A stretch of 64,000 nt of DNA from Aquimarina sp. MMG016 (GTDB taxonomy: Bacteria > Bacteroidota > Bacteroidia > Flavobacteriales > Flavobacteriaceae): contig NZ_JAGJEA010000001.1 in assembly GCF_018100805.1 (NCBI RefSeq), positions 682,001 through 746,000 of the forward strand, read 5' to 3'. Positions within the stretch are counted from its first letter, which is position 1. Each line of letters opens with the position of its first letter. A model generated the notes under the pieces. That model had not been told where the DNA came from and ran no database searches. It saw only the letters and a program-made list of their open reading frames with translations. Of the stretch, positions 1 to 64,000 are shown piece after piece. Made by a program: the position numbers and the translations under genes.

Positions 1-1
1 C

Positions 2-1279
2 ATTTACATTTCGTTAGCTGGTCTTGTTTTATTAATTGGAGCCGTATTCTTTTATTATAAAAGCTATGAATCAAAAAAGAAATCTAGTAAAATTCTTGAA
101 TCTAAAAATATTGAATTAAATGAGGCCAAATCACAAGCGGAAAAGCTTAGTAAAGTTAGGTCAAAATTTATCTCTACAGTAAGTCATGAGCTTAGAACAC
201 CACTCTATGGTGTGGTTGGGATCTCCTCTCTTCTATTAGAAAATAATACTTCTAAAAATGACAAAAAACTTCTTAACTCTCTTAAGTTCTCTGCTGATTA
301 CTTACTTGATTTGGTAAATAAAGTTCTAAAAATAAGCAAAATAGATGCTGAGCAAACTGATTTGATTAAAACACCAACCAATCTGTGTTCATTGTCTCAG
401 AACATATTACAATCGTTTGAATATCAGTCTGAAAAAAAGGAAAATGAGTTACTATTTGATTATAATAAAAATATTCCCAATCAATTAGATATTGATGCCT
501 TACGGATATCTGAAATACTAATTAATTTGATAGGAAATGCTATAAAATTTACTTCTAAAGGAAAGATTTGGCTTAGGATCAAATTATTATCTATAACCTC
601 TAAAACCGTTTGTATTAGATATGAAATAGAAGATACAGGTATCGGAATCCCTGATGATCAAAAAGATTATATATTCGAAGAATTTTCTCAAGCCGGAACC
701 GTATATGATAATAAACAAGGAACAGGTTTAGGTTTATCTATCGTAAAAAACTTACTGGAAATGATGGATAGTAAAATTCATTTTGAAAGTAAAAAAGGAG
801 TGGGTTCTAAATTCTATTTTAATTTAGACTTGGAAATTTCTGAAAATGCTGATATAACAGATAATAATATTGATTCTCAGGAAAGCTCTAATACTATCTC
901 GGCAAACATACTAGTTGCAGAAGACAATAAAATCAATCAATTGGTTACTAAAAATTTATTAAAACTTATTGGTTGTGATTGTGTAATGGTCGAAAATGGT
1001 TTTGAAGCAGTAGAGGCATTAAAAAGACAATCATTTGATCTAGTTCTTATGGATATTAATATGCCTGTACTTGATGGAATGCAAGCCACTATTAAAATTC
1101 GAAAATTTGATGATACTACTCCAATCATTGCTTTAACAGCCTCAGAGCTAAGTGAAGTACAAGATGAATGTTTAAATGCAGGAATGAATGATCTTTTAAA
1201 CAAACCATTAAATAAAATTAATCTCAAAGCGGCAATTCTTAAAAATCTTGCTTTGAGAAATCCTCAAACCGGAACCTAA
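2..1279 (+). CDS. Hybrid sensor histidine kinase / response regulator (5' truncated)
   Basis: The reading frame is open from the first bases of the window, so the N-terminus lies outside; the internal ATG at 212 is not the start because the H-box precedes it. A membrane segment is encoded at about 2-60, followed by a Lys-rich linker and then the HisKA H-box SHELRTPL, with the phospho-accepting His codon at 185-187. A HATPase_c domain follows, with an N box (NLIGNAIKF) and G boxes (DTGIGIP, GTGLGLSI). The C-terminus is a receiver domain with acidic residues AEDN, the phospho-Asp codon at 1052-1054 (LMDINMP) and the conserved Lys in NKPLN. Autophosphorylation and phosphotransfer within one chain are inferred from the family. 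In Flavobacteriia such proteins often carry periplasmic TPR or sensor repeats before the membrane helix; here that part cannot be seen. Signal and output are unknown. Confidence 0.95.
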   Translation: MYISLAGLVLLIGAVFFYYKSYESKKKSSKILESKNIELNEAKSQAEKLSKVRSKFISTVSHELRTPLYGVVGISSLLLENNTSKNDKKLLNSLKFSADYLLDLVNKVLKISKIDAEQTDLIKTPTNLCSLSQNILQSFEYQSEKKENELLFDYNKNIPNQLDIDALRISEILINLIGNAIKFTSKGKIWLRIKLLSITSKTVCIRYEIEDTGIGIPDDQKDYIFEEFSQAGTVYDNKQGTGLGLSIVKNLLEMMDSKIHFESKKGVGSKFYFNLDLEISENADITDNNIDSQESSNTISANILVAEDNKINQLVTKNLLKLIGCDCVMVENGFEAVEALKRQSFDLVLMDINMPVLDGMQATIKIRKFDDTTPIIALTASELSEVQDECLNAGMNDLLNKPLNKINLKAAILKNLALRNPQTGT

Positions 1280-1314
1280 AACGCTAAGATTTCAGGCGAT
1301 TTTAAATACCCATT

Positions 1315-2202
1315 CTAATTCTTAGTATTAACAATACTTTTCAGCACGTTATATACTAATTCTGTAGATGAAGCTAAATATTCAAAATTTATAGTTTCAT
1401 ATGTATCTTTATGTGAATGATAAAACGGTGTGGTATCATTATGCTCATACTCCTCTGTAATACCAATAGCTTTAAATCCAACCTCCCTAAAAGCTTGATG
1501 ATCTGTAGAATTCACCTCGGTAACATAAATGGGAATATTAAATTTCTCTGCCTGGGTAGTATAAATTTTCTCAAGTTCTCTTGTTGGTAATTCTAATTCT
1601 ATTGCTTTATCGTTATCTTCATCCCACCCCATTTGATCTATCGTATGCACTGAATGTATATTAAATCCCTCTTTTTTGATATATTCTGCAAATGCTCGAC
1701 TACCGATAAGACCCCATTCTTCTTGATCAAAGAATACTAATATGATACTTTTATCTCTTTTGCTTACTTCATTAATTTTTTTAGCAATACTATATGCCAT
1801 AGCTACACCAGTAGCATTATCGTTTGCTCCAGGACAATTTTGTACAGAGTCAAAATGTGCTCCTAAAATTATGAACTCATTGCTATTTGTTGTAGAAGGA
1901 ATAATCGTATATGTATTTTCCCCATTAAAAGACTCAGGTTGCCTATCTGGATAAGGATTCTTAAATGTATAAGAATGTTCTTTGACCTCTAGAGAAAGGT
2001 TTTTAATCTTTTCGTTAAGATAAGTTCTTACTATTTTTCTCTCTTCTTCAGTATATCTACTCTCTAAGGTATTGCCTTGATATTTAGTTTCGCCAGTAAG
2101 TATAGATACTATTTCTTTTTGTTCTTCGATCAAAGTGTTTTGACAGAAAACATTTATAATATTACTGCTAAAAAACAGTAACGTTAGTATTGCCTTGTTC
2201 AT
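1315..2202 (-). CDS. M28-family zinc metallopeptidase, secreted
   Basis: This is a 295-residue protein with an N-terminal signal peptide ending near FCQ (residues 1-21). The co-catalytic zinc site of family M28 is visible: His116 in GAHFDS, Asp128 in GANDNATG, Glu161/Glu162 in FFDQEEWG, Asp189 in TIDQMG and a late His in the HNDTTPFYHSHKD segment. Family members are aminopeptidases or carboxypeptidases that remove single residues from peptides outside the cytoplasm; substrate preference cannot be read here. It lies 16 nt downstream of the ABM-fold gene on the same strand, so the two may share a transcript. Its stop faces the end of the hybrid kinase gene, and no strong terminator is seen between them. 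Confidence 0.9.
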   Translation of the reverse strand: MNKAILTLLFFSSNIINVFCQNTLIEEQKEIVSILTGETKYQGNTLESRYTEEERKIVRTYLNEKIKNLSLEVKEHSYTFKNPYPDRQPESFNGENTYTIIPSTTNSNEFIILGAHFDSVQNCPGANDNATGVAMAYSIAKKINEVSKRDKSIILVFFDQEEWGLIGSRAFAEYIKKEGFNIHSVHTIDQMGWDEDNDKAIELELPTRELEKIYTTQAEKFNIPIYVTEVNSTDHQAFREVGFKAIGITEEYEHNDTTPFYHSHKDTYETINFEYLASSTELVYNVLKSIVNTKN

Positions 2203-2218
2203 ATATTAAGTGCTGGGA

Positions 2219-2512
2219 TCAAACCAAAATTGACTTATAGTGATGCACGGTTGGAAACGGATCATAAAAGTGGTGTAATAATTTTTTCCACTCTTGGTAT
2301 TCCCGAGATTGCCTAAATCCTACTTCGTGGTCCTCAATAGTTTCCCATTCAACTAAAAGTAAGTATTTATCATCTTCTTCAACACACTTTAGGATATCGT
2401 GTTTAATATAGCCACTCATAGAAGAGATTATCTTTTGTGCTTCTTTAAAAGTTTCTTCAAAAACTTCTGACTGATCTGGTTTTATTTGTAAAACTGCTTG
2501 TTCTAATATCAT
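2219..2512 (-). CDS. Antibiotic biosynthesis monooxygenase (ABM)-fold protein
   Basis: A 97-residue protein with the pattern of the dimeric ferredoxin-like ABM family. It has an N-terminal beta strand (ILEQAVLQI), a helix (EVFEETFKEAQKIIS), then YLLLVEWETIEDHEVGFRQS and a C-terminal FYDPFPTVHHY segment. ABM proteins range from quinol monooxygenases and heme-degrading enzymes to stress proteins with no known substrate. Nothing here (for example the Asn/Trp pair of IsdG-type enzymes) fixes the activity. It has an ATG start, and the M28 peptidase gene follows after 16 nt. I call it by fold only. Confidence 0.8.
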   Translation of the reverse strand: MILEQAVLQIKPDQSEVFEETFKEAQKIISSMSGYIKHDILKCVEEDDKYLLLVEWETIEDHEVGFRQSREYQEWKKLLHHFYDPFPTVHHYKSILV

Positions 2513-2597
2513 TATTTTTTCTAAAATATTTTCTTATTCTGGATTACAGCTACGCTGAAATCACAAAATCATCATTATTCTCTGCCAACTATTATAT

Positions 2598-5500
2598 CTA
2601 ATTCACCACCTCAATCCATTTTCCTTGTGTTCTCACCACATATTCGTTATCATACATAGCTTCACATTGGATTCCCGGCAAGTAATATTTCCCTAAATAA
2701 GAAGCATTTAGTAAAAGCGTAACAGTTTTGCTTTCCTTACTTTTTAAGTCAAAGTAAAAATTCACTCTATCATCACGAATATCAGTATACGTAACTTTGT
2801 TTGCTTTAAATGATCCAAAATCTGTAAATCGTGTATTTACTACCTCCCATCCAGATGGAAAAATCTCGGTTAATGCAATATCCTTAACCTTATCATTTGT
2901 AGTATTAGTGATGGTCACCTCTGCAACAAAATCCATTCCTTGAGTTAACTGAGCTACATTCAAAATTTTCCCATCCCTTGTTTTATAATCAATAATTGCT
3001 TTGAAATTACTCTGAATGACCTTTTCCTCACCTACCGGAAGAATTCCACTAGTAGCCAATTGCACAAAAATGGTATTATCTTTATTATTCTTCAACACCA
3101 GTTTGTTACCTTTTAGGATAGCCAACTCTCCAGATGTTGATAACGTTTTATTGGTATTAGCGGTATTGGATTTTCCGTTTAGGGTATAATTGACATTAAT
3201 TCCTTTTCCTCCTACATATTTAGCATATTTTGCCATGGCCATCAATGCATATGAAGTAGTCTGGGTGCTATACCATCTCTTAGATGAAAGTTCTTTGGCT
3301 AGGCTTTCAGCAAGTTTTTGTGCTTTTACTTTTTGATCAAGCAACACCAATGTTTCTAATGCCATGGCTTTGTTACGCGTAGTTGATCCATAGGTATAAT
3401 AATATTTTCTAATCGAAGGTTGAAAATCGATATTAGCGAGATTCAATAGTTTATTTGCCGCATTCTGTTGCCCAGCTAATCCATAGGCTGCAGCCAATCT
3501 TAGTTTAGCATTATTTGACAAATCAGAAGTTTCTCTCAGACGATTCATTGAAGCCATATCCGGACTACCTGCCAATGCCAAGGTATATAATCTATAAGCC
3601 TGAGCAAGATCATTATTCCCGCTTCTCCAACGTTTGGCTTGCTGTTGCTGATAACTAATCCAATTACTTTTAAAACCAATTGGAAGTACATACCCCATTT
3701 TATTAGCTTCTAGTAAATAATGCCCCGCATATGTTGTACCCCAATCATTTGGATTACTGTATCCTGGCCAATAGGACATCCCCCCGCTAGGCTGGATAAA
3801 ACGTTTTAATCTATTGATAGCAGCTTCCATATTATATTGAATCTTCTTTTGTTTTTCTGAAGACAAATCAAATATTTCACCTAAGTACAACTGTGGAAAA
3901 GCTCCTGAAGTAGTTTGCTCTACACAACCATGTGGATATCTTATCAAATATTTTAATCTCCCCTCAAAATTCATTGGTGGCAATGATGAAAACTCTATAG
4001 TTGCACTATTGCTTCCATCTACTCCAAAGGCTGCAAAATCTATTTCCTGTTGACTATTTGGTTCTAAAACAATCGAACTAACTTCTGTTGTCATAGGATT
4101 TGGATTCACAATATCTATTGGGATACTGTAAGATGCTTTTTCACCATTTCCGCTAGCTACCACTTCAATATCTGTAATAGAAGCTCCTTCAATGACTTCT
4201 ATGTCAAAATATACCATCTTTTCATCGGGTTGCGTAAAAGAAAGTTTTTGAGTTGCATCTCCAACAACGGTAAATCCTTTATTAGGCTTTAAAGTGACAT
4301 TGACATTTTTCACTTTGTTTTCCATAGCAAAAACAGTTACCGGAATCGTAACTTTTTCGCCTGGAGTAATCTTTCGAGGAATCGAAGTCAATACCATCAA
4401 TGGTTTACGAACTGGAGTTGTCTTGTCGGTACTGCCATAAGCAGCTTTGGCTGCATCAGATGCTACAATCATTGTACGAACAGATCCGATGTATTTGGGT
4501 ATTTTAATCTGATGTGCTCGTGTTTCACCTTGCTTCAATTCAAAAGGCCCTTCGTATACTACCATAGGCTTAAAACGGTTGGCTTTTTTGGATTTACTTC
4601 CTCCAGCTTCAGCATCTCCACCTATCGCAAACACTTGATTAATACTTCCGCCATAGGCGCCAATTACATCATCATATATATCCCAGGTTTTTACTCCCAG
4701 AGCTTCGCGTGCATAGAAACTATTCCACGGATTTGGAGTTTTGAATCTAGTAAGATCCAACAAGCCTTCATCGACGATTGCTATCGAATAGGTCATTGCT
4801 TTGCCATTATTTTCACCCACTTTTAGTGTTATAGTTTTTTCTGGTCTCAGTACATCGGGCATGGTTAGCTTAGGTTGTACTTTCGTATTCGGATCTTCCA
4901 CTGAAATCGGTATAACTCCATACAGTCGAATTGGTAAATCATTTGCAGTAGATGCATGGGGTTGTAATAGTGTAATATGAATATATACATTAGGCGTATA
5001 GAGTTCATCAATTTGTAGCTCGAACTTAGTTTCATTCTTTTGAGGAATTACCCATTCAGAATATAACACTTCTGTTCCATTCTCTACTGTTACCAGGGCT
5101 CTCCCTCCTTCACTAGATGGAAAAGTTACCGTAGCCTTTTCTCCAACATTATAAGTTTTCTTATCTGTAGAAAATAATAACATTGTCGCGGCTGATGGAT
5201 CTCCTTTTCTGGATCTTCCTGCCCAGCCAGGCCAATCAATGTACATTGTTTTTCCAGTCGCATGTCCTCCATTTGGATCCACAACACGAACCAGATACCT
5301 TCCCCAATCCGGATATTTTAATTCAAAATTAAAATCAGCTTTTCCAGCATTATTGGTATTGACTTTAGTTTTAAAAACTTGTTCTCTATAAGAACTTCGG
5401 TTATAGGAAGACAAATTATCTTCTGAGGTATCCCACCACCATCTCCACTTTACCTTGTATACATATACTTCTAAACCTTTAACTGATTTTGGGTTTCCTT

Positions 5501-8135
5501 TTTCATCAACAGATACTACTTCGAAGTTGTGTTTAGTATCAGTAAGCAGCATCCCACGCGCTTTATCACCTTTTGGAACATTTAGTCCAATATAAGTGTC
5601 ATATGGAGAAAAATCTTTAGAAATCACATCGGTACTGAAATCCCCTCCATTTTCATATACTTTGGTAATAAAAGAAGCCTTGAGCATTCCGGCTGCTTGT
5701 TTATCTAAAGTGGGTTTTAAATTAAAACTAGCTTTTCCTTCTGAAGAAATTTTACCATTAAACACCTCTTTTTCCTCAGTTCCGAACTTTCTGGAGGGAT
5801 CATCAAAAGCATATCCAGGAAAAGTTTTGAAACTGGTTTTCATTGGTGTGAATCTTACATTAATATCAGCCTGAAGATTTTTGGCAACCGCACCGTGTAG
5901 CCACAACACTTCCAGATTTCCCTTTACATTATTATTGATTCCTAAAACCTCATCGTTAAAAGTAGTTTTAATCTTAAGACGATTTGGTTTTATGGTTTCT
6001 ATTTTCAGAGTTTTAGTAAAACTTGCTCCTCCTACATTAACCTTGGCTTGCCAATTTCCGGTCGGTGCCTCATCAGAAGTATTGACAATGAACTTATAGA
6101 AATTATTAATTCCTTCATTTTTGGTTTCCTGATGAACTACTTTACCATAAGGATCTTTTAATTCGAATTTAACCGGATGTCCTTTTGGTAGTTTATTTGC
6201 ATTATCGTTTAGCATAAAAGATAAAAACAAGGTGTCTCCAGGACGCCAAACTCCCCGTTCGCCATATAGATATCCTTTGATTCCTTTTTGTAATCGTACT
6301 CCCGAAACATCAAATTTGCTTACTGATAAAGCATTACCGTCATTTAATTTTACATAACTTTGTTGTTTTCCGGATTCTACAATAGCAAAATATGCAGGGC
6401 GATCACCATCAAAACCTGTCATCCCCTCAGCATCCGTAGTACTCACACCCATTTCTTGTTGCTGAAAATTATAGAAGGTTACTTTGGCATTAGGAATAGG
6501 ACTGGTCGTCACGATATCATTAACTGCGACCATATAAGAATGGTTAAGCCCTTTTTTTACAACCACACCTAAATTAGATGCGAGTACATTTGCACTTATT
6601 TTTTTATTTCTGAAATATGAATTATGACAAGGATTATCTCTTTCATTCCAATCATAATCATAGTAGTAATCATCATCATAGTAATACTGAGAACTATCCC
6701 AAAAACTAGATTCCGGGGCTTCCTCATCATAATTATCTACTAATTCTTCAATCGAGGTATCATCAGCTGCTTGACCCTCACATTTATATAAAGAATATGC
6801 TTTTCTGTATTTTAGTTCTACTCTATAGATAGCTCCGGGATCTGGCGTAATGAGCTCTTTAAGATCAATAGCGAAAGCATTCCATTTACTTAAGTTCAAA
6901 GCAGAATTTTCTTGTAGATTGATTAGCTTCTTAGCAATCGGCCGAGCGACACTTCTAAGATTATTATTACCATTCAGATTATTGTTCTGTAAAAACTGAA
7001 GTACATTATTTTCATATACTTTTAGGATCTGAACTTCGACAGCGCGCAGATTTACAGTTTCGAAATTAAATTTTAGATTATCCGAAGTTGGCAGAATTAC
7101 ACCGCTTTGTAAAAATCGAATTTCCGGCTTTGGTTGCTGAAAAGACACATTTTCTGTGTAGGTATTCTTTAATTTATAATTATCCGTACTTCGGATTCCT
7201 TCAAAAACGGTTACCTCTAATGTTCCTTTGAGTTCTTTTTTAGGATAAACCTTCAAAACATTACCTGAAGCAGTATATTTTAAGTTTGTTGCTCCGGGTA
7301 TAGTCACTAGTCCATTAAAGTTCTGATTTTTCTTTAATGGATCCGAAAAATTAATTTCCACATATTGTTTATCCACATTAGCAACTGAGACACTAATTAC
7401 TGAGAAATTGTTTTTCCCAGGAATGAATAAAGTAGCCGAATTCTCGGTATCAATATCAAATTTTTTACCTGACCATTTAATTTCTACTTCAGAATCATCT
7501 TCGAATCGTTGAACACTATCTATTCTAAAACTAAATTGTCGACTTTTATCTGGGGACTCACTAAAATCAATTGATAACTCTTTACCTTTTTGGCTAGCTG
7601 TAATCAATTGTTTAGCTATTTCGAATTTCATTTGATCATTTGCACTGATCGTTCCATCGATATACTGCCAATCTTTGGTATACGATTGCATATTGTCTGT
7701 AATGACTGCAAATCGTTGTTTTAAGGTTTTTACACTAAAAACAAATTCCTCATCCAGATCATCTTTAAGGTCTTTTACTAAATCTTCGAGATTAAGATTA
7801 AAGGTGTAATCAGAATCCTGATCAAACCCTTCTTCGGGTTGAAAAGAAATGGTACGATTATTTATAGCGATAACTTTACCTTTTACTCTCGGTGAAACCG
7901 TTAATATATTTTTTGATAACTGCTGATTATCATCCCAACCTGCTACAGGACTCTGTAATACTACAAATACATTATCATGCACAGAAATTACTCCTGAGGA
8001 TACATCAGAGATATACTCCTGATACTTATTAAGTTCTGAAGCATTAGCTTCTGCTATAGCTTTAGCATCTTTTTTCTTACATGATAAAATGAGTGTTACA
8101 AAAAGTAACGGATAAAGAATTCTGGATAATCGCAT
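2598..8135 (-). CDS. Bacterial alpha-2-macroglobulin-family lipoprotein with thioester
   Basis: This 1845-residue protein starts with a lipoprotein signal (lipobox LILSC, about residues 16-20). It shows the layout of bacterial alpha-2-macroglobulins: N-terminal Ig-like and MG domains, an MG2 region (YLYGERGVWRPGDTLFLSF), an A2M domain and an alpha-helical complement-like domain. The thioester motif GCVEQ is intact, with Cys1404 and Gln1407, so covalent trapping of proteases is likely retained, as known for YfhM-type proteins. Two features are odd. There is a Tyr/Asp-rich, very acidic stretch around genomic 6640-6740, and no pbpC gene lies beside it, although many bacterial family members pair with PBP1C. 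Its predicted place is the periplasm, lipid-anchored. A minus-strand terminator lies just upstream (8183-8206), so it has its own promoter. Confidence 0.93.
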   Translation of the reverse strand: MRLSRILYPLLFVTLILSCKKKDAKAIAEANASELNKYQEYISDVSSGVISVHDNVFVVLQSPVAGWDDNQQLSKNILTVSPRVKGKVIAINNRTISFQPEEGFDQDSDYTFNLNLEDLVKDLKDDLDEEFVFSVKTLKQRFAVITDNMQSYTKDWQYIDGTISANDQMKFEIAKQLITASQKGKELSIDFSESPDKSRQFSFRIDSVQRFEDDSEVEIKWSGKKFDIDTENSATLFIPGKNNFSVISVSVANVDKQYVEINFSDPLKKNQNFNGLVTIPGATNLKYTASGNVLKVYPKKELKGTLEVTVFEGIRSTDNYKLKNTYTENVSFQQPKPEIRFLQSGVILPTSDNLKFNFETVNLRAVEVQILKVYENNVLQFLQNNNLNGNNNLRSVARPIAKKLINLQENSALNLSKWNAFAIDLKELITPDPGAIYRVELKYRKAYSLYKCEGQAADDTSIEELVDNYDEEAPESSFWDSSQYYYDDDYYYDYDWNERDNPCHNSYFRNKKISANVLASNLGVVVKKGLNHSYMVAVNDIVTTSPIPNAKVTFYNFQQQEMGVSTTDAEGMTGFDGDRPAYFAIVESGKQQSYVKLNDGNALSVSKFDVSGVRLQKGIKGYLYGERGVWRPGDTLFLSFMLNDNANKLPKGHPVKFELKDPYGKVVHQETKNEGINNFYKFIVNTSDEAPTGNWQAKVNVGGASFTKTLKIETIKPNRLKIKTTFNDEVLGINNNVKGNLEVLWLHGAVAKNLQADINVRFTPMKTSFKTFPGYAFDDPSRKFGTEEKEVFNGKISSEGKASFNLKPTLDKQAAGMLKASFITKVYENGGDFSTDVISKDFSPYDTYIGLNVPKGDKARGMLLTDTKHNFEVVSVDEKGNPKSVKGLEVYVYKVKWRWWWDTSEDNLSSYNRSSYREQVFKTKVNTNNAGKADFNFELKYPDWGRYLVRVVDPNGGHATGKTMYIDWPGWAGRSRKGDPSAATMLLFSTDKKTYNVGEKATVTFPSSEGGRALVTVENGTEVLYSEWVIPQKNETKFELQIDELYTPNVYIHITLLQPHASTANDLPIRLYGVIPISVEDPNTKVQPKLTMPDVLRPEKTITLKVGENNGKAMTYSIAIVDEGLLDLTRFKTPNPWNSFYAREALGVKTWDIYDDVIGAYGGSINQVFAIGGDAEAGGSKSKKANRFKPMVVYEGPFELKQGETRAHQIKIPKYIGSVRTMIVASDAAKAAYGSTDKTTPVRKPLMVLTSIPRKITPGEKVTIPVTVFAMENKVKNVNVTLKPNKGFTVVGDATQKLSFTQPDEKMVYFDIEVIEGASITDIEVVASGNGEKASYSIPIDIVNPNPMTTEVSSIVLEPNSQQEIDFAAFGVDGSNSATIEFSSLPPMNFEGRLKYLIRYPHGCVEQTTSGAFPQLYLGEIFDLSSEKQKKIQYNMEAAINRLKRFIQPSGGMSYWPGYSNPNDWGTTYAGHYLLEANKMGYVLPIGFKSNWISYQQQQAKRWRSGNNDLAQAYRLYTLALAGSPDMASMNRLRETSDLSNNAKLRLAAAYGLAGQQNAANKLLNLANIDFQPSIRKYYYTYGSTTRNKAMALETLVLLDQKVKAQKLAESLAKELSSKRWYSTQTTSYALMAMAKYAKYVGGKGINVNYTLNGKSNTANTNKTLSTSGELAILKGNKLVLKNNKDNTIFVQLATSGILPVGEEKVIQSNFKAIIDYKTRDGKILNVAQLTQGMDFVAEVTITNTTNDKVKDIALTEIFPSGWEVVNTRFTDFGSFKANKVTYTDIRDDRVNFYFDLKSKESKTVTLLLNASYLGKYYLPGIQCEAMYDNEYVVRTQGKWIEVVN

Positions 8136-8182
8136 AAAAGATATGATTTAGTTGACTTTATAAATGTAAGATATTTTATCAT

Positions 8183-8206
8183 AAAAAAACCCTCTAAATA
8201 GAGGGC
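8183..8206 (-). terminator. Rho-independent terminator after the isoaspartyl peptidase gene
   Basis: The arms CCCTCT/AGAGGG form a hairpin. Read on the minus strand, it is followed by a run of seven T. It sits between the end of the peptidase gene and the start of the alpha-2-macroglobulin gene, ending the TIR-peptidase transcript. Confidence 0.75.
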
Positions 8207-8231
8207 TTCTAATTAATTCATGAATTTATAG

Positions 8232-9302
8232 CTATTCTTTATAAATCCCAATCGTAAGTTCTCCATCGGCATTCATGGTTGCACGATACATTCCTGCTGT
8301 ATTAAACTCCATCGCCACATTACCTTTATGATCTATAGCTATTATACCTCCTGTTCCTCCAAGTTTGGTCAATTTGTTTTGGATTACTTCTTTGGCAGCG
8401 TTCTGTAGAGAAATTCCTTTATATTCCATCATAGCAGAAATATCATAAGCCACCTGTCCTCTAATAAAATACTCCCCCCATCCTGTACTCGAAACTCCAC
8501 AGGTCGCATTATTAGCATAAGTTCCTGATCCAATAATAGGAGAATCTCCAATACGGTTCCACTTTTTGTTTGTCATTCCTCCTGTAGATGTTCCTGCAGC
8601 AATATTACCGTATTTATCCAAAGCTGCACAACCAACAGTTCCAAATTTCGAATCCTTGATTATAGGGTCATAAAACGAAGTAGCACTTTTGGCATCAGGA
8701 TGATCTGGTTTCTTTTTCACTTTTTCTAAAGCTTTCATTCGGTTTTCAGTATAGAAATATTTTGGATCAACAATTTCTAATCCTCTTTCGGTAGCAAATT
8801 GCTCTGCTCCTGCTCCGGATAACATCACATGTGGTGAATTGACCATCACTTCTTTTGCTAGATTTATTGGATTTTTAACCGTTTTCACCCCAGCAACTGC
8901 TCCAGCATTGAGATTACTTCCATCCATAATTGATGCATCTAGTTCATTCGTCCCAGCGTTGGTAAATACCGCACCTTTTCCAGCATTAAATAATGGCGAA
9001 TCTTCCAGGACATTTATTGTTTTCTCCACAGCTTCCAGACTTGTTCCTCCATTTTTAAGAATAGTGTGACCTATTTTTATAGCTTCCTCCAGCTTCTTTT
9101 TGTAAGCAGTTTCTTTTTCTGGAGTCATATTTTCTTTTAAAATAGTCCCTGCTCCACCATGAATTACGATTCCAAAAGATTCTGATGGATTCTTAACCTT
9201 TTCTGACGAAGTTTCTATTGCTGCTACTTCAATACCTTCTTTTGACTTTTCTTTACACCCTATAAATAATATTAGTGATAAAAAAATGATTGCTTTTTGC
9301 AT
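8232..9302 (-). CDS. Isoaspartyl peptidase / L-asparaginase 2 family (Ntn hydrolase), lipoprotein
   Basis: A 356-residue protein with a lipoprotein signal (LFIGC near residues 12-16). Its core is a plant-type asparaginase: FGIVIHGGAG at the N-terminal side, GAVAGVKTVKNPI in the middle, and the autoprocessing site FGTVGCAALD with nucleophile Thr222. GTSTGGMTNKKWNRIGDSPIIG follows, in two visible parts GTSTGGMTNK and NRIGDSPIIGSG. The family cleaves itself before the Thr to form alpha and beta subunits, and hydrolyses beta-aspartyl dipeptides and asparagine. Lipid anchoring suggests a periplasmic role in recycling isoaspartyl peptides. It begins 3 nt after the stop of the TIR gene, so the two are very likely cotranscribed, an unusual pairing. 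The GTVGC site leaves little doubt about the family. Confidence 0.93.
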   Translation of the reverse strand: MQKAIIFLSLILFIGCKEKSKEGIEVAAIETSSEKVKNPSESFGIVIHGGAGTILKENMTPEKETAYKKKLEEAIKIGHTILKNGGTSLEAVEKTINVLEDSPLFNAGKGAVFTNAGTNELDASIMDGSNLNAGAVAGVKTVKNPINLAKEVMVNSPHVMLSGAGAEQFATERGLEIVDPKYFYTENRMKALEKVKKKPDHPDAKSATSFYDPIIKDSKFGTVGCAALDKYGNIAAGTSTGGMTNKKWNRIGDSPIIGSGTYANNATCGVSSTGWGEYFIRGQVAYDISAMMEYKGISLQNAAKEVIQNKLTKLGGTGGIIAIDHKGNVAMEFNTAGMYRATMNADGELTIGIYKE

Positions 9303-9305
9303 GTT

Positions 9306-10328
9306 TTAAGATGATTTGTGTTTACAATAATCTACTAAAGCGATTCTTCCTTGGAAGAATCTGAATGTTAAATGTATTACATTTCCTGCATTATCCTCTA
9401 ACGATATAGATTTATTTAACTCAAAATCATATGGTTGTGTTTCCCCTCCTTCAATAGCAATATTGTCTGCAAGTAGCCCAAAAACTTCTGGGGATTTTAC
9501 GGTAGGTTCAATCTTACCTGAAATTCCAGGAATATGTCCAGATTTATTTATGATTACAGAGCCAAAGCCTTCATTTTTTTCGATAGTAACTTCAATATCT
9601 TCTCGTGGGTTGATGTTTTTAAAGAGTACTGCCGGATAATTTGGATGTGCAATTAACACTCGATATAGCTTACGGGTTCTGATTACAAAATGTGCTAACC
9701 CTTTTTCATCAGAAAAACCTTCTAAGTACGTAGAATTGTCAGCTACCAAAACCACTTTTGCATTTTTTACAATTTTACCTTTTTCATTAACTATTTTTAT
9801 CGTAAAAATAAAAGGCTTGGAGCTAACCATAGTAGAGAGTTTCGACCATCTTTTCCTGAAAAACTTTTGATCTTTTCGAAGTTTCTTTTCGATCAAAACG
9901 GCTAATTCTTCTGGTGTTTTGTTTTTCAGACTGATGTACCCCACTGTTTTAAGAATTCCAGGAATCTCTGTGTCATCAAACCTTGCCGGTAAAATGTACT
10001 CACGACTCTCCTGAAACGCTCGGGCTTGCATCGAAACTCTCTCATGGTTAGTCCATAGTTTATGGTTATAAAAACTAGATATAAAAAGCACCGTATATCT
10101 AGCCCTATTTTGATATATATCTGACAAATACTCATATAAATTTTTACCCCATAGATTTGCTTCCTCAAACAAATCATAGAACACAGAAATTCCTTTTGTT
10201 TTAAGAATATTTGCTACCTCCTCTACATATTCCCTGTTTTCACCAGCAAATGATAGCGCAACATCATATTCATAACTGTTATTCCTCATTCCTGACCTCT
10301 TTCTTTTTTGACCTAAAACCGACTTCAT
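9306..10328 (-). CDS. TIR-domain protein with C-terminal carboxypeptidase-regulatory-like domain
   Basis: A 340-residue protein without signal peptide. Residues 18-150 form a TIR domain: YDVALSFAGENREYVEEVA is the box 1 region, then ISVFYD, and YTVLFISSFYNHKLWTNHE, where Glu96 sits at the place of the catalytic Glu of TIR NADases. Residues of about 175-250 look like a carboxypeptidase-regulatory / CarboxypepD_reg-like beta sandwich (EKGKIVKNAKVVLV, GFSDEKGLAHF). The C-terminal 80 residues (GLLADNIAIEGGETQPYDF) form a further beta-rich domain I cannot name. The ATG at 10326-10328 gives a Lys/Arg-rich start; the second ATG at 10287-10289 is an alternative with a better purine-rich leader. TIR NAD hydrolases are common effectors in antiphage systems, but no sensor partner is visible, and the next gene is a peptidase. 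The defence role is inference. Confidence 0.85.
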   Translation of the reverse strand: MKSVLGQKRKRSGMRNNSYEYDVALSFAGENREYVEEVANILKTKGISVFYDLFEEANLWGKNLYEYLSDIYQNRARYTVLFISSFYNHKLWTNHERVSMQARAFQESREYILPARFDDTEIPGILKTVGYISLKNKTPEELAVLIEKKLRKDQKFFRKRWSKLSTMVSSKPFIFTIKIVNEKGKIVKNAKVVLVADNSTYLEGFSDEKGLAHFVIRTRKLYRVLIAHPNYPAVLFKNINPREDIEVTIEKNEGFGSVIINKSGHIPGISGKIEPTVKSPEVFGLLADNIAIEGGETQPYDFELNKSISLEDNAGNVIHLTFRFFQGRIALVDYCKHKSS

Positions 10329-10370
10329 TTTTCTCTTAATTATTCCTTATTACAAAATTACTTTCTTTAT

Positions 10371-10406
10371 TTGGAAATATTCCATTTTTTGTTGGAATAT
10401 TTCCAA
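10371..10406. promoter_or_regulatory. Inverted repeat in the divergent TIR / radical SAM promoter region
   Basis: The arms at 10371-10385 and 10392-10406 match in 14 of 15 positions with a 6-nt T-rich loop. Each arm is itself nearly palindromic around GGAAtATTCC. The 115-bp region serves two divergent genes, so an operator, or a hairpin in the radical SAM leader, is plausible. The binding protein is unknown. Confidence 0.55.
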
Positions 10407-10443
10407 CAAAAGTTTTACTTTTAAACCGTAAAAAAACTACTTT

Positions 10444-11517
10444 TTGAAATCAAAAAAACACATAAAAGGCAGAGGGGCTCAGGGAAAGGAACATAATAGA
10501 TTTTTTCAAAATCATTATGAGACCAGAAATGACTTTCTGAACTATTGTGAAAAAGAAGGGGAAAATGCACACGATTATAAGACATCGTATATAGAAACCT
10601 TTCCTAAAACTATTGTTAATAAAGTGACCAGTCCGGATATAGGAATGACCTATTCATTAAATCCTTATCAAGGTTGTGAACATGGCTGTATATATTGTTA
10701 TGCCAGAAATTCTCACGAATATTGGGGGTACGGTGCAGGAATTGATTTTGAAAGTAAAATTCTGGTTAAAAAGAATGCCCCTGAACTTTTAGAAAAAAAA
10801 TTGCGACATAAAAATTGGCAAACACACCCTATTGTTTTATCTGGCAATACAGATTGCTACCAGCCCATAGAGAAAAAACTTAAAATTACTAGACAACTGC
10901 TTCAGATTTTCTTAAAGCTCAAACACCCTGTAGGAATTATTACTAAAAATGCCTTAATACAGAGAGATCTTGATATTCTCACAGAACTTTCTAACGATAA
11001 TTTGATCAAAGTATATCTTTCGATCACTTCTTTACAAGAAGAAACAAGGAGAATCCTCGAACCAAGAACGGCTAGCATCAAAAAAAGACTAGAAACTTTA
11101 GAAAAATTGTCCTCTGCAGGAATTCCTACAGGTGTGATGATGGCTCCGATTATTCCCTCAATCAATAGTCATGAGATACTACCACTAGCTAAAGAGATCT
11201 CTAAACGAGGGGCTATTGGTATTGGTTATACTATAGTAAGGCTTAATGGAGCTATTGGTAAGATTTTTACCAAATGGTTAGAACATACATTGCCAGATCG
11301 AAAAGATAAAATTCTTCACCAGATTATGGAATGTCATAATGGTAATCTAAATGACAGTCAGTACGGAAGAAGAATGACAGGCTCTGGTAATATCGCAGAT
11401 CAAATTCATCAATTATTCGACATTGCCAGGAAGAAGCATTTTCCTATGGAAAATGAGGTAAAACTGAATTGTCACCTTCATCAATACCATAAAGATGACC
11501 AATTACGATTGTTTTGA
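10444..11517 (+). CDS. PA0069-family radical SAM protein
   Basis: A 357-residue protein with the 4Fe-4S motif CEHGCIYC (Cys78, Cys82, Cys85) followed by YARNSHEYWGYGAGIDFE, typical of the PA0069/Rv2578c group that sits near spore-photoproduct-lyase in the radical SAM superfamily. The start is TTG at 10444: an in-frame stop lies just upstream and the next in-frame ATG is at codon 68, while the family's conserved N-terminal KGRGAQ...NRF block lies after the TTG. The substrate of this group is not known to me. The gene has its own divergent promoter region with a perfect-looking inverted repeat. It ends 46 nt before the next gene on the same strand. Confidence 0.88.
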   Translation: MKSKKHIKGRGAQGKEHNRFFQNHYETRNDFLNYCEKEGENAHDYKTSYIETFPKTIVNKVTSPDIGMTYSLNPYQGCEHGCIYCYARNSHEYWGYGAGIDFESKILVKKNAPELLEKKLRHKNWQTHPIVLSGNTDCYQPIEKKLKITRQLLQIFLKLKHPVGIITKNALIQRDLDILTELSNDNLIKVYLSITSLQEETRRILEPRTASIKKRLETLEKLSSAGIPTGVMMAPIIPSINSHEILPLAKEISKRGAIGIGYTIVRLNGAIGKIFTKWLEHTLPDRKDKILHQIMECHNGNLNDSQYGRRMTGSGNIADQIHQLFDIARKKHFPMENEVKLNCHLHQYHKDDQLRLF

Positions 11518-11563
11518 ATGTTTTTTGTCTATTTTTACTCGATAAAGAGTACTTGGCAACATA

Positions 11564-13324
11564 ATGAATTTTCAGCACATTTTATTCTTTTTTCTGTTTT
11601 CAACCTATCTCGTTTCGGCTCAAGTTGAAGATATCATGGTAAACAAAAATGCGGATGATATCAAAACCGAAATGGAAGCATTGGATCAAAACAAAGTGGA
11701 TAAAATTATCTCTCTAAGCAACATCCTCTACAAAACTGCTTTTGCCAATAATGACTATGAGAACATGATTGACGCGCTCGAATACCTGAGTATGGCCAAT
11801 CTAAGTAAAGGTAATAATTTACTCGCCATAGAATATTTGGATAATGCTATTGGAATAAGCACAGAAAACATAGACGATCAAAAAGTTCTGGTTGATTTAA
11901 TTAAGCTTAAAGGAAATCATTACTTTGATATCGAAGAATATGATAAAGCTGCCACGACATATTATCAAGCTCTGGAAATAGCTAAAGATATAAATTATCT
12001 CTATGGCCTATGGGCATTACATACAAATTTGGGTTTTGTAAAGTTAAGATCCGGAGATCCAAAAAAAGCATTAGAAGACCTAAAAATTAGCGTATCACGA
12101 ATACCGGAAATCTCCAAAAAAGATCCTTTTCTAGCCAAACGTAATCTTATGATAACAAAAGCCAGAATATGTGAAGCCTATATCAAAATGCAATACCTGG
12201 ACTCTGCACTTTTGGCAAATGACGAAGGGTTGGCAATTACAAAATTAGCAAAAGTAGACAATGCTCATATAGATCTTTTAATGCATCGAGGCATCCTGTT
12301 TATGGAAAAAAACGATTATGATATTGCTTTGCGGTTTTTGGAAGAGGCAAAGAATCTTTCTAATCAAGCTAACGATGTTATTTTCCTGGGTAAAATCCTA
12401 AATCTTATGGCAGAATGCCATTATGAGAAGAAAAAATATGAGATCAGTATCACAATTTTATTAGAGTCCTTAAAAATATTAAATAAAGAATATTTTAATT
12501 CTGACGAATTAAGCAGGTGCTATAAACTTCTAGGGCAATCCTATAAAAAAATAGGCAACTTAGAGAAATCTAATGAATATTATGAAAAACATATTCTAAG
12601 CCTTAGTAAACTTAATTCCAAAAAATCTAATGCTTCAAGAAAAGTACGCGATGCTACTTTTAAGAATTTTAAAAACGAAATTGAAACACTAGAGAATCAA
12701 AAAAGAAAGCAAAAGAATTCACTTACTTATTCACAAATTGGTTTAGCAGTTTTTGGGTCAGGCCTTATAATGATTCTGTTTTTCTTTCAAAAAGCCAAAA
12801 GGAAAAACAAACAGAAATTCAATGAGTTACTTTCTAAAATTGAAACTCATGAGAATACTGATAAAAACTCAGATGATCCTGAAATATCAACTAGCAATTC
12901 TATTATTGACACTAAGGATAAAAAACTAGATTCTCATAATAACGAAATCGACATCAATGACGAGGTATATGAGCAGATTCTAGATGGGCTTACATCTTTA
13001 GAATCCAAAGAATATTATCTGAAAAAAGAATGTAATCTATATAATGTAGCCAAAAAAATAAATACTAATACTTCATATTTATCTAAGGTTATCAATGCAC
13101 ATTTTGGAAAAAACTTCAATACCTACATTAATGATTTGAGAATCAACTATGCTATTATAAGACTAAAAAACGATTCTAAATTCAGATCATTTTCTGTAAA
13201 ATCCATTGCAGAAGAAGTAGGATACAAAAGTGCTGATTCTTTCTCTAAATACTTTAAAATTCATACCGGTTTACTTCCTTCTTTTTATATAAAAAGGCTA
13301 AAATCAAAGCATAATAAAACGTAA
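11564..13324 (+). CDS. TPR membrane protein with C-terminal AraC-type DNA-binding domain
   Basis: A 586-residue protein with a signal peptide (residues 1-19, ending SAQ), about 340 residues of tetratricopeptide-like helical repeats, one transmembrane helix near residues 386-409, a Lys-rich cytoplasmic linker and an AraC/XylS helix-turn-helix pair at about 483-582. The second HTH contains SIAEEVGYKSADSFSKYFK and is followed by TGLLPSFY. This topology puts the TPR sensor in the periplasm and the DNA-binding domain in the cytoplasm on one chain. Such one-component membrane regulators are common in Flavobacteriia. The target is unknown; the neighbouring small secreted protein gene (13537) is a candidate. 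The regulator at 61086 has the same plan with another HTH. Confidence 0.9.
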   Translation: MNFQHILFFFLFSTYLVSAQVEDIMVNKNADDIKTEMEALDQNKVDKIISLSNILYKTAFANNDYENMIDALEYLSMANLSKGNNLLAIEYLDNAIGISTENIDDQKVLVDLIKLKGNHYFDIEEYDKAATTYYQALEIAKDINYLYGLWALHTNLGFVKLRSGDPKKALEDLKISVSRIPEISKKDPFLAKRNLMITKARICEAYIKMQYLDSALLANDEGLAITKLAKVDNAHIDLLMHRGILFMEKNDYDIALRFLEEAKNLSNQANDVIFLGKILNLMAECHYEKKKYEISITILLESLKILNKEYFNSDELSRCYKLLGQSYKKIGNLEKSNEYYEKHILSLSKLNSKKSNASRKVRDATFKNFKNEIETLENQKRKQKNSLTYSQIGLAVFGSGLIMILFFFQKAKRKNKQKFNELLSKIETHENTDKNSDDPEISTSNSIIDTKDKKLDSHNNEIDINDEVYEQILDGLTSLESKEYYLKKECNLYNVAKKINTNTSYLSKVINAHFGKNFNTYINDLRINYAIIRLKNDSKFRSFSVKSIAEEVGYKSADSFSKYFKIHTGLLPSFYIKRLKSKHNKT

Positions 13325-13536
13325 ATCACCCTAAATTTATAAAAATAGGGTTCTCCACTATTTTTGTTGAAATTTTTTCATAAAAAATCATAAAATACTG
13401 TTTTTTAGATATTTAAATTAACAAAACACAACCCATATTCTTTAAAACAGGGTTCTCTTTCTTGTATTTACTATTTTTTTAAAGGTAATTTGATCAAGTA
13501 ATCAGTGAAACAAAAAGATTACTAAAGACATTAACA

Positions 13537-13917
13537 ATGAGAAAACAAATTGGTTTATTCGTTTTAGGTATCCTGGCTGGTTTATTAGTCTATGCAATAT
13601 TTACCTTTAATAAAGTAGAAGACAAATCAAGTGCTATATTAAAAGTTCTTAAATCTAATTGTGAATGTGATCAAATTAATCAGTTCCTATATGTGAAAGG
13701 ATTAGAAATTTCTGAGAAAGGAATATCAACAGAAACAGTAGAATACGAATTAAAAAATTGCAAATATGCCAATTTAAAAAAGGAGGCTGACCGAATAAAT
13801 GAATTGCTTCTTAATAAGGTAAAAGGATATGAAGACATAGACCGATTCACCTTAGAATTTGTAAACCGAAATTCAACTAAATTAATAACTATAAACAACG
13901 GAATCGTAAACAATTAA
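13537..13917 (+). CDS. Hypothetical membrane-anchored small protein
   Basis: A 126-residue protein that I do not recognise. An N-terminal hydrophobic segment (residues 5-24, GLFVLGILAGLLVYAIF) can act as signal anchor. The rest is charged and mostly helical, with two nearby Cys (NCECDQ) and one more (KNCKYAN). The ATG start is preceded by an A-rich leader. It is 212 nt downstream of the TPR/AraC regulator on the same strand. The 277 nt after it (13918-14194) hold only two very short hydrophobic reading frames and no feature that I can support. Confidence 0.6.
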   Translation: MRKQIGLFVLGILAGLLVYAIFTFNKVEDKSSAILKVLKSNCECDQINQFLYVKGLEISEKGISTETVEYELKNCKYANLKKEADRINELLLNKVKGYEDIDRFTLEFVNRNSTKLITINNGIVNN

Positions 13918-14181
13918 ATTATGATAGCATTATCCAAGATTTTACTAGATATAATAGTAACAGTAATAGAACTTGCCATTACTATATTCATATAAAAAAT
14001 CATCATCAATCAAAAATCGAACCTTTTATCTAATCAAAAAATGAACAGTTATTTTATGAAACCTACAACAATTTTATTTTCGGCTCTCTAACTAGATTTA
14101 CATCCAAATATTATGGAAATAATCAAGTGTAGAACTAATTAAACTTTTAAAACCATAAAAATGAGTGTAAAAATATCTACG

Positions 14182-14206
14182 GGTAGGCGTTTTATCAAGG
14201 CCTACC
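14182..14206 (-). terminator. Terminator overlapping the stop of the HD-hydrolase gene
   Basis: The arms GGTAGGC and GCCTACC are 11 nt apart. Read on the minus strand, the hairpin is followed by an AT-rich stretch ending in five T. The hairpin includes the stop codon and last codons of the HD gene. Confidence 0.55.
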
Positions 14207-14848
14207 TTCCCACTCTCTATAAAATTGTGCTAAAAATTCTTCCATAAAGGAATGTCTTTCTTCGGCTAGCTTCCTGCCTGAAAGAGTATTCATTCTATCT
14301 TTTAGAAGCAAGAGTTTTTCGTAGAAATGATTTATAGTGGGAGCGGTAGATTTCTTGTAAGCAGCCTTGCTCATATTTAGATCAGGTTTAATTTCAGGAT
14401 CATATAAAGCTCTGTTCTTAAATCCTCCATAATTAAAACACCTAGCAATACCAATAGCTCCAATAGCATCCAATCGATCCGCATCTTGTATTACATCTAA
14501 TTCCGGAGATTTGAATTTTTGAGCTTCGTTTCCACCTTTGAAAGAAATATTCTCTATAATATTTATCACGTGATGGATCACACTTTCTTTTACAGGCAGC
14601 TCTTCTAAAAACTCCTTAGCCACTTTAGGACCAATAGTTTCATCCCCGTTATGAAATTTGGAATCAGCAATATCGTGTAGCAAGGCGCCCAATGCAACTA
14701 TAAACTGATCTACAGATTCATCTCTAGCGATCAATTTTGCATTCTTATAGACTCGTTCTGTATGAAACCAATCATGACCACCTTCGGCTCCATTTAGAGT
14801 TTCTTTTACAAAATCAATGGTTTTAGATATAATCTGATCTTCAGTCAT
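14195..14848 (-). CDS. HD-domain phosphohydrolase
   Basis: A 217-residue protein of the HD superfamily. Metal ligands are visible in GGHDWFHTERV (His25, His29), LLHDIADSKFH (His58-Asp59) and VIQDADRLDAIGAIG, the last the typical distal Asp motif of YedJ-like proteins. These enzymes hydrolyse phosphate esters of nucleotides or related compounds; the substrate cannot be told. I chose the ATG at 14846-14848. A TTG start at 14860, touching the stop of the desaturase gene, would add four residues. It is the last gene of an operon with the acyl-ACP desaturase (12 nt gap) and the acyltransferase. Confidence 0.85.
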   Translation of the reverse strand: MTEDQIISKTIDFVKETLNGAEGGHDWFHTERVYKNAKLIARDESVDQFIVALGALLHDIADSKFHNGDETIGPKVAKEFLEELPVKESVIHHVINIIENISFKGGNEAQKFKSPELDVIQDADRLDAIGAIGIARCFNYGGFKNRALYDPEIKPDLNMSKAAYKKSTAPTINHFYEKLLLLKDRMNTLSGRKLAEERHSFMEEFLAQFYREWEGRP

Positions 14849-14860
14849 ACCTGGGGGCAA

Positions 14861-15862
14861 TTATTTTACCAGTGCTGGTTGTACCCATTTAAACTCGAAA
14901 ATTTCTTCTGGCACAACTAATCTTTCACTTATGCGTTGCATTCTAGCCGGCAACTTCATTACAAAATCACGAGCTTTCTCAGCTTCGTCTGTAAGATCTA
15001 TTAATTTATCAATTTCCCATTTATCTATCAAACGTTGCATGATATCAATATAATCCTGAGAAGTATACACTCCTAAACGCTGTGCCGCATAAGAAAATTC
15101 TTCGAAAGCAGTTCCGATAGCATTACCAGATTCTCTAAGAAAATGAGCTGGCATTACTATTTTGTGTTTCATCATATCACTAAATGCAATCATCATCTGG
15201 CTAGGGTCTACCTCGAAAATATTCTTTACGAATTCGCTATAAGCATTGTAGTGTCTCATTTCATCACCTGCAATAATCTTGCACATTTTGGCTAATGATT
15301 TATTAGAATATTCTCGCGCTAATTTAGCTACCCTACTATGCGAAATATTAGTAGCTAATTCTTGAAAGCTTGTGTACACAAAATTCTTGTATGGATCTCT
15401 ATCAGTTCCAATATCGAACCCATCATTGATTAAATGTTGTGTGGTTCTTTCTACTTCAATCATATTTACCCTTCCGGATAAATATAAATACTTGTTTAGT
15501 GTATCACCATGACGATTTTCTTCGCTAGTCCAGTATCGAACCCAACGAGCCCAACCATTATCCTTACCGTCTTCATGTTGATTGACACCTTCTACATCCA
15601 TTAACCACGATTCATAGGTCGGTAATGCTTCTTCTGTAATTGTATCCCCAACTAAAACTACCCAAAAATCATATGGTAGTTCTTTTGCTAATTCTCTTAA
15701 TTCTTTTACTTCATCAAAAAAGGTGTCTTCATTCTGAGAATTCGGTAAAAAATCTGTGGGCTGCCATACTTTATCTACTGGAATTAAAAATTTATCAATA
15801 AAAGTATCGATTTTCTTTTCCAGTAATTGCATTACTTCTAATCTAATATTGTCTAAAGCCAT
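14861..15862 (-). CDS. Acyl-[acyl-carrier-protein] desaturase (ferritin-like di-iron)
   Basis: A 333-residue soluble protein matching the plant-type stearoyl-ACP desaturase family. Two ExxH motifs form the di-iron site: E115-N-R-H118 in SEENRHGD and E201-M-R-H204 in GDEMRHYNAY. Additional Glu ligands lie in the helices before them. The family introduces a cis double bond into ACP-bound acyl chains with oxygen and ferredoxin. The gene lies between a PlsC-type acyltransferase and an HD hydrolase with gaps of 13 and 12 nt. This suggests a membrane-lipid unit in which unsaturated acyl groups are made and then placed on glycerol phosphate. It has an ATG start and usual length. Confidence 0.92.
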   Translation of the reverse strand: MALDNIRLEVMQLLEKKIDTFIDKFLIPVDKVWQPTDFLPNSQNEDTFFDEVKELRELAKELPYDFWVVLVGDTITEEALPTYESWLMDVEGVNQHEDGKDNGWARWVRYWTSEENRHGDTLNKYLYLSGRVNMIEVERTTQHLINDGFDIGTDRDPYKNFVYTSFQELATNISHSRVAKLAREYSNKSLAKMCKIIAGDEMRHYNAYSEFVKNIFEVDPSQMMIAFSDMMKHKIVMPAHFLRESGNAIGTAFEEFSYAAQRLGVYTSQDYIDIMQRLIDKWEIDKLIDLTDEAEKARDFVMKLPARMQRISERLVVPEEIFEFKWVQPALVK

Positions 15863-15875
15863 TATAATATGTGTG

Positions 15876-16619
15876 TTAAGTTCTTATTTTTTCTAACACT
15901 CTCTTTTCAATTGTTTCTAAAAGATCATTTGTTTCCATGCTATCAATTGACAGAGGTTCTTGTATTTCTAAAGTTAAATGCATTCCAATTCCCAGAGGAA
16001 AATTGCCAAACTTTAATAGTTTCCAACTATTATTAATCGTTACTGGAACTACTAATGCTTTTGGAGCATTTTTAAATAAAATCTTTAATCCTGTAGTAGC
16101 AAATTCTTTTGGTTTCCCATCTCTACTTCTGGTTCCTTCAGGAAAAATAACTCCTGAAAAATTATGCTCACTAACAAATTTCCCGAATTTGGATAATGCA
16201 GGAATTGATTGCTTCGCATTTTTTCTATCTATTAAAACATGTCCTCCATGCCTTAAATTAAAAGATATACTTGGTATTCCTTTCCCTAATTCAATTTTGG
16301 AAATAAACTTCGGCTTATGCTTACGCAAATACCAAGATATCAAAGGAATATCAAACATACTTTGATGATTCGATACAATTATCAAAGGATGATCTTTAGG
16401 GAGTTGGTGTTTATTTTTATAACTAATCCTAGCTCCCAAGATATGTAAACATCTTAATAAACATAAGTTCATTATATTTACAACTCCTCTATGTGTTTTA
16501 CTTCCACCTAAATTTTTCCCTAACCACTGTAACGGATGAAAAATCAACAGTGTTAATCCAAAAAATAAATAAAAAAATACTGAAAGCGGATACGAAAGCA
16601 TCTTTTCTATTGCCCCCAT
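15876..16619 (-). CDS. 1-acyl-sn-glycerol-3-phosphate acyltransferase (PlsC family)
   Basis: A 247-residue membrane protein. It has a hydrophobic N-terminal helix (FFYLFFGLTLLIF), the catalytic NHxxxxD box NHQSMFD (His85, Asp90) and the substrate-binding box FPEGTRSRDG, which define the LPLAT family. It transfers an acyl chain to lysophosphatidic acid or a related acceptor at the inner membrane. I chose ATG at 16617-16619; a longer frame opens with TTG at 16646, but that adds nine residues without family support. It is the first gene of the operon with the desaturase and HD hydrolase. Confidence 0.9.
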   Translation of the reverse strand: MGAIEKMLSYPLSVFFYLFFGLTLLIFHPLQWLGKNLGGSKTHRGVVNIMNLCLLRCLHILGARISYKNKHQLPKDHPLIIVSNHQSMFDIPLISWYLRKHKPKFISKIELGKGIPSISFNLRHGGHVLIDRKNAKQSIPALSKFGKFVSEHNFSGVIFPEGTRSRDGKPKEFATTGLKILFKNAPKALVVPVTINNSWKLLKFGNFPLGIGMHLTLEIQEPLSIDSMETNDLLETIEKRVLEKIRT

Positions 16620-16710
16620 GTTCTCTTTACAATTACTAAAATTCAACTTGTGTTACAGTACTGCAAGGTCTTACATTATTTCAAGGAAACCAATAGTTTT
16701 ATTAAAATAA

Positions 16711-16738
16711 AAAACCGCCTGCTATAGCAAACGGTTTT
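16711..16738 (-). terminator. Rho-independent terminator after the bacilliredoxin gene
   Basis: On the minus strand the hairpin CCGTTTGC-TATA-GCAGGCGG, with two G-T pairs, is followed by a T run. It lies 33 nt past the bacilliredoxin stop and in front of the acyltransferase operon. Confidence 0.8.
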
Positions 16739-16771
16739 TAATTCAGTTTCGCATACAAATACTGTAGTTTT

Positions 16772-17182
16772 TTAACAATGCTCGTTATAAGCATCTTTAA
16801 GATTTTCAGCAATCATTTCTGCTGGCCTACCTTCTATATGATGACGTTCTAACATATGAACTAATTCTCCATCCTTAAACAATGCCATTGATGGCGAAGA
16901 TGGAGGAAATGGAATCATATACCCTCTTGCTTTATCAGTTGCTTCACGATCAACTCCTGCAAAAACAGTAACTAGATTATCTGGTTTTTTATCATTTTGT
17001 AATGAAGCTTTTGCTCCTGGACGCGCATTAGCGGCAGCACAACCACAAACCGAATTTACAACAACCAAGGTGGTTCCTTGTTTTGCTATTGCCGTTTCTA
17101 CTGCTTCAGCTGTTTGTAATTCATCGAACCCAATATTGGTAAGATCTTCGCGCATTGGTTTTACTAAATCTGCTGGATACAT
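16772..17182 (-). CDS. Bacilliredoxin, BrxA/BrxB (YphP/YqiW) family
   Basis: A 136-residue thioredoxin-fold protein with the CGC motif of the family in VNSVCGCAAANARPG (Cys46, Cys48). The conserved N-terminal block MYPADLVKPMREDL and the C-terminal block VHMLERHHIEGR also fit. In Bacillus these proteins remove bacillithiol from modified protein thiols, and Flavobacteriia also carry this family with bacillithiol synthesis genes. The role here as a debacillithiolase is by family. It is a single gene with its own -7 box and terminator. Confidence 0.93.
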   Translation of the reverse strand: MYPADLVKPMREDLTNIGFDELQTAEAVETAIAKQGTTLVVVNSVCGCAAANARPGAKASLQNDKKPDNLVTVFAGVDREATDKARGYMIPFPPSSPSMALFKDGELVHMLERHHIEGRPAEMIAENLKDAYNEHC

Positions 17183-17217
17183 ATTTCTTAACTATTTTTT
17201 GTTTTAAAATTTTCATG

Positions 17218-17225
17218 CAAAGATA
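17218..17225 (-). promoter_or_regulatory. Candidate -7 promoter box for the bacilliredoxin gene
   Basis: On the minus strand the sequence is TATCTTTG, a full match to the Bacteroidota -7 consensus TAnnTTTG, 35 nt upstream of the ATG. No convincing TTG -33 box is found at the usual distance, so confidence is limited. Confidence 0.45.
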
Positions 17226-17392
17226 CGAAATATCAATAGGATAACAGTGGAGTAGCAATGAAACGAAGTTAAAACTGACGTTAAAAATTGAAGCATTCGT
17301 AACAATTTTAAAGCACTTGTGTCTAATATGATGTAACTAAATTTTCTTTTGAATAAATACAGTTATCTTTACAACCCAAAAATTGCTATGAC

Positions 17393-18127
17393 ATGATCAA
17401 ATGGTTTGCCGCCATATTAGGAGGTATATTTTTCAGATTCCCAGGAGCTATTCTAGGTTTTATATTGGGTAGTCTTCTCGATAGTACTAATATAAAAACC
17501 AGTGGTGGATTTAAACAAGTTTTTTCTGAGCAACCCAAAGTAACTCCAAAGGATTTTGAACTGAATCTACTTTCTCTGTCTTCTATTGTTATTAAAGCAG
17601 ATGGTCGTGTCAACCAAACAGAATTGGATTATGTTCGACAGTATTTTGTGAGCGCTTATGGAAAAGAGCGAGCGAATGCCACTTTTAGAACCTTTAATGA
17701 AATTATAAAAAGTCGTGAAGTTTCTGCACAACGAATTTGTATGTTCATAAACCAACACACCAGATATCCTTCCAGGTTACAGATTCTTCACTTTTTATTC
17801 GGAATTGCTAATGCCGATGGTAGTGTAAGTACGGCTGAAGCTAATGAAATTCAGAAAATAGCTGGTTTCTTAAGAATTAATTTTAGGGATTTTGAGAGTA
17901 TAAAAGCAATGTTCTTTAAAACTGGAGACCACGCTTATAAAATTCTGGAAATCGAAAAAACTGCTACCGATACCGAAGTAAAAAAAGCCTTTAGAACTAT
18001 GGCAAAAAAATATCATCCGGACAAGCTACAGCATATGGATGAAGTCTATAAAAAAGGTGCTGAGGAAAAATTTCGTGAAGTACAAAAAGCCTATGATCAG
18101 ATTAAAAAAGAAAGAGGGATTAGCTGA
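17393..18127 (+). CDS. TerB/DnaJ-domain membrane co-chaperone (DjlA-like)
   Basis: A 244-residue protein. Residues 1-30 form a glycine-rich membrane hairpin (WFAAILGGIFFRFPGAILGF). Residues 50-165 resemble a tellurite-resistance TerB helical domain (SIVIKADGRVNQTELDYV and a second ADGSVSTAEANEI). Residues 178-242 form a J domain with the HPD tripeptide at 208-210, the site that stimulates DnaK ATPase. This order is that of DjlA, a membrane-bound DnaK co-chaperone of the inner membrane. It is a single gene on the plus strand between minus-strand genes. The 78 nt after it contain short direct repeats of AGTGGT-type sequence. Confidence 0.88.
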   Translation: MIKWFAAILGGIFFRFPGAILGFILGSLLDSTNIKTSGGFKQVFSEQPKVTPKDFELNLLSLSSIVIKADGRVNQTELDYVRQYFVSAYGKERANATFRTFNEIIKSREVSAQRICMFINQHTRYPSRLQILHFLFGIANADGSVSTAEANEIQKIAGFLRINFRDFESIKAMFFKTGDHAYKILEIEKTATDTEVKKAFRTMAKKYHPDKLQHMDEVYKKGAEEKFREVQKAYDQIKKERGIS

Positions 18128-18205
18128 TTAGTGGTGAGTGGTGAGGGCGCTTCGCTTTTAGTGGTAAGTTTTTTTTAGAATAAATAAAAATCTGTGTTAT
18201 ACAGT

Positions 18206-19363
18206 TTATTTAAAAAACCTCTTCCAAATCATCCTTAAAAACTTACCAGTTGGCATTGACCACATAATTTTAAGGTCTTCTAAAAAAGTGGTTTCTTCAT
18301 CTAAAAATTTTAAAATAGTTGTTATTTTATTCTTTCGGAATAATCTCGAAAATAGCTCAGCTCCGTGCTGATTTTCTGTATATAAAAGATCTAAAAATAA
18401 CAAATCATAATACCAGAACTTCGTTCTTTTTTTGAATTTGGTTAGATCATTATTCATCTTTAAAAACTGGACAAGTTCCATAACTTTCTTAGATGAATTC
18501 TGAAAAGTATACCCTGTGCTAGGTTTTGTCCAACCACCAACTGTACCAATATGCAGAATATTTTTAGAGTTTTCTTTCCTGAATTCATAACAGGTCATTG
18601 GGATAGAGCCTTGTTCTTTTTCAGTTATCTTATATTCAGAAACTCCCTTTTCTTCCAGATACCTCTCAATTTCATCTTCATATTCCTTTTTAGATAATAA
18701 GGTCTCCGAAAACAAAGTATACTCAAACAACGCTTCGGTCTCTGAAAGCGGCAAAACGTACATAAATCGAGTATTACCCTTTTGAGCAACTGTAAAATCC
18801 ATAAAAATGGCTGTTTCAGGATCAAAAGAAGGAGTGTTAGTTTTCACAAACCATCCAACAAAATGTTGACTTAGAACGGGGTATTGCTGTTGATTTTTAT
18901 ATGACGAAGATAACGGCACACTATTAAACACCTTATCACCCAAATGAAAAGCTTTGTCAGTTTCCACCTGAACAATATCTCCTTCATCCTTTAAATTCAA
19001 TATATTCTCCTGAACGATTGTAATATTAGACTTGCTAATAATGTTTTTTAATACAAACTCATAAAACCTTTTACTCCTGATTAACTTATATTCATAGGGT
19101 GAAATTGAAATTTGTTTTGAAAAATCTTTGCTTCCAAAAAAAATAGTATCCCATTTTTTACTTACGATGTTATCCCAGTTTTGATAATTATCAAAAGCAT
19201 TAACTTTTTCCCAAAAACACCAAGTTCTGTCGTTTTGATTTTTTACATCTTTATCAATAAGGAGAATTTGTTTGTTATCAAAAAAAGGATCTAACACCAA
19301 GTGATATGCCAGCATTAATCCTGAAGCTCCTGTTCCCGAAATGATATAATCGTATTTTTGCAT
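18206..19363 (-). CDS. crtY: Lycopene beta-cyclase, CrtY type
   Basis: A 385-residue flavoprotein with N-terminal dinucleotide-binding motif YDYIISGTGASGLMLAYHL, a charged RTWCFWE block near the N-terminus, MDFTVAQ and the late GTVGGWTKPSTGY segment. These are typical of the CrtY lycopene cyclase family, which closes beta-rings on lycopene ends. The start at 19361-19363 overlaps the stop of the upstream gene by one base (TGATG), which supports it over a longer frame opening 126 nt earlier inside that gene. It is the third and last gene of the crtD-cruF-crtY operon. Together these suggest monocyclic carotenoids such as saproxanthin or myxol; the inference rests on the set of genes. Confidence 0.88.
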   Translation of the reverse strand: MQKYDYIISGTGASGLMLAYHLVLDPFFDNKQILLIDKDVKNQNDRTWCFWEKVNAFDNYQNWDNIVSKKWDTIFFGSKDFSKQISISPYEYKLIRSKRFYEFVLKNIISKSNITIVQENILNLKDEGDIVQVETDKAFHLGDKVFNSVPLSSSYKNQQQYPVLSQHFVGWFVKTNTPSFDPETAIFMDFTVAQKGNTRFMYVLPLSETEALFEYTLFSETLLSKKEYEDEIERYLEEKGVSEYKITEKEQGSIPMTCYEFRKENSKNILHIGTVGGWTKPSTGYTFQNSSKKVMELVQFLKMNNDLTKFKKRTKFWYYDLLFLDLLYTENQHGAELFSRLFRKNKITTILKFLDEETTFLEDLKIMWSMPTGKFLRMIWKRFFK

Positions 19364-19989
19364 CAGATAAACAAAAAAGTGGTAAAAAAGACGAATATGA
19401 CTATAAAAACATGAATTGCAATGCCATAATGAACAGTTTTGATTACTTTCTGGAATAATACATTCGCAACAAAAGCAGTACAAAACCAACCTATATAATT
19501 TTGCAACGGCACTACTCCCCTATCAAATTCCCAAAAATCAAATCTTGGCGCTGAAACTTCTATAATAAGATCTAAAGAAACCATTAATATAGCACCAATT
19601 AATGACGTTATAAATAAATTAGAATATATTTTTTGGGCAATTACAGAAGCACAGTATACTAAAATAGCCCAGTTTACTCCAATTATTAAGGGTACTCCAA
19701 AAATCTTCCACCCTAGATTCTCTCCATATTCATAGTTTCCAAAAATCAATCCGTAGTTTACTCCAAGTGCTTCAGTAATCATTCCTATAAAAAATGGTAT
19801 TGTTAAAGCAGTTAATAACCTTTTATCAAGACGATTGTTCCAAAATATTAAAGTTATATATATTAAAAGATTCAATGGAGTTAAACTCATAAACCAATCT
19901 TCATACCCTAAAAATACTCCTATAATCCCTGATATATTGAATAACCAGATAATAATAACCGAAGTAATTAATCTTTTATCCCAATTCAT
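19363..19989 (-). CDS. cruF: Carotenoid 1',2'-hydratase-like membrane protein (CruF family)
   Basis: A 208-residue protein with about seven hydrophobic helices. Family features are GMITEALGVNYGLIFGNYEYGE and GVPLIIGVNWAILVY, seen as ITEALGV, FGNYEYG and PLIIGVNW, plus DLIIEVSAPRFDFW. CruF-type proteins add water to the psi-end of acyclic or monocyclic carotenoids. Its start overlaps the end of the desaturase gene by 4 nt and its stop overlaps the cyclase start by 1 nt, so translation is coupled along the operon. It acts in the inner membrane. Confidence 0.85.
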   Translation of the reverse strand: MNWDKRLITSVIIIWLFNISGIIGVFLGYEDWFMSLTPLNLLIYITLIFWNNRLDKRLLTALTIPFFIGMITEALGVNYGLIFGNYEYGENLGWKIFGVPLIIGVNWAILVYCASVIAQKIYSNLFITSLIGAILMVSLDLIIEVSAPRFDFWEFDRGVVPLQNYIGWFCTAFVANVLFQKVIKTVHYGIAIHVFIVIFVFFTTFLFI

Positions 19990-21467
19990 AAGCTATATTC
20001 ATTCTGAATCAATTCTGATACTATTTTTCCTGATAACAAACATAATGGAATTCCGCCACCTGGATGTACACTTCCACCACAGAAATATAGGTCTCTAATC
20101 TTTTGCGAAAAATTAGGATGCCTCAAAAAAGCTGCATATTTGTTATTACTTGATGATCCATATAATGAACCCTGATAAGACTGTGTATTACTCTCTATTT
20201 TTCTAGGGTCTAGAATTTCCTCGACTTCAATTAATGGCTCGATATCTTTTTTTAGAATTCTAGAAAGCTTTTTAAGGATGTTTTTCTTCGATATTTCAAT
20301 GATCTTATCCCAATCCTGCCCTTCATTGCCTGGCACATTAATCATAACGAACCAATTTTCACAATGATCAGGAGCATCGTTAGATTCATTTTTAGAAGTT
20401 ATATTTACATAGATTGTTGGGTCATGTATAACTTGTTTTTTACTAAAAATATACTCGAACTCCTTGCGATAATCTTCAGAAAAGAAAATATTATGTAAAT
20501 CCAATTCGGGAAAACTATGCTTAATTCCCCAATAAAATATCAATGCAGAACTCGACCTAGGTTGTTTCATAGTCTTTTCGGGAGCTTTTTGATCAATAAG
20601 TAATTTCCGATATGTCGGAACTACATCCATATTAGAAATTACAATATCGGCTTCAATCGTAATACTTCGTGACAACACACCTATGGCTTTGCCATTTTCA
20701 ATCAAAATTTTATCCACCTTATTTCCAAAACAAAATGTCACTCCAATATCGAGCGCCAACTGATATAAGCCTTTAGTAATACTATACATTCCTCCTTTTG
20801 GAAAAAATGTTCCATAATATTGTTCCAGATGTGGAATCATAGACATAATCCCGGGCGTTAGATAAGGAGAAGAACCATTGTATGTTGCAAATCTGTCAAA
20901 AAACTGAATTAGCCGTTTATCTTTAAACTGTTTTTTATTGACTGCATGTAATGTTGTATTAACATCAAGATGATTAATCCTGGTAATTGCCTTTACGGTA
21001 TCTTTAGAAAAATACGTAGATAATTTGTGTAGTGACTTTTCTAAAAACAATGAAGATGTGAGATCATATTTTTGTTTACTTTTCTTAAAATATCTTGAAA
21101 TTTGAGAAGCTTCAACTTCGAAAATATTTGAGGCAGTCTCTGCAAACTTTTCCTGATCAGCAAAAGCAGTAAACCGTGTGCCATCTTCATAAAAATAATT
21201 ACAAACAATATCTTTTTTTATATACTCAAAATATTCCGAAATCTTTTTACCAGATACCTCAAACAGCTCTTCTACAAATTGTGGCATGGTAAATAATGAA
21301 GGGCCACAATCAAATCGATAGCCATTTTTATGAATTTCAGTTAGCTTACCTCCCGGATAGGAGTTTGCCTCATATACTTCAACTTCAAACCCAAGGTTTT
21401 GTAATCGTATCGCCGATGCCAACCCTGCGATACCTGCCCCAATAATAATTACTTTTTTCTTTTGCAT
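19986..21467 (-). CDS. crtD: Carotenoid desaturase, CrtI/CrtD family (likely 1-hydroxycarotenoid 3,4-desaturase)
   Basis: A 493-residue FAD-dependent desaturase. The N-terminal Rossmann motif VIIIGAGIAGLASAIRLQ is followed by YPGGKLTEI, and the C-terminal signature is GSVHPGGGIPLCLLSG. CrtI-type phytoene desaturase and CrtD share this plan. I favour CrtD because the next genes are a CruF hydratase and a CrtY cyclase and no crtB phytoene synthase is near. The phytoene desaturase itself would then be elsewhere. It is the first gene of the operon; its ATG at 21465-21467 faces the divergent secreted protein gene over about 90 nt. Confidence 0.82.
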   Translation of the reverse strand: MQKKKVIIIGAGIAGLASAIRLQNLGFEVEVYEANSYPGGKLTEIHKNGYRFDCGPSLFTMPQFVEELFEVSGKKISEYFEYIKKDIVCNYFYEDGTRFTAFADQEKFAETASNIFEVEASQISRYFKKSKQKYDLTSSLFLEKSLHKLSTYFSKDTVKAITRINHLDVNTTLHAVNKKQFKDKRLIQFFDRFATYNGSSPYLTPGIMSMIPHLEQYYGTFFPKGGMYSITKGLYQLALDIGVTFCFGNKVDKILIENGKAIGVLSRSITIEADIVISNMDVVPTYRKLLIDQKAPEKTMKQPRSSSALIFYWGIKHSFPELDLHNIFFSEDYRKEFEYIFSKKQVIHDPTIYVNITSKNESNDAPDHCENWFVMINVPGNEGQDWDKIIEISKKNILKKLSRILKKDIEPLIEVEEILDPRKIESNTQSYQGSLYGSSSNNKYAAFLRHPNFSQKIRDLYFCGGSVHPGGGIPLCLLSGKIVSELIQNEYSL

Positions 21468-21555
21468 AGCTGACCATAAATATAACGAACTGATCTATTT
21501 TGATCTATTTTGAAAATTGATTTTTATATCTTTAACGATAATCCCAATAGTAGAC

Positions 21556-21972
21556 ATGAAACACATCATTTGCATAATTTTCTGTATTCTATCTTTAAAC
21601 ACTATAAATGCTCAGGATTCAACTAAAGTTGAAGCACCAAAAATCATCACTAAGCTTAAATTGGGCCAAACTTTGGATTTTAATTCCACAAGCATAAAAT
21701 TTCTTCGTGTAACTGAAGATTCCAGATGTCCATCTGGTGTTAATTGTATATGGGCGGGGCAGGCAAAATTGATTATCGGTATATATGAAAACGATACGCT
21801 AAAAGAAGAAAAAGAACTCGTTTTTGGAGTAAAAGGCATTAATCCAAAGCGTATGGAAGAGGTTTTTACCATAGACAAAAAGACTATTTATGGATATACG
21901 GTAAGTCCTTATCCTAAAGACAAAGAAAAAATCGCACCTGAAAATTATTATCTTGAGCTAGTCGTTAAATAA
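21556..21972 (+). CDS. Small secreted protein of unknown function with Cys motif
   Basis: A 138-residue protein if started at the ATG 21556, which gives a clean signal peptide (MKHIICIIFCILSLNTINAQ). An upstream in-frame start at 21517 would add 13 residues before the signal and is less likely. The mature part has a beta-rich pattern with the segment SRCPSGVNCIWAGQAKL, a Cys-x5-Cys-x-Trp motif I have seen in uncharacterised secreted proteins of Bacteroidota. Function is not known. It lies 48 nt before the permease gene on the same strand. Confidence 0.7.
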   Translation: MKHIICIIFCILSLNTINAQDSTKVEAPKIITKLKLGQTLDFNSTSIKFLRVTEDSRCPSGVNCIWAGQAKLIIGIYENDTLKEEKELVFGVKGINPKRMEEVFTIDKKTIYGYTVSPYPKDKEKIAPENYYLELVVK

Positions 21973-22019
21973 ATGTTAGTAATCATTACCAACCTATTTG
22001 TATTTACTTCATTTGCAGA

Positions 22020-22940
22020 ATGATTTCTAACAAGGCAAAAGCTCATGTAGCATTACTAAGTGTTAATATTATCTATGGAGCGAACTATCTTATTGCCAAA
22101 GGACTAATGCCTAACAAAATCGAAGCTTCTGCATTAGTTTTTCTTCGTATTGGCGGTGCTGGGATTCTATTTTTTATTCTTAAATATTTTATCAAAGAAA
22201 AAGTAGATAAAAAAGATTTAAAGCTTTTAGTATTATGTGGTTTACTAGGTGTATGCATGAATCAAATGTTTTCTATGAATGGGTTAAGCCTTACCTCTCC
22301 TGTGGACGCTTCTATTATCGTTACTGCCATTCCGATTTTTACCGTAATCATTAGTTATTTTATACTAAAAGAACCATTGACTACTCAACGTATTCTGGGA
22401 GTAACTCTAGGTGCATTGGGAGCAGTATTACTAATTTATCTTGGTAATTCGGGATTAGGATCCGGATCATTGTTAGGAAATGTGTTTGTCTTTATTAATG
22501 CATTATCTTATGCTTTTTATTTAGTTTTAGTAAAACCTTTAATGCAAAAGTATAAACCAATTACTGTAATCTGTTGGGTTTTTCTTTTTGGTTTTATTTT
22601 TATGTTTCCTTTCGGAATAAAGCAATTAGTTACTACTGATTTTGCTGGTTTTGCATTTCCTAATTGGACTGCTCTTTTTTATGTTATTGTTGGACCTACT
22701 TTTTTAGCTTATCTACTGAACATGTTTGCACTACAGTATGTTAAACCTACAGTTTCAGGAAGCTATATATACATACAACCTGCTGTTGCTATGATTCTAG
22801 TTGCTGTAGTATCATATTTGGTTGTAGACAGTCAATACCAAGGAGATATCACCATACCCAAACTATTATGTTGTGTGCTAATTTTTATAGGAGTGTATTT
22901 GATTAGTAGCAATAAAAAATTGAGTTGGTTTAATAAATGA
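22020..22940 (+). CDS. EamA/DMT-superfamily permease
   Basis: A 306-residue protein with ten hydrophobic helices arranged as two EamA repeats. The first repeat ends near the GALGAVLLIYLG segment, and the second ends with GVYLISS. Typical sequence marks are VNIIYGANYLIAKG at the start and FLRIGGAGILFF. Such inner-membrane carriers export amino acids or other metabolites; the substrate cannot be predicted. The stop is immediately adjacent to the stop of the convergent small gene (22941), with no space for a separate terminator. Confidence 0.88.
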   Translation: MISNKAKAHVALLSVNIIYGANYLIAKGLMPNKIEASALVFLRIGGAGILFFILKYFIKEKVDKKDLKLLVLCGLLGVCMNQMFSMNGLSLTSPVDASIIVTAIPIFTVIISYFILKEPLTTQRILGVTLGALGAVLLIYLGNSGLGSGSLLGNVFVFINALSYAFYLVLVKPLMQKYKPITVICWVFLFGFIFMFPFGIKQLVTTDFAGFAFPNWTALFYVIVGPTFLAYLLNMFALQYVKPTVSGSYIYIQPAVAMILVAVVSYLVVDSQYQGDITIPKLLCCVLIFIGVYLISSNKKLSWFNK

Positions 22941-23168
22941 TCAACCTTTTCTAAAAACTTGTTTTACTAACAAAGAAATAGGGAAAATTACTCCTCCAAC
23001 CATAAAAATCGTATAAAGGAATCCTAAATTTAAAACAAACTTCATAAAAACAAATATCAGCACTAATAATAAGCAGAACGATAATCCTCCTAACAAATCC
23101 TGAATGAATTGCTTTTTATCAACTTTATAATCAAAATAATATGCTATGATTATAATGATTAGTGACAT
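22941..23168 (-). CDS. Small hydrophobic protein at the end of the feo operon
   Basis: A 75-residue protein with three hydrophobic stretches (SLIIIIIAYYF, LSFCLLLVLIFVFMKFVL, LYTIFMVGGVIFPISLL). I do not recognise it. The ATG at 23166-23168 lies inside the last codons of the FeoB-associated gene, overlapping it by 10 nt in another frame. This supports it as the fourth translated gene of the feo transcript. A TTG two codons upstream is the only alternative. A function in iron uptake is suggested only by position. Confidence 0.55.
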   Translation of the reverse strand: MSLIIIIIAYYFDYKVDKKQFIQDLLGGLSFCLLLVLIFVFMKFVLNLGFLYTIFMVGGVIFPISLLVKQVFRKG

Positions 23169-23311
23169 CCACAATCATTACTACCACAAGATTTTGAGGA
23201 TTTCTTTTTAGAAGAAGATAAAGCAGGTTTCCAAAAAAACTTCTTTACTAAAAAACCAATTGCTGCTAATGCAACTACAATTACCAATATGTTTTGAATT
23301 AGAATATTCAT
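23159..23311 (-). CDS. FeoB-associated Cys-rich membrane protein
   Basis: A 50-residue protein. One transmembrane helix (residues 3-22, ILIQNILVIVVALAAIGFLV) is followed by a Lys/Ser-rich linker and a terminal Cys cluster SCGSNDCGCH. This matches the small FeoB-associated Cys-rich proteins, which often follow feoB in Bacteroidota and Firmicutes; their function resembles that proposed for FeoC but is not proven. The start is ATG 23309-23311, 30 nt after the FeoB stop. It is short enough to be missed by gene callers. The Cys/His tail could bind a metal or Fe-S cluster. Confidence 0.85.
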   Translation of the reverse strand: MNILIQNILVIVVALAAIGFLVKKFFWKPALSSSKKKSSKSCGSNDCGCH

Positions 23312-23341
23312 AATAGTTCTGTCGTATAAAGATACTAAAAC

Positions 23342-25438
23342 TTATTTCAAAATCTGATATACAATTAGTGCTACACTATATGCTATTATACTCATAGAAA
23401 ATAACTGAACCATTGGCCATTTCCAACCATTGGTTTCTCGTTTTACGATAGCTAATGTACTCATACATTGCATGGCAAATGCATAAAACAGCAATAAAGA
23501 AATTCCACTAGCCAAATTGAATAAAGGACCTCCTGTGACAGGGTTTATCTCGGCAGCCATTCTATTTTTAATCGTTTCCTCTTCATCACTTCCCACACTA
23601 TAAATAGTTGCCAAAGTACCTACAAAAACTTCTCTAGCGGCAAATGAACTGATAATACCAATCCCTACTTTCCAATCATACCCTAAAGGAGCCACAATAG
23701 GCTCTATAGCTTTACCAGTGTACCCAATAAAAGAGTACTCTAGTTTATATGATGCAATTTTTTGATCTAATTCTTCTTGTGAAAGATTTGTATTAGCAGA
23801 AGTCACAATCTCTTCAGCGTTATCAAAGTTTTCATTTGGACCAAAACTTGCCAACACCCAAAGAATAATCGAAATTGCTAAAATAATTTTTCCCGCACCA
23901 AAAACAAAAGCCTTAGTTTTTTCGATTACATTAATCACAACATTTTTAAACATAGGAACTTTATAACCCGGCATTTCAATCACAAAGTATGATTTGCTTT
24001 TAATTTTAAGCACTTTATTCAATATCCAGGCTGATCCAACGGCAGTAGCAAACCCAAGAAAATATAACAACATCAAGGTTAAACTTTGATAACTGAATAT
24101 CCAGCCTACTTTTTCATCCGGGATCACCAACGAAATAATGATAAGATATACAGGTAATCTCGCTGAACATGTAGTAAATGGGACTACGAGTATTGTGATC
24201 AAACGTTCTTTCCAGTTTTCAATATTTCTAGTCGCCATTACGGCTGGTATTGCACAAGCTGTTCCAGACACTAATGGAACCACACTTTTACCACTCAGAC
24301 CAAATTTTCGCATCACTCGGTCCATCAAAAACACTACACGACTCATATAACCACTTTCTTCCAGGATTGATATAAAAAGAAATAAAAATGCGATCTGTGG
24401 AATGAAAATAACAATTCCTCCTAACCCAGGAATAATTCCTTCTGTAATCAAATCTACAAAAGGTCCAGGTGGTAAAGCTGATTTTGTAATTTCACTAAGC
24501 GATGCAAAGGTTTCATCAATCCAATCCATAGGATAGGAAGACCAATCATAAATTGCCTGAAAAATCAACAATAGTATAGCAAAGAATATAAAATATCCCC
24601 AGAATTTGTGCGTGAGTACTCTATCTAATCTAGCTCGTATACCAGTAGCTGCTTTTTCATCAATCATCAACCCCTTCTTCAGCACAGTATTGATAAACTG
24701 ATATCTTTTGATGGTCTCTTTTTGTTGAAGACGCTTCAGCTCACTTTCGGATTTAATCTTAAAATCCGGAGTCACATCAATATCTTGTTTATCAAATTTT
24801 CTGAAGTTCACATCTTGTGTGATCACCATCCAGAGTTTATACAAAGACTGATTAGGAAATGCTTTTTGTAACCTTTCAAAATATTCAGGTGCAAAGGACA
24901 ACGCATTTGCACAAGGTGTTTTGGGTAATGAACCATAGGACTCTATCAGCTTCTTCAAATCATCAATCCCCTGATTTTTTCTGGCACTAATCAATGCTAT
25001 TTTAGTGTGTAATTCTTCTTCTAATAATGGAATATTAAGTGAAATGCCTTTTCGATTCATGCGATCCGCCATATTGATCACTAAGATTGTTGGAATCTCA
25101 AGATCTTTAATTTGTGTAAAAAGAAGAAGGTTTCTTTTCAGGTTTTCCACATCACTAACTACTACAGCAACATCCGGGAAATCCTTATCTTTTTTATTTA
25201 ACAAAAGCTCTATAACTACATTTTCATCAAGCGAAGTAGCATTAAGACTATATGTTCCGGGAAGATCAAGAATATGTGCTTTTACACCTCTGGAAAGCTT
25301 ACATATTCCTTCTTTTTTTTCAACTGTAATTCCAGGATAATTACCAACCTGTTGATTAAGGCCCGTAAGCAAATTAAAAACAGATGTTTTACCAGTATTT
25401 GGATTTCCGATAAGGGAAACTTTAATTTGCTTAGCCAT
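23342..25438 (-). CDS. feoB: Ferrous iron transport protein B
   Basis: A 698-residue protein. The N-terminal G domain has G1 GNPNTGKTS (residues 10-18), G3 DLPGTYSLN and G4-like NMADR. A helical domain follows, and then the polytopic permease with Nucleos_tra/Gate-type segments. Conserved membrane motifs include SGTACAIPAVMATR and FTTCSARLPVYLIII. FeoB moves Fe2+ across the inner membrane. Length and domain order are normal. FeoA ends 9 nt upstream of the start, and a FeoB-associated Cys-rich gene follows after 30 nt. Confidence 0.98.
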   Translation of the reverse strand: MAKQIKVSLIGNPNTGKTSVFNLLTGLNQQVGNYPGITVEKKEGICKLSRGVKAHILDLPGTYSLNATSLDENVVIELLLNKKDKDFPDVAVVVSDVENLKRNLLLFTQIKDLEIPTILVINMADRMNRKGISLNIPLLEEELHTKIALISARKNQGIDDLKKLIESYGSLPKTPCANALSFAPEYFERLQKAFPNQSLYKLWMVITQDVNFRKFDKQDIDVTPDFKIKSESELKRLQQKETIKRYQFINTVLKKGLMIDEKAATGIRARLDRVLTHKFWGYFIFFAILLLIFQAIYDWSSYPMDWIDETFASLSEITKSALPPGPFVDLITEGIIPGLGGIVIFIPQIAFLFLFISILEESGYMSRVVFLMDRVMRKFGLSGKSVVPLVSGTACAIPAVMATRNIENWKERLITILVVPFTTCSARLPVYLIIISLVIPDEKVGWIFSYQSLTLMLLYFLGFATAVGSAWILNKVLKIKSKSYFVIEMPGYKVPMFKNVVINVIEKTKAFVFGAGKIILAISIILWVLASFGPNENFDNAEEIVTSANTNLSQEELDQKIASYKLEYSFIGYTGKAIEPIVAPLGYDWKVGIGIISSFAAREVFVGTLATIYSVGSDEEETIKNRMAAEINPVTGGPLFNLASGISLLLFYAFAMQCMSTLAIVKRETNGWKWPMVQLFSMSIIAYSVALIVYQILK

Positions 25439-25447
25439 ATATTTCCC

Positions 25448-25702
25448 TTAAATAACTTGAACTTCTATCTGAGCCGCGACCTCTCTGCGAATAGCCAAGT
25501 GGCTTCCATTTATATTAAGATACATTGGACATTGAAAAGGAGCGGTCTGAAGCAATTGCACTTCATTACCAGGCAAACAGCCCATTTCTAATAGTTTTAG
25601 AGGAATGATATCTGACGTAATCTCCTTAATCAAGGCGCGCTGACCTTTTTTGAGATTTGCAATTGTAGTATTCAAGTATTTATTTAGATTAATTTTAAAC
25701 AA
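25448..25702 (-). CDS. feoA: Ferrous iron transport protein A
   Basis: An 84-residue SH3-like FeoA protein: LKKGQRALIKEI, then LLEMGCLPGNEVQLLQTAPF and a final AIRREVAAQIEVQ strand. It assists FeoB in Fe2+ uptake. The start codon appears to be TTG (25700-25702): no in-frame ATG lies just upstream, and the next one is inside the conserved core. A sequence matching TAnnTTTG lies directly at the start region (25705-25712, minus strand), so the message could be nearly leaderless, or the true promoter lies further up. It is the first gene of the feo operon. Confidence 0.93.
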   Translation of the reverse strand: MFKINLNKYLNTTIANLKKGQRALIKEITSDIIPLKLLEMGCLPGNEVQLLQTAPFQCPMYLNINGSHLAIRREVAAQIEVQVI

Positions 25703-25779
25703 GACAAAAGTAAAAGAAAAAAGTATACTAGAAAAGTCAAATCCCTTAAATAGCCATAAGAATTAGTTAAAAGATCAAA

Positions 25780-26451
25780 TTACTTGTCTTCTTTCTTTAA
25801 TACCTCAATATCTTCTATCAACTTATCAATGTCTTCAGGGTTAGTTCCGTCATAGAAACCTCGTATTCTTTTCTTTTTATCTACTAGTACAAAATTCTCA
25901 GTATGCACCATATCATAAGGCCCTCCATCTCCGTTAGATTTGGCAGCCAGGTAGGATTTGCGAGCGAGATCATAAATTTGTCTTTTATCACCAGTTACTA
26001 AATTCCACTTAGCATCGTCTACTCCTTTTTCGATAGCATATTTCTTTAGCCTTGCCACACTATCAATTGTTGGAGTCACAGAATGAGATAATAATAAAAC
26101 CTGGTTATCATCTCTTAATCGCTCCTGAATATCTTTCATATGATCCGTCATAATTGGACAAATTGTTTGGCAGGTTGTAAAGAAAAAATCAGCTACATAG
26201 ATTTTATCTTTATAATTTTCCTGGGTTATCTCTTCCCCGTTTTGATTGATCAATTTAAAATCTGCTATTTTATGATATTTTCTTATATACTGGACTGTGC
26301 TATCAACTAATTCCGTGCTCACCATTTCAGGTTCATAAACTGGCAATGTTCTTTTTGGTTTAAGAATCGAATATATTATAGAAATTATTATAGCAGATAA
26401 TACAAAGAGCACTATCCCAAAAAACTTATATTTTGCAAAAAACTGAAGCAT
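25780..26451 (-). CDS. SCO1/SenC-family copper chaperone
   Basis: A 223-residue protein anchored by an N-terminal helix (residues 12-30). The thioredoxin-like domain has the copper-binding motif TTCQTICPI (Cys94, Cys98) and the third ligand His183 in MVHTENFVLVD. SCO proteins deliver copper to the CuA site of cytochrome c oxidase or act as thiol reductases in the periplasm. No oxidase genes are adjacent. It begins 164 nt from the divergent rseP gene. Confidence 0.93.
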   Translation of the reverse strand: MLQFFAKYKFFGIVLFVLSAIIISIIYSILKPKRTLPVYEPEMVSTELVDSTVQYIRKYHKIADFKLINQNGEEITQENYKDKIYVADFFFTTCQTICPIMTDHMKDIQERLRDDNQVLLLSHSVTPTIDSVARLKKYAIEKGVDDAKWNLVTGDKRQIYDLARKSYLAAKSNGDGGPYDMVHTENFVLVDKKKRIRGFYDGTNPEDIDKLIEDIEVLKKEDK

Positions 26452-26577
26452 TTTTGTGTCATTTAATAATGCACAAAATTACAAGGATTGCGCAGTATAT
26501 CTTTCTTAATTTCATTAAAAAAATACTAAAACCTATATCTCCATCAGGTATTTCTTTTATAAACTATCGTAAAAGGT

Positions 26578-26585
26578 TACTTTTG
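26578..26585 (+). promoter_or_regulatory. Candidate -7 box for rseP
   Basis: TACTTTTG matches the TAnnTTTG -7 element, about 30 nt upstream of the rseP ATG. The -33 region is only T-rich, without a clear TTG. Confidence 0.4.
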
Positions 26586-26614
26586 CGTGATTTAATTTTG
26601 AAGTCAGACCTAAT

Positions 26615-27949
26615 ATGAGTCCATTTTTTGTAAAAGCTGCTCAGCTGTTATTGAGCTTATCTATATTAATTGTTTTGCACGAGTTAGGGCATTTTATTCC
26701 TGCCAAGTTATTTAAGACTCGTGTAGAAAAATTCTATCTGTTTTTTGATATCAAGTTTTCATTATTCAAGAAAAAAATAGGAGAAACGGTTTATGGTATC
26801 GGTTGGTTACCTCTTGGTGGGTACGTAAAAATTTCCGGAATGATAGATGAGAGCATGGATAAGGAACAAATGGCTGGTCCGCCACAACCTTGGGAGTTTA
26901 GATCTAAACCTGCCTGGCAGCGATTGATTATTATGCTTGGTGGAGTTACTGTAAATATAATTCTTGGAGTTTTAATATACATTCTTATCATTTTTTCCTG
27001 GGGTCAAAATTATTCTAAAGGAGATGACATTAAATATGGTTTTGGAGTTACCAAGTTATTAGAGAATTATGGTTTTCAGCAAGGAGATAAGTTAGTTACT
27101 GTTAACGGCGAAGAGATGTTTGATGATACTGATATCGGAAGACACCTATTAGTACGTGATATCAGGACAGTTACCGTAAAACATCCCGATGGAACGACAG
27201 AAACTATTAATTTACCAGAAGATATAGGAACACAGATCTTTAAATCCGGGCAAATGATAGCTATGGATTATCGATATCCGTTTAAATTGGATTCTATTGA
27301 TGAAGATGGCCCTGCAAAAAAAGCAGGTTTATTAAAAACTGATAAAATCCTAAAAATTGGTGGAATGCCAATCAAATATCAAACTGATTTTGGTTATGCG
27401 CTGAATAATCATAGAAAAAATGATAGTACTGCCGTTATTACTTATGAACGTAATGGACAAGTTAATGAAATCGATCTAGTCCTAACGGAAGATAAAAAAG
27501 TCGGTATCGTTATGGTGTCAACAGATCCCGAGGCCGTAAAAATCAATAAAGTGGATTATTCTTTTGGAGAAAGTATTTCTGAAGGTCTGAAGTTAGGATA
27601 CTGGACGCTGAATGATTATATCGCACAGTTTAAATATGTATTTACCAAAGAAGGGGCTACTCAGGTAGGTGGTTTTGGAGCAATAGGTAACCTATTCCCT
27701 TCAAAATGGAACTGGTTAGCATTCTGGATGACTACAGCCTTTATATCTATCATCTTAGCGTTTATGAATATTTTACCAATCCCTGCATTAGATGGTGGAC
27801 ATGTGATGTTTTTATTATATGAAATCATCGCAGGACGTAAACCTAACGATAAGTTTATGGAATATGCGCAATTGATTGGTTTTGTTATTCTTATCGCTTT
27901 ATTATTATTCGCAAATGGTAATGATATTTACCGAGCAATTTTTAAATAG
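26615..27949 (+). CDS. rseP: Site-2 zinc metalloprotease RseP
   Basis: A 444-residue inner-membrane protease. The zinc motif HELGH (residues 22-26, catalytic Glu23) lies in the first helix, and the third ligand is in NILPIPALDGGHVMF near the C-terminus. Between them is one or two PDZ-like regions (GPAKKAGLLKTDKIL around the middle). RseP cuts transmembrane segments of anti-sigma factors and leftover signal peptides. The GYVKISGMIDES block after the first helix is typical. It is a single plus-strand gene followed by a tRNA. Confidence 0.95.
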   Translation: MSPFFVKAAQLLLSLSILIVLHELGHFIPAKLFKTRVEKFYLFFDIKFSLFKKKIGETVYGIGWLPLGGYVKISGMIDESMDKEQMAGPPQPWEFRSKPAWQRLIIMLGGVTVNIILGVLIYILIIFSWGQNYSKGDDIKYGFGVTKLLENYGFQQGDKLVTVNGEEMFDDTDIGRHLLVRDIRTVTVKHPDGTTETINLPEDIGTQIFKSGQMIAMDYRYPFKLDSIDEDGPAKKAGLLKTDKILKIGGMPIKYQTDFGYALNNHRKNDSTAVITYERNGQVNEIDLVLTEDKKVGIVMVSTDPEAVKINKVDYSFGESISEGLKLGYWTLNDYIAQFKYVFTKEGATQVGGFGAIGNLFPSKWNWLAFWMTTAFISIILAFMNILPIPALDGGHVMFLLYEIIAGRKPNDKFMEYAQLIGFVILIALLLFANGNDIYRAIFK

Positions 27950-27971
27950 AAGAAAAAATCAAAAAATCTTT

Positions 27972-28000
27972 TTGGAGATATAAAAAATAGTATATATTTG
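27972..28000 (+). promoter_or_regulatory. Promoter of the tRNA-Asn gene
   Basis: A TTG at 27972-27974 and TATATTTG at 27993-28000 are 18 nt apart, which fits the Bacteroidota -33/-7 pattern. A second copy of TATATTTG lies at 28026-28033, just before the tRNA, so a second start or a duplicated box is possible. Confidence 0.7.
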
Positions 28001-28045
28001 CACTCGCAAAAAGAGAAAAACACTCTATATTTGCAAAAGCAATAG

Positions 28046-28119
28046 TCCTCCTTAGCTCAGTTGGTTAGAGCATTTGACTGTTAATCAAAGGGTCCTTGGT
28101 TCGAGCCCAAGAGGGGGAG
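28046..28119 (+). tRNA. tRNA-Asn (GTT)
   Basis: The acceptor arms TCCTCCT and AGGGGGA pair with one G-T. The D arm TTAGCTCAGTTGGTTAGAGC, the anticodon stem TTTGA/TCAAA with loop CTGTTAA (anticodon GTT at 28080-28082), and the T arm with GGTTCGAGCC are all present. The CCA end is not encoded. Confidence 0.96.
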
Positions 28120-28121
28120 CG

Positions 28122-28151
28122 AAAAGTCCAGCAGCAATGTTGGACTTTTTT
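28122..28151 (+). terminator. Rho-independent terminator after tRNA-Asn
   Basis: The arms AAAAGTCCA (28122-28130) and TGGACTTTT (28141-28149) flank a 10-nt loop and are followed by a T run. Confidence 0.85.
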
Positions 28152-28501
28152 GTTTTAAAGATTTTTGGTTAAAAGTTTATCCATAACACCGTAAAACAAA
28201 AGTATATTATTCTGCATCCAACCTAACACCTAACAATCCTTAATCCATAGCCAAGACCATGTTGTAGGGGTATCTGTAGGGGTGAATTTTTAGCAAAATA
28301 TAGTATCCTCTTCTATTTTTGCAGCATTCAAAATCTATAGTATTCATACACAATAAACCCCTTATGTTGTTATCACTCTTTGGCATGCCTTTGCATATCT
28401 TTTTCTTTTATCGAAAAAAATCCAAATAAAACTAGGGTTTTTTAAAACCTACCTGTATAAGCTATAGAAAACCATAAAAATTGTTTAAAGCCCCTTTATC
28501 T
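28152..28501 (+). promoter_or_regulatory. Upstream region of the giant repeat protein gene
   Basis: This 350-bp stretch contains no gene. It holds a direct repeat of TGTAGGGGT at 28263-28271 and 28275-28283 (12-nt period) and a TATTTTTG box at 28314-28321 without clear -33 element. The long region before the ATG at 28502 suggests regulated expression; sites are inferred. Confidence 0.35.
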
Positions 28502-31500
28502 ATGAGACAAATTTTTACCCTATTCCTATTTCTTTTAAGTTATAGTTTTTTTGCACAACATGCAGCACTTGTAAAAGATATTAATCAGAGTTTTACAGGT
28601 TATGCCTATGTAGAATACATCACAGAGTATAACGGAAAACTCTACTTTTTGGCTGATGATAGAATTCACGGAGAAGAACTGTGGGTTAGCGATGGGACCA
28701 CAGCAGGCACCCATCTTTTAGCAGATATTCGAACGGGAAGCTATAGTTCGAATCCAAAGGATTTTGTAGAATTAAACGGAAAACTTTATTTCTCTGCCAG
28801 AGGTGCTCATATAGGTGCTGAATTATGGGAAACCGACGGTACCCCAGAAGGCACAAAATTGGTCGCTGATATCAATCCACAGCCAGGTAACGGAGGTGTT
28901 GGTAACCTCACTGTATTTAATAACAAACTCTATTTTGGTGCTAATGACGGTGTTAATGGAGTCGAATTATGGACCAGTGACGGAACCGAAGCAGGTACCA
29001 CTATGGTAAAAGATATTTATCCCGGTTCGTCTAACAGCTATCCTAATGATTTTAAAATATACAATAACAAGTTATATTTTGAAGCAAATGATGGTGTTTA
29101 TGGAGATGAATTATGGGTAAGTGACGGAACCGAAGCAGGAACACAACTCGTAAAAGATATTTATCCTGGTTCCAGAGGTACTAGAGTTGCTGATATCGAA
29201 GTCTATAATGGAAAATTATATTTTCAGGCAGATAATGGCATCCACGGAAGCGAGCTATGGGTAAGTGACGGAACCGAAGCAGGAACGCAACTGTTTAAGG
29301 ATATTCAAGTAGGAGCATATGGATCAAATACTCGTCACTTGTATGTTTTTAATGGAAAGTTATATTTTCAGGCTAGTGAAAGTATCAATGGTAATGAGTT
29401 ATGGGTAAGTGATGGTACTGTATCAGGAACCACACTTTTTTACGATATTAGAACAGGAGGTAGTGGAAGTCGTCCACAAAATTTTTCGACGTATAACAAC
29501 AAAATGTATTTTGCCGCAGATGACGGAATCCACGGGAATGAATTGTGGGAGACCGATGGAACCATTGCCGGAACAAAATTGGCTGTTGATATTGATCCGG
29601 GGCCAGATCGAAGTAACCCAATAGATCTAGTCGTATTTGATAACAAATTATTCTTTTCTGCCGAAGACGAAAATGCAGGTCTGGAATTGTTTAGTACCGA
29701 TGGTACTGAAAGTGGCACCCAACAAATAAGCTATATCGATCAAAGAACAGGCAATAGTTCGATGAAAGATCCTGTAGCATTTAATAACAAGCTACTTTTT
29801 GGTGCTCGTGATGGAATTAATGGAAATGAATTATGGATAAGTGATGGTACCGAAGCAGGAACCCAAATGCTAAAAGACATTAGGGCAGGATCCAATGCTT
29901 CTGGACCATCAAACTTAACATTATTTAATAACAAAGTATACTTTGATGCGGATGATGGTATCCACGGTAATGAATTGTGGGAAACCGATGGAACTACTGC
30001 TGGTACAAAATTAGCTGTGGATGTTGTTGATGGAAGTAATTATTCGAACCCTAATCATTTAACCGTTTTGCAAGGGATGTTATATTTCACAATTTATAAC
30101 AATGCAACAGGTAGTCAAGAGCTTTTTAAAACTGATGGCACCAAAGCGGGCACCCAAATGATTGATGTTTTTAAGTTAACTTCAGGGGTGGCAAATATTT
30201 ATGAAATAGTAGTTGTAAATAACAAGTTGTATTTAGCAGCTGCTACCCCTAACGATGGAACAGAAGTATGGGAAACTGATGGTACTGAGGCAGGCAGTAA
30301 CATAGCTTTTGAAACAGGAGTAGGTACCGCATCTGGGTATCCTCGCCATTTAACTTCTTATAACGGAGAACTGTATTATTTTTCATATGACCCAACTACA
30401 ACTGGTGGTGAGCTTTGGGCTTTTGACCCAGCAACGGATACGAATCGATTAATTAAAGATATTAACCCGGGTACTAATGGTAGTACTCCTGAAGACTTAT
30501 ATGTATTTAATGGCAAAATTTATTTTTCGGCCGATGATGGTATCCACGGAAGAGAATTATGGTCAAGTGATGGTACCGAGGCTGGTACTCAACTAGTAGC
30601 CAATATCCACCAAGGTAATTTTTCCTCATATCCTGGTTATTTTGGAGCACTTAACAACCGTTTATATTTTAGAGCTAATGATGGCATTCATGGTGACGAA
30701 TTGTGGGAAACCGATGGTACCCAAGCAGGTACCCGAATAGCGGCAGATATCAATCCTCGACAAAATTCAGGTTCTAGTGTAGATTTTTTAACAGCACTAA
30801 ATAATAGATTATACTTTCGTGCCAAGGATGCGATACATAGTGATGAACTTTATGTATTTATTCCGTACGATTGCAACAGCTTACCTTCAAACAAATTATT
30901 TGTAAGTGAGACAGGAACTGATTCTGCCAATGGAACTTCCTGGAGTGAGTCTACTACCCTAAAACAAGCTTTAAAAATCGCTCAAAGTTGTCCTGCTGTT
31001 GAAGAAATTTGGGTGCAACAAGGAACCTATGTACCCGGAAAAAATTCTTCGGATACATTTCATATTCCTGATAACATAAAAATATATGGAGGTTTTAACG
31101 GAACAGAAACCATGTTATCTGAAAGAGATTGGGTAAACAATACAACGATTTTAAGTGGTGATATTGGCATACCAGGAGATGATGCAGGAAATTCTGAAAC
31201 GATTATTAACATCGAGAATCGAGAAAATATACTACTCAATGGTTTTGTTATAGAAGGTGGAAACGCAACTATCGAAACCAACATCAATAGAACAACTGAC
31301 ACTAATGGAGGAGCAATTTATATGTCTGATTCAAATAATTTAGTGATTACCAATTGTATTTTTAGAAATAATCAGGCACAATTAGGTGCAGTGATATATT
31401 CTGAAGGTACTTCTGGCAACACTTCTTTTATCAATTGTTTATTTTATGACAATATTGCAACCGTAGAAAATCCTTTCCAAACAGGAACACAAAATTTACT

Positions 31501-34500
31501 ATTTACTAATTCTACCGTAGTGAATAATACGGCTGCTTCAGGTTTTGGAATATTTGGAGCAAGCACAGGAAACATATCTTTAACTAATAGTATTGTAGAT
31601 GGTTCACATTCATTAAATTTCAATACAACAAGTACGGGAAGTTTAACAGCAACCTATAGTTATGTAAAAGGAGAAAATCCATTTGGTACCGGAAATATTG
31701 ATGGAACTACCGTTACCGATGTGTTATTCAAAGATGGTGCTAATAAGGATTTCTATTTACAAGCCACTTCCCCATTAATAGATCAAGGTAATAATACCGC
31801 AAATACCGAAGTCAAAGGATTAGGAGGTAATGATCGTATTATTGATGGAGATCTAAATACTACAGCTACGATTGATATCGGAGCTTTTGAATATGATCGA
31901 TTAGATCAGAATATTACCTTTGATCCATTAGCAAATGTAACCTATGGAGATCCAACATTCGACTTGAATGCAACAGCTTCTTCTGGATTAACTATTACCT
32001 ACAGCAGTAGTGACACAAACGTAGCTACCATATCTGGAAATACGGTCACTATTATAGGCGTAGGAACAACCACCATAACTGCAAGTCAGTCTGGAAATCT
32101 AGAATACAAACCCGCAACTGATGTTTCTCAAACCTTAACTGTACTCCCAAGAGCCATCACTGTGACAGCAGATGCTGGTCAAAACAAAGTGTTTGGAGAT
32201 GCAGATCCTGTATTAACATATTCTATTACTTCAGGAAGTTTAGTAAGTGGAGATGTATTGAATGGAAACTTGGAAAGAACGACAGGTGAAGATGCAGGAT
32301 TGTATGCCATCAATCAAGGAACATTGGCTAATGCAAACTATGAGATTTCTTATGTGGGAGACAACTTTGAAATCATAAAAGCAAATCAAACAATTACTTT
32401 CAATAGCTTGAATGATGTAGTATATAGTGATGCTGATTTCAACTTGAATGCAACCTCATCTGCCGGATTGGATATTGACTATAGTAGTTCTGATTCTTCA
32501 GTAGCTACCGTATCTGGAAATACGGTTACTATTGTTGGTATGGGAACAACAACCATCACTGCCAGCCAATCAGGAAACGGAAATTATAATGCCGCTACTT
32601 CAGTATCCCAAACATTAATAGTACTTCCAAGAGCCATCACTGTAACTGCAGATGCTGGTCAAAATAAAGTGTTTGGAGATCTAGATCCGGTATTCACCTA
32701 TTCAATCACTTCAGGTAGTTTAGTAAACGGAGATGTCTTGAACGGAAATTTAGAAAGAATCGCTGGAGAAGATGTTGGAACCTATCCTATCAATCAAGGT
32801 ACTTTAGCTAATGCAAAATATGACATTACCTATATTGGTGATGAATTTGAAATCATTAAAGCAGATCAAATCATTACTTTTAATAGTTTATCTGATGTTA
32901 CTTATGGTGATGCTGATTTCAACCTAAATGCAACTGCTGATTCAGGATTAGCAGTTGCCTATAGCAGTTCTGATACTTCCGTAGTTACTATTACAGGAAA
33001 TACAATAACTATCGTTGGTGTTGGTGCAACAACTATTACTGCCAGTCAATCAGGAAATGAGAATTACAACACCGCCACAAGTGTGCAGCAAACACTTACG
33101 GTAATACCAAGAGCCATCACAATTACGGCTGATGCTGGACAATCTAAAGTGTTTGGAGATATAGATCCGGTATTCACCTATTCTATCACTTCAGGAAGTA
33201 TAGTAAACGGAGATGTATTGAATGGAAATTTGGAAAGAACCTCCGGAGAAAATGCAGGATTGTATCCAATCAATCAAGGAACATTGGATAATCCGAACTA
33301 TCAGATTTCTTATGTTGACGACAACTTTGAAATTACTCCGGCTGATCAAAATATTACGTTTGGTTCATTGGCAGACGTAACGTATGGAGATCCAACATTC
33401 AACCTGAATGCAACAGCTTCTTCTGGATTGGCAGTTGCCTATAACAGTTCGGATACTTCAGTAGCTACAGTATCTGGAAACACAATTACTATTGTTGGTG
33501 TTGGTGCAACAACTATTACTGCCAGTCAATCAGGAAATGAGAATTACAACACTGCCACAAGTGTGAAGCAAACACTTACGGTAATACCAAGAGCCATCAA
33601 AATTACAGCAGATGCTGACCAATCTAAAGTGTTTGGAGATCTAGATCCAGTATTCACCTATTCTATCACTTCAGGTAGTTTAGTAGGCGGAGATGTTCTG
33701 AATGGAAATTTAGAAAGAATCTCCGGAGAAGATGCAGGAACGTATCCTATTAACCAAGGAACTTTAAACAACCCGAATTACAATATTGCCTTTGTATCTA
33801 ACGATTTTGAAATTACCAAAGCAACTCAGGTACTTACTTTTGATCCATTAGCCGATGTAACTTATGGAGATCCAGATTTTAATCTAAATGCAACAGCTTC
33901 ATCGGGATTAGCAGTTACTTTCAGCAGTGCTAATACTAATGTAGCTACCGTGTCCGGAAACACAATAACTATTGTTGGAGCTGGAACAACAAATATCGTG
34001 GTTATACAAGAAGGAAACCAAAACTATGAAGCAGTTAACGTTAGTCAAACTTTGACAGTACTTCAAAAAAACATTACAATTACTGCTGATGCGGGTCAAA
34101 GTAAAGTGTTTGGCACTGTAGATCCAGAATTAAGTTATAGTTTCACCAATGGAAATCTACTTTCCAACGATTTGCTAACCGGAAGCCTGGAAAGAGCAGT
34201 AGGAGAAGATGTAGGGATCTATCCCATAAATCTAGGAACATTAGCTAATCTTAATTACAACATCACTTTTGAATCTAACACCTTAGAGATTACTACTGCA
34301 GGTCAGGTAATTACCTTCGACTCATTAGCAAACGTTAGGTTTGGAGATCCTACATTTGAACTGAAAGCGACTGCTTCTTCAGGATTAGATATTACCTATA
34401 CCAGTTCTAATCCCGAGGTGGTTACCATTTCAGGTAATATAGCTACTATTGTCGGAGAAGGTGTTGTTATTATTTCTGCTCATCAGCCTGGAAATAAAAA

Positions 34501-34798
34501 TTACTCTGCTGCTACTTCCGTCACTAATACTTTAACCGTGCTTCCTGGAGAAATTCAAGAAGAACTTATAAAATTATATCCTAATCCCGTAGTAAATGAG
34601 ATTCAGATTTCTGAAACCCCATCAAAAAACCGCTTATCGATTTATGATGGAAACGGAAGCTTGGTAAAACAACTATTTGATTATTCTAAAAATGATATCA
34701 TCAATGTAGCTGAATTACCATCCGGGATGTATATGATCGAAATCATATTTTTTGATTATAGAGGAAAAACTTTAGTCAAAAAATTTATTAAGGAATAA
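28502..34798 (+). CDS. Giant secreted repeat protein: ELWxxDGTxxGT repeats, beta-helix, MBG repeats, T9SS signal
   Basis: A 2098-residue protein starting at ATG 28502, which gives signal peptide MRQIFTLFLFLLSYSFFAQ; a TTG seven codons earlier is less likely. Residues of about 35-790 hold some 16 repeats of about 48 residues with consensus GNELWVSDGTEAGTQLVKDI followed by NGKLYFxA, probably forming beta-propellers. Residues about 798-1126 look like a right-handed beta-helix (GTSWSESTTLKQAL, IYGGFNGTET). Residues about 1134-2018 are Big-like plus MBG-type domains in a 160-residue tandem unit. The last 75 residues are a T9SS type A domain (LYPNPVVNEIQIS...GMYMIEI). It is likely a surface or extracellular adhesin-like protein; the ligand is unknown. 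It is convergent with the mannanase gene. Confidence 0.88.
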   Translation: MRQIFTLFLFLLSYSFFAQHAALVKDINQSFTGYAYVEYITEYNGKLYFLADDRIHGEELWVSDGTTAGTHLLADIRTGSYSSNPKDFVELNGKLYFSARGAHIGAELWETDGTPEGTKLVADINPQPGNGGVGNLTVFNNKLYFGANDGVNGVELWTSDGTEAGTTMVKDIYPGSSNSYPNDFKIYNNKLYFEANDGVYGDELWVSDGTEAGTQLVKDIYPGSRGTRVADIEVYNGKLYFQADNGIHGSELWVSDGTEAGTQLFKDIQVGAYGSNTRHLYVFNGKLYFQASESINGNELWVSDGTVSGTTLFYDIRTGGSGSRPQNFSTYNNKMYFAADDGIHGNELWETDGTIAGTKLAVDIDPGPDRSNPIDLVVFDNKLFFSAEDENAGLELFSTDGTESGTQQISYIDQRTGNSSMKDPVAFNNKLLFGARDGINGNELWISDGTEAGTQMLKDIRAGSNASGPSNLTLFNNKVYFDADDGIHGNELWETDGTTAGTKLAVDVVDGSNYSNPNHLTVLQGMLYFTIYNNATGSQELFKTDGTKAGTQMIDVFKLTSGVANIYEIVVVNNKLYLAAATPNDGTEVWETDGTEAGSNIAFETGVGTASGYPRHLTSYNGELYYFSYDPTTTGGELWAFDPATDTNRLIKDINPGTNGSTPEDLYVFNGKIYFSADDGIHGRELWSSDGTEAGTQLVANIHQGNFSSYPGYFGALNNRLYFRANDGIHGDELWETDGTQAGTRIAADINPRQNSGSSVDFLTALNNRLYFRAKDAIHSDELYVFIPYDCNSLPSNKLFVSETGTDSANGTSWSESTTLKQALKIAQSCPAVEEIWVQQGTYVPGKNSSDTFHIPDNIKIYGGFNGTETMLSERDWVNNTTILSGDIGIPGDDAGNSETIINIENRENILLNGFVIEGGNATIETNINRTTDTNGGAIYMSDSNNLVITNCIFRNNQAQLGAVIYSEGTSGNTSFINCLFYDNIATVENPFQTGTQNLLFTNSTVVNNTAASGFGIFGASTGNISLTNSIVDGSHSLNFNTTSTGSLTATYSYVKGENPFGTGNIDGTTVTDVLFKDGANKDFYLQATSPLIDQGNNTANTEVKGLGGNDRIIDGDLNTTATIDIGAFEYDRLDQNITFDPLANVTYGDPTFDLNATASSGLTITYSSSDTNVATISGNTVTIIGVGTTTITASQSGNLEYKPATDVSQTLTVLPRAITVTADAGQNKVFGDADPVLTYSITSGSLVSGDVLNGNLERTTGEDAGLYAINQGTLANANYEISYVGDNFEIIKANQTITFNSLNDVVYSDADFNLNATSSAGLDIDYSSSDSSVATVSGNTVTIVGMGTTTITASQSGNGNYNAATSVSQTLIVLPRAITVTADAGQNKVFGDLDPVFTYSITSGSLVNGDVLNGNLERIAGEDVGTYPINQGTLANAKYDITYIGDEFEIIKADQIITFNSLSDVTYGDADFNLNATADSGLAVAYSSSDTSVVTITGNTITIVGVGATTITASQSGNENYNTATSVQQTLTVIPRAITITADAGQSKVFGDIDPVFTYSITSGSIVNGDVLNGNLERTSGENAGLYPINQGTLDNPNYQISYVDDNFEITPADQNITFGSLADVTYGDPTFNLNATASSGLAVAYNSSDTSVATVSGNTITIVGVGATTITASQSGNENYNTATSVKQTLTVIPRAIKITADADQSKVFGDLDPVFTYSITSGSLVGGDVLNGNLERISGEDAGTYPINQGTLNNPNYNIAFVSNDFEITKATQVLTFDPLADVTYGDPDFNLNATASSGLAVTFSSANTNVATVSGNTITIVGAGTTNIVVIQEGNQNYEAVNVSQTLTVLQKNITITADAGQSKVFGTVDPELSYSFTNGNLLSNDLLTGSLERAVGEDVGIYPINLGTLANLNYNITFESNTLEITTAGQVITFDSLANVRFGDPTFELKATASSGLDITYTSSNPEVVTISGNIATIVGEGVVIISAHQPGNKNYSAATSVTNTLTVLPGEIQEELIKLYPNPVVNEIQISETPSKNRLSIYDGNGSLVKQLFDYSKNDIINVAELPSGMYMIEIIFFDYRGKTLVKKFIKE
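28610..30860 (+). repeat. About 16 tandem ELWxxDGTxxGT coding repeats
   Basis: Units of roughly 140-150 bp encode the motif ELW(V/E)(S/T)DGTxAGT. The last units decay (ELWAFDPAT, ELYVFIPYD). DNA identity between units is moderate, so the array is old compared with the 480-bp array downstream. Confidence 0.85.
31903..34555 (+). repeat. 480-bp tandem coding repeat (Big + MBG units)
   Basis: Units start near 31903, 32383, 32863, 33343 and 33823, exactly 480 bp apart, with a last partial unit near 34300. Each encodes 160 residues: ITFxxLxxVTYGDPxFxLNATA, seen as TYGDPTFNLNATA, then PRAITVTADAGQ and FGDxDPVFTYSITSGS. Long identical DNA stretches between units 2-5 show recent duplication or gene conversion. 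Confidence 0.9.
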
Positions 34799-34934
34799 CA
34801 TTGGAGTGTTGGTTTTGAGATAATGAATTTTAGCACCAACTTACATTAACCTAATAATCAATGTACTAACTTAAGAAAATAGCATAACAAAAATCTGTTT
34901 TTCTTACTAATATATAGTTTTAAACATAAATAGA

Positions 34935-34955
34935 GGTTGTCTGTAATTGACAACC
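34935..34955. terminator. Hairpin between convergent genes
   Basis: The arms GGTTGTC and GACAACC have a 7-nt loop and AT-rich flanks. The hairpin lies between the stops of the plus-strand repeat protein and the minus-strand mannanase, so it may serve both. Confidence 0.5.
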
Positions 34956-34982
34956 CATATTTAAAAATAAGTACAAAAGCAA

Positions 34983-37900
34983 TTATTCTTTGATCAATGT
35001 TCTTTTGGTTATAGTTTTATTTGATCCATTCTTTTCCAGAACATTTAAAATGTAATACCCTGATGGTAAATCACCAACATTGATAGTATTTTTATCATCT
35101 GTTATCACTACTTCTTTTTGTAATATACCTGTAGAATTAAATATTTTGATACCTGCTCCATTTGATACTCCCGTAATAGTAATGATATCAGTTATTGGAT
35201 TAGGATAAATTTTGATACCTAAAGAATCAAGATTGCCCACCGAGGCAATTTTGTTTAAAACCGGTTCGATACCCCAAATCAAATTTCCGTTCAAATACAT
35301 TGTTATTCTATCGTTGGGTTGAAAATTTGTAAAAGAGGTATTATAGGAATAATCATCGCTCTCATCAAAATTACTCCAATTCGATTTTGCAAATCTAGCT
35401 TGTATGTCCCCCGAATTACTTGAAGCTAATAGGCTTCCTGCAGCTGTTTTAAAAGAAACTTCCAGATAATCCATTCCATTAGCTTGACCAAATGTACCAC
35501 GCACATTATTTGTACCTAGTTGTGCCCAATCACACCAAAAATTAAGATCACTATTATTCTCTGAAGTAAACCAATATCGAATAGTAATATCACTATAAGT
35601 TATAGGTTCTGTTCCGTTATTTATAATTCTTAGATGTGGGTTTATCGAATTATCTGTGGTGTTTCCATTACCTGCATCTCTATAAGATATCAAAACATCA
35701 GAAACTGTAGGTTCTTCTAGAGCTGTAATTACTGCAGATTCTGTATTAATATTACCTTGCCCATTATCCACAGTTAGTGTTACCGTATACTGACCAACAG
35801 TATTAAAAACATGAGTAACAATTGCTCCCACATCAGTATTTCCATCTCCAAAATCCCAAGAATAGGTTAATGTATTTCCTCCTGGATCTACAGAAGCAGA
35901 TGCGTCAAAATTAACTTCTAATGGTGCTATTCCAGAAGTTCTATCCGTTATCAAACTTATGATAGGTTTGCCATCGGTAACTACTATTTTACTAGTAATC
36001 CTGTCTTCTAATTTTCCATCACTTACAGTGAGTGAAACATCAAATTCTCCTACTGTGGTAAACTCATAGGTTGTTGTAACACCTACTGCAGTATTTCCAT
36101 CACCAAAATCCCAGGAATAGGTTAATGGATCATTATTAGGGTCAGTTGAGCCAGAAGCATCAAAAGTTACTAAAACAGGCGCTATTCCACTATTAACATT
36201 ACTCGTAAATGACGCTATAGGAGGCTGGTTAGGATCTGTTACCGTAATTGTAATCGTTTCACTATCTGAGTTTCCATTACCATCATCCACGGTTAAAGTA
36301 ACTAATTGATCTCCAAATTCTATAAATTCATAACTAGCTATTACACCTGTAGCGATATCGCCATTTCCAAAATCCCAACTATATGTCAATACATCTCCAT
36401 TAGGGTCCGTAGAACCGGAAGCATCAAATGAAACTATCAATGGTCCATTACCAGAGGTTGTAGAAGCTGAGATAACTGCTGTTGGAGCATCAATAGTTGT
36501 ACCCGGTTCAATACCACTTATAAGTTGCCCATTAAGATACAACCCAACTTTTTCCCAGGTTGTAAATGCTTTCTTGGTACCATCATATGAGTAATCATTA
36601 GATTGATCTGTATTAGACCATACGCTATTCGCTATTTTGGGTTCCATTCTTCCTGAACCATCATTTCTACCCAATACTCCTGCTGCGGGATCAAAAGTAA
36701 TTTCCAGATAATATTTTTTACCTTCTGTTTTTACTATTTCTCCCTTAAGATTATTACTACCAATCATTGCATAATCCACATAAAAATTGAATGGTAGATC
36801 ATCCTCTGCTTCAAACCAATATCTGATGCTTAAGTTAGCATAAGGCACATCTTGTGATGAGTTATTAAATAATCTAAAATGTGGTTTTATAACATTGCTA
36901 ACCATTGCTGTCGAAGCATCTTTATATTCTAAGTTTAACACACCTTCTCCTCCTATTTGGATGTTTCTGGGCGTAGATTCTTTTGTTATACCGTTGACTC
37001 CAGTAGCTACAGAAGTGATCTGATATTGACCATCAGGTAACCCCTTTAAGTCAAATTCATAGGGAGCAGCAATATCTTCTCCTACTAAAATACCATTACT
37101 AAAAAACTCCACTTTGGCAACTGTTCTGTTTTCATTGATCAAGTTTGCTTCGATATGAACATCACTACCTGAAACATATTTATCACCAGACTTAGGAGAC
37201 ATTAATGAAAGGTAAATAGATTCTCCTCCGGACATTTCTTCCATTCTAAGTGCATGTTCTTTATATATTGCTACTTCTACATCACCTTCGAACACTCCAA
37301 ATTTATCCCTTGGTGTCTTATTGTCTGGAAACCACCAAAAGGCACTTGCTCCTATTTTATTTTCTTCTATAAAACGATACATCTCTTCCCACCATTCATA
37401 TCGCTCTTGTATTTCTACATTAAACTCTCCTACGTACAATGGTTTTTTGATAATGTTATGAGATTCATCTGCCCATTGCTTCATCAAAGCCATTGTCTCT
37501 TCTAAGGTAAAATTAGACCAGCTTTCTCTGATGTATGGATGTGCTGATGTAAAATCTACAAATGGGGATTGATGAATTTTTATAAAATCATTTCCTTCAT
37601 CTCCTCCAAAACCATATTTCGTGCCATGTGCTTCCAATCCAGTTCCTAAAAGGTGCTTGGAATCAATAGATTTAATAAATTGCCCCATATCATCCACCCA
37701 TGCTCTTAAGGTATCAGATGTAAGATCATCTCCAAATCCCTGATATCTTGGTTCATTCATTAACTCCCACGCTAAAATCGTTGGATCATCCCTGTACGCT
37801 ACGCCATCATAATGATTAATACGAGTAATGAAATACTCTACATAATCCTTAAATCCTTGTATTGCAGAAGGATTTGTAAAGAATTGCCCTTGATCATGGG

Positions 37901-38381
37901 TTCCAGCTCCTTGTACATCAATCCCTTCCCATTTTAGACGATCTTTAATACCTCCATAGTCATTCCAATAGTTTTCTAATGCTACAATAAGTTTAATACC
38001 ATTGGCTTCAGCAGATTTCACTACATAGTCAAAGAGTGAAAACTGACCTTCACTATACACTCCTTTTTGAGGTTCAAACCCATGCCAATCTTCGTGGCTA
38101 AATCCCCATAATCGTACAACTCGTACTCCATTTTCATACAAAGTACGCATATGGGCATCGATACGATCCTTATCCATAAATTGGGTTTCTATATCTCCAC
38201 TAGAAGATCCATAGGTAAAAAAATCATATACGTTTGCTCCCGAGAAATAAAAAGGTTTCCCATCCAACATGAATTTTTCTCCTTCTGTATATACAAAACC
38301 AGGAGTTTGTGCATACAAATAATAACTCGTGCACAGAAATATGTAGCACAAAGCAAGTAGCTTTTTAAGGTTTGTTTTCAT
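34983..38381 (-). CDS. GH5 (subfamily 7-like) endo-beta-mannanase with two CBM3 and three PKD domains, T9SS-exported
   Basis: An 1132-residue protein with signal peptide to about residue 25. The GH5 catalytic domain (about 28-385) has AWELMNEPR with acid/base Glu210 and LYVGEFN with nucleophile Glu319. The N-terminal GANVYDFF and RLWGFSHEDW patterns point to GH5_7 endo-1,4-beta-mannanases. An Ig-like domain (about 392-476), a first CBM3 (about 482-626, HFRLFNNSSQD, IRYWFEAEDD), three PKD domains (about 632-893), a second CBM3 (about 897-1045) and a T9SS type A domain (about 1060-1132) follow. CBM3 modules bind crystalline cellulose, so the enzyme probably cuts mannan tied to cellulose fibres in plant or algal walls. 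It is the last gene of the island; a hairpin (38501-38542) separates it from the gene before. Confidence 0.93.
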   Translation of the reverse strand: MKTNLKKLLALCYIFLCTSYYLYAQTPGFVYTEGEKFMLDGKPFYFSGANVYDFFTYGSSSGDIETQFMDKDRIDAHMRTLYENGVRVVRLWGFSHEDWHGFEPQKGVYSEGQFSLFDYVVKSAEANGIKLIVALENYWNDYGGIKDRLKWEGIDVQGAGTHDQGQFFTNPSAIQGFKDYVEYFITRINHYDGVAYRDDPTILAWELMNEPRYQGFGDDLTSDTLRAWVDDMGQFIKSIDSKHLLGTGLEAHGTKYGFGGDEGNDFIKIHQSPFVDFTSAHPYIRESWSNFTLEETMALMKQWADESHNIIKKPLYVGEFNVEIQERYEWWEEMYRFIEENKIGASAFWWFPDNKTPRDKFGVFEGDVEVAIYKEHALRMEEMSGGESIYLSLMSPKSGDKYVSGSDVHIEANLINENRTVAKVEFFSNGILVGEDIAAPYEFDLKGLPDGQYQITSVATGVNGITKESTPRNIQIGGEGVLNLEYKDASTAMVSNVIKPHFRLFNNSSQDVPYANLSIRYWFEAEDDLPFNFYVDYAMIGSNNLKGEIVKTEGKKYYLEITFDPAAGVLGRNDGSGRMEPKIANSVWSNTDQSNDYSYDGTKKAFTTWEKVGLYLNGQLISGIEPGTTIDAPTAVISASTTSGNGPLIVSFDASGSTDPNGDVLTYSWDFGNGDIATGVIASYEFIEFGDQLVTLTVDDGNGNSDSETITITVTDPNQPPIASFTSNVNSGIAPVLVTFDASGSTDPNNDPLTYSWDFGDGNTAVGVTTTYEFTTVGEFDVSLTVSDGKLEDRITSKIVVTDGKPIISLITDRTSGIAPLEVNFDASASVDPGGNTLTYSWDFGDGNTDVGAIVTHVFNTVGQYTVTLTVDNGQGNINTESAVITALEEPTVSDVLISYRDAGNGNTTDNSINPHLRIINNGTEPITYSDITIRYWFTSENNSDLNFWCDWAQLGTNNVRGTFGQANGMDYLEVSFKTAAGSLLASSNSGDIQARFAKSNWSNFDESDDYSYNTSFTNFQPNDRITMYLNGNLIWGIEPVLNKIASVGNLDSLGIKIYPNPITDIITITGVSNGAGIKIFNSTGILQKEVVITDDKNTINVGDLPSGYYILNVLEKNGSNKTITKRTLIKE

Positions 38382-38500
38382 AATAAAAGTTTAGTTAAGT
38401 TGTTCTTTTTTACATAAATTTTATGGTTACCATTCCAATTAACCTTATAAAACTCTAACCTCACTTATTATACTTTCCTTGATTCTTTCTAAATTTATAG

Positions 38501-38542
38501 TACTATTGGGCATTGGGTGAGAATAAAAAATGCCCAATAGTA
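38501..38542. terminator. Strong hairpin behind the di-heme propeller gene
   Basis: 14-bp arms (38501-38514 with 38529-38542) pair perfectly with a 14-nt loop. On the plus strand a T run follows; on the minus strand the 3' flank is AT-rich but has few T. It lies 10 nt past the stop of the di-heme gene, so it probably terminates that gene, or works in both directions. Confidence 0.6.
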
Positions 38543-38551
38543 TTTTTGTCC

Positions 38552-41500
38552 TTATTTGATAATTTGTTTGACAATAATATTATTTCGATTTTGAATCTGA
38601 ACAAAATATATTCCTCCTTCTAAAGCACCCATATTTACCTGTATCTGTTTTACATTATCATTAACAAATTGTGTAGACATCACTTTTCCTGAAATATCGA
38701 CTAGTCTAATCATCGAACCTTTAAGGTTTTGTTCGCTTTGTAGTGTTAAATCATCGATAACAGGGTTGGGAAATGCTCTTACACTTTTTGTGTTCTTACC
38801 AAAAGGTTGGCTTCTAACTAAATTTTGACAAGCAGGTGCTGTGGCACTATTACTAAAATATATAGTAAAACCACTATTGGATACTAATGCAAAATTATCG
38901 GTATCAACAGTAACCTCATATATCCCATCAAAATTTGGAATCCCAGTTCCAGAGAATGTAACCCCAGGCTGTGTCTCATTAAAAGTTTGACTTGTGATGC
39001 TTGACATCAAATTAATCCACCAACTTGGTGAACCATTATTTGTGTTCATCGATAACTGATACAATCCATTATTCTCTAAATCCCAATTTATGGTAAAATT
39101 GGTCATATTACTTAAATCAGGTCCTCCGTCACCTAACACATGTGCTTTTGTATAGCTTACATTTGCAAGTGTTTGTAAAGCTGAATTCTGTGGTGCTCCA
39201 AAACTACAATCACCGGTAGTGCCAGGTTCAGTTATAGTTACTGTGTTACTTACTGTATCAGTCGTTCCTACCTCATCAGCAATAGTTAATGTAATTATAT
39301 ATTCACCTGCTACACTAAACTCATGAGAAGTTGTCACTCCCGTACCTGTTGTCCCATTCCCAAAATCCCAGGAATACGACGAGATAACACCACCAGTACT
39401 TGTCGAAGTAGAAGCGTCAAAATTAATAATGACAGGAGCGATTCCTGTAGTAATATCGGATACGAAATTGGCTTCAGCGACAGGTGTATTAGGTTCATTT
39501 GCGGTAATAGTTACCACATCAGAAACATCTGTGCTTATACTATCACTTATAATTAAGGTTACCACATAAGATCCAGATTGTGAATATGTATGTGAAGGGT
39601 TTGCATCGTTGCTTGAGGTTCCGTCTCCAAAATCCCAAGTGTAACTAATTGTACTACCTACAGGAAATACTGATGATGACGAATCAAAATTAACAACCAG
39701 CGGAATTGTTCCGGAAATAGGAGTTGCTACAAAATTAGCCTCTATTGCGATTGCAGGATTAAGCACCTTGATGATTACTGAGGCTGTATCACTTTTACCC
39801 TTACCATCATCTACGGTTAATGTTATATTTTGGTCCCCAACATCTTTGAATTCATAAGATGTTGTCACACCTATTGCTGTATCGCCATTTCCAAAATCCC
39901 AGCTATATGATAATGTGTCACCATCCGGATCAGTTGAGCCAGAAGCATCAAAAGTAACCGCTAATGGTGCCATCCCTTGTGTGATGTTTGTAGAAATATT
40001 AGCTGTAGGTTTTCCATTAGTATCTGTTACAACACCTGTGGGTTCTAATCCCCACACTAACTCTCCATTGCGATATAAGGTTACTAAAACGTGTGGCGTC
40101 AAAGCTCTTTTACCACCATCATAAGAGAAATCATTACTTTGATCGTGAGCCTGGAATCCTGAATGATGTAATCTAGTTTGAATTTCACCTGTTTTTCCAT
40201 TTGCAGCCAAGCTTCCTGAAGAAGCTCCAAAACCAACTTCGAGATAGTGTTGTGTTCCTGTGGTGTTGAAAATTCCTGTAGTACCGGTTACAGCAGAATA
40301 ATCTACATTAAAATCCATAGGGACATCATTTTCTGGAGTGAACCAATATCTAATTGTAAAATCTGCTAGATTCACCGCTTCTAAGGCTTCACTAATGACC
40401 TGGAAAACAGGCTTTAGTTCCACTGCACCAGCAGATGTACTATTATCTCTATATGCTACACTAAATGGTGTATTTGGCAAATTATTAAATCGCTCATCTA
40501 CTGTAATAGCTATTTCTGTTGGATCACCGGTTAATGTGCCATCTGCCTCAGCTAAAGCTAGTTTTATTGTATGCCTTCCTTCTGCAAGATTAGCAATAGG
40601 AATAGGTTTTATTTCGAAAACCGATCCTTGCTCAACATCATCAATGAAATATTTTATATGCTGCCCTCCTGGTGAGATATCCCATTTGAAGGTAGAAAAT
40701 TCAATATCGAAACTAGTTCCTATTAGACTCCCATCTGTTGGGGATTGAATAATTGCAGTGGGGTCTTGCGGCAATTGATCCTTGGTAACAATTACTGTAA
40801 TAGTTTCTCCCAGATCAGTTAAAGAGTTATCACTACGCTCCATTTGTAAGGTTAGCTCATGCGGTCCTTCTGTTAAGGTAGTAGGATCCGTAAGTATTCC
40901 TCCACTTGTGACTAAACCTCTATCTTGTCCATCAATTCTGAACCTTAGCTTGTACTGCTGAGATGGTATCGACCATCCTTCTGTTTTAAATTTAATCTCC
41001 AATGGAGTATTTACTAATTCACCATCAAGAGGAGATTCAAAAAATACATCAGGCAAAGGACCGATTGGAGTATCTGCATCCCCACCATGGAGTGTCCATA
41101 ACACTGCTGCATCAAACATTTTCAGTCCCTCATCTGTCAACAAATGCATAAACTGGTCTCTTAATGGAAAAGCTACCCTTCTTGAAGGAATATTAAGACT
41201 AGCTTCATAACCAAATAAAATTGGTTTTGTTCCCGCTTTGGCAATTACTATCGCATCCGCTGTTGGATTACCAAAAGGCAGACTTTGTGAAATAGAGTAT
41301 AAAGATGTACTTGCTCCTGCACCTACAGCCATAGGATGTGTTGGATCAACAACATCGATTGTTGAAAACCCTTCACTGGTAAATCCATACCCTGTATTTA
41401 ATTCTCCGGTAGTTAACCTGAGTTTACCATACATAAATGGATTCCAAGTCATTAATGGCACTCTGGCAGCTTCCAGGTCATTTCCTAATTCTCTTGGATC

Positions 41501-44500
41501 TACTGTAGATGATACCAACACCAAATCAAACGGATTTGCTGATTGTGGACTAGTCGCTTCTTCATCAGAAAACAAGGTGATCTTAAACCCTAATTTTTGT
41601 TCTAAACGTGATTTGATTCTTTGATCTTCAGAAGTCAAATTATTCTTATCACCAACCACAAACATCACTTCAATGGTATTCTTATATTTAATATTGATCT
41701 CTGGTGTAACTGAAGCTGTATGTCCATTGTTATAAAAAACTTTTGCAGTAATCGTATATGTTTTCCAAATAATCGGAGTCCATGTGACTTCAAAAGGTGC
41801 TGTAGTTACTTCTTTCACTAATGTATTATCTACATAATATTCTACCTTGGTAACGCCCTCTATATTGGTCTCTATGCTCAACGTAATAGGATCAGCCTTA
41901 TCGATAACGGTTCCCTCTATTGGAGAAGCCATTTTTAGTGTTTGTTGTGTTGCCGGCGATACTGATGACCCATCTATTTGTTTAAGATATGCTTCTAACT
42001 GCTTTATCTGGGTAACACTTAATGAAGATGTTGCACCGTGAGCATCATTTGCATTGTACTTGGTAAATACTTCTGCCAGAGTTTTTGCTGCACCATGATG
42101 TAAATACGGTGCCGTAGCCCATACATCTTTTAAGGTAGGAACATCTAATGCCAATAATTTTTTGCCTAAACGATTCCCACTGTTTGATACAATAGTCCCT
42201 ACATCATGCATTTTACCAGCTGGACTATCAGTAAAAGCTTCACCACCATGACACGAATTACATTTTAAATCTTCGAATAACGATTTTCCTGCGACTCCAT
42301 CAGTAGTTAAAGTTCCGTTGGCATTACGATATGGACTAGGGTCAAATGTGCTAAGCGACTCTATATAGGCAGCTAGTGCATCTAGATCTGCGGACTTTCC
42401 TTTTTTAGCATCTCCAAGAGATAAGGCAGTAGTTCCTTCATTAAAGTCAGTATCACTTAAGAATCCTTGTCCATTAAAATGGAAACGAATATCATTTTCA
42501 AAATCCTGAATCTCATCAAAATTCGCGCTCCAATGTACTCTACCATGTGCTGTTCCCGCTCTACCAACCAAGGAAATTGTATTTCTTAACCCTTCCCCTC
42601 TATCTGTAAAATCCCAGGTACGACCATCCTGTGTACCATCACTATGACAACTTACACAACTAATGTACCCGTCGGTTCCCATTTTTAAATTTGAGGCATC
42701 GTAGAAAATTTGTTTTCCTTTTAATACAACAGGAGATAGTATTTCAGTTGTTACTGTATTTATAGTTGATACTTCTTGGAGTGTATTGCTTCCTGAATTG
42801 ATCATATCTGACGCATCAAAAACAGAAATACTACGATCCATAAAGTTTTTTACAAAAACACGATTTGTAGTTTGGTCTATTGCTAACCCTTGAGGAGCTC
42901 TACCCACATCTTTCTTTAGTAGTTCTAATCTTCGCTTGGGATCTATGACCACAATTCTGTTATTTCCCTGCATAGTCACAAAAAGGTAATTACCAGTTGG
43001 TGTATACAATGCCGAGGACGGTTGACCATGATTGTCTATATCTAATCTTTTGGCAAGTTCCTCCTGACTAGTCGTTAGATTAATAGGAGAAATAGCTGTA
43101 CGCACCACATTATCAAAGGTCAAAGGTTTACCATCTCTTGCTAATCCACGTAGCGTATTATCTTTTTTAGCTACTGACCAAGCCGATGTATTATCCGGAT
43201 GAATAGTTATACCTGCAACATAATTAGGTAATCCTCTGCCTTCATTTCCATTATCCACAGTAAAATCATCTATAACTAATGGAATTGTGTTTTTTAAGCT
43301 AAAGGTATTTAGATTTACTTCCCAAACCTCTCCTTCTGTATCTTCAGAAATAAACCTAGTAACTAATAACTTACTTCCATCTCCCGTAATTGCTAAGGCT
43401 CGCGGAGTAGATCCTATATACAAAGATCCTTTTATTGTGTTTGTTACTGGTGAAAGCTCTATGAGTTGTCCTGATCCAAAAGCAGATACAAATGCTCTAC
43501 TCCCATCCGGTGTAAAGACAATACCATATGGGCGTGATCCTTTTGATAATGCAATCTTTGTGACTAATGATCCATCTGTATTCAACACATACACCTCATC
43601 AGCATCACGACAGGTAATCCAGGCTTTTCCTTCACTGTCTAGCGCTACATTTACCGGATCTTTACCTACCGCAACTTCTTTAATAACTGTTAAGTTATCT
43701 GCATTTATAAGCGTTACGGTGTTATTATCAGGATTTACAGACCAAACAATTCTGTTTGTTGTATCTACGGTGATTGGCCCTGATTGTGTAGGTAATACTG
43801 AAGGCGTTCCAGACACAACAACAATAGATTGAGACCCTACTATAAACCCTCCGTTATTATCCGAAACCTGAACCTGAACGAGGTAATTACCAGCTTCTGT
43901 ATACGTATGAGATGTTGTTTTACCAACCCATTCGGTTTTTGGGGAACCATCTCCAAAATCCCATCGATATGTCAACGTATTTCCATCCGAATCAGTAGCA
44001 TTCGCTGTAAAATCTATTGCAGTATTTATAGTTACAGGAGAAGGAATACTTAAATCTATACTTGTAACTTCCGGAGCTTGGTTAGAGGTATCCCCACCTG
44101 TGGTAAAATAGAAGATATATTCTTCCATTCCATTACCTACAGCATCCTTTACTCCACCCTCAATAAATTTTACTTCATAAGTAGTATTTGGTAATAACGC
44201 TTCTCTTGGAGCATAATTGATGACTTGATATGACGTTGTGGTTACATCGCCTTTTATAGGTGTTCCTCCTAAAGGACTTACTTGTATGGTTTCATCATTT
44301 AAGGTAAGGTCATCTAGTGTTTCATTAATTACAAAACCTAATGTAGTTGTTTGTGGTTGATTTATAGCTCCGGCAATAGGAAAATGGTGCCCAACCGTTG
44401 GTGGATTGGTGTCTAATCCATCCTGATGAGCAAAAATAGACGTTTTATCATCTCCACTTGCTATAAGAATATGACCTATTGGCATCCATTGATTATCTAT

Positions 44501-45505
44501 GAACTGTAATGTTTCATCACTTGATGGAGGAAAGAATTCTTGTTCAATCTCCATTTTTTCAAAATTGAACTTTACTCCTCTATCAAATCTTCCTGAAAAT
44601 CCATATTCATCCTGAAAGATCATATATCGTCCTAAAGTAATTTGATCCGAATGTAAAGTGAATCCTCTTTTTACATTAGTAGGATCACTAATATCAAATC
44701 CTACTAAAGCATCCGGTCCTTGATTACCACTCATAAAGACAAGGTAGTTTCTCCATAACTGGATTCCAGTACTGTATTGTTCATGAGGAATATCTCCACC
44801 AAAAGATCCTAAAAACTTAATATTATTCGGGTCTCCAAAATCAAATACACTTATATCTCCTGTCTGTGGGGCATAAAAAACATAGTTTCCTACACGCACT
44901 ACCACATCTGGTAAAGAAACAGTAGCAGGAATATCATCTACCTGTACTCCTGTTCTCATATCAAAAACTCTACTCCCGTCAATAGTGTGAGGAAACGTTT
45001 CTAAATTATCATAATTAGATTGTCCATCTCTTACGGTGTACAAAATATCAGAAGAAGTGACTGGTTTCCTATCCAACATATTAGAGAGATCTAGATATTT
45101 ATATCCTGTCCCTTCTACTTCTGGTACAGAGTATTCTCTATAAAATAAATCTCCTTCCAGTTTCCACCATCTGTGACCATTATTTGCGGCATCACTAAAC
45201 TGTACTCTTTTTGGTGCAGTAGGATTAGAAACGTCCCAAACACCTGTTCCTGCCTGACCATTAATCATTAAATAGTTACGGTGGTAAGTGTTAATTCTAT
45301 CCCCTTCTGGAAAATTGGCCAGAAATGTTCCTGCGGGCCAGGTTTGTGTGGTCATTTTTGGGCCTGCTGTACCATCATACACTTGTGTAAATGATTTAAT
45401 AGCTAAACCTATTGTAATTAATATTACGACAAGACAAAGCTTTCGAATATTATTTTTCACAAAGGTAAAACCCCTATTCTTTTGATTGTATTCTTTTAAT
45501 TCCAT
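38552..45505 (-). CDS. CBM3-bearing di-heme cytochrome c peroxidase-like / beta-propeller multidomain protein, T9SS-exported
   Basis: A 2317-residue protein from ATG 45503-45505 (a TTG at 45556 would add 17 residues). A hydrophobic segment lies near residues 24-40. Domains in order are an LVIVD-like beta-propeller (about 45-380), a Big_5-like domain, a PKD (about 480-560), a YVTN beta-propeller (about 565-930), a di-heme domain with two CxxCH sites (Cys950/Cys953/His954 and Cys1082/Cys1085/His1086) and the CCP/MauG-type end VPTLKDVWATAPYLHHG, an Ig domain, a ThuA/amidotransferase-like domain, Ig domains, a CBM3 (IRYWFTPENDVPMDF), three PKD, the Cys-bounded unknown module and a T9SS domain. 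The CBM3 implies action on cellulose, and the hemes imply electron transfer, peroxidase or oxidase activity. It lies between mannanase and hydrolase genes. The function is not established. Confidence 0.88.
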   Translation of the reverse strand: MELKEYNQKNRGFTFVKNNIRKLCLVVILITIGLAIKSFTQVYDGTAGPKMTTQTWPAGTFLANFPEGDRINTYHRNYLMINGQAGTGVWDVSNPTAPKRVQFSDAANNGHRWWKLEGDLFYREYSVPEVEGTGYKYLDLSNMLDRKPVTSSDILYTVRDGQSNYDNLETFPHTIDGSRVFDMRTGVQVDDIPATVSLPDVVVRVGNYVFYAPQTGDISVFDFGDPNNIKFLGSFGGDIPHEQYSTGIQLWRNYLVFMSGNQGPDALVGFDISDPTNVKRGFTLHSDQITLGRYMIFQDEYGFSGRFDRGVKFNFEKMEIEQEFFPPSSDETLQFIDNQWMPIGHILIASGDDKTSIFAHQDGLDTNPPTVGHHFPIAGAINQPQTTTLGFVINETLDDLTLNDETIQVSPLGGTPIKGDVTTTSYQVINYAPREALLPNTTYEVKFIEGGVKDAVGNGMEEYIFYFTTGGDTSNQAPEVTSIDLSIPSPVTINTAIDFTANATDSDGNTLTYRWDFGDGSPKTEWVGKTTSHTYTEAGNYLVQVQVSDNNGGFIVGSQSIVVVSGTPSVLPTQSGPITVDTTNRIVWSVNPDNNTVTLINADNLTVIKEVAVGKDPVNVALDSEGKAWITCRDADEVYVLNTDGSLVTKIALSKGSRPYGIVFTPDGSRAFVSAFGSGQLIELSPVTNTIKGSLYIGSTPRALAITGDGSKLLVTRFISEDTEGEVWEVNLNTFSLKNTIPLVIDDFTVDNGNEGRGLPNYVAGITIHPDNTSAWSVAKKDNTLRGLARDGKPLTFDNVVRTAISPINLTTSQEELAKRLDIDNHGQPSSALYTPTGNYLFVTMQGNNRIVVIDPKRRLELLKKDVGRAPQGLAIDQTTNRVFVKNFMDRSISVFDASDMINSGSNTLQEVSTINTVTTEILSPVVLKGKQIFYDASNLKMGTDGYISCVSCHSDGTQDGRTWDFTDRGEGLRNTISLVGRAGTAHGRVHWSANFDEIQDFENDIRFHFNGQGFLSDTDFNEGTTALSLGDAKKGKSADLDALAAYIESLSTFDPSPYRNANGTLTTDGVAGKSLFEDLKCNSCHGGEAFTDSPAGKMHDVGTIVSNSGNRLGKKLLALDVPTLKDVWATAPYLHHGAAKTLAEVFTKYNANDAHGATSSLSVTQIKQLEAYLKQIDGSSVSPATQQTLKMASPIEGTVIDKADPITLSIETNIEGVTKVEYYVDNTLVKEVTTAPFEVTWTPIIWKTYTITAKVFYNNGHTASVTPEINIKYKNTIEVMFVVGDKNNLTSEDQRIKSRLEQKLGFKITLFSDEEATSPQSANPFDLVLVSSTVDPRELGNDLEAARVPLMTWNPFMYGKLRLTTGELNTGYGFTSEGFSTIDVVDPTHPMAVGAGASTSLYSISQSLPFGNPTADAIVIAKAGTKPILFGYEASLNIPSRRVAFPLRDQFMHLLTDEGLKMFDAAVLWTLHGGDADTPIGPLPDVFFESPLDGELVNTPLEIKFKTEGWSIPSQQYKLRFRIDGQDRGLVTSGGILTDPTTLTEGPHELTLQMERSDNSLTDLGETITVIVTKDQLPQDPTAIIQSPTDGSLIGTSFDIEFSTFKWDISPGGQHIKYFIDDVEQGSVFEIKPIPIANLAEGRHTIKLALAEADGTLTGDPTEIAITVDERFNNLPNTPFSVAYRDNSTSAGAVELKPVFQVISEALEAVNLADFTIRYWFTPENDVPMDFNVDYSAVTGTTGIFNTTGTQHYLEVGFGASSGSLAANGKTGEIQTRLHHSGFQAHDQSNDFSYDGGKRALTPHVLVTLYRNGELVWGLEPTGVVTDTNGKPTANISTNITQGMAPLAVTFDASGSTDPDGDTLSYSWDFGNGDTAIGVTTSYEFKDVGDQNITLTVDDGKGKSDTASVIIKVLNPAIAIEANFVATPISGTIPLVVNFDSSSSVFPVGSTISYTWDFGDGTSSNDANPSHTYSQSGSYVVTLIISDSISTDVSDVVTITANEPNTPVAEANFVSDITTGIAPVIINFDASTSTSTGGVISSYSWDFGNGTTGTGVTTSHEFSVAGEYIITLTIADEVGTTDTVSNTVTITEPGTTGDCSFGAPQNSALQTLANVSYTKAHVLGDGGPDLSNMTNFTINWDLENNGLYQLSMNTNNGSPSWWINLMSSITSQTFNETQPGVTFSGTGIPNFDGIYEVTVDTDNFALVSNSGFTIYFSNSATAPACQNLVRSQPFGKNTKSVRAFPNPVIDDLTLQSEQNLKGSMIRLVDISGKVMSTQFVNDNVKQIQVNMGALEGGIYFVQIQNRNNIIVKQIIK
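38829..39208 (-). repeat. Cys-bounded module, copy 1 (in the di-heme protein)
   Basis: It encodes about 127 residues from CSFGAPQN to APAC. Shared core: [31 protein letters not shown] and FTIYFSNS. See the related copies at 49879, 54568 and 55305. Confidence 0.8.
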
Positions 45506-45574
45506 GGGTAAGCGAAAAGTTTGCGTGTAAAGTGTAGGGTTACTGTTTTTTTGCAAAAAAAACTTAGTTAAAAA

Positions 45575-45610
45575 GAAGGAAGCTATTTTGCAAAGCCTAT
45601 AGCTTCCTTC
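45575..45610 (-). terminator. Rho-independent terminator after the DUF5060 hydrolase gene
   Basis: 12-bp arms GAAGGAAGCTAT and ATAGCTTCCTTC have a 12-nt loop. On the minus strand a run of five T follows. It lies between the DUF5060 gene and the di-heme gene. Confidence 0.85.
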
Positions 45611-45635
45611 AATATGTGTCTAAATGGTTTAAAAA

Positions 45636-48600
45636 TTAATTCTTCATTATTTTCAATGTTCTTGATTTAGCTTTGTGATTAAGCTTAACAAAATATATTC
45701 CTGCAGGAAGATCATCCGTATCTAGCTCAACTTCCTTCACTCTTGATTGCACTTGGATAGTTTTTATTATAGTACCATTCATGTTAACTAAACTAACCCT
45801 AGCGCCATCCAGAAAATCGTTTCCTCTAATGACCAGTTTATCCTGAACAGGATTTCTATCGACTTTAATATTCATATCCTCTTTCAATACCTCTCTTTGC
45901 CTTGCTCCTTCTTTATAAGTAATCACCAGCTGAGGAGGTGTATTTGCTCCATTTTCTTTAGAAGCAAAAGCAAAATCATTTCCAGAAGTCATATTCATAA
46001 CCAATGATAACTTATTACCAGAAATTGAAGCTGTATTAAGGTTTACTATTTTATTACTTCCTAATTCATAAGTAGTATTTAAACTACCTAATAAAGCCCC
46101 TGTTGAAGGTTTATTAGCATTAGACAAGTTGTTTTCCGTCCAATTATTAGAAGTTCCTTTATTCACGTTAAGATTACCGTTACCAGGATCAGAGGCAACC
46201 TTAAATTTCAATTGTGCCTTGGTAATCGTTCCGTTAATTGAAGAAAGATCGAACATCAGATATGCTGTTCTTTTGTTTTGCTCTACCCTAACAATAGTAT
46301 TATTAAATCTGGTAGCCCCCTGAAGGTAAGCATCCTGAATTGGAGACAAAGTAACTGTTTGTTCTACAGCAACGATTTTAGAAGAAACCACTTTATCTAT
46401 ATTAAACAGATACCCCGTACCTCCTTTATACAATAGCTTCAATGTTTTGTTACCTTTAGAAAGTGATACATCTAAAGTATATTTCTTATAGCTATGCCAT
46501 TGTCCTGTAACGGGTATAGTAATTGAACCCACGATTTTTGAAGCTTCTATAACCTCTATTGTTCCTCCAACACCAGCACTGGAAGCATAAAAATCAAAAG
46601 TATATTCTCCATCCGAATCTACATTTACCTCATATTCGGTATAATCTCCGTTTTTGATATATCCTAAGTTTTTATTAGATGTTCCGGGAGTATTCTCGAT
46701 ACGTACACTTCCAGATTTTGAAATAAAACTCTCTGCTTCAAAATTACCTGGAATATCTATTACATCAGAAGGTGGTGTATCTTCTTTTATTTCAATATTT
46801 ATTCCTGAAGAAGTTGTTACTGCACCATCGTTATCTGTAGCTTTTGCCGTTATCGTATAATTCCCGGTATTAGCAATTGTGGTAGTTGTATTATAAGGAG
46901 CAATATTTTCTGTAGCTACCAAATTTCCATTTACAAAAAACTCTACCTTGGCAATAGTACCGTCAGTATCTGATGCATTAGCTATTAATGGTATTGTTGC
47001 TCCGGGTTGATATACCGCTCCATTTGCAGGAGAAGTCATGACCACTTGTGGCCCATTGTTTTCATCTCCACAATCTACTAATACTTCGGCAGGGCCATTT
47101 CCGGTAGGCTTAGTATATGCTTTTGACAATACAAATTTATCCATCTCGAATCCATCTTCTCTCATAGAAAATGAAATCGTATGTATCCCAGCCGTTGGAA
47201 CATTAATGAAGATTTTTTGTGCTTCGCCACAATGATTCGCTGCCGTACGTTGTTTACTCTCCCAGGTCCACTGATTTTTACCAGCACACCATTGCATTCT
47301 TTGACCTGATTCAGGCCAAGTTCCATCTATTCCAACATGAACTCCGTTATCTTCAGATCCTGTAGAATGTGCTCGTACCCAAACAAAATATTTACCCGGA
47401 GTAGTGAATTTTACTTTATAATCTATAATTGCCAACTGACCAGGAGTATTACTAAAGTTTTCTCCATTAATTAATGGGTCGCCATGAGTAACTCTTGTAT
47501 CTGGTAATATTTCTAGATAACCTCCACTACTAGCTCCATTGTGATGACTTGGATCTGGGTCAGGTGTTGGTGTAGCAGAACTACCATCTAAAACATACCA
47601 TTTTCTTTTATTGGTTTTAGATTGACTTTTAAAATGTTCTGCTTCAACAGCTACAACTCCATTTTGTTCTAAAGCGGCGCATTGATCCGGATCCGGATCT
47701 CCTCCTCCAGAGCCTTTTTTTATGATTAATGCCACCCAATCATTATTGTCAGGTGCAACTAGACTTCCTCCCAATGTAGTTTTAGTAGTTAAATTGCCTC
47801 CACTACGAGGATTATACCACTGTACATCATATTTGTTATTTCCATTAGGCAAATTAAGTCCTGTAGAACCACCATTAGGTCTATACACTGCATATATCTC
47901 GCCTGCCTTAGCTAAAACATAATCATTGTTATCCGAAGTAACTCCATCAGAAGATACCATACTTGTCAAATTCCCAAGTAAATTGTTGTTAAAAAATTGC
48001 AATGCTCTAGATGCATCAGAATATTTATTATTTCTGGACCTATGATTTTGTGCAGACAAATCGGTTTCTCCGGTTTGGTAGCCATAATAATATTCTACTC
48101 CTGTTCCACCTGCCATAAGTGTCCCCCAAAGCACCTTATGTCTAACCAGTTTATCTTCCTTTCCATCTTGATCGACTCCAATATTGGCACTTCCTTGTTC
48201 GTCATTGGCAACCACCCATTTTTTACCTGCGTTACGAGATTTTTCTAACCATCGTTTCACATCATTGTGTACTTTATTTTTATCCGTTTGCACAGATGCT
48301 CCGGTAAGAACTGAGTTATTTCCTAAAAGAGGGTTGTATCTCTGATCTTGTTGATTCGGATAGGTATGGATTACGATATGATGATCATAAGGGTCTATTT
48401 GCTTAATATAACTAGCAGTAGACTTTACTACATTATCCGGAATGGTTGTTTCTTCAGAAAGGTTCCAATTTAGAGCTAAGTGATGCCCAAAACGAGCAAT
48501 TAATTCCCGGTAATACAATTTTCTTTGACGACCAAAACCATTATTATCCATGATATTATCATTTTCGGTCTCTAAGGTCTTGAAATGCATAAACATTCCT

Positions 48601-49532
48601 TTCTTATCAGCATACTCGAATATCTTTTCCCATTGAGCAAGTTTGGATACATCAAATCTATCTTTGTGCACTCCTTGATTCCACTGCTGCCCATCATTGT
48701 ATCCGTTGTATGTGTTTACTCCTACTTTTAACAGGTGTGGAAATACATTTTCATCATCTCCATGTAGACTTAATGTTAAAAACGAAAAAGCATTCAACCC
48801 TTTATTAGACAAGTATCTTACAACTCCAAGTAATTCAGTCCCTTTTCCACCATTCCAGGTATAGGCGCTTGCATCAGAAGCTAAGTAATCCTGCTGATGA
48901 GGATTCCAGGACTTACGTCTATTCCCTCTATTAGGAGTAGCATCAAAATCATCATATGCCAATGTGTTTTCTGGTGCATCAGCTCCCGCTTTTACAAACC
49001 ATGGACCATTAGGACTTGTTGGGTTCGTACCAGCGAATCTTAGATAATGCTCACCTACATACTTTAGCATACCCTTAGCTTTAGCTCTGTAGTCTCTTCC
49101 GGACTTATCAGATTCTGCAATACTAAAAGTTCCGGTGCTTCCATCCATAAAACCTGCACCCGATCCACCTCCATTGATCGCGACATTGGATCCTGATGTA
49201 AAAGATGCTGACCAGTTCCAATTTCCTGTTTCGTCCGGGGCAAAATGTACTCTCCATTTATTCCCTGAGGTACAGCTATTATTTTCTGCATTACCGCACG
49301 CAGCATAATAACCAGGAACTTTATAGCTTCTGTTACTTCCTTGATGCGTAAAGGTGACTTCTAGTCTATAGTCTGAAAAAGGGTTGGGGTTCGCAGTTTC
49401 AGAAGTATTCGGACCGTTAAAAGTAAGGCTGACCTTATGCCACCTCTTTAATTCTCCCTCGGGAGTCTGGGCTTTTGCCAGAACTCCTAAAAGAAGAAAT
49501 GCAATTAAAAATTTGAATTTTGTTAGATTCAT
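45636..49532 (-). CDS. DUF5060-type clan-A-like glycoside hydrolase with CBM6 and DNRLRE-like domain, T9SS-exported
   Basis: A 1298-residue protein with signal peptide to about residue 21. Residues about 22-130 form a DUF5060-like sandwich (KWRVHFAPDETGNWNW). A TIM-barrel region of about 150-560 follows, with LNWNLSEE (Glu360/Glu361) and VVANDEQG (Glu445) placed like acid/base and nucleophile of clan A hydrolases; this is a guess from position. A collagen-binding-like end follows. Next are a large carbohydrate-binding-like sandwich (VVAVEAEHFKSQS), an Ig domain, a CBM6 (GNFEAESFISKSG, YTEYEVNVDSDG), a DNRLRE/CBM96-like domain (DAYLQGATRFNN) and T9SS. The substrate is unknown; CBM6 binds xylan, beta-glucan or agar-type chains in other proteins. 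It has its own terminator and lies next to a possible operator (49545-49581). Confidence 0.8.
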   Translation of the reverse strand: MNLTKFKFLIAFLLLGVLAKAQTPEGELKRWHKVSLTFNGPNTSETANPNPFSDYRLEVTFTHQGSNRSYKVPGYYAACGNAENNSCTSGNKWRVHFAPDETGNWNWSASFTSGSNVAINGGGSGAGFMDGSTGTFSIAESDKSGRDYRAKAKGMLKYVGEHYLRFAGTNPTSPNGPWFVKAGADAPENTLAYDDFDATPNRGNRRKSWNPHQQDYLASDASAYTWNGGKGTELLGVVRYLSNKGLNAFSFLTLSLHGDDENVFPHLLKVGVNTYNGYNDGQQWNQGVHKDRFDVSKLAQWEKIFEYADKKGMFMHFKTLETENDNIMDNNGFGRQRKLYYRELIARFGHHLALNWNLSEETTIPDNVVKSTASYIKQIDPYDHHIVIHTYPNQQDQRYNPLLGNNSVLTGASVQTDKNKVHNDVKRWLEKSRNAGKKWVVANDEQGSANIGVDQDGKEDKLVRHKVLWGTLMAGGTGVEYYYGYQTGETDLSAQNHRSRNNKYSDASRALQFFNNNLLGNLTSMVSSDGVTSDNNDYVLAKAGEIYAVYRPNGGSTGLNLPNGNNKYDVQWYNPRSGGNLTTKTTLGGSLVAPDNNDWVALIIKKGSGGGDPDPDQCAALEQNGVVAVEAEHFKSQSKTNKRKWYVLDGSSATPTPDPDPSHHNGASSGGYLEILPDTRVTHGDPLINGENFSNTPGQLAIIDYKVKFTTPGKYFVWVRAHSTGSEDNGVHVGIDGTWPESGQRMQWCAGKNQWTWESKQRTAANHCGEAQKIFINVPTAGIHTISFSMREDGFEMDKFVLSKAYTKPTGNGPAEVLVDCGDENNGPQVVMTSPANGAVYQPGATIPLIANASDTDGTIAKVEFFVNGNLVATENIAPYNTTTTIANTGNYTITAKATDNDGAVTTSSGINIEIKEDTPPSDVIDIPGNFEAESFISKSGSVRIENTPGTSNKNLGYIKNGDYTEYEVNVDSDGEYTFDFYASSAGVGGTIEVIEASKIVGSITIPVTGQWHSYKKYTLDVSLSKGNKTLKLLYKGGTGYLFNIDKVVSSKIVAVEQTVTLSPIQDAYLQGATRFNNTIVRVEQNKRTAYLMFDLSSINGTITKAQLKFKVASDPGNGNLNVNKGTSNNWTENNLSNANKPSTGALLGSLNTTYELGSNKIVNLNTASISGNKLSLVMNMTSGNDFAFASKENGANTPPQLVITYKEGARQREVLKEDMNIKVDRNPVQDKLVIRGNDFLDGARVSLVNMNGTIIKTIQVQSRVKEVELDTDDLPAGIYFVKLNHKAKSRTLKIMKN

Positions 49533-49544
49533 AATTAAAAAATT

Positions 49545-49581
49545 CTAGTTAAACGTATGATTTAGATGTTAACTAGGGGTA
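49545..49581. promoter_or_regulatory. Palindrome and shared motifs upstream of the DUF5060 gene
   Basis: The arms CTAGTTAA (49545-49552) and TTAACTAG (49569-49576) flank 16 nt. Inside and next to them are TTAAACGTATGATT (49549-49562) and TAGGGGTA (49574-49581). Both motifs occur again in the same order at 60954-60967 and 60989-60996, before the regulator gene. This suggests a common binding protein. Confidence 0.4.
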
Positions 49582-49602
49582 GATTTTGGTTCTTATATAA
49601 AT

Positions 49603-52002
49603 TTATTTCTTAATGATTTGTTTCGTTAAAGTTTCTCTTTTATGGTATACTTTGATAAAATACAATCCTGGTCTAAGATCCGCTATATCTAATGAAGTCC
49701 CATCTGCATTAGATTTTACGGTTGTAGTCTTTAGTATCTTTCCTGTAATATCTACTAAATTCAGGATAGCTCCATCCATAGTAGTTTTACTTTTTACATA
49801 AACAATATCCGATACTGGATTTGGAAATGCTTCAATCCTAAAAGCATCTGAAACTTTTGGTGCTTTATTTAAAGTATTACAAACTGGAGGAATATCACTA
49901 TTACTGAAATAGATAGTAAATGTTCCTGTTTTAGATACTAGTACAAAATTATTACCATCTAGGGTAGCGTTATACGCTCCATCAAGATTGGGGAATCCCG
50001 TTCCGGATAGGGTTATACTTGGTTGTGCAGCATTAAAATTCTGAGCAGTGATGTTATTCAATAAATTATTCCACCAATCTGGAGAGCCATTATTTGTATT
50101 CATTGAAAACTGCCATAGCCCATTATTTGTAAGATCCCAATTAATTGTAAAATTGGTTACATTGCTTAAGTTAGGACCTCCAGACCTTAAAACATAGATT
50201 TTTGTATAAGCAACATTTGCGACTGTTGGTAATGGATCAACCTGAGGAGCCCCAAAACTACAATCTCCACCATTTCCAGGTTCTGTAATCACAATGGAAG
50301 AAGTTGCTTTATCAGTATTCCCCGATGAATTAGTCACTGTTAATGTCACAATATAATTGCCTGAGGTGATATATTCATGAGATATTGTAGCACCATTTCC
50401 TATAGTACCATCTCCAAAATCCCAAGCATATGCCAGCGAACTACCATCAGAACTTGAAGAGCCTGAACCATCAAAAGAAATAGTAGCTGGCGCTACTCCT
50501 CCAGAAGCACTAGTAATAATATCTGCTGTTACTATTACAGAAGTATCGGGGTTGCTAACTACAATTGTCGTTGTTTCAGTATCATTTAAAGATCCATCAC
50601 TTACTGTAAGCGTAATTGTATAACTTCCGGGCTGAGTAAAAATATGTGATATTCCTACTCCTGTAGCGGTAGTACCATCTCCAAAATTCCAAGAATATGA
50701 AAGTGTGTCATTATCCGGATCAGAAGAAGTGGAAGCATCAAACTGAACTGTTAATGGAGCATCGCCAGAAGCTATATCATTACTAAATCTGGCAACAGGT
50801 GGTCGATTAACTGTGCCACCCACAACATTAGGGATTAGCGGCGCCAAATGAGGTGTTAAGACGTCTAATTTCCATTGATTTACAGAAGTCCAATCATCTT
50901 GTAAAATTCCTCCGGTATCACCAGAATTAGGATTCATACTCCAAAAGGTCCAGGAATAAATACCACCCATAAAATTAGTAAACTCAGTAAACCAGGTATA
51001 GGCGATACCACCAAAGGCATCTTGATTTTTGATCCCAAATTCTCCTACGAATAAAGGAGAAGTTCCTTCTTCATATAAATAGTGAAAGTTCTCTTGCCAT
51101 ATCCCAGGCATATTTTGAGGAAAATTAGGAGCTTCGAACCAATCTTGTGGGGCTACTTCCGGACCGTATTCATGAGCAGAATACATTAATTTACCGGGGT
51201 CAGATAATTGTACAGGATACTTCTTTGCACCCATCAACTGTCCGCCCCACCAATATGAATTTCCTTCAAATTCACCTACACCTTCTACGATTATCAACAC
51301 ATTAGGGTTAGTTTGTAATATAGCATTACCACAACGCTCTGCAGCTTTGTTCCAATCTGTAGCGGGATTACTATTCCCCCAGGAAGATCCGTGAGGTTCA
51401 TTGTTCAGGTCCATAGCTACAACAGCTGAGTAGTTCTTATAACGATCAGCTATAAAAACCCAATCATCAATCCACCGTTGTTCTGAATACTCGGGAGTAT
51501 ACCAAACAGCTTCGTTTAAAAAACCATCTGCAGCCCTAGAATGATTATCTAAGACAATTTTCATATCATTCTCCTGACACCATCTTACAAAAATATCCAT
51601 AAGTTCAATGGGCTTAGTCACTGTGGCTTCCTCTTCGTTCATTGGAGATATGCCTGTATAACCATCAGACCCATAGGAAGGGATGGTTATCGTAGCTCCT
51701 GGATTTAACATTTCGTTACACCAAGGTACTCTTATGGTATTAAATCCGAGATCCTTGATTTGTTGTAGTACACTTTTCATATCACGGGTCCATATTCCGT
51801 GAGGAAAGTAGTTTTGTGTTTCAAAACCAAACCAGTTTACCCCGGTAAGTCTCACTTCTTTTCCAGTAGAATCAAATAATTTATTCCCGGAAACTGAAAG
51901 CCAGTTTTGTTCCTGAGCTGATCCTTTGCAAAACATACCAAATACTAATAGTATGGTCAAAGCAGTACAAATACACTTTATACTTTTTATTGTATTTTTC
52001 AT
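49603..52002 (-). CDS. GH5 endoglucanase with PKD domains and Cys-bounded module, T9SS-exported
   Basis: A 799-residue protein with signal peptide to about residue 30. The GH5 domain (about 32-392) opens with LTGVNWFGFETQN and GFNTIRVPW and has MDLNNEPHG (acid/base Glu202) and PLFVGEFG (nucleophile Glu321). This matches bacterial cellulases of the GH5_1/GH5_2 kind, which cut internal beta-1,4-glucan bonds. Two PKD domains (about 400-578), the Cys-bounded unknown module (about 581-708) and a T9SS domain (about 725-799) follow. No CBM3 is present, so the unknown module may provide substrate binding. It sits behind the GH9-GH48 gene, separated by a strong terminator. Confidence 0.94.
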   Translation of the reverse strand: MKNTIKSIKCICTALTILLVFGMFCKGSAQEQNWLSVSGNKLFDSTGKEVRLTGVNWFGFETQNYFPHGIWTRDMKSVLQQIKDLGFNTIRVPWCNEMLNPGATITIPSYGSDGYTGISPMNEEEATVTKPIELMDIFVRWCQENDMKIVLDNHSRAADGFLNEAVWYTPEYSEQRWIDDWVFIADRYKNYSAVVAMDLNNEPHGSSWGNSNPATDWNKAAERCGNAILQTNPNVLIIVEGVGEFEGNSYWWGGQLMGAKKYPVQLSDPGKLMYSAHEYGPEVAPQDWFEAPNFPQNMPGIWQENFHYLYEEGTSPLFVGEFGIKNQDAFGGIAYTWFTEFTNFMGGIYSWTFWSMNPNSGDTGGILQDDWTSVNQWKLDVLTPHLAPLIPNVVGGTVNRPPVARFSNDIASGDAPLTVQFDASTSSDPDNDTLSYSWNFGDGTTATGVGISHIFTQPGSYTITLTVSDGSLNDTETTTIVVSNPDTSVIVTADIITSASGGVAPATISFDGSGSSSSDGSSLAYAWDFGDGTIGNGATISHEYITSGNYIVTLTVTNSSGNTDKATSSIVITEPGNGGDCSFGAPQVDPLPTVANVAYTKIYVLRSGGPNLSNVTNFTINWDLTNNGLWQFSMNTNNGSPDWWNNLLNNITAQNFNAAQPSITLSGTGFPNLDGAYNATLDGNNFVLVSKTGTFTIYFSNSDIPPVCNTLNKAPKVSDAFRIEAFPNPVSDIVYVKSKTTMDGAILNLVDITGKILKTTTVKSNADGTSLDIADLRPGLYFIKVYHKRETLTKQIIKK
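49879..50262 (-). repeat. Cys-bounded module, copy 2 (in the GH5 endoglucanase)
   Basis: It encodes about 128 residues from CSFGAPQV to PPVC. Core: [31 protein letters not shown] and GTFTIYFSNS. Confidence 0.8.
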
Positions 52003-52025
52003 TTCATCTTATTTTAGTTAGTTAA

Positions 52026-52055
52026 AAAAGAGAGAGGTATATAACCCCTCTCTTT
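52026..52055 (-). terminator. Rho-independent terminator after the GH9-GH48 gene
   Basis: The arms AAAAGAGAGAGG and CCCCTCTCTTTT pair with one mismatch. On the minus strand the hairpin runs into T residues. It lies 14 nt past the stop of the cellulase gene. Confidence 0.85.
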
Positions 52056-52068
52056 TATGGATTAAAAA

Positions 52069-55000
52069 CTACCTATTAATCATCACTTTATTTCTGAATT
52101 TTTCTTTTGAAGCGAAATCAAAAGTTTCTAAAATATATAATCCAGAAGGTAATTCTTCTACAGAAATACGAGCCTGTATCTGATTTGTATTCTTTATGTT
52201 TTTAACTTTAACTACATTACCAGATAAGTCAATCAATCGTATCCTAAGGTTAGTATTACCATTACTATTCTTTTTACTACTATTGGCGGACACATTAATA
52301 TAATTCGCTGCCGGATTAGGACTCACTAACACATTTGCTTGTTGTGTTACCGGCGCAGGTGCATTAGTGGTCTCCCCAAAGAAGAAACCATATTCTGCAT
52401 TTGCCAGTGCGACTTCTATCTGAGCCCAACTTCTGTGATAATTTTGTGTAAAATCTGTACCAGAATCATATGCTGTTTTTAATCTGGCATAGTCCGGATC
52501 ATTTTTTAGTCCTGATCTTATATCTAAGAATGATACTCCGGGCTGGATAACATCTCCATTAGCCATAGTACCAGTAAATCCTTGTGGTACATATACTTCT
52601 TCTTCAAAAATTCTTTTGAAATCACCTCTGGACTCAGGAGAGGAGACTCCTTTATCATCACGATAGGTAATCCACATCCTGTCCAATACTTCTTTAGCTA
52701 GATCGCGAGATACCGTATCCAAGGTTGCGTATTTTTCTGTAGCAGCAGCATAGTAAATTAATGCTTTAGCCATCGACGCAGCTACTCCTAAATCCTTTCC
52801 ATAATCAGTAACAACTACGCTCAGGTTATTATTACTCCCCGGATTTACCGGATCCCAAGTATCAGGCTCTCCTGTCCACTCTAGCGTTGCAGGGATATCA
52901 AAATCATTATCTCCAATAAGTTTTACTTCACTTTTTACCCAAGTAGTCCATTTATCCATGAGGCTTTTGGCCATTGGGTCATTAGTAATGTAATAGTACT
53001 CAGCTACTCGCTCCATAGACCAGGCTTGCCATCCAAACCAAGTTCCACTTCCCGGATCATGGTATACAGGATCTGTATCAAAAGCCATATCATAGAATGT
53101 TGATTTACCAGCAGGATACACGCTATAATCTCCATTCCAGCTATTGGTAGCTCCACCGGCTATTGCTCCTTCTTTAGATTGTAACCAGGTATAGAATTCC
53201 ATTTGTCTTTTCAGGCTCTCGTTCCAGTCTCTTTCTCCATTCTGAGATTTTGGCTTCAACTCATTTACCTGTGTTAATGCATATGCGGCAACGGGGTTTT
53301 GGTATCCAAAATGACAATGACTGGAACTAATTCTAAATGCCCATTGAGAGGCTGGATCCGCAGACCCGCCCCAAGACATATACCACGACATCAAATAGTG
53401 CGCACTATCATATCCGGTTCCTGCTCCACTAGTCGCACTCTGTACTCCTAAAGGTTTAAAATATTTATCAAACATCGCTAACCTTAAATAATCTCCCATC
53501 TTAGATGCTTTATCCAAATCAAGACTACTTAAACTAGTTCCTTGTTCTTTCGCATATACTTGTGCCCAATACATAGCTTGTACTGCTCTAGCATCTGCAT
53601 CAGGAGCACTAGTGTATCTCCATTGTCTGGCATAATTTTGATCTTCAATAAATAACGGTAAGAATCCATTTGCTCCTCCCCAATCGAAGCTCTCCCAGGA
53701 TGGATGAGGTATGGTTTCATACACTGATTCTTGCTCTCCTCTCTGGAAGGTGTTAATGTAAGAAGGAGTACTTACTCCATCACCTCGGTTTCCATAACCA
53801 TAGAAATTATCATTATCCAATAACCAGTGCATTTGATATATATCAGCACCATAGGTAGCTGTCAGATCTGATGAAACTGGATCTGAACCTACGGGAGCAC
53901 TGAAATTAAGTGGCGCCGGATAATCGCTCGGTAAAGGGAATTCACTAGCATATGCAGCCGGAGAAGATGGATTATACGCTCCGTTAGTTGGCTGATCCGC
54001 AGTAGTCGGAATAATAAATTGTTCGATTTTATCCCATACATTACCTAGTGGAGTCCAATCTCCTGTTACCCTACCATTCATTACTTCTAGCCATAACCAA
54101 TAGGAGTATAATTCGCTGGTAGATTCATGGCCATGATCTGGCGCCTCTACAATTAATGATTCGATCGAATGGTGAGGAGAACCGTCTGCACTAAAATATC
54201 CATTTGCAGGGTCATAAAACTCATTTCTCATTTCGATAAAACGATCGATATATGCATTATCACCAGTAGGTGGATTAATGATAATCTCATCCGTTGCTTT
54301 AATCGTTATTATGGCTTGATCTTCTCCTCCATTTCCATCAGCAACAACAAGAGTAACTTCATAATCTCCTTTGGTAGTAAATGTATTTTCTGCAGTAACT
54401 CCAGTGGCAGTATTTCCATCTCCAAAATCCCAATTATAGGTCAACGTATCACCATCAGCATCTGTAGAACCCGAAGCATCAAATGTAACAACCAATGGAG
54501 CCACTCCTGTTACCGGGGTTGCAGAAATATCAGCAATAGGATTGGTATTGCCACCCGTGTCTCCACCACAATCAGGTGCAGTAGCCGTAGTACTAAAATA
54601 AATAGTAAATCCTCCTGTTTTAGATACTAATGCAAAATTGCCTGCATCTTCTGTCACCCAGTATTCACCATCTAACCCTGTAAATCCGGAGCCTGTAATA
54701 GTAATTTCCGGTTGCGAAGCATTAAAGTTCTGTGTAACTTTTGGCAGGAAATCATTATACCAATCCGGAGTACCATTATTGGTATTCATAGAAAATTGAT
54801 ATAATCCATTATTGGCTAGATCCCAGTTAATATTAAATTTAGTTACATTGTCTAAGTTTGGCCCTCCATTTCCTAAAACATAAATAAAATTATATTCCTT
54901 ATTTATACTCGAGAGAGAAGTAGCTATAGGAGTTCCAAAAGAACAATTTCCACCTACGACAACAGGGTTTCTCACTACTTCTATACTATTAGAAAGATCA

Positions 55001-58000
55001 AATTCACCGCTTAAAGCCGCAATCGTTCCTTCGGCAGTAAGACCTGTAATGGTTCCGTTATAGGTTATGTTATAGATAAAACAACTTCCAACTCCGGCAC
55101 CATCAAAATCAACAGCTTCTGGTGTTGCTGGTAACCCCAGGATTTTACCTTGATCATCTGTGATAACCCATTGGTTAGTTTCTCCAATGTTACCTGTTAA
55201 GGTTATTCCTGAAACATTATCCGCAATACCATCTCCAACAGTAAATATAAATGGTCCTCCTGAAATGGTTCCTCCATTTACCTGAGGATCCACTGTTCCT
55301 CCATCACAATCTGGTGCGGTAGCAGAAGTACTAAAATAAATAGTAAATCCTCCGGTTTTAGAAACCAACACAAAATTCCCTGCATCAACTGTTGCCCAGT
55401 ATGAGCCATCTAATCCAGCAAACCCTGAGTTTGTAATGGTGATCCCGGGTTGAGCAGTATTAAAATTCTGTGTAACTTTTGGCAAGAAATCATTCCAATA
55501 TGATGGATTACCATCACTAGTATTCATAGAGAACTGGTACAATCCATTATTAGCCAAATCCCAATTAATTGTAAAATTGGTGACGTTATCTAGATTTGGA
55601 CCACCATTACCTAAAACATATATATTTTCGAAAGCCGAATTAATAGATGGCAAAGCAGTATCTATTGGTGTTCCAAAAGCACAACTTACACTTCCATCAG
55701 TTACATTAATAGTTTTTGTAGCAGTATTTGATTCTCCTATTCCATTAGTAACGGTAAGTGTTACCACAAACTGTCCTACTGTAGTATATGTTGTAGTGGT
55801 GGTTATTGTGCTTGCCGTCTGACCATTTCCTAAATCCCAATTATACGTAAGATTTCCTCCTGTGGGATCTATAGAAGATGATGCATCAAAAGATACTTCT
55901 AATGGAGCAACTCCAGTATCTGCATTTACAGTAAAGGCAGCTACCGGGGAACCATCTGTTACATTAATAGTTATTGTCTTTGTTCCTTGTTTGCTCCCGT
56001 CACTTACAGTAAGCTTTGCCAAATATTCACCAACAGCAACATATTCGTGATTCGTTGTTACCCCTACAGCAGTATTGCCATCTCCAAAATCCCAAGTATA
56101 CGTTAATGCATCTCCATTTTCATCTGAAGAAGCAGAGGCATCAAAGGCAACACTTAATGGAGCAATACCAGCAGTGGGTGTTGCTGTAAAGTCTGCAACC
56201 GGTGCAATATTACCATCCTCCACGGTAATTGTTGTACTAGTTTCAGCAGAGATGTTTTCTCCGTCACTTACCGTAAGTGTTACTAAATATGATCCTATTG
56301 CTGAGTAAGTAATTATAGGATTAGCGGTAGTAGAGGTTTCTCCATTACCAAAATTCCAATTATAAGATAAAGCATCTCCATTAGGATCAGAAGATGCTGA
56401 TGCATCAAATGATACTTCGAGTGGAGCAACACCAGACTCAGGGGTTGCTGTAAAAGAAGCCATTGGCGTATTACCTCCATTAGGTTCATTACCAAAAACT
56501 AACACTCCATTATCATACACAGGGATGTTAGAGCTTTCGATCTCGTTACCTCCTAACCCCTGTGCTGACCAATCATTAGTAGTGTCATAAGGTACCCCAT
56601 TAGATACTCTAAAATTAAGTTGTGTTTCTCGTCTGAATTGCGGGTCTCCAATTGGGGCTATTTGCTCACCAACTAAGGATACTTCAGCGTAATAAATATT
56701 TCTACTAGCATCCCAAGTTCCAATTGTGATAGAACTGTTTCCCTGTACAGAGTTCAACGTCGGTTGGTAGTCTGCAATTGTCAATCCTTGGGCAATTCCT
56801 TCAGAAATATCAAAGAAATATCTGTAAGATAATTTATCTGTAACTCTCGCAGGCCAAGCTGTTCTATTTTGAACACGAATCTGAACGGTACTCCCAGAAG
56901 CGTTATTACTATTAAATTTTGAAACGGTTCTGGTCTCTGCTCTAGTAGGAATACCTAACGAGGCTGGTGGAAAATTAACCAATGGTGTGCCTCCAAAATT
57001 ATCGTACATCCAAGCCAGAACACCTGTTATTCCTGCATTGTAATCACAAGCCACCTCATTCGCAATAAATTCACATCTATCATCTACAAAGCCATCGTTG
57101 GCAGGGCTTTTTGGTCCCCCTACTACAGCTCCATATAAGATATGACTTGAAGTATCAGGTACTTTATCACAACTGTTTGTCCATCCTCCATGCGCGCCTC
57201 TGTGATGAGGTTTATTTGCCGGGTTATTACCAAAACCAATCATAAAGCTTCTATTAATTGGGTTATCCCCTAAGGTATAATCCGCCATGAATTTTGCATA
57301 ATTTCTATAGGCAGTCTGTTGTGCAGCATTGGTTGATACCTTGTCGCTATAAACCAAAGCTAAGAACGCTTCGTTATTCGCATATCTTAAGGTTCCCCAT
57401 TGTCTAATATGAGGAAGACCTCCAGGAGTTGTAGGAACCACATCTCCGTTTACTCCAACACCAGTCCACCAATCCAGGTTTCGCTCCGCATCTTGCTTGT
57501 ATTTATCTTTACCTGTTAGTATTGACATCAATACATAGGTACCATAGGCTTTATCATCCCAAGAGAACGCCTCTTTGTATTTAGCAGTAGCGCTTTGACC
57601 TTCTCGTTGCATATTGTCATACTCTGCTTCCGCTTTAACGAGGTAGGCATTATCATTTGTAGCTCTATATAACCAGGCGGCTCCCCATACAATTTCATCT
57701 TCATAATTACTGAATGAACGATAAAAACCAGCAGCATCCGTTATAGAATTAGAGTAAGCTTCTCTTACACTATCTGCATAATCATATAATTCTATTGCAC
57801 TTTGTAACAAACGAGCACTATATGCTGGATCATCATCCTTTAAAAGAATACTTACTGCAGCTAGTGCTGCAGCAGTTTCTCCTGCCAGATCAGAACCACC
57901 ATTAGCACCTGAAATTTTAAATGCTTCTCTTGGTTGAGGGTTAACTTCTGCAGCCCCCCACCAAGCATGGTCAATACCACCTGCTGCGACCTGTCCCCAG

Positions 58001-58401
58001 AGCTCCTGAGGTCCGGTATGACATTTTAGGAAGTAATCCGTTACAAATCGAAGATTCCTCTTTAGAATATTTAATTGCCCTGCTCTTGCATAGGCATCCT
58101 TAAATTCGATTCCTCCCCAAGCCAATGTAGTCACTGAATAAGCCATTGGAAAATTAAACTTTACGTGGTCTCCGGCATCATACCACCCCCCTGTTAGGTC
58201 TAATCCGACATCGGATCCATCATCTAATGCTGAATCAGCTCTCCAGGAAACCCTATTCCAAGAAGGCAACTTTCCCGATTGTTGTGCTTCATAAAAAAGT
58301 AATGATTTTTGGAGTGCTTCTCCATAATTGAATTGTGCAGTTGCTGTGCTACAAATCAGATATGACAGTAATATCATAGCTGATTGAATAATTTTTTTCA
58401 T
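52069..58401 (-). CDS. Bifunctional GH9-CBM3-GH48 cellulase, T9SS-exported
   Basis: A 2110-residue protein with signal peptide to about residue 22. The N-terminal GH9 domain (about 24-470) has [15 protein letters not shown] (Asp75, Asp78) and [10 protein letters not shown] (Glu449). A CBM3, probably of the c type that extends GH9 clefts, covers about 485-635. Three PKD domains (about 645-900), a Cys-bounded module, an about 100-residue spacer of a type common in adhesins ([17 protein letters not shown], then [14 protein letters not shown]-like), a second Cys-bounded module and a fourth PKD follow. Residues about 1381-2025 form a GH48 domain, with [13 protein letters not shown] containing likely acid Glu1426. 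A T9SS domain ends the chain. GH9 endo- and GH48 reducing-end processive cellobiohydrolase activities are known by family. The plan resembles CelA of Caldicellulosiruptor but with other linkers. Confidence 0.95.
54568..54945 (-). repeat. Cys-bounded module, copy 4 (second in GH9-GH48)
   Basis: It encodes about 126 residues from CSFGTPIA to APDC. Core: [33 protein letters not shown] and [12 protein letters not shown]. It is very like copy 3, which suggests duplication within this gene. Confidence 0.85.
55305..55683 (-). repeat. Cys-bounded module, copy 3 (first in GH9-GH48)
   Basis: It encodes about 126 residues from CAFGTPID to APDC. Core: [33 protein letters not shown] and [12 protein letters not shown]. 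Confidence 0.85.
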
Positions 58402-58419
58402 AGTTTATGTGATTTAAGT

Positions 58420-60603
58420 TTATTCTTTGATTAATTGCAGTTTTGTCTTATTGCCTATCGAAATAATATAGATACCTGCTTCAAGATTGGTTATCGAGAT
58501 GAGCTCTTCATTTGATTTGGTCTCTACAGATTTGATAGTTTTTCCTAAAAGATTATAGATCACAATCTTTTCTCCAAGGTCATGACCCGTTACGGTTACT
58601 ATATCTCGTGCGGGATTAGGGTACAGGCCAACAATATTTTCATTTTTATCAAATGATCTATTACTAGCTGCAGGAATTATTTTCCATTTCTGATTATTAT
58701 TGGCGCTACTATAATCCCATAGTTGCACATTAGCATCTATAGCTCCAGAAGCTCTATCCAATCCCAAATCTGGGCAATGCATAGGTTTTAGTCCAAAAAC
58801 TTCGTTACCATTGGTGATTACTTTCCATTTTTTATGATTATTACTTGAGTTAGTCCAGGTAGCTACATTTGCCCCATTATTGCATAGAGCATATGGTACT
58901 TCTAAAAACCTTTGGGTTCCCATATTTTTTATAGTATATATATTATCTCCTAAGTGTTTGAAGATCCACTTCTGATCATTATAACTTCCTGGGTTGTGCA
59001 TTCTGGCACTATGGTTTTCTAAGTTTCTGGATAGTAGCCTTTGTGTATTTTGAGTAGCAGTAATGAAATAGGTTCCATTGGCAATCAACTGCGGATTATT
59101 TGTAATTACAGTAACATTATTCACCTGATCCGTGTCCAATGCCTGCTGCCAATTGGTTCCTATTGGTCTGATATGGGATTTATAGGCATATCCATTCCCC
59201 GGTGTGGGAGATGATGGTAAATTCACAGTAATTGCTTTAATTCCTGAGCCTTTGGACACTTGCTCTACTTTGCTTGCTACCCAAGTATTATTTTTCCAAA
59301 AACTAACAGCTATTTCTCTATCCAAGGATGCAGAATACTCCATAGTAAAGGTATAAGAGTTTGCAGGGTTTATTGAAGTAGGTGCATTTTTAAAAGCTAT
59401 TTTATCTTCAATCACAACCTCGTTTTCAACGATTACGTTATTGACTTGATCTCTATCAATTGCTTCTCTCCAGGTGGTACCAACTGGGCGGACATGAACC
59501 TTATAGACATATCCTGAACCCAAAGTCGGTGCTGAGGGCAGTGTAACCGTTATAGATGTTGTTCCTTTTCCTTTAGCAACTGTTTTCTTTTGTTGCGCAA
59601 TCCAAGCTGTAGGTGACCAAAATTCTACCACGATTTCCCGATCGGCAGAAGCTTCATAGTCTACATTAAAGGTATAAGCCGTTTGGGGTGTAATTGCAGT
59701 AGGAGCATTATTAAAAGAAACTGTTTCATTTGTTGGGTTAGGATCTGGATCTCCACCTCCATTATCATCTACTAACTTATAAGACCGCACCCAGTCATAA
59801 TAGGTAGTACGATTAGCCGCAGAATCATTCATCCCGTCTTGTCCTGCTTTTGGTGGATTCCAATCATAGGTTTCTACGACCATCCTTAGATACATAGCAA
59901 GACTAAAATCTGCAGCGGGGTTGATCTTAAACACAAATCTACCATCAAGATAAAACAGACATTCTTTTGCATTTTTCCACCATACTCCATAGGTGTGATA
60001 TCCGGCATAGGCAGGTTCACCAATATCAGCCTTGTTGCCTCTAATACCAACTGGAGTGCTATTACAAGAAGTCCCTCTACTATGTGTATTAGCATTTAAA
60101 GTAACTATATTTCTGTCTATCCAAGATTGCCCCCCAGTATTACGCCCCACATTTTCGGTGACATCCAATTCTGTAACTCTATAATCACAGCCTGTAAATT
60201 CATTTCTTTTGTTGATTAACCAAAAGGTTGAAGACATAAAAGTTTTATTGGCTTTTATTCGTGCTTCGTAGTACCCATATAGATTTTTGGTTTTGGATCT
60301 TATTAGTCCTCCATTATGAGTCCATCCATTAGATGGATTTGTTTTCTTTGAAGCTGTAATTTTTAGGTTTCCGCCAGAAACAGATACAGATGATGTTTCA
60401 AATCTGGCAGGTCTTCTACCTTCCCATTGAGGACTATTTATTGCCCATTTAGAGGTATTAAGAGATGTGCCGTTAAATTCGTCAGACATCGATTCGATCT
60501 TTTCCCATTTCTTTCCATTGGGAGGGGTTGGTGTTTGGGATAAAGAAGGTATTGTTGTGATCAATACAAATAGTATAAAAAACAGGTGTTTTTTTAAATT
60601 CAT
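58420..60603 (-). CDS. GH16 galactanase/glucanase-like hydrolase with ricin-type lectin, T9SS-exported
   Basis: A 727-residue protein with signal peptide to about residue 23. The GH16 jelly roll (about 30-280) carries the ExDxxE active site in TELDVTENVG (Glu145, Asp147, Glu150). The opening NGKKWEKIESMSDEFNGTSL and the LYGYYEARIKANK / TFWLINK pattern are like marine agarase- or porphyranase-type GH16, though laminarin-type activity cannot be excluded. Two related domains of about 95 residues follow (about 294-390 and 397-492), each with YTFxxxYxAS, REI and a final DQVNNVxV. Then come a ricin-type beta-trefoil (about 497-637, QxW-type repeats NDQKWIF, HKKWKV, NQKWKI) and a T9SS domain. It is the first gene of the minus-strand island; its start faces the regulator gene. 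Confidence 0.88.
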   Translation of the reverse strand: MNLKKHLFFILFVLITTIPSLSQTPTPPNGKKWEKIESMSDEFNGTSLNTSKWAINSPQWEGRRPARFETSSVSVSGGNLKITASKKTNPSNGWTHNGGLIRSKTKNLYGYYEARIKANKTFMSSTFWLINKRNEFTGCDYRVTELDVTENVGRNTGGQSWIDRNIVTLNANTHSRGTSCNSTPVGIRGNKADIGEPAYAGYHTYGVWWKNAKECLFYLDGRFVFKINPAADFSLAMYLRMVVETYDWNPPKAGQDGMNDSAANRTTYYDWVRSYKLVDDNGGGDPDPNPTNETVSFNNAPTAITPQTAYTFNVDYEASADREIVVEFWSPTAWIAQQKKTVAKGKGTTSITVTLPSAPTLGSGYVYKVHVRPVGTTWREAIDRDQVNNVIVENEVVIEDKIAFKNAPTSINPANSYTFTMEYSASLDREIAVSFWKNNTWVASKVEQVSKGSGIKAITVNLPSSPTPGNGYAYKSHIRPIGTNWQQALDTDQVNNVTVITNNPQLIANGTYFITATQNTQRLLSRNLENHSARMHNPGSYNDQKWIFKHLGDNIYTIKNMGTQRFLEVPYALCNNGANVATWTNSSNNHKKWKVITNGNEVFGLKPMHCPDLGLDRASGAIDANVQLWDYSSANNNQKWKIIPAASNRSFDKNENIVGLYPNPARDIVTVTGHDLGEKIVIYNLLGKTIKSVETKSNEELISITNLEAGIYIISIGNKTKLQLIKE

Positions 60604-61085
60604 GGTATGATTAGTTATGTTATAATAAATGAGATAAAGATGGCTTCCTGAAAATCCAGGAAACAGTTATCAATACTATTGGGTAATAAGTGATCTAGAT
60701 AACTCTAGCTTCGTTTGACTGAATTAATCAATGGATCATTGTATGATACTGCGAGTAGTATACATAAGAAGTAATTATAAGATCGAGAGACGACCTGCCA
60801 TAAGATTGTTGGCAATAAAGTATGCCTGAGTAGTGGAGTTTTCATGATGGAGTTTGCGTTAGTTTGTGTGAATAGGTTTAAAAAGTCTTTATAATTATTG
60901 TATAATTTTAAGTTTAATGTTTTTTATGATTTCAGAACATAAAGTTCTCTAATTTAAACGTTTGATTATACGTTTATAAAGGGTACATTAGGGGTACATG
61001 AATAAAAAAAAGAATACATATAGCGTACTATTTTTTATTTTATACGTTAGAATAAAATAAGTGCCATTTAACCTCCAAAACTACC
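60604..61085. promoter_or_regulatory. Divergent control region between the island and its candidate regulator
   Basis: This 482-bp region contains no gene. Near the regulator lies TTAAACGTTTGATT (60954-60967), then a direct repeat of GGGTACAT at 60981-60988 and 60992-60999 (11-nt period, about one helical turn). A partly palindromic ATACT/AGTAT pair lies near 60745. The spacing suits binding of a dimer or LytTR/HTH protein. No full promoter pair could be assigned. Confidence 0.4.
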
Positions 61086-62807
61086 GTGAAGTATTTAACA
61101 TTCTGGATGCTCGTTTTTTTTTCTATGTCCATATGCACTACTGCTGTTGGACAGCATATACATAACCCTGAGAATCGAATCAAACAAATAGATAGTTTAT
61201 ATGATATTGCCTTAAAAGATCTTATTGGTAATGGTGATCAGTTGAAAGAATTGATTAAGCAATCACAAGAAGCGAATTATCCTAAAGGAGAAGTAAGAGG
61301 CCTTGTCAATCTTGGAGTTTATTACACTAATAATTCGATGATTGACAGTGCTAAGATCGCTTATGAAAGAGGAGAAAAAATCATAAGAAGACATCCGGAT
61401 TTAGAATTCATACTCTCCTATATTTATAATAATAAAGCCTCTATTCTTACTAACCAGGATTTACATTATCAAGCCTTAAAATACTTTCATAAATCACACA
61501 AAGTCAATTTAAAGCAAGGTGATAAAAAAATGGCAATGATTATTAAAATGAATATTCTGGGTTGTCATTTGGCTCTTGGTGAACCTGACAAAGTATTAGC
61601 ATATTCAAAAGAATTACTTGCAGATCCCGAGGTAATTAATCAAAAAGATTTAAAGTACAAATTGTACTCTAATCTTGCTATGGCACATTTTGATAAAAAA
61701 GAATTCAGAAAAGCTATAAACTGGTGGAGCGCAAACCTAAAAAGCATTGAGAATTCTGATCAAAAAGGAGAAATCAGCTATCTCATGACTTCTATAGCAG
61801 ATGCATATCGCAATCTTGGTGATTATAGTATCGCATTAAAAAAGGCATTAAAAGCACAACGTATTATTGACAATAAGCCGGAACTTAGTGCCTATGCTGC
61901 AGCAAATGCATTGGTTTTAGGCAAGATTTATAATTCATTAGATAATCCGGCAGAAGCCATAACACATTTTCAAAATGTTATCGTCAAAAATCCGGATGAC
62001 CCTATGGACATTGCTTTTTCGTATAAAAACCTGGGAGCAATTCATAAACGAATAGAATCCTGGGACACTGCGGCTCATTATTATGAAAAATATGGTACTT
62101 TGGTTGATAGCCTTTATCAAAGCAGAAATGATGATATTTCTAAAATATCCGAAGGGAAAATAGAATTGATAGAAGAAGAATATAAAAATAATCTTCTTAC
62201 TAAGGATAACGATATTCTTACCTATAAAAATGAGAAACAACAACTCTATATCATTTCTCTGGCTATCGGTTTTTTTAGCCTTTTATTCATATTACTATCC
62301 TGGATCTTATATAGAAAATATTATAAAAGTGAACTACAGGTTGAGTTATTAAAAGAAAACGAAAAGAAAATTCTCGAAAACCATCTAAAAGCCCGAGAAG
62401 AAGAATTTCTAGCCACTATGATATCAGTAAATGAAAGGTTAGACAAGTTATCTTATATCAAAAAGAACTTATCCTCTGCCATAAAATATAATAACAGAGA
62501 AGAAATCATAGATGTCGAAAAAAGATTGGAGCGTTTTATCTCTTCCACTTCTGACCTGAGTGTTTTAAAAGATCGTATAGAATCACAATATCCAGGTATC
62601 ACGGCACAGATAAACACCAGTTATCCTGATTTGTCTACCAATGACGTTAGACATTGCCTTTTGATGAAACTCAACCTATCTATCAAAGAATCTGCTCAAT
62701 TACTTAGTGTTTCTACACATGCTGTAAAAATGGCTCGGAAACGATTAAAGAAAAAAATGAACATCCCGGATCATATTTCCTTAAAAGACCATTTACAGAA
62801 TACATAA
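61086..62807 (+). CDS. TPR membrane protein with C-terminal LuxR-like HTH (candidate island regulator)
   Basis: A 573-residue protein. The GTG start (61086-61088) gives a signal peptide MKYLTFWMLVFFSMSICTTA; a later ATG would remove its charged end. Residues about 30-355 form TPR helices (YYTNNSMIDSAKIAYERG, AHFDKKEFRKAINWW). A transmembrane helix is near 386-408, followed by a coiled coil (KENEKKILENHLKAREEEFL). The C-terminal domain (about 500-573) has the helix-turn-helix ESAQLLSVSTHAVKMARKRL, like LuxR/sigma-type HTH. The periplasmic TPR could sense a ligand or protein and control genes from the membrane. It reads away from the polysaccharide island over a 482-bp control region and is 350 bp before the RHS-like gene. 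The target is inferred from place only. Confidence 0.88.
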   Translation: MKYLTFWMLVFFSMSICTTAVGQHIHNPENRIKQIDSLYDIALKDLIGNGDQLKELIKQSQEANYPKGEVRGLVNLGVYYTNNSMIDSAKIAYERGEKIIRRHPDLEFILSYIYNNKASILTNQDLHYQALKYFHKSHKVNLKQGDKKMAMIIKMNILGCHLALGEPDKVLAYSKELLADPEVINQKDLKYKLYSNLAMAHFDKKEFRKAINWWSANLKSIENSDQKGEISYLMTSIADAYRNLGDYSIALKKALKAQRIIDNKPELSAYAAANALVLGKIYNSLDNPAEAITHFQNVIVKNPDDPMDIAFSYKNLGAIHKRIESWDTAAHYYEKYGTLVDSLYQSRNDDISKISEGKIELIEEEYKNNLLTKDNDILTYKNEKQQLYIISLAIGFFSLLFILLSWILYRKYYKSELQVELLKENEKKILENHLKAREEEFLATMISVNERLDKLSYIKKNLSSAIKYNNREEIIDVEKRLERFISSTSDLSVLKDRIESQYPGITAQINTSYPDLSTNDVRHCLLMKLNLSIKESAQLLSVSTHAVKMARKRLKKKMNIPDHISLKDHLQNT

Positions 62808-63157
62808 ATATTTTTGCTTTTTGTTATAGCTTTTTTAAGCCGAAACATCATCTCAGGACACAGAAATCAAAAACCATTATCCAAATGTTAAAGTTTAACA
62901 TTTTTCATCACAAAAAAGTTAATTCTGTGTAGTTGATCGTTACTATCCGACTTCTTAACAAATTGTTAAGCACAAAGGGGAAAAACACCCTGTTCTGTCT
63001 ATTGTTCCACGTTACTTTTTCCCTTAGATTTGCCGCTTGTTTTTAAAAAAGTTGAAGGGAAAACATCTTTTTTTAAAAAAGTAGGGTAACATTTTTGCTA
63101 TAAATGGCACTACCTATATATAAACCATATTTAATTAGTCAGTTAATTACATCTTTT
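62808..63157 (+). promoter_or_regulatory. Upstream region of the RHS-like gene
   Basis: There is no gene in these 350 bp. TAGATTTG at 63025-63032 matches the -7 consensus, with a TTG at 63002-63004 (20-nt gap). An imperfect direct repeat follows: two TTTTTAAAAAAGT blocks at about 63041 and 63071, each followed by a GGG and ACAT element. The second copy ends close to another T-rich box (63090-63100). The leader to the ATG at 63158 is about 120 nt. Confidence 0.4.
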
Positions 63158-64000
63158 ATGAGAAAACTTTTTTTACTATCTCTATTCTTTTTAGGGATTA
63201 CTGTTGTTGGGCAGGACTTACCTACTATTGTTCCGCCCTCTCCCACGGCTTTTGAGCTTGGAAAATATGGAGAAGTTCCTGTAGGAATGTTTACCGGTAC
63301 GGCAAATGTTAGCATACCGTTATATCAATATAAAACCAAAAACTTGTCAGTTCCTATTACGCTGAGCTATAATTCTAATGGGCTACGTGTGGATCAAATG
63401 ACCAGTTGGGTTGGTTTAGGATGGAGCCTTAATGCCGGTGGAGTGATTACCAGAACAATCAAAGATGAAGATGATGATGGTGCCGGAGCTGGGTTAATGA
63501 GAAATGCTCCGGATAAAGAAATCGATGAAATGGTGGCAGCGGGAGGCAATACAGTCAACCCTAAAGTCTTAGATTTTTATATTGATGGTACGGGGTCAGG
63601 AGTAGATACAGAGTATGATATTTATAATTTTAATGTAATGGGAGCTTCGGGGCGTTTTATTCTGGATCGCCAAAACAGAGTGCATATCCTATCAGATAAT
63701 CCATTATTAAAGATTACTACTACGGGTTATCAATTTAACCGAACCTTTGCGATTACTACCCAGGATGGAGTCACTTATGAGTTTACTGCTATAGAAAGTA
63801 GTGATGTCTTAGTGCCACCAACAGCATCATATGATCCTCCCAGAACCGTGACTTCCTGGTTTATGACTAAGATCATTCATCCCCTGGGTGATGAGATTAC
63901 TTTTACCTATACCAGCAACAACTATCAATTTGTTCAGGCAGAGGGAGAATCCTATTCCAAGCTATTAGAAGAAAATGAATGTGATGGCGATAACCCTTGC
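63158..64000 (+). CDS. Secreted RHS/YD-repeat-like protein (3' truncated by the window)
   Basis: The frame opens with ATG at 63158-63160 and is open to the end of the window (281 codons seen). The signal peptide is MRKLFLLSLFFLGITVVGQ. The mature start PSPTAFELGKYGEVPVG, then ANVSIPLYQYKTKNLSVPI and SWVGLGWSLNAGGVITRTI, is typical of the N-terminal beta-rich shell of large Bacteroidota proteins with RHS/YD repeats, related to SpvB/TcC-type toxins and wall proteins. The downstream part, where repeats and a variable C-terminal toxin domain would lie, is outside. If it follows the family, it is several thousand residues long and may act in competition between cells or in attachment. Confidence 0.8.
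   Translation, partial: MRKLFLLSLFFLGITVVGQDLPTIVPPSPTAFELGKYGEVPVGMFTGTANVSIPLYQYKTKNLSVPITLSYNSNGLRVDQMTSWVGLGWSLNAGGVITRTIKDEDDDGAGAGLMRNAPDKEIDEMVAAGGNTVNPKVLDFYIDGTGSGVDTEYDIYNFNVMGASGRFILDRQNRVHILSDNPLLKITTTGYQFNRTFAITTQDGVTYEFTAIESSDVLVPPTASYDPPRTVTSWFMTKIIHPLGDEITFTYTSNNYQFVQAEGESYSKLLEENECDGDNPC

What the first reader, a model, noticed from the sequence alone, without database searches (positions are those of the whole stretch)
38552..45505. Cellulose-targeted di-heme redox / beta-propeller megaprotein inside a cellulase island
Seen: one chain with two beta-propellers, two CxxCH heme sites 132 residues apart with a CCP/MauG-type end motif (APYLHHG), a ThuA/amidotransferase-like domain, a CBM3, PKD domains and a T9SS signal, placed between mannanase and hydrolase genes. 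Known: di-heme peroxidase-family proteins oxidise small molecules or polymers, as RoxA does rubber; CBM3 binds crystalline cellulose. Inference: a surface redox enzyme that acts on cellulose-associated material, or supplies electrons or peroxide chemistry for oxidative attack, in a locus with no recognisable LPMO. I know of no described system with this order of domains.
Basis: partly seen in the sequence, partly recalled or inferred. Interest (0 to 1): 0.85.

Follow-up and report, generated by a model that had tools for sequence, protein, structure and literature searches.

The report
Cellulose-docked di-heme enzyme in cellulase cluster
A marine bacterium makes a giant secreted protein that carries two heme sites and two cellulose-gripping modules, and in its relatives this protein nearly always comes together with a particular cellulose-cutting enzyme, so it may be an untested heme-based helper in cellulose breakdown.

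Summary
The gene is real (2,317 aa, minus strand, genus Aquimarina). Confirmed: YVTN propeller, two CxxCH sites 132 residues apart, CBM3, four PKD domains, T9SS tail; a first propeller is likely. Not confirmed: ThuA. Missed: a C-terminal CBM113, a second cellulose binder; and the propeller/di-heme core resembles the fused hydrazine-synthase beta-gamma proteins reported outside anammox bacteria. That core is spread over many phyla without CBM3; the CBM3-bearing form is essentially one Bacteroidota clade. GH48 exocellulase genes are in 34 of 35 checked genomes with the CBM3-type gene, against 1 of 36 with CBM3-lacking relatives; in 21 of 22 Aquimarina genomes the gene lies beside GH9-GH48 genes. 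AA10 LPMO genes are absent here and from 11 of 34 genomes checked, so it is not simply an LPMO partner. Both heme sites, a candidate inter-heme Trp and a candidate second His ligand are invariant in 53 of 53 relatives. Best reading: a secreted, cellulose-anchored di-heme enzyme of the peroxidase/oxidase class serving GH48 cellulase systems. Heme binding, substrate and activity are untested. New variant of a known kind.

The parts
38552..45505 (-). whole gene, 2,317 aa
   Evidence: homologues with 73-88% core identity in 21 other Aquimarina genomes
45386..45505 (-). residues 1-40, N-terminal hydrophobic stretch, likely Sec signal
   Evidence: read from the sequence; inference
44420..45385 (-). 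residues 41-362, likely beta-propeller (LVIVD type by its relatives); the most conserved of the segments compared
   Evidence: 92-96% identical in 17 of 21 Aquimarina relatives, 77-79% in 4; dN/dS 0.02-0.03, lowest of 12 segments; LVIVD in 10 of 32 distant relatives
44099..44413 (-). residues 365-469, Big_5
   Evidence: E 5.8e-13
43850..44044 (-). residues 488-552, PKD
42761..43813 (-). residues 565-915, YVTN beta-propeller, hydrazine-synthase-beta-like
   Evidence: Z 37.6 over 302 residues to 5c2v_B
41972..42763 (-). residues 915-1178, di-heme domain
   Evidence: hydrazine synthase gamma 5c2v_C E 3.7e-20, di-heme peroxidases next
42644..42658 (-). CVSCH, residues 950-954, heme I site
   Evidence: 53 of 53 rows
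42530..42532 (-). W992, candidate inter-heme Trp (38 residues after His954, the spacing of HZS gamma His106 to His144)
   Evidence: 53 of 53; equivalence inferred from spacing and PMC12758564
42248..42262 (-). CNSCH, residues 1082-1086, heme II site
   Evidence: 53 of 53 rows
42098..42100 (-). H1136 of APYLHHG, candidate second axial ligand of heme II
   Evidence: (53 of 53), aligned with YFHDG of HZS gamma; ligand role inferred
41744..41938 (-). residues 1190-1254, Big_7
   Evidence: no Pfam family found, low model confidence; 50-89% identical among relatives of the main CBM3 clade
40490..41068 (-). residues 1480-1672, probably two Ig-like domains
   Evidence: beta-rich in the model; inference
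40034..40459 (-). residues 1683-1824, CBM3 (3b type)
   Evidence: 3zqx E 1.4e-23; TM 0.92 to 4c8x
39230..40021 (-). residues 1829-2092, three PKD domains
38828..39208 (-). residues 2100-2226, CBM113
   Evidence: 9KVN E 3e-33; aromatic triad Y2149, W2162, W2163
38555..38773 (-). residues 2245-2317, T9SS type A sorting tail
   Evidence: Por_Secre_tail 43 bits, cut-off 27; TIGR04183
34983..38381 (-). GH5-type mannanase with two CBM3 and three PKD
   Evidence: 8gf3 mannanase E 4.4e-47
45636..49532 (-). DUF5060 / CBM6 / CBM96 protein, putative glycoside hydrolase
   Evidence: hydrolase role inferred
49603..52002 (-). GH5 cellulase with PKD, CBM113-like domain and T9SS tail
52069..58401 (-). GH9-CBM3-PKD-CBM113-GH48 fused cellulase
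58420..60603 (-). GH16 with ricin-B lectin domain

Best explanation
A T9SS-secreted redox enzyme of the di-heme peroxidase/MauG/hydrazine-synthase-gamma superfamily, held on crystalline cellulose by CBM3 and CBM113, and inherited as an accessory of GH48-based cellulase systems. Proposed working: heme I (His954) has an open distal face and activates H2O2 or O2; Trp992 passes electrons to heme II (His1086/His1136); the two propellers hold the electron donor or substrate. Acting beside the GH9-GH48 cellulase, it would oxidise or de-protect cellulose-associated material, or remove peroxide at the cellulose surface. Shown: domains, conserved motifs, cellulose-binding modules by sequence and fold, co-occurrence with GH48, independence of AA10. 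Inferred: heme binding, ligands, peroxide/oxygen chemistry, actual cellulose binding, substrate. The confidence given is for the class 'secreted cellulose-bound di-heme redox accessory of GH48 systems'; peroxide or oxygen chemistry on cellulose-associated material I put at about 0.35.
For: Heme motifs, W992 and H1136 invariant in 53 of 53 relatives from many phyla. HZS-gamma is the best sequence match, in three collinear stretches (the first stretch, at heme I, is weak on its own); the propeller matches HZS-beta at Z 37.6. CBM3 fold TM 0.92 and CBM113 E 3e-33. The chain up to CBM3 is kept in Aquimarina, Tenacibaculum, Fulvivirga, Reichenbachiella, Flavivirga, Flammeovirga and a Cyclobacteriaceae genome. 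21 of 22 Aquimarina genes lie beside GH9-GH48 genes. GH48 in 22 of 22 Aquimarina genomes with the gene and in 11 of 44 without; outside the genus in 11 of 12 CBM3-type genomes and 1 of 36 CBM3-lacking ones; in 397 family genomes 5 with the full gene, 5 with GH48, 4 shared, plus one GH48 genome with a remnant. In G351 gene and GH48 are about 210 kb apart on one contig. Purifying selection on the core segments. Two cytochrome c assembly genes in the genome. A clade of five Pseudomonadota relatives carries a galactose-oxidase-like fold, a peroxide-producing kind, in the N-terminal slot.
Against: No experiment; heme binding is not shown. The AlphaFold model is poor over the di-heme part, so the fold rests on sequence. 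Relatives outside the genus were fetched by two peptide patterns, one of which covers residues 1000-1007, so invariance there is partly by construction; the CxxCH sites, W992 and H1136 lie outside both patterns. On an rpoB tree the GH48 association gives 4 or 5 agreeing, 0 opposing and 2 or 3 uninformative independent pairs (median p 0.0625), suggestive only; linkage in one cluster explains part of it. G041 keeps GH48 but has only a remnant of the gene, and ten further GH48-bearing Aquimarina genomes lack it, so it is dispensable. One CBM3-type genome (L097) has no GH48. Many genomes are MAGs of untold completeness. In the nearest CBM3 the position of F1784 is Asn (2ylk, 4c8x) or Trp (3zqx); I recall, without having found the paper, that the Asn form binds cellulose poorly. 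Four relatives (L052, L092, L095, L097) lack the PKD triplet and CBM113 (L052 as L077). A hairpin lies upstream of the gene, so co-transcription is not certain.
Confidence: 0.6

Rival explanations
1. It is a peroxide-protection device: a cellulose-bound di-heme peroxidase that removes H2O2 (from the algal oxidative burst or other oxidases) and so protects the cellulases; it does not act on polymer.
For: Characterised superfamily matches include cytochrome c peroxidases. A clade of Pseudomonadota relatives carries a galactose-oxidase-like fold, a peroxide source, in the same chain.
Against: A soluble peroxidase would not need two cellulose binders and a close tie to GH48; no electron donor outside the cell is identified.
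Confidence: 0.3
2. It is an electron-transfer or H2O2-supply partner of AA10 LPMOs.
For: 20 of 22 Aquimarina genomes with the gene have AA10; CBM-tethered cytochromes have been proposed as LPMO partners (PMC10916295, PMC12542752).
Against: No AA10 in this genome or in G103; 9 of 12 CBM3-type genomes outside the genus lack AA10; the AA10 link within the genus is weaker than the GH48 link (Fisher p 0.002 against 2e-9; independent pairs median p 0.25 against 0.0625).
Confidence: 0.07
3. MauG-like maturase: it oxidises residues of a secreted protein, for instance a neighbouring cellulase, rather than a polysaccharide.
For: Weak MauG and MbnH similarity; invariant inter-heme Trp candidate.
Against: Scores far below MauG and MbnH cut-offs (26.2 of 443.85; 45.7 of 362.85); a maturase need not bind cellulose.
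Confidence: 0.1
4. Hitch-hiking: the gene only travels with the cellulase cluster and has no role in cellulose use.
For: Physical linkage in 21 of 22; presence changes 11 times on the rpoB tree, GH48 also 11; only a remnant is left in G041.
Against: Two cellulose-binding modules in the protein itself; co-occurrence where unlinked (G351) or on different contigs (G040); purifying selection.
Confidence: 0.08

Closest known systems
Hydrazine synthase beta-gamma (5C2V) and its fused homologues outside anammox bacteria (PMC12758564)
   Same: propeller followed by di-heme domain in one chain; best di-heme sequence match; propeller Z 37.6; Trp at the gHis144 spacing, as reported for clades I-III of the homologues
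   Different: no alpha-subunit match among the six neighbours scanned, no third cysteine in the di-heme domain, extra N-terminal propeller, CBMs, T9SS tail; not a hydrazine synthase
Di-heme cytochrome c peroxidase / MauG superfamily (Pfam CCP_MauG)
   Same: two CxxCH, APYxHxG-type motif, score over the Pfam cut-off
   Different: fused in a secreted 2,300-residue cellulose-binding chain
RoxA/RoxB rubber oxygenases
   Same: RoxA-like_Cyt-c segment (E 4.5e-6) and polymer-directed by analogy
   Different: 26.5 bits against a cut-off of 26.7; RoxB and RoxC equivalogs 13.0 and 13.5 bits against 900
Cbp2D/Cbp2E of Cellvibrio japonicus; TERTU_3803 of Teredinibacter turnerae (PMC12542752, PMC10916295)
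   Same: secreted proteins with cellulose-binding modules and, in Cbp2D and TERTU_3803, c-type heme domains; Cbp2D/E reported as important for growth on insoluble cellulose
   Different: X183/X132 heme domains, CBM2/CBM10, gammaproteobacteria; no di-heme core of this type is described for them in the parts I read
CelA of Caldicellulosiruptor bescii (for the neighbouring gene)
   Same: GH9-CBM3-GH48 in one chain (abstract in listing)
   Different: the window gene has PKD and CBM113 modules and a T9SS tail

Membership tests
Di-heme peroxidase/MauG superfamily | two c-type heme sites and family profile | tested here: met
   CxxCH at 950 and 1082, invariant in 53 of 53; CCP_MauG 27.7 bits, cut-off 25.6
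Di-heme peroxidase/MauG superfamily | Trp between the hemes | tested here: inconclusive
   W992 invariant, spacing as HZS gHis144; geometry not verified
Di-heme peroxidase/MauG superfamily | di-heme fold in a structure model | tested here: inconclusive
   model confidence low over model residues 921-958 and 1045-1100
Di-heme peroxidase/MauG superfamily | covalent heme, peroxidase or oxidase activity | not testable with these tools
   needs protein
HZS beta-gamma-like fused proteins | YVTN propeller fused N-terminally to a di-heme domain | tested here: met
   di-heme part by sequence only
Hydrazine synthase (enzyme) | NCBIfam hydrazine synthase gamma / beta-gamma cut-offs | tested here: not met
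   68.4 bits against 625; 66.2 against 1250
Hydrazine synthase (enzyme) | third heme cysteine (gCys165) | tested here: not met
   only cysteines 950, 953, 1082, 1085 in residues 915-1178
MauG / MbnH | NCBIfam equivalog cut-offs | tested here: not met
   26.2 of 443.85 and 45.7 of 362.85
RoxA/RoxB/RoxC | Pfam RoxA-like_Cyt-c cut-off and NCBIfam RoxB/RoxC | tested here: not met
   26.5 of 26.7, a near miss; 13.0 and 13.5 of 900
CBM3 | profile and fold | tested here: met
   32.7 bits, cut-off 22.4; TM 0.92 to 4c8x, a CBM3b
CBM3 | aromatic/polar cellulose-binding strip | tested here: inconclusive
   D1735, Y1736, R1778 in 22 of 22 and F/Y at 1784 in 22 of 22; 1784 is Trp in 3zqx, 6d5b and 3zqw but Asn in 2ylk and 4c8x. 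Which positions form the strip is recalled
CBM113 | similarity to UKD and its Tyr50/Tyr63/Tyr64 cellulose site | tested here: met
   E 3e-33; Y2149, W2162, W2163 here, aromatic in 21, 21 and 20 of 22 rows (paper residues). Alginate residues Arg36, Lys100, Lys110 align with Thr, Val, Asn
T9SS type A cargo | C-terminal sorting domain | tested here: met
   43 bits, cut-off 27; 36.7, cut-off 23
ThuA-like | Pfam ThuA match | tested here: not met
   not among the 24 families matched by 28 homologues at E<=1
LPMO-dependent partner | AA10 in the same genome | tested here: not met
   none in this genome
CAZy X158/X183/X132 redox proteins | X-domain similarity | not tested
   no profile at hand

The most novel reading that the evidence does not exclude
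A copper-free, heme-based oxidative enzyme that acts directly on crystalline cellulose (or on material that shields it) and takes the place of LPMOs in GH48-bearing Bacteroidota; more widely, a cross-phylum family of secreted propeller/di-heme polymer oxidases with interchangeable binding modules and, in one Pseudomonadota clade, a built-in copper-radical-oxidase-like peroxide source.
Probability: 0.2. Interest if true: 0.92.

Novelty: new variant of a known kind. Interest (0 to 1): 0.68.

Why it matters
Oxidative cellulose attack is thought of mainly as copper (LPMO) chemistry. Here is a conserved, secreted di-heme protein with two cellulose-binding modules that follows the GH48 exocellulase, not the LPMO, through Bacteroidota. 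If it is active it would add a heme route or a peroxide-control layer to cellulose degradation. It also gives a physiological setting to hydrazine-synthase beta-gamma-like proteins found outside anammox bacteria, for which the parts of PMC12758564 that I read (sections 7-8) give no tested function.

Tried and rejected
ThuA/amidotransferase: ThuA not among the Pfam families matched by 28 homologues. LPMO partner: tested by AA10 distribution and set low. Hydrazine synthase, MauG, MbnH, RoxA as exact families: all under their curated cut-offs. Foldseek and VIA-align on residues 41-1178: rows filled by the YVTN propeller, so neither the first propeller nor the di-heme part was really tested by fold; no di-heme protein appears among the rows shown. 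The model of residues 1180-1826 is poor over the ThuA-like stretch. A sequence profile of residues 45-565 found no convincing solved propeller, only PKD-region matches and one row at E 0.21. A Bacteroidota-type promoter pattern gave no hit in the gaps between the six genes; sigma-70-like sites are no more than in shuffles. Paper searches aimed at the architecture listed no description of it. A GH9 survey outside the genus was not made.

Dropped or uncertain rows: 19 loci that repeat genomes already taken were left out of the tree and alignments and one short core, L140; one search used 53 of the 60 references listed and one search used 28 of 34. L096 is cut by its contig end before CBM3 and is counted as CBM3-type by its place in the tree; L102 and L106 are cut too and are counted as CBM3-lacking although their 3' parts are unseen; neither genome has GH48. 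L105 has a CBM3 but lies outside the main clade and is counted as CBM3-type. L101 lies in the same genome as L092 and was not counted. L143, L146 and L147 were dropped because of the 50-locus limit and L090 was not held. The Aquimarina locus L072 matches none of the contigs that I counted and was not tested for GH48. Six Aquimarina genomes (G013, G021, G030, G046, G094, G097) were left out of the rpoB tree for low completeness; G024 and G039, also below 90%, were kept. The search for related loci kept 80 of 312 relatives, so counts outside the genus come from the best-scoring ones.
Full report
What is there. The gene at 38552-45505 (minus strand; a TTG start would add 17 residues) codes for 2,317 residues. 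In order: hydrophobic N-terminus; likely beta-propeller 41-362; Big_5; PKD; YVTN propeller 565-915; di-heme domain 915-1178 with CxxCH at 950 and 1082; Big_7; a conserved domain 1262-1478 that I could not assign; a beta-rich, probably Ig-like pair; CBM3; three PKD domains; CBM113; T9SS tail.

Cellulose binding. The CBM3 is closest to the CBM3b of C. thermocellum cellobiohydrolase 9A (3zqx E 1.4e-23; 4c8x TM 0.92). D1735, Y1736 and R1778 are kept in 22 of 22 Aquimarina proteins, and position 1784 is Phe in 16 and Tyr in 6. That position is Trp in 3zqx, 6d5b and 3zqw but Asn in 2ylk and 4c8x. I recall that the Asn form binds cellulose poorly and that Trp restores it; the one search made for this did not list such a paper by title. 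So an aromatic is in place, but binding by this CBM3 needs a test. The C-terminal domain matches the UKD domain of CelAly (9KVN, E 3e-33), which binds insoluble cellulose and alginate and founded CBM113 (PMC13235733, abstract and sections 18-19 read). Its cellulose residues Tyr50/Tyr63/Tyr64 correspond to Y2149/W2162/W2163; its alginate residues Arg36, Lys100, Lys110 align with Thr, Val, Asn, so cellulose is the likelier target.

The redox core. By sequence the di-heme part is nearest to hydrazine synthase gamma (E 3.7e-20, three collinear stretches, of which the one at heme I is weak on its own) and then to di-heme cytochrome c peroxidases; the propeller before it matches hydrazine synthase beta (Z 37.6). 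Fused beta-gamma homologues outside anammox bacteria, Bacteroidota included, and a Trp at the gHis144 position in their clades I-III, are reported in PMC12758564 (sections 7 and 8 read). Here W992 stands 38 residues after the heme I histidine, the distance from gHis106 to gHis144. Both CxxCH, H991, W992, E998, D1001, E1003, D1005, R1007 and H1136 are invariant in 53 of 53 aligned relatives; one of the two peptide patterns that fetched the relatives outside the genus covers residues 1000-1007, so invariance there is partly built in, but not for the heme sites, W992 or H1136. It is not a hydrazine synthase, MauG, MbnH or RoxA by their curated cut-offs. The structure model is weak exactly over the di-heme part, so I claim the fold from sequence only. 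Two cytochrome c assembly genes are present in the genome.

Where it occurs. Within Aquimarina a close homologue (core 73-88% identical) is in 22 of 66 genomes, own included; three further genomes, and G010 as a second copy, hold a distant paralogue at 42-44%. The chain up to and including CBM3 also occurs in Tenacibaculum, Fulvivirga, Reichenbachiella, Flavivirga, Flammeovirga and a Cyclobacteriaceae genome; L052 (there L077), L092, L095 and L097 lack the PKD triplet and CBM113. In a tree of 86 cores the CBM3-bearing proteins form one supported group of 35 rows (SH-aLRT 99; one row, L096, is cut by its contig end), plus Pseudarcicella L105 nearby. Outside it the core is found in Acidobacteriota, Planctomycetota, Verrucomicrobiota, Myxococcota, Pseudomonadota and others; of 32 such proteins scanned 32 match RoxA-like_Cyt-c, 31 CCP_MauG, 24 Big_5, 10 LVIVD and 9 CBM6, and CBM3 is not among the 25 commonest families. 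The core is thus a widespread kind, and the cellulose-bound form is a Bacteroidota elaboration of it.

Tie to GH48. GH48 is in 33 of 66 Aquimarina genomes: in 22 of 22 with the gene and 11 of 44 without (Fisher p 2e-9). In 397 genomes of the family, 5 have the full gene and 5 have GH48, 4 of them shared; the fifth GH48 genome, G041, has a remnant of the gene between its GH48 and mannanase genes, and G123 has the gene without GH48. Among 48 genomes reached through loci, 11 of 12 CBM3-type genomes and 1 of 36 CBM3-lacking ones have GH48; many are MAGs whose completeness was not told. The family sample and the locus set share three genomes (G423, G176 and G123 appear as G500, G504 and G506, judged by identical coordinates or contig length); counted once, and with G351 added, GH48 is in 34 of 35 checked genomes with the CBM3-type gene. 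In 21 of 22 Aquimarina genomes the gene is within the same 20 kb as GH9-GH48 genes, G040 being the exception (own genome from the window); in G351 the two are about 210 kb apart on one contig. On an rpoB tree of 60 genomes presence needs 11 changes, and independent pairs go 4 or 5 with, 0 against, 2 or 3 without difference (median p 0.0625): suggestive, limited by number.

Not an LPMO feeder. AA10 is absent from this genome (99.94% complete) and from G103, present in 20 of 22 Aquimarina genomes with the gene and in 23 of 44 without, and present in only 3 of 12 CBM3-type genomes elsewhere; 11 of 34 genomes with the gene checked for it therefore lack it.

Selection. dN/dS against two relatives is lowest in the first propeller (0.02-0.03), about 0.05 in the di-heme domain and highest in the sorting tail (0.29-0.35); dS is near or above 1 in most segments, so the ratios are rough. 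The first propeller is probably functionally central; what it binds is unknown. In one clade of five Pseudomonadota relatives the N-terminal slot holds a galactose/glyoxal-oxidase-like propeller (GO-like_E_set over its cut-off in L136, L137, L142, L146, Glyoxal_oxid_N under its cut-off or not listed; L143 by its sequence) with the Cys, Tyr, Tyr-His and His motifs that I recall as copper-radical-oxidase ligands. Two other Pseudomonadota relatives scanned, L112 and L135, do not have it, and 3 of the 32 proteins matched those families. Such enzymes make H2O2, which fits a peroxide-using di-heme site.

Mechanism and limits. I read it as a cellulose-anchored di-heme peroxidase or oxidase that assists GH48 systems. 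Shown: parts, conserved motifs, distribution. Inferred: heme ligands, chemistry, substrate. Similar ideas exist for CBM-tethered cytochromes: Cbp2D/Cbp2E are thought to do more than feed an LPMO (PMC12542752, passages read), and the T. turnerae X183 domains did not drive an LPMO under the conditions tried (PMC10916295, sections 2.1 and 3 read). Hydrazine synthase heme properties were taken from passages of PMC12607021. For Cytophaga and Sporocytophaga, PMC6247017 (passages) states that both lack known exoglucanases and LPMOs; a Sporocytophaga MAG has an 814-residue protein with the core and no CBM3 (L108) and no GH48.

Noticed in passing
52069-58401 (-): A single gene joins GH9, CBM3, PKD, CBM113-like modules and GH48, the layout of Caldicellulosiruptor CelA (abstract in search listing) but in a marine Bacteroidota with a T9SS tail.
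   Followed up: partly
L136, L137, L142, L143, L146 (residues 1 to about 530 of the ORFs): One clade of Pseudomonadota relatives fuses a galactose/glyoxal-oxidase-like propeller, with apparent copper-radical-site motifs (recalled), to the same YVTN/di-heme core: a possible peroxide maker and user in one chain.
   Followed up: partly
45575-45610 (-): A strong hairpin followed by a T run lies between the DUF5060 gene and this gene; by eye 17 of 22 close relatives, window included, have a hairpin of differing sequence upstream of the gene. The terminator scan did not list it. It may be a terminator, attenuator or processing site.
   Followed up: partly
L163:13816-14343 (G041): Remnant of the gene (residues 17-192 alignable at 77%) between GH48 and mannanase genes; most of the gene is gone.
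   Followed up: partly
L112:1486-6420: A gammaproteobacterial relative carries CBM_5_12_2 and CBM6 with the same core, apparently an independent coupling to polysaccharide binding.
   Followed up: no
L063, L064, L065, L069: A second, distant paralogue of 1,646-1,771 residues in four Aquimarina genomes; no homologue of the window's cellulase genes shows in the 20 kb fetched around each, apart from shared domains of the paralogue itself.
   Followed up: no
L082, L083, L090, L100: Tenacibaculum copies nest inside the Aquimarina copies in the core tree and sit in a similar cellulase cluster, suggesting horizontal transfer of the cluster.
   Followed up: no
28481-34798 (+): 2,105-residue T9SS protein with five MBG_2 stretches next to the cluster, role unknown.
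   Followed up: no
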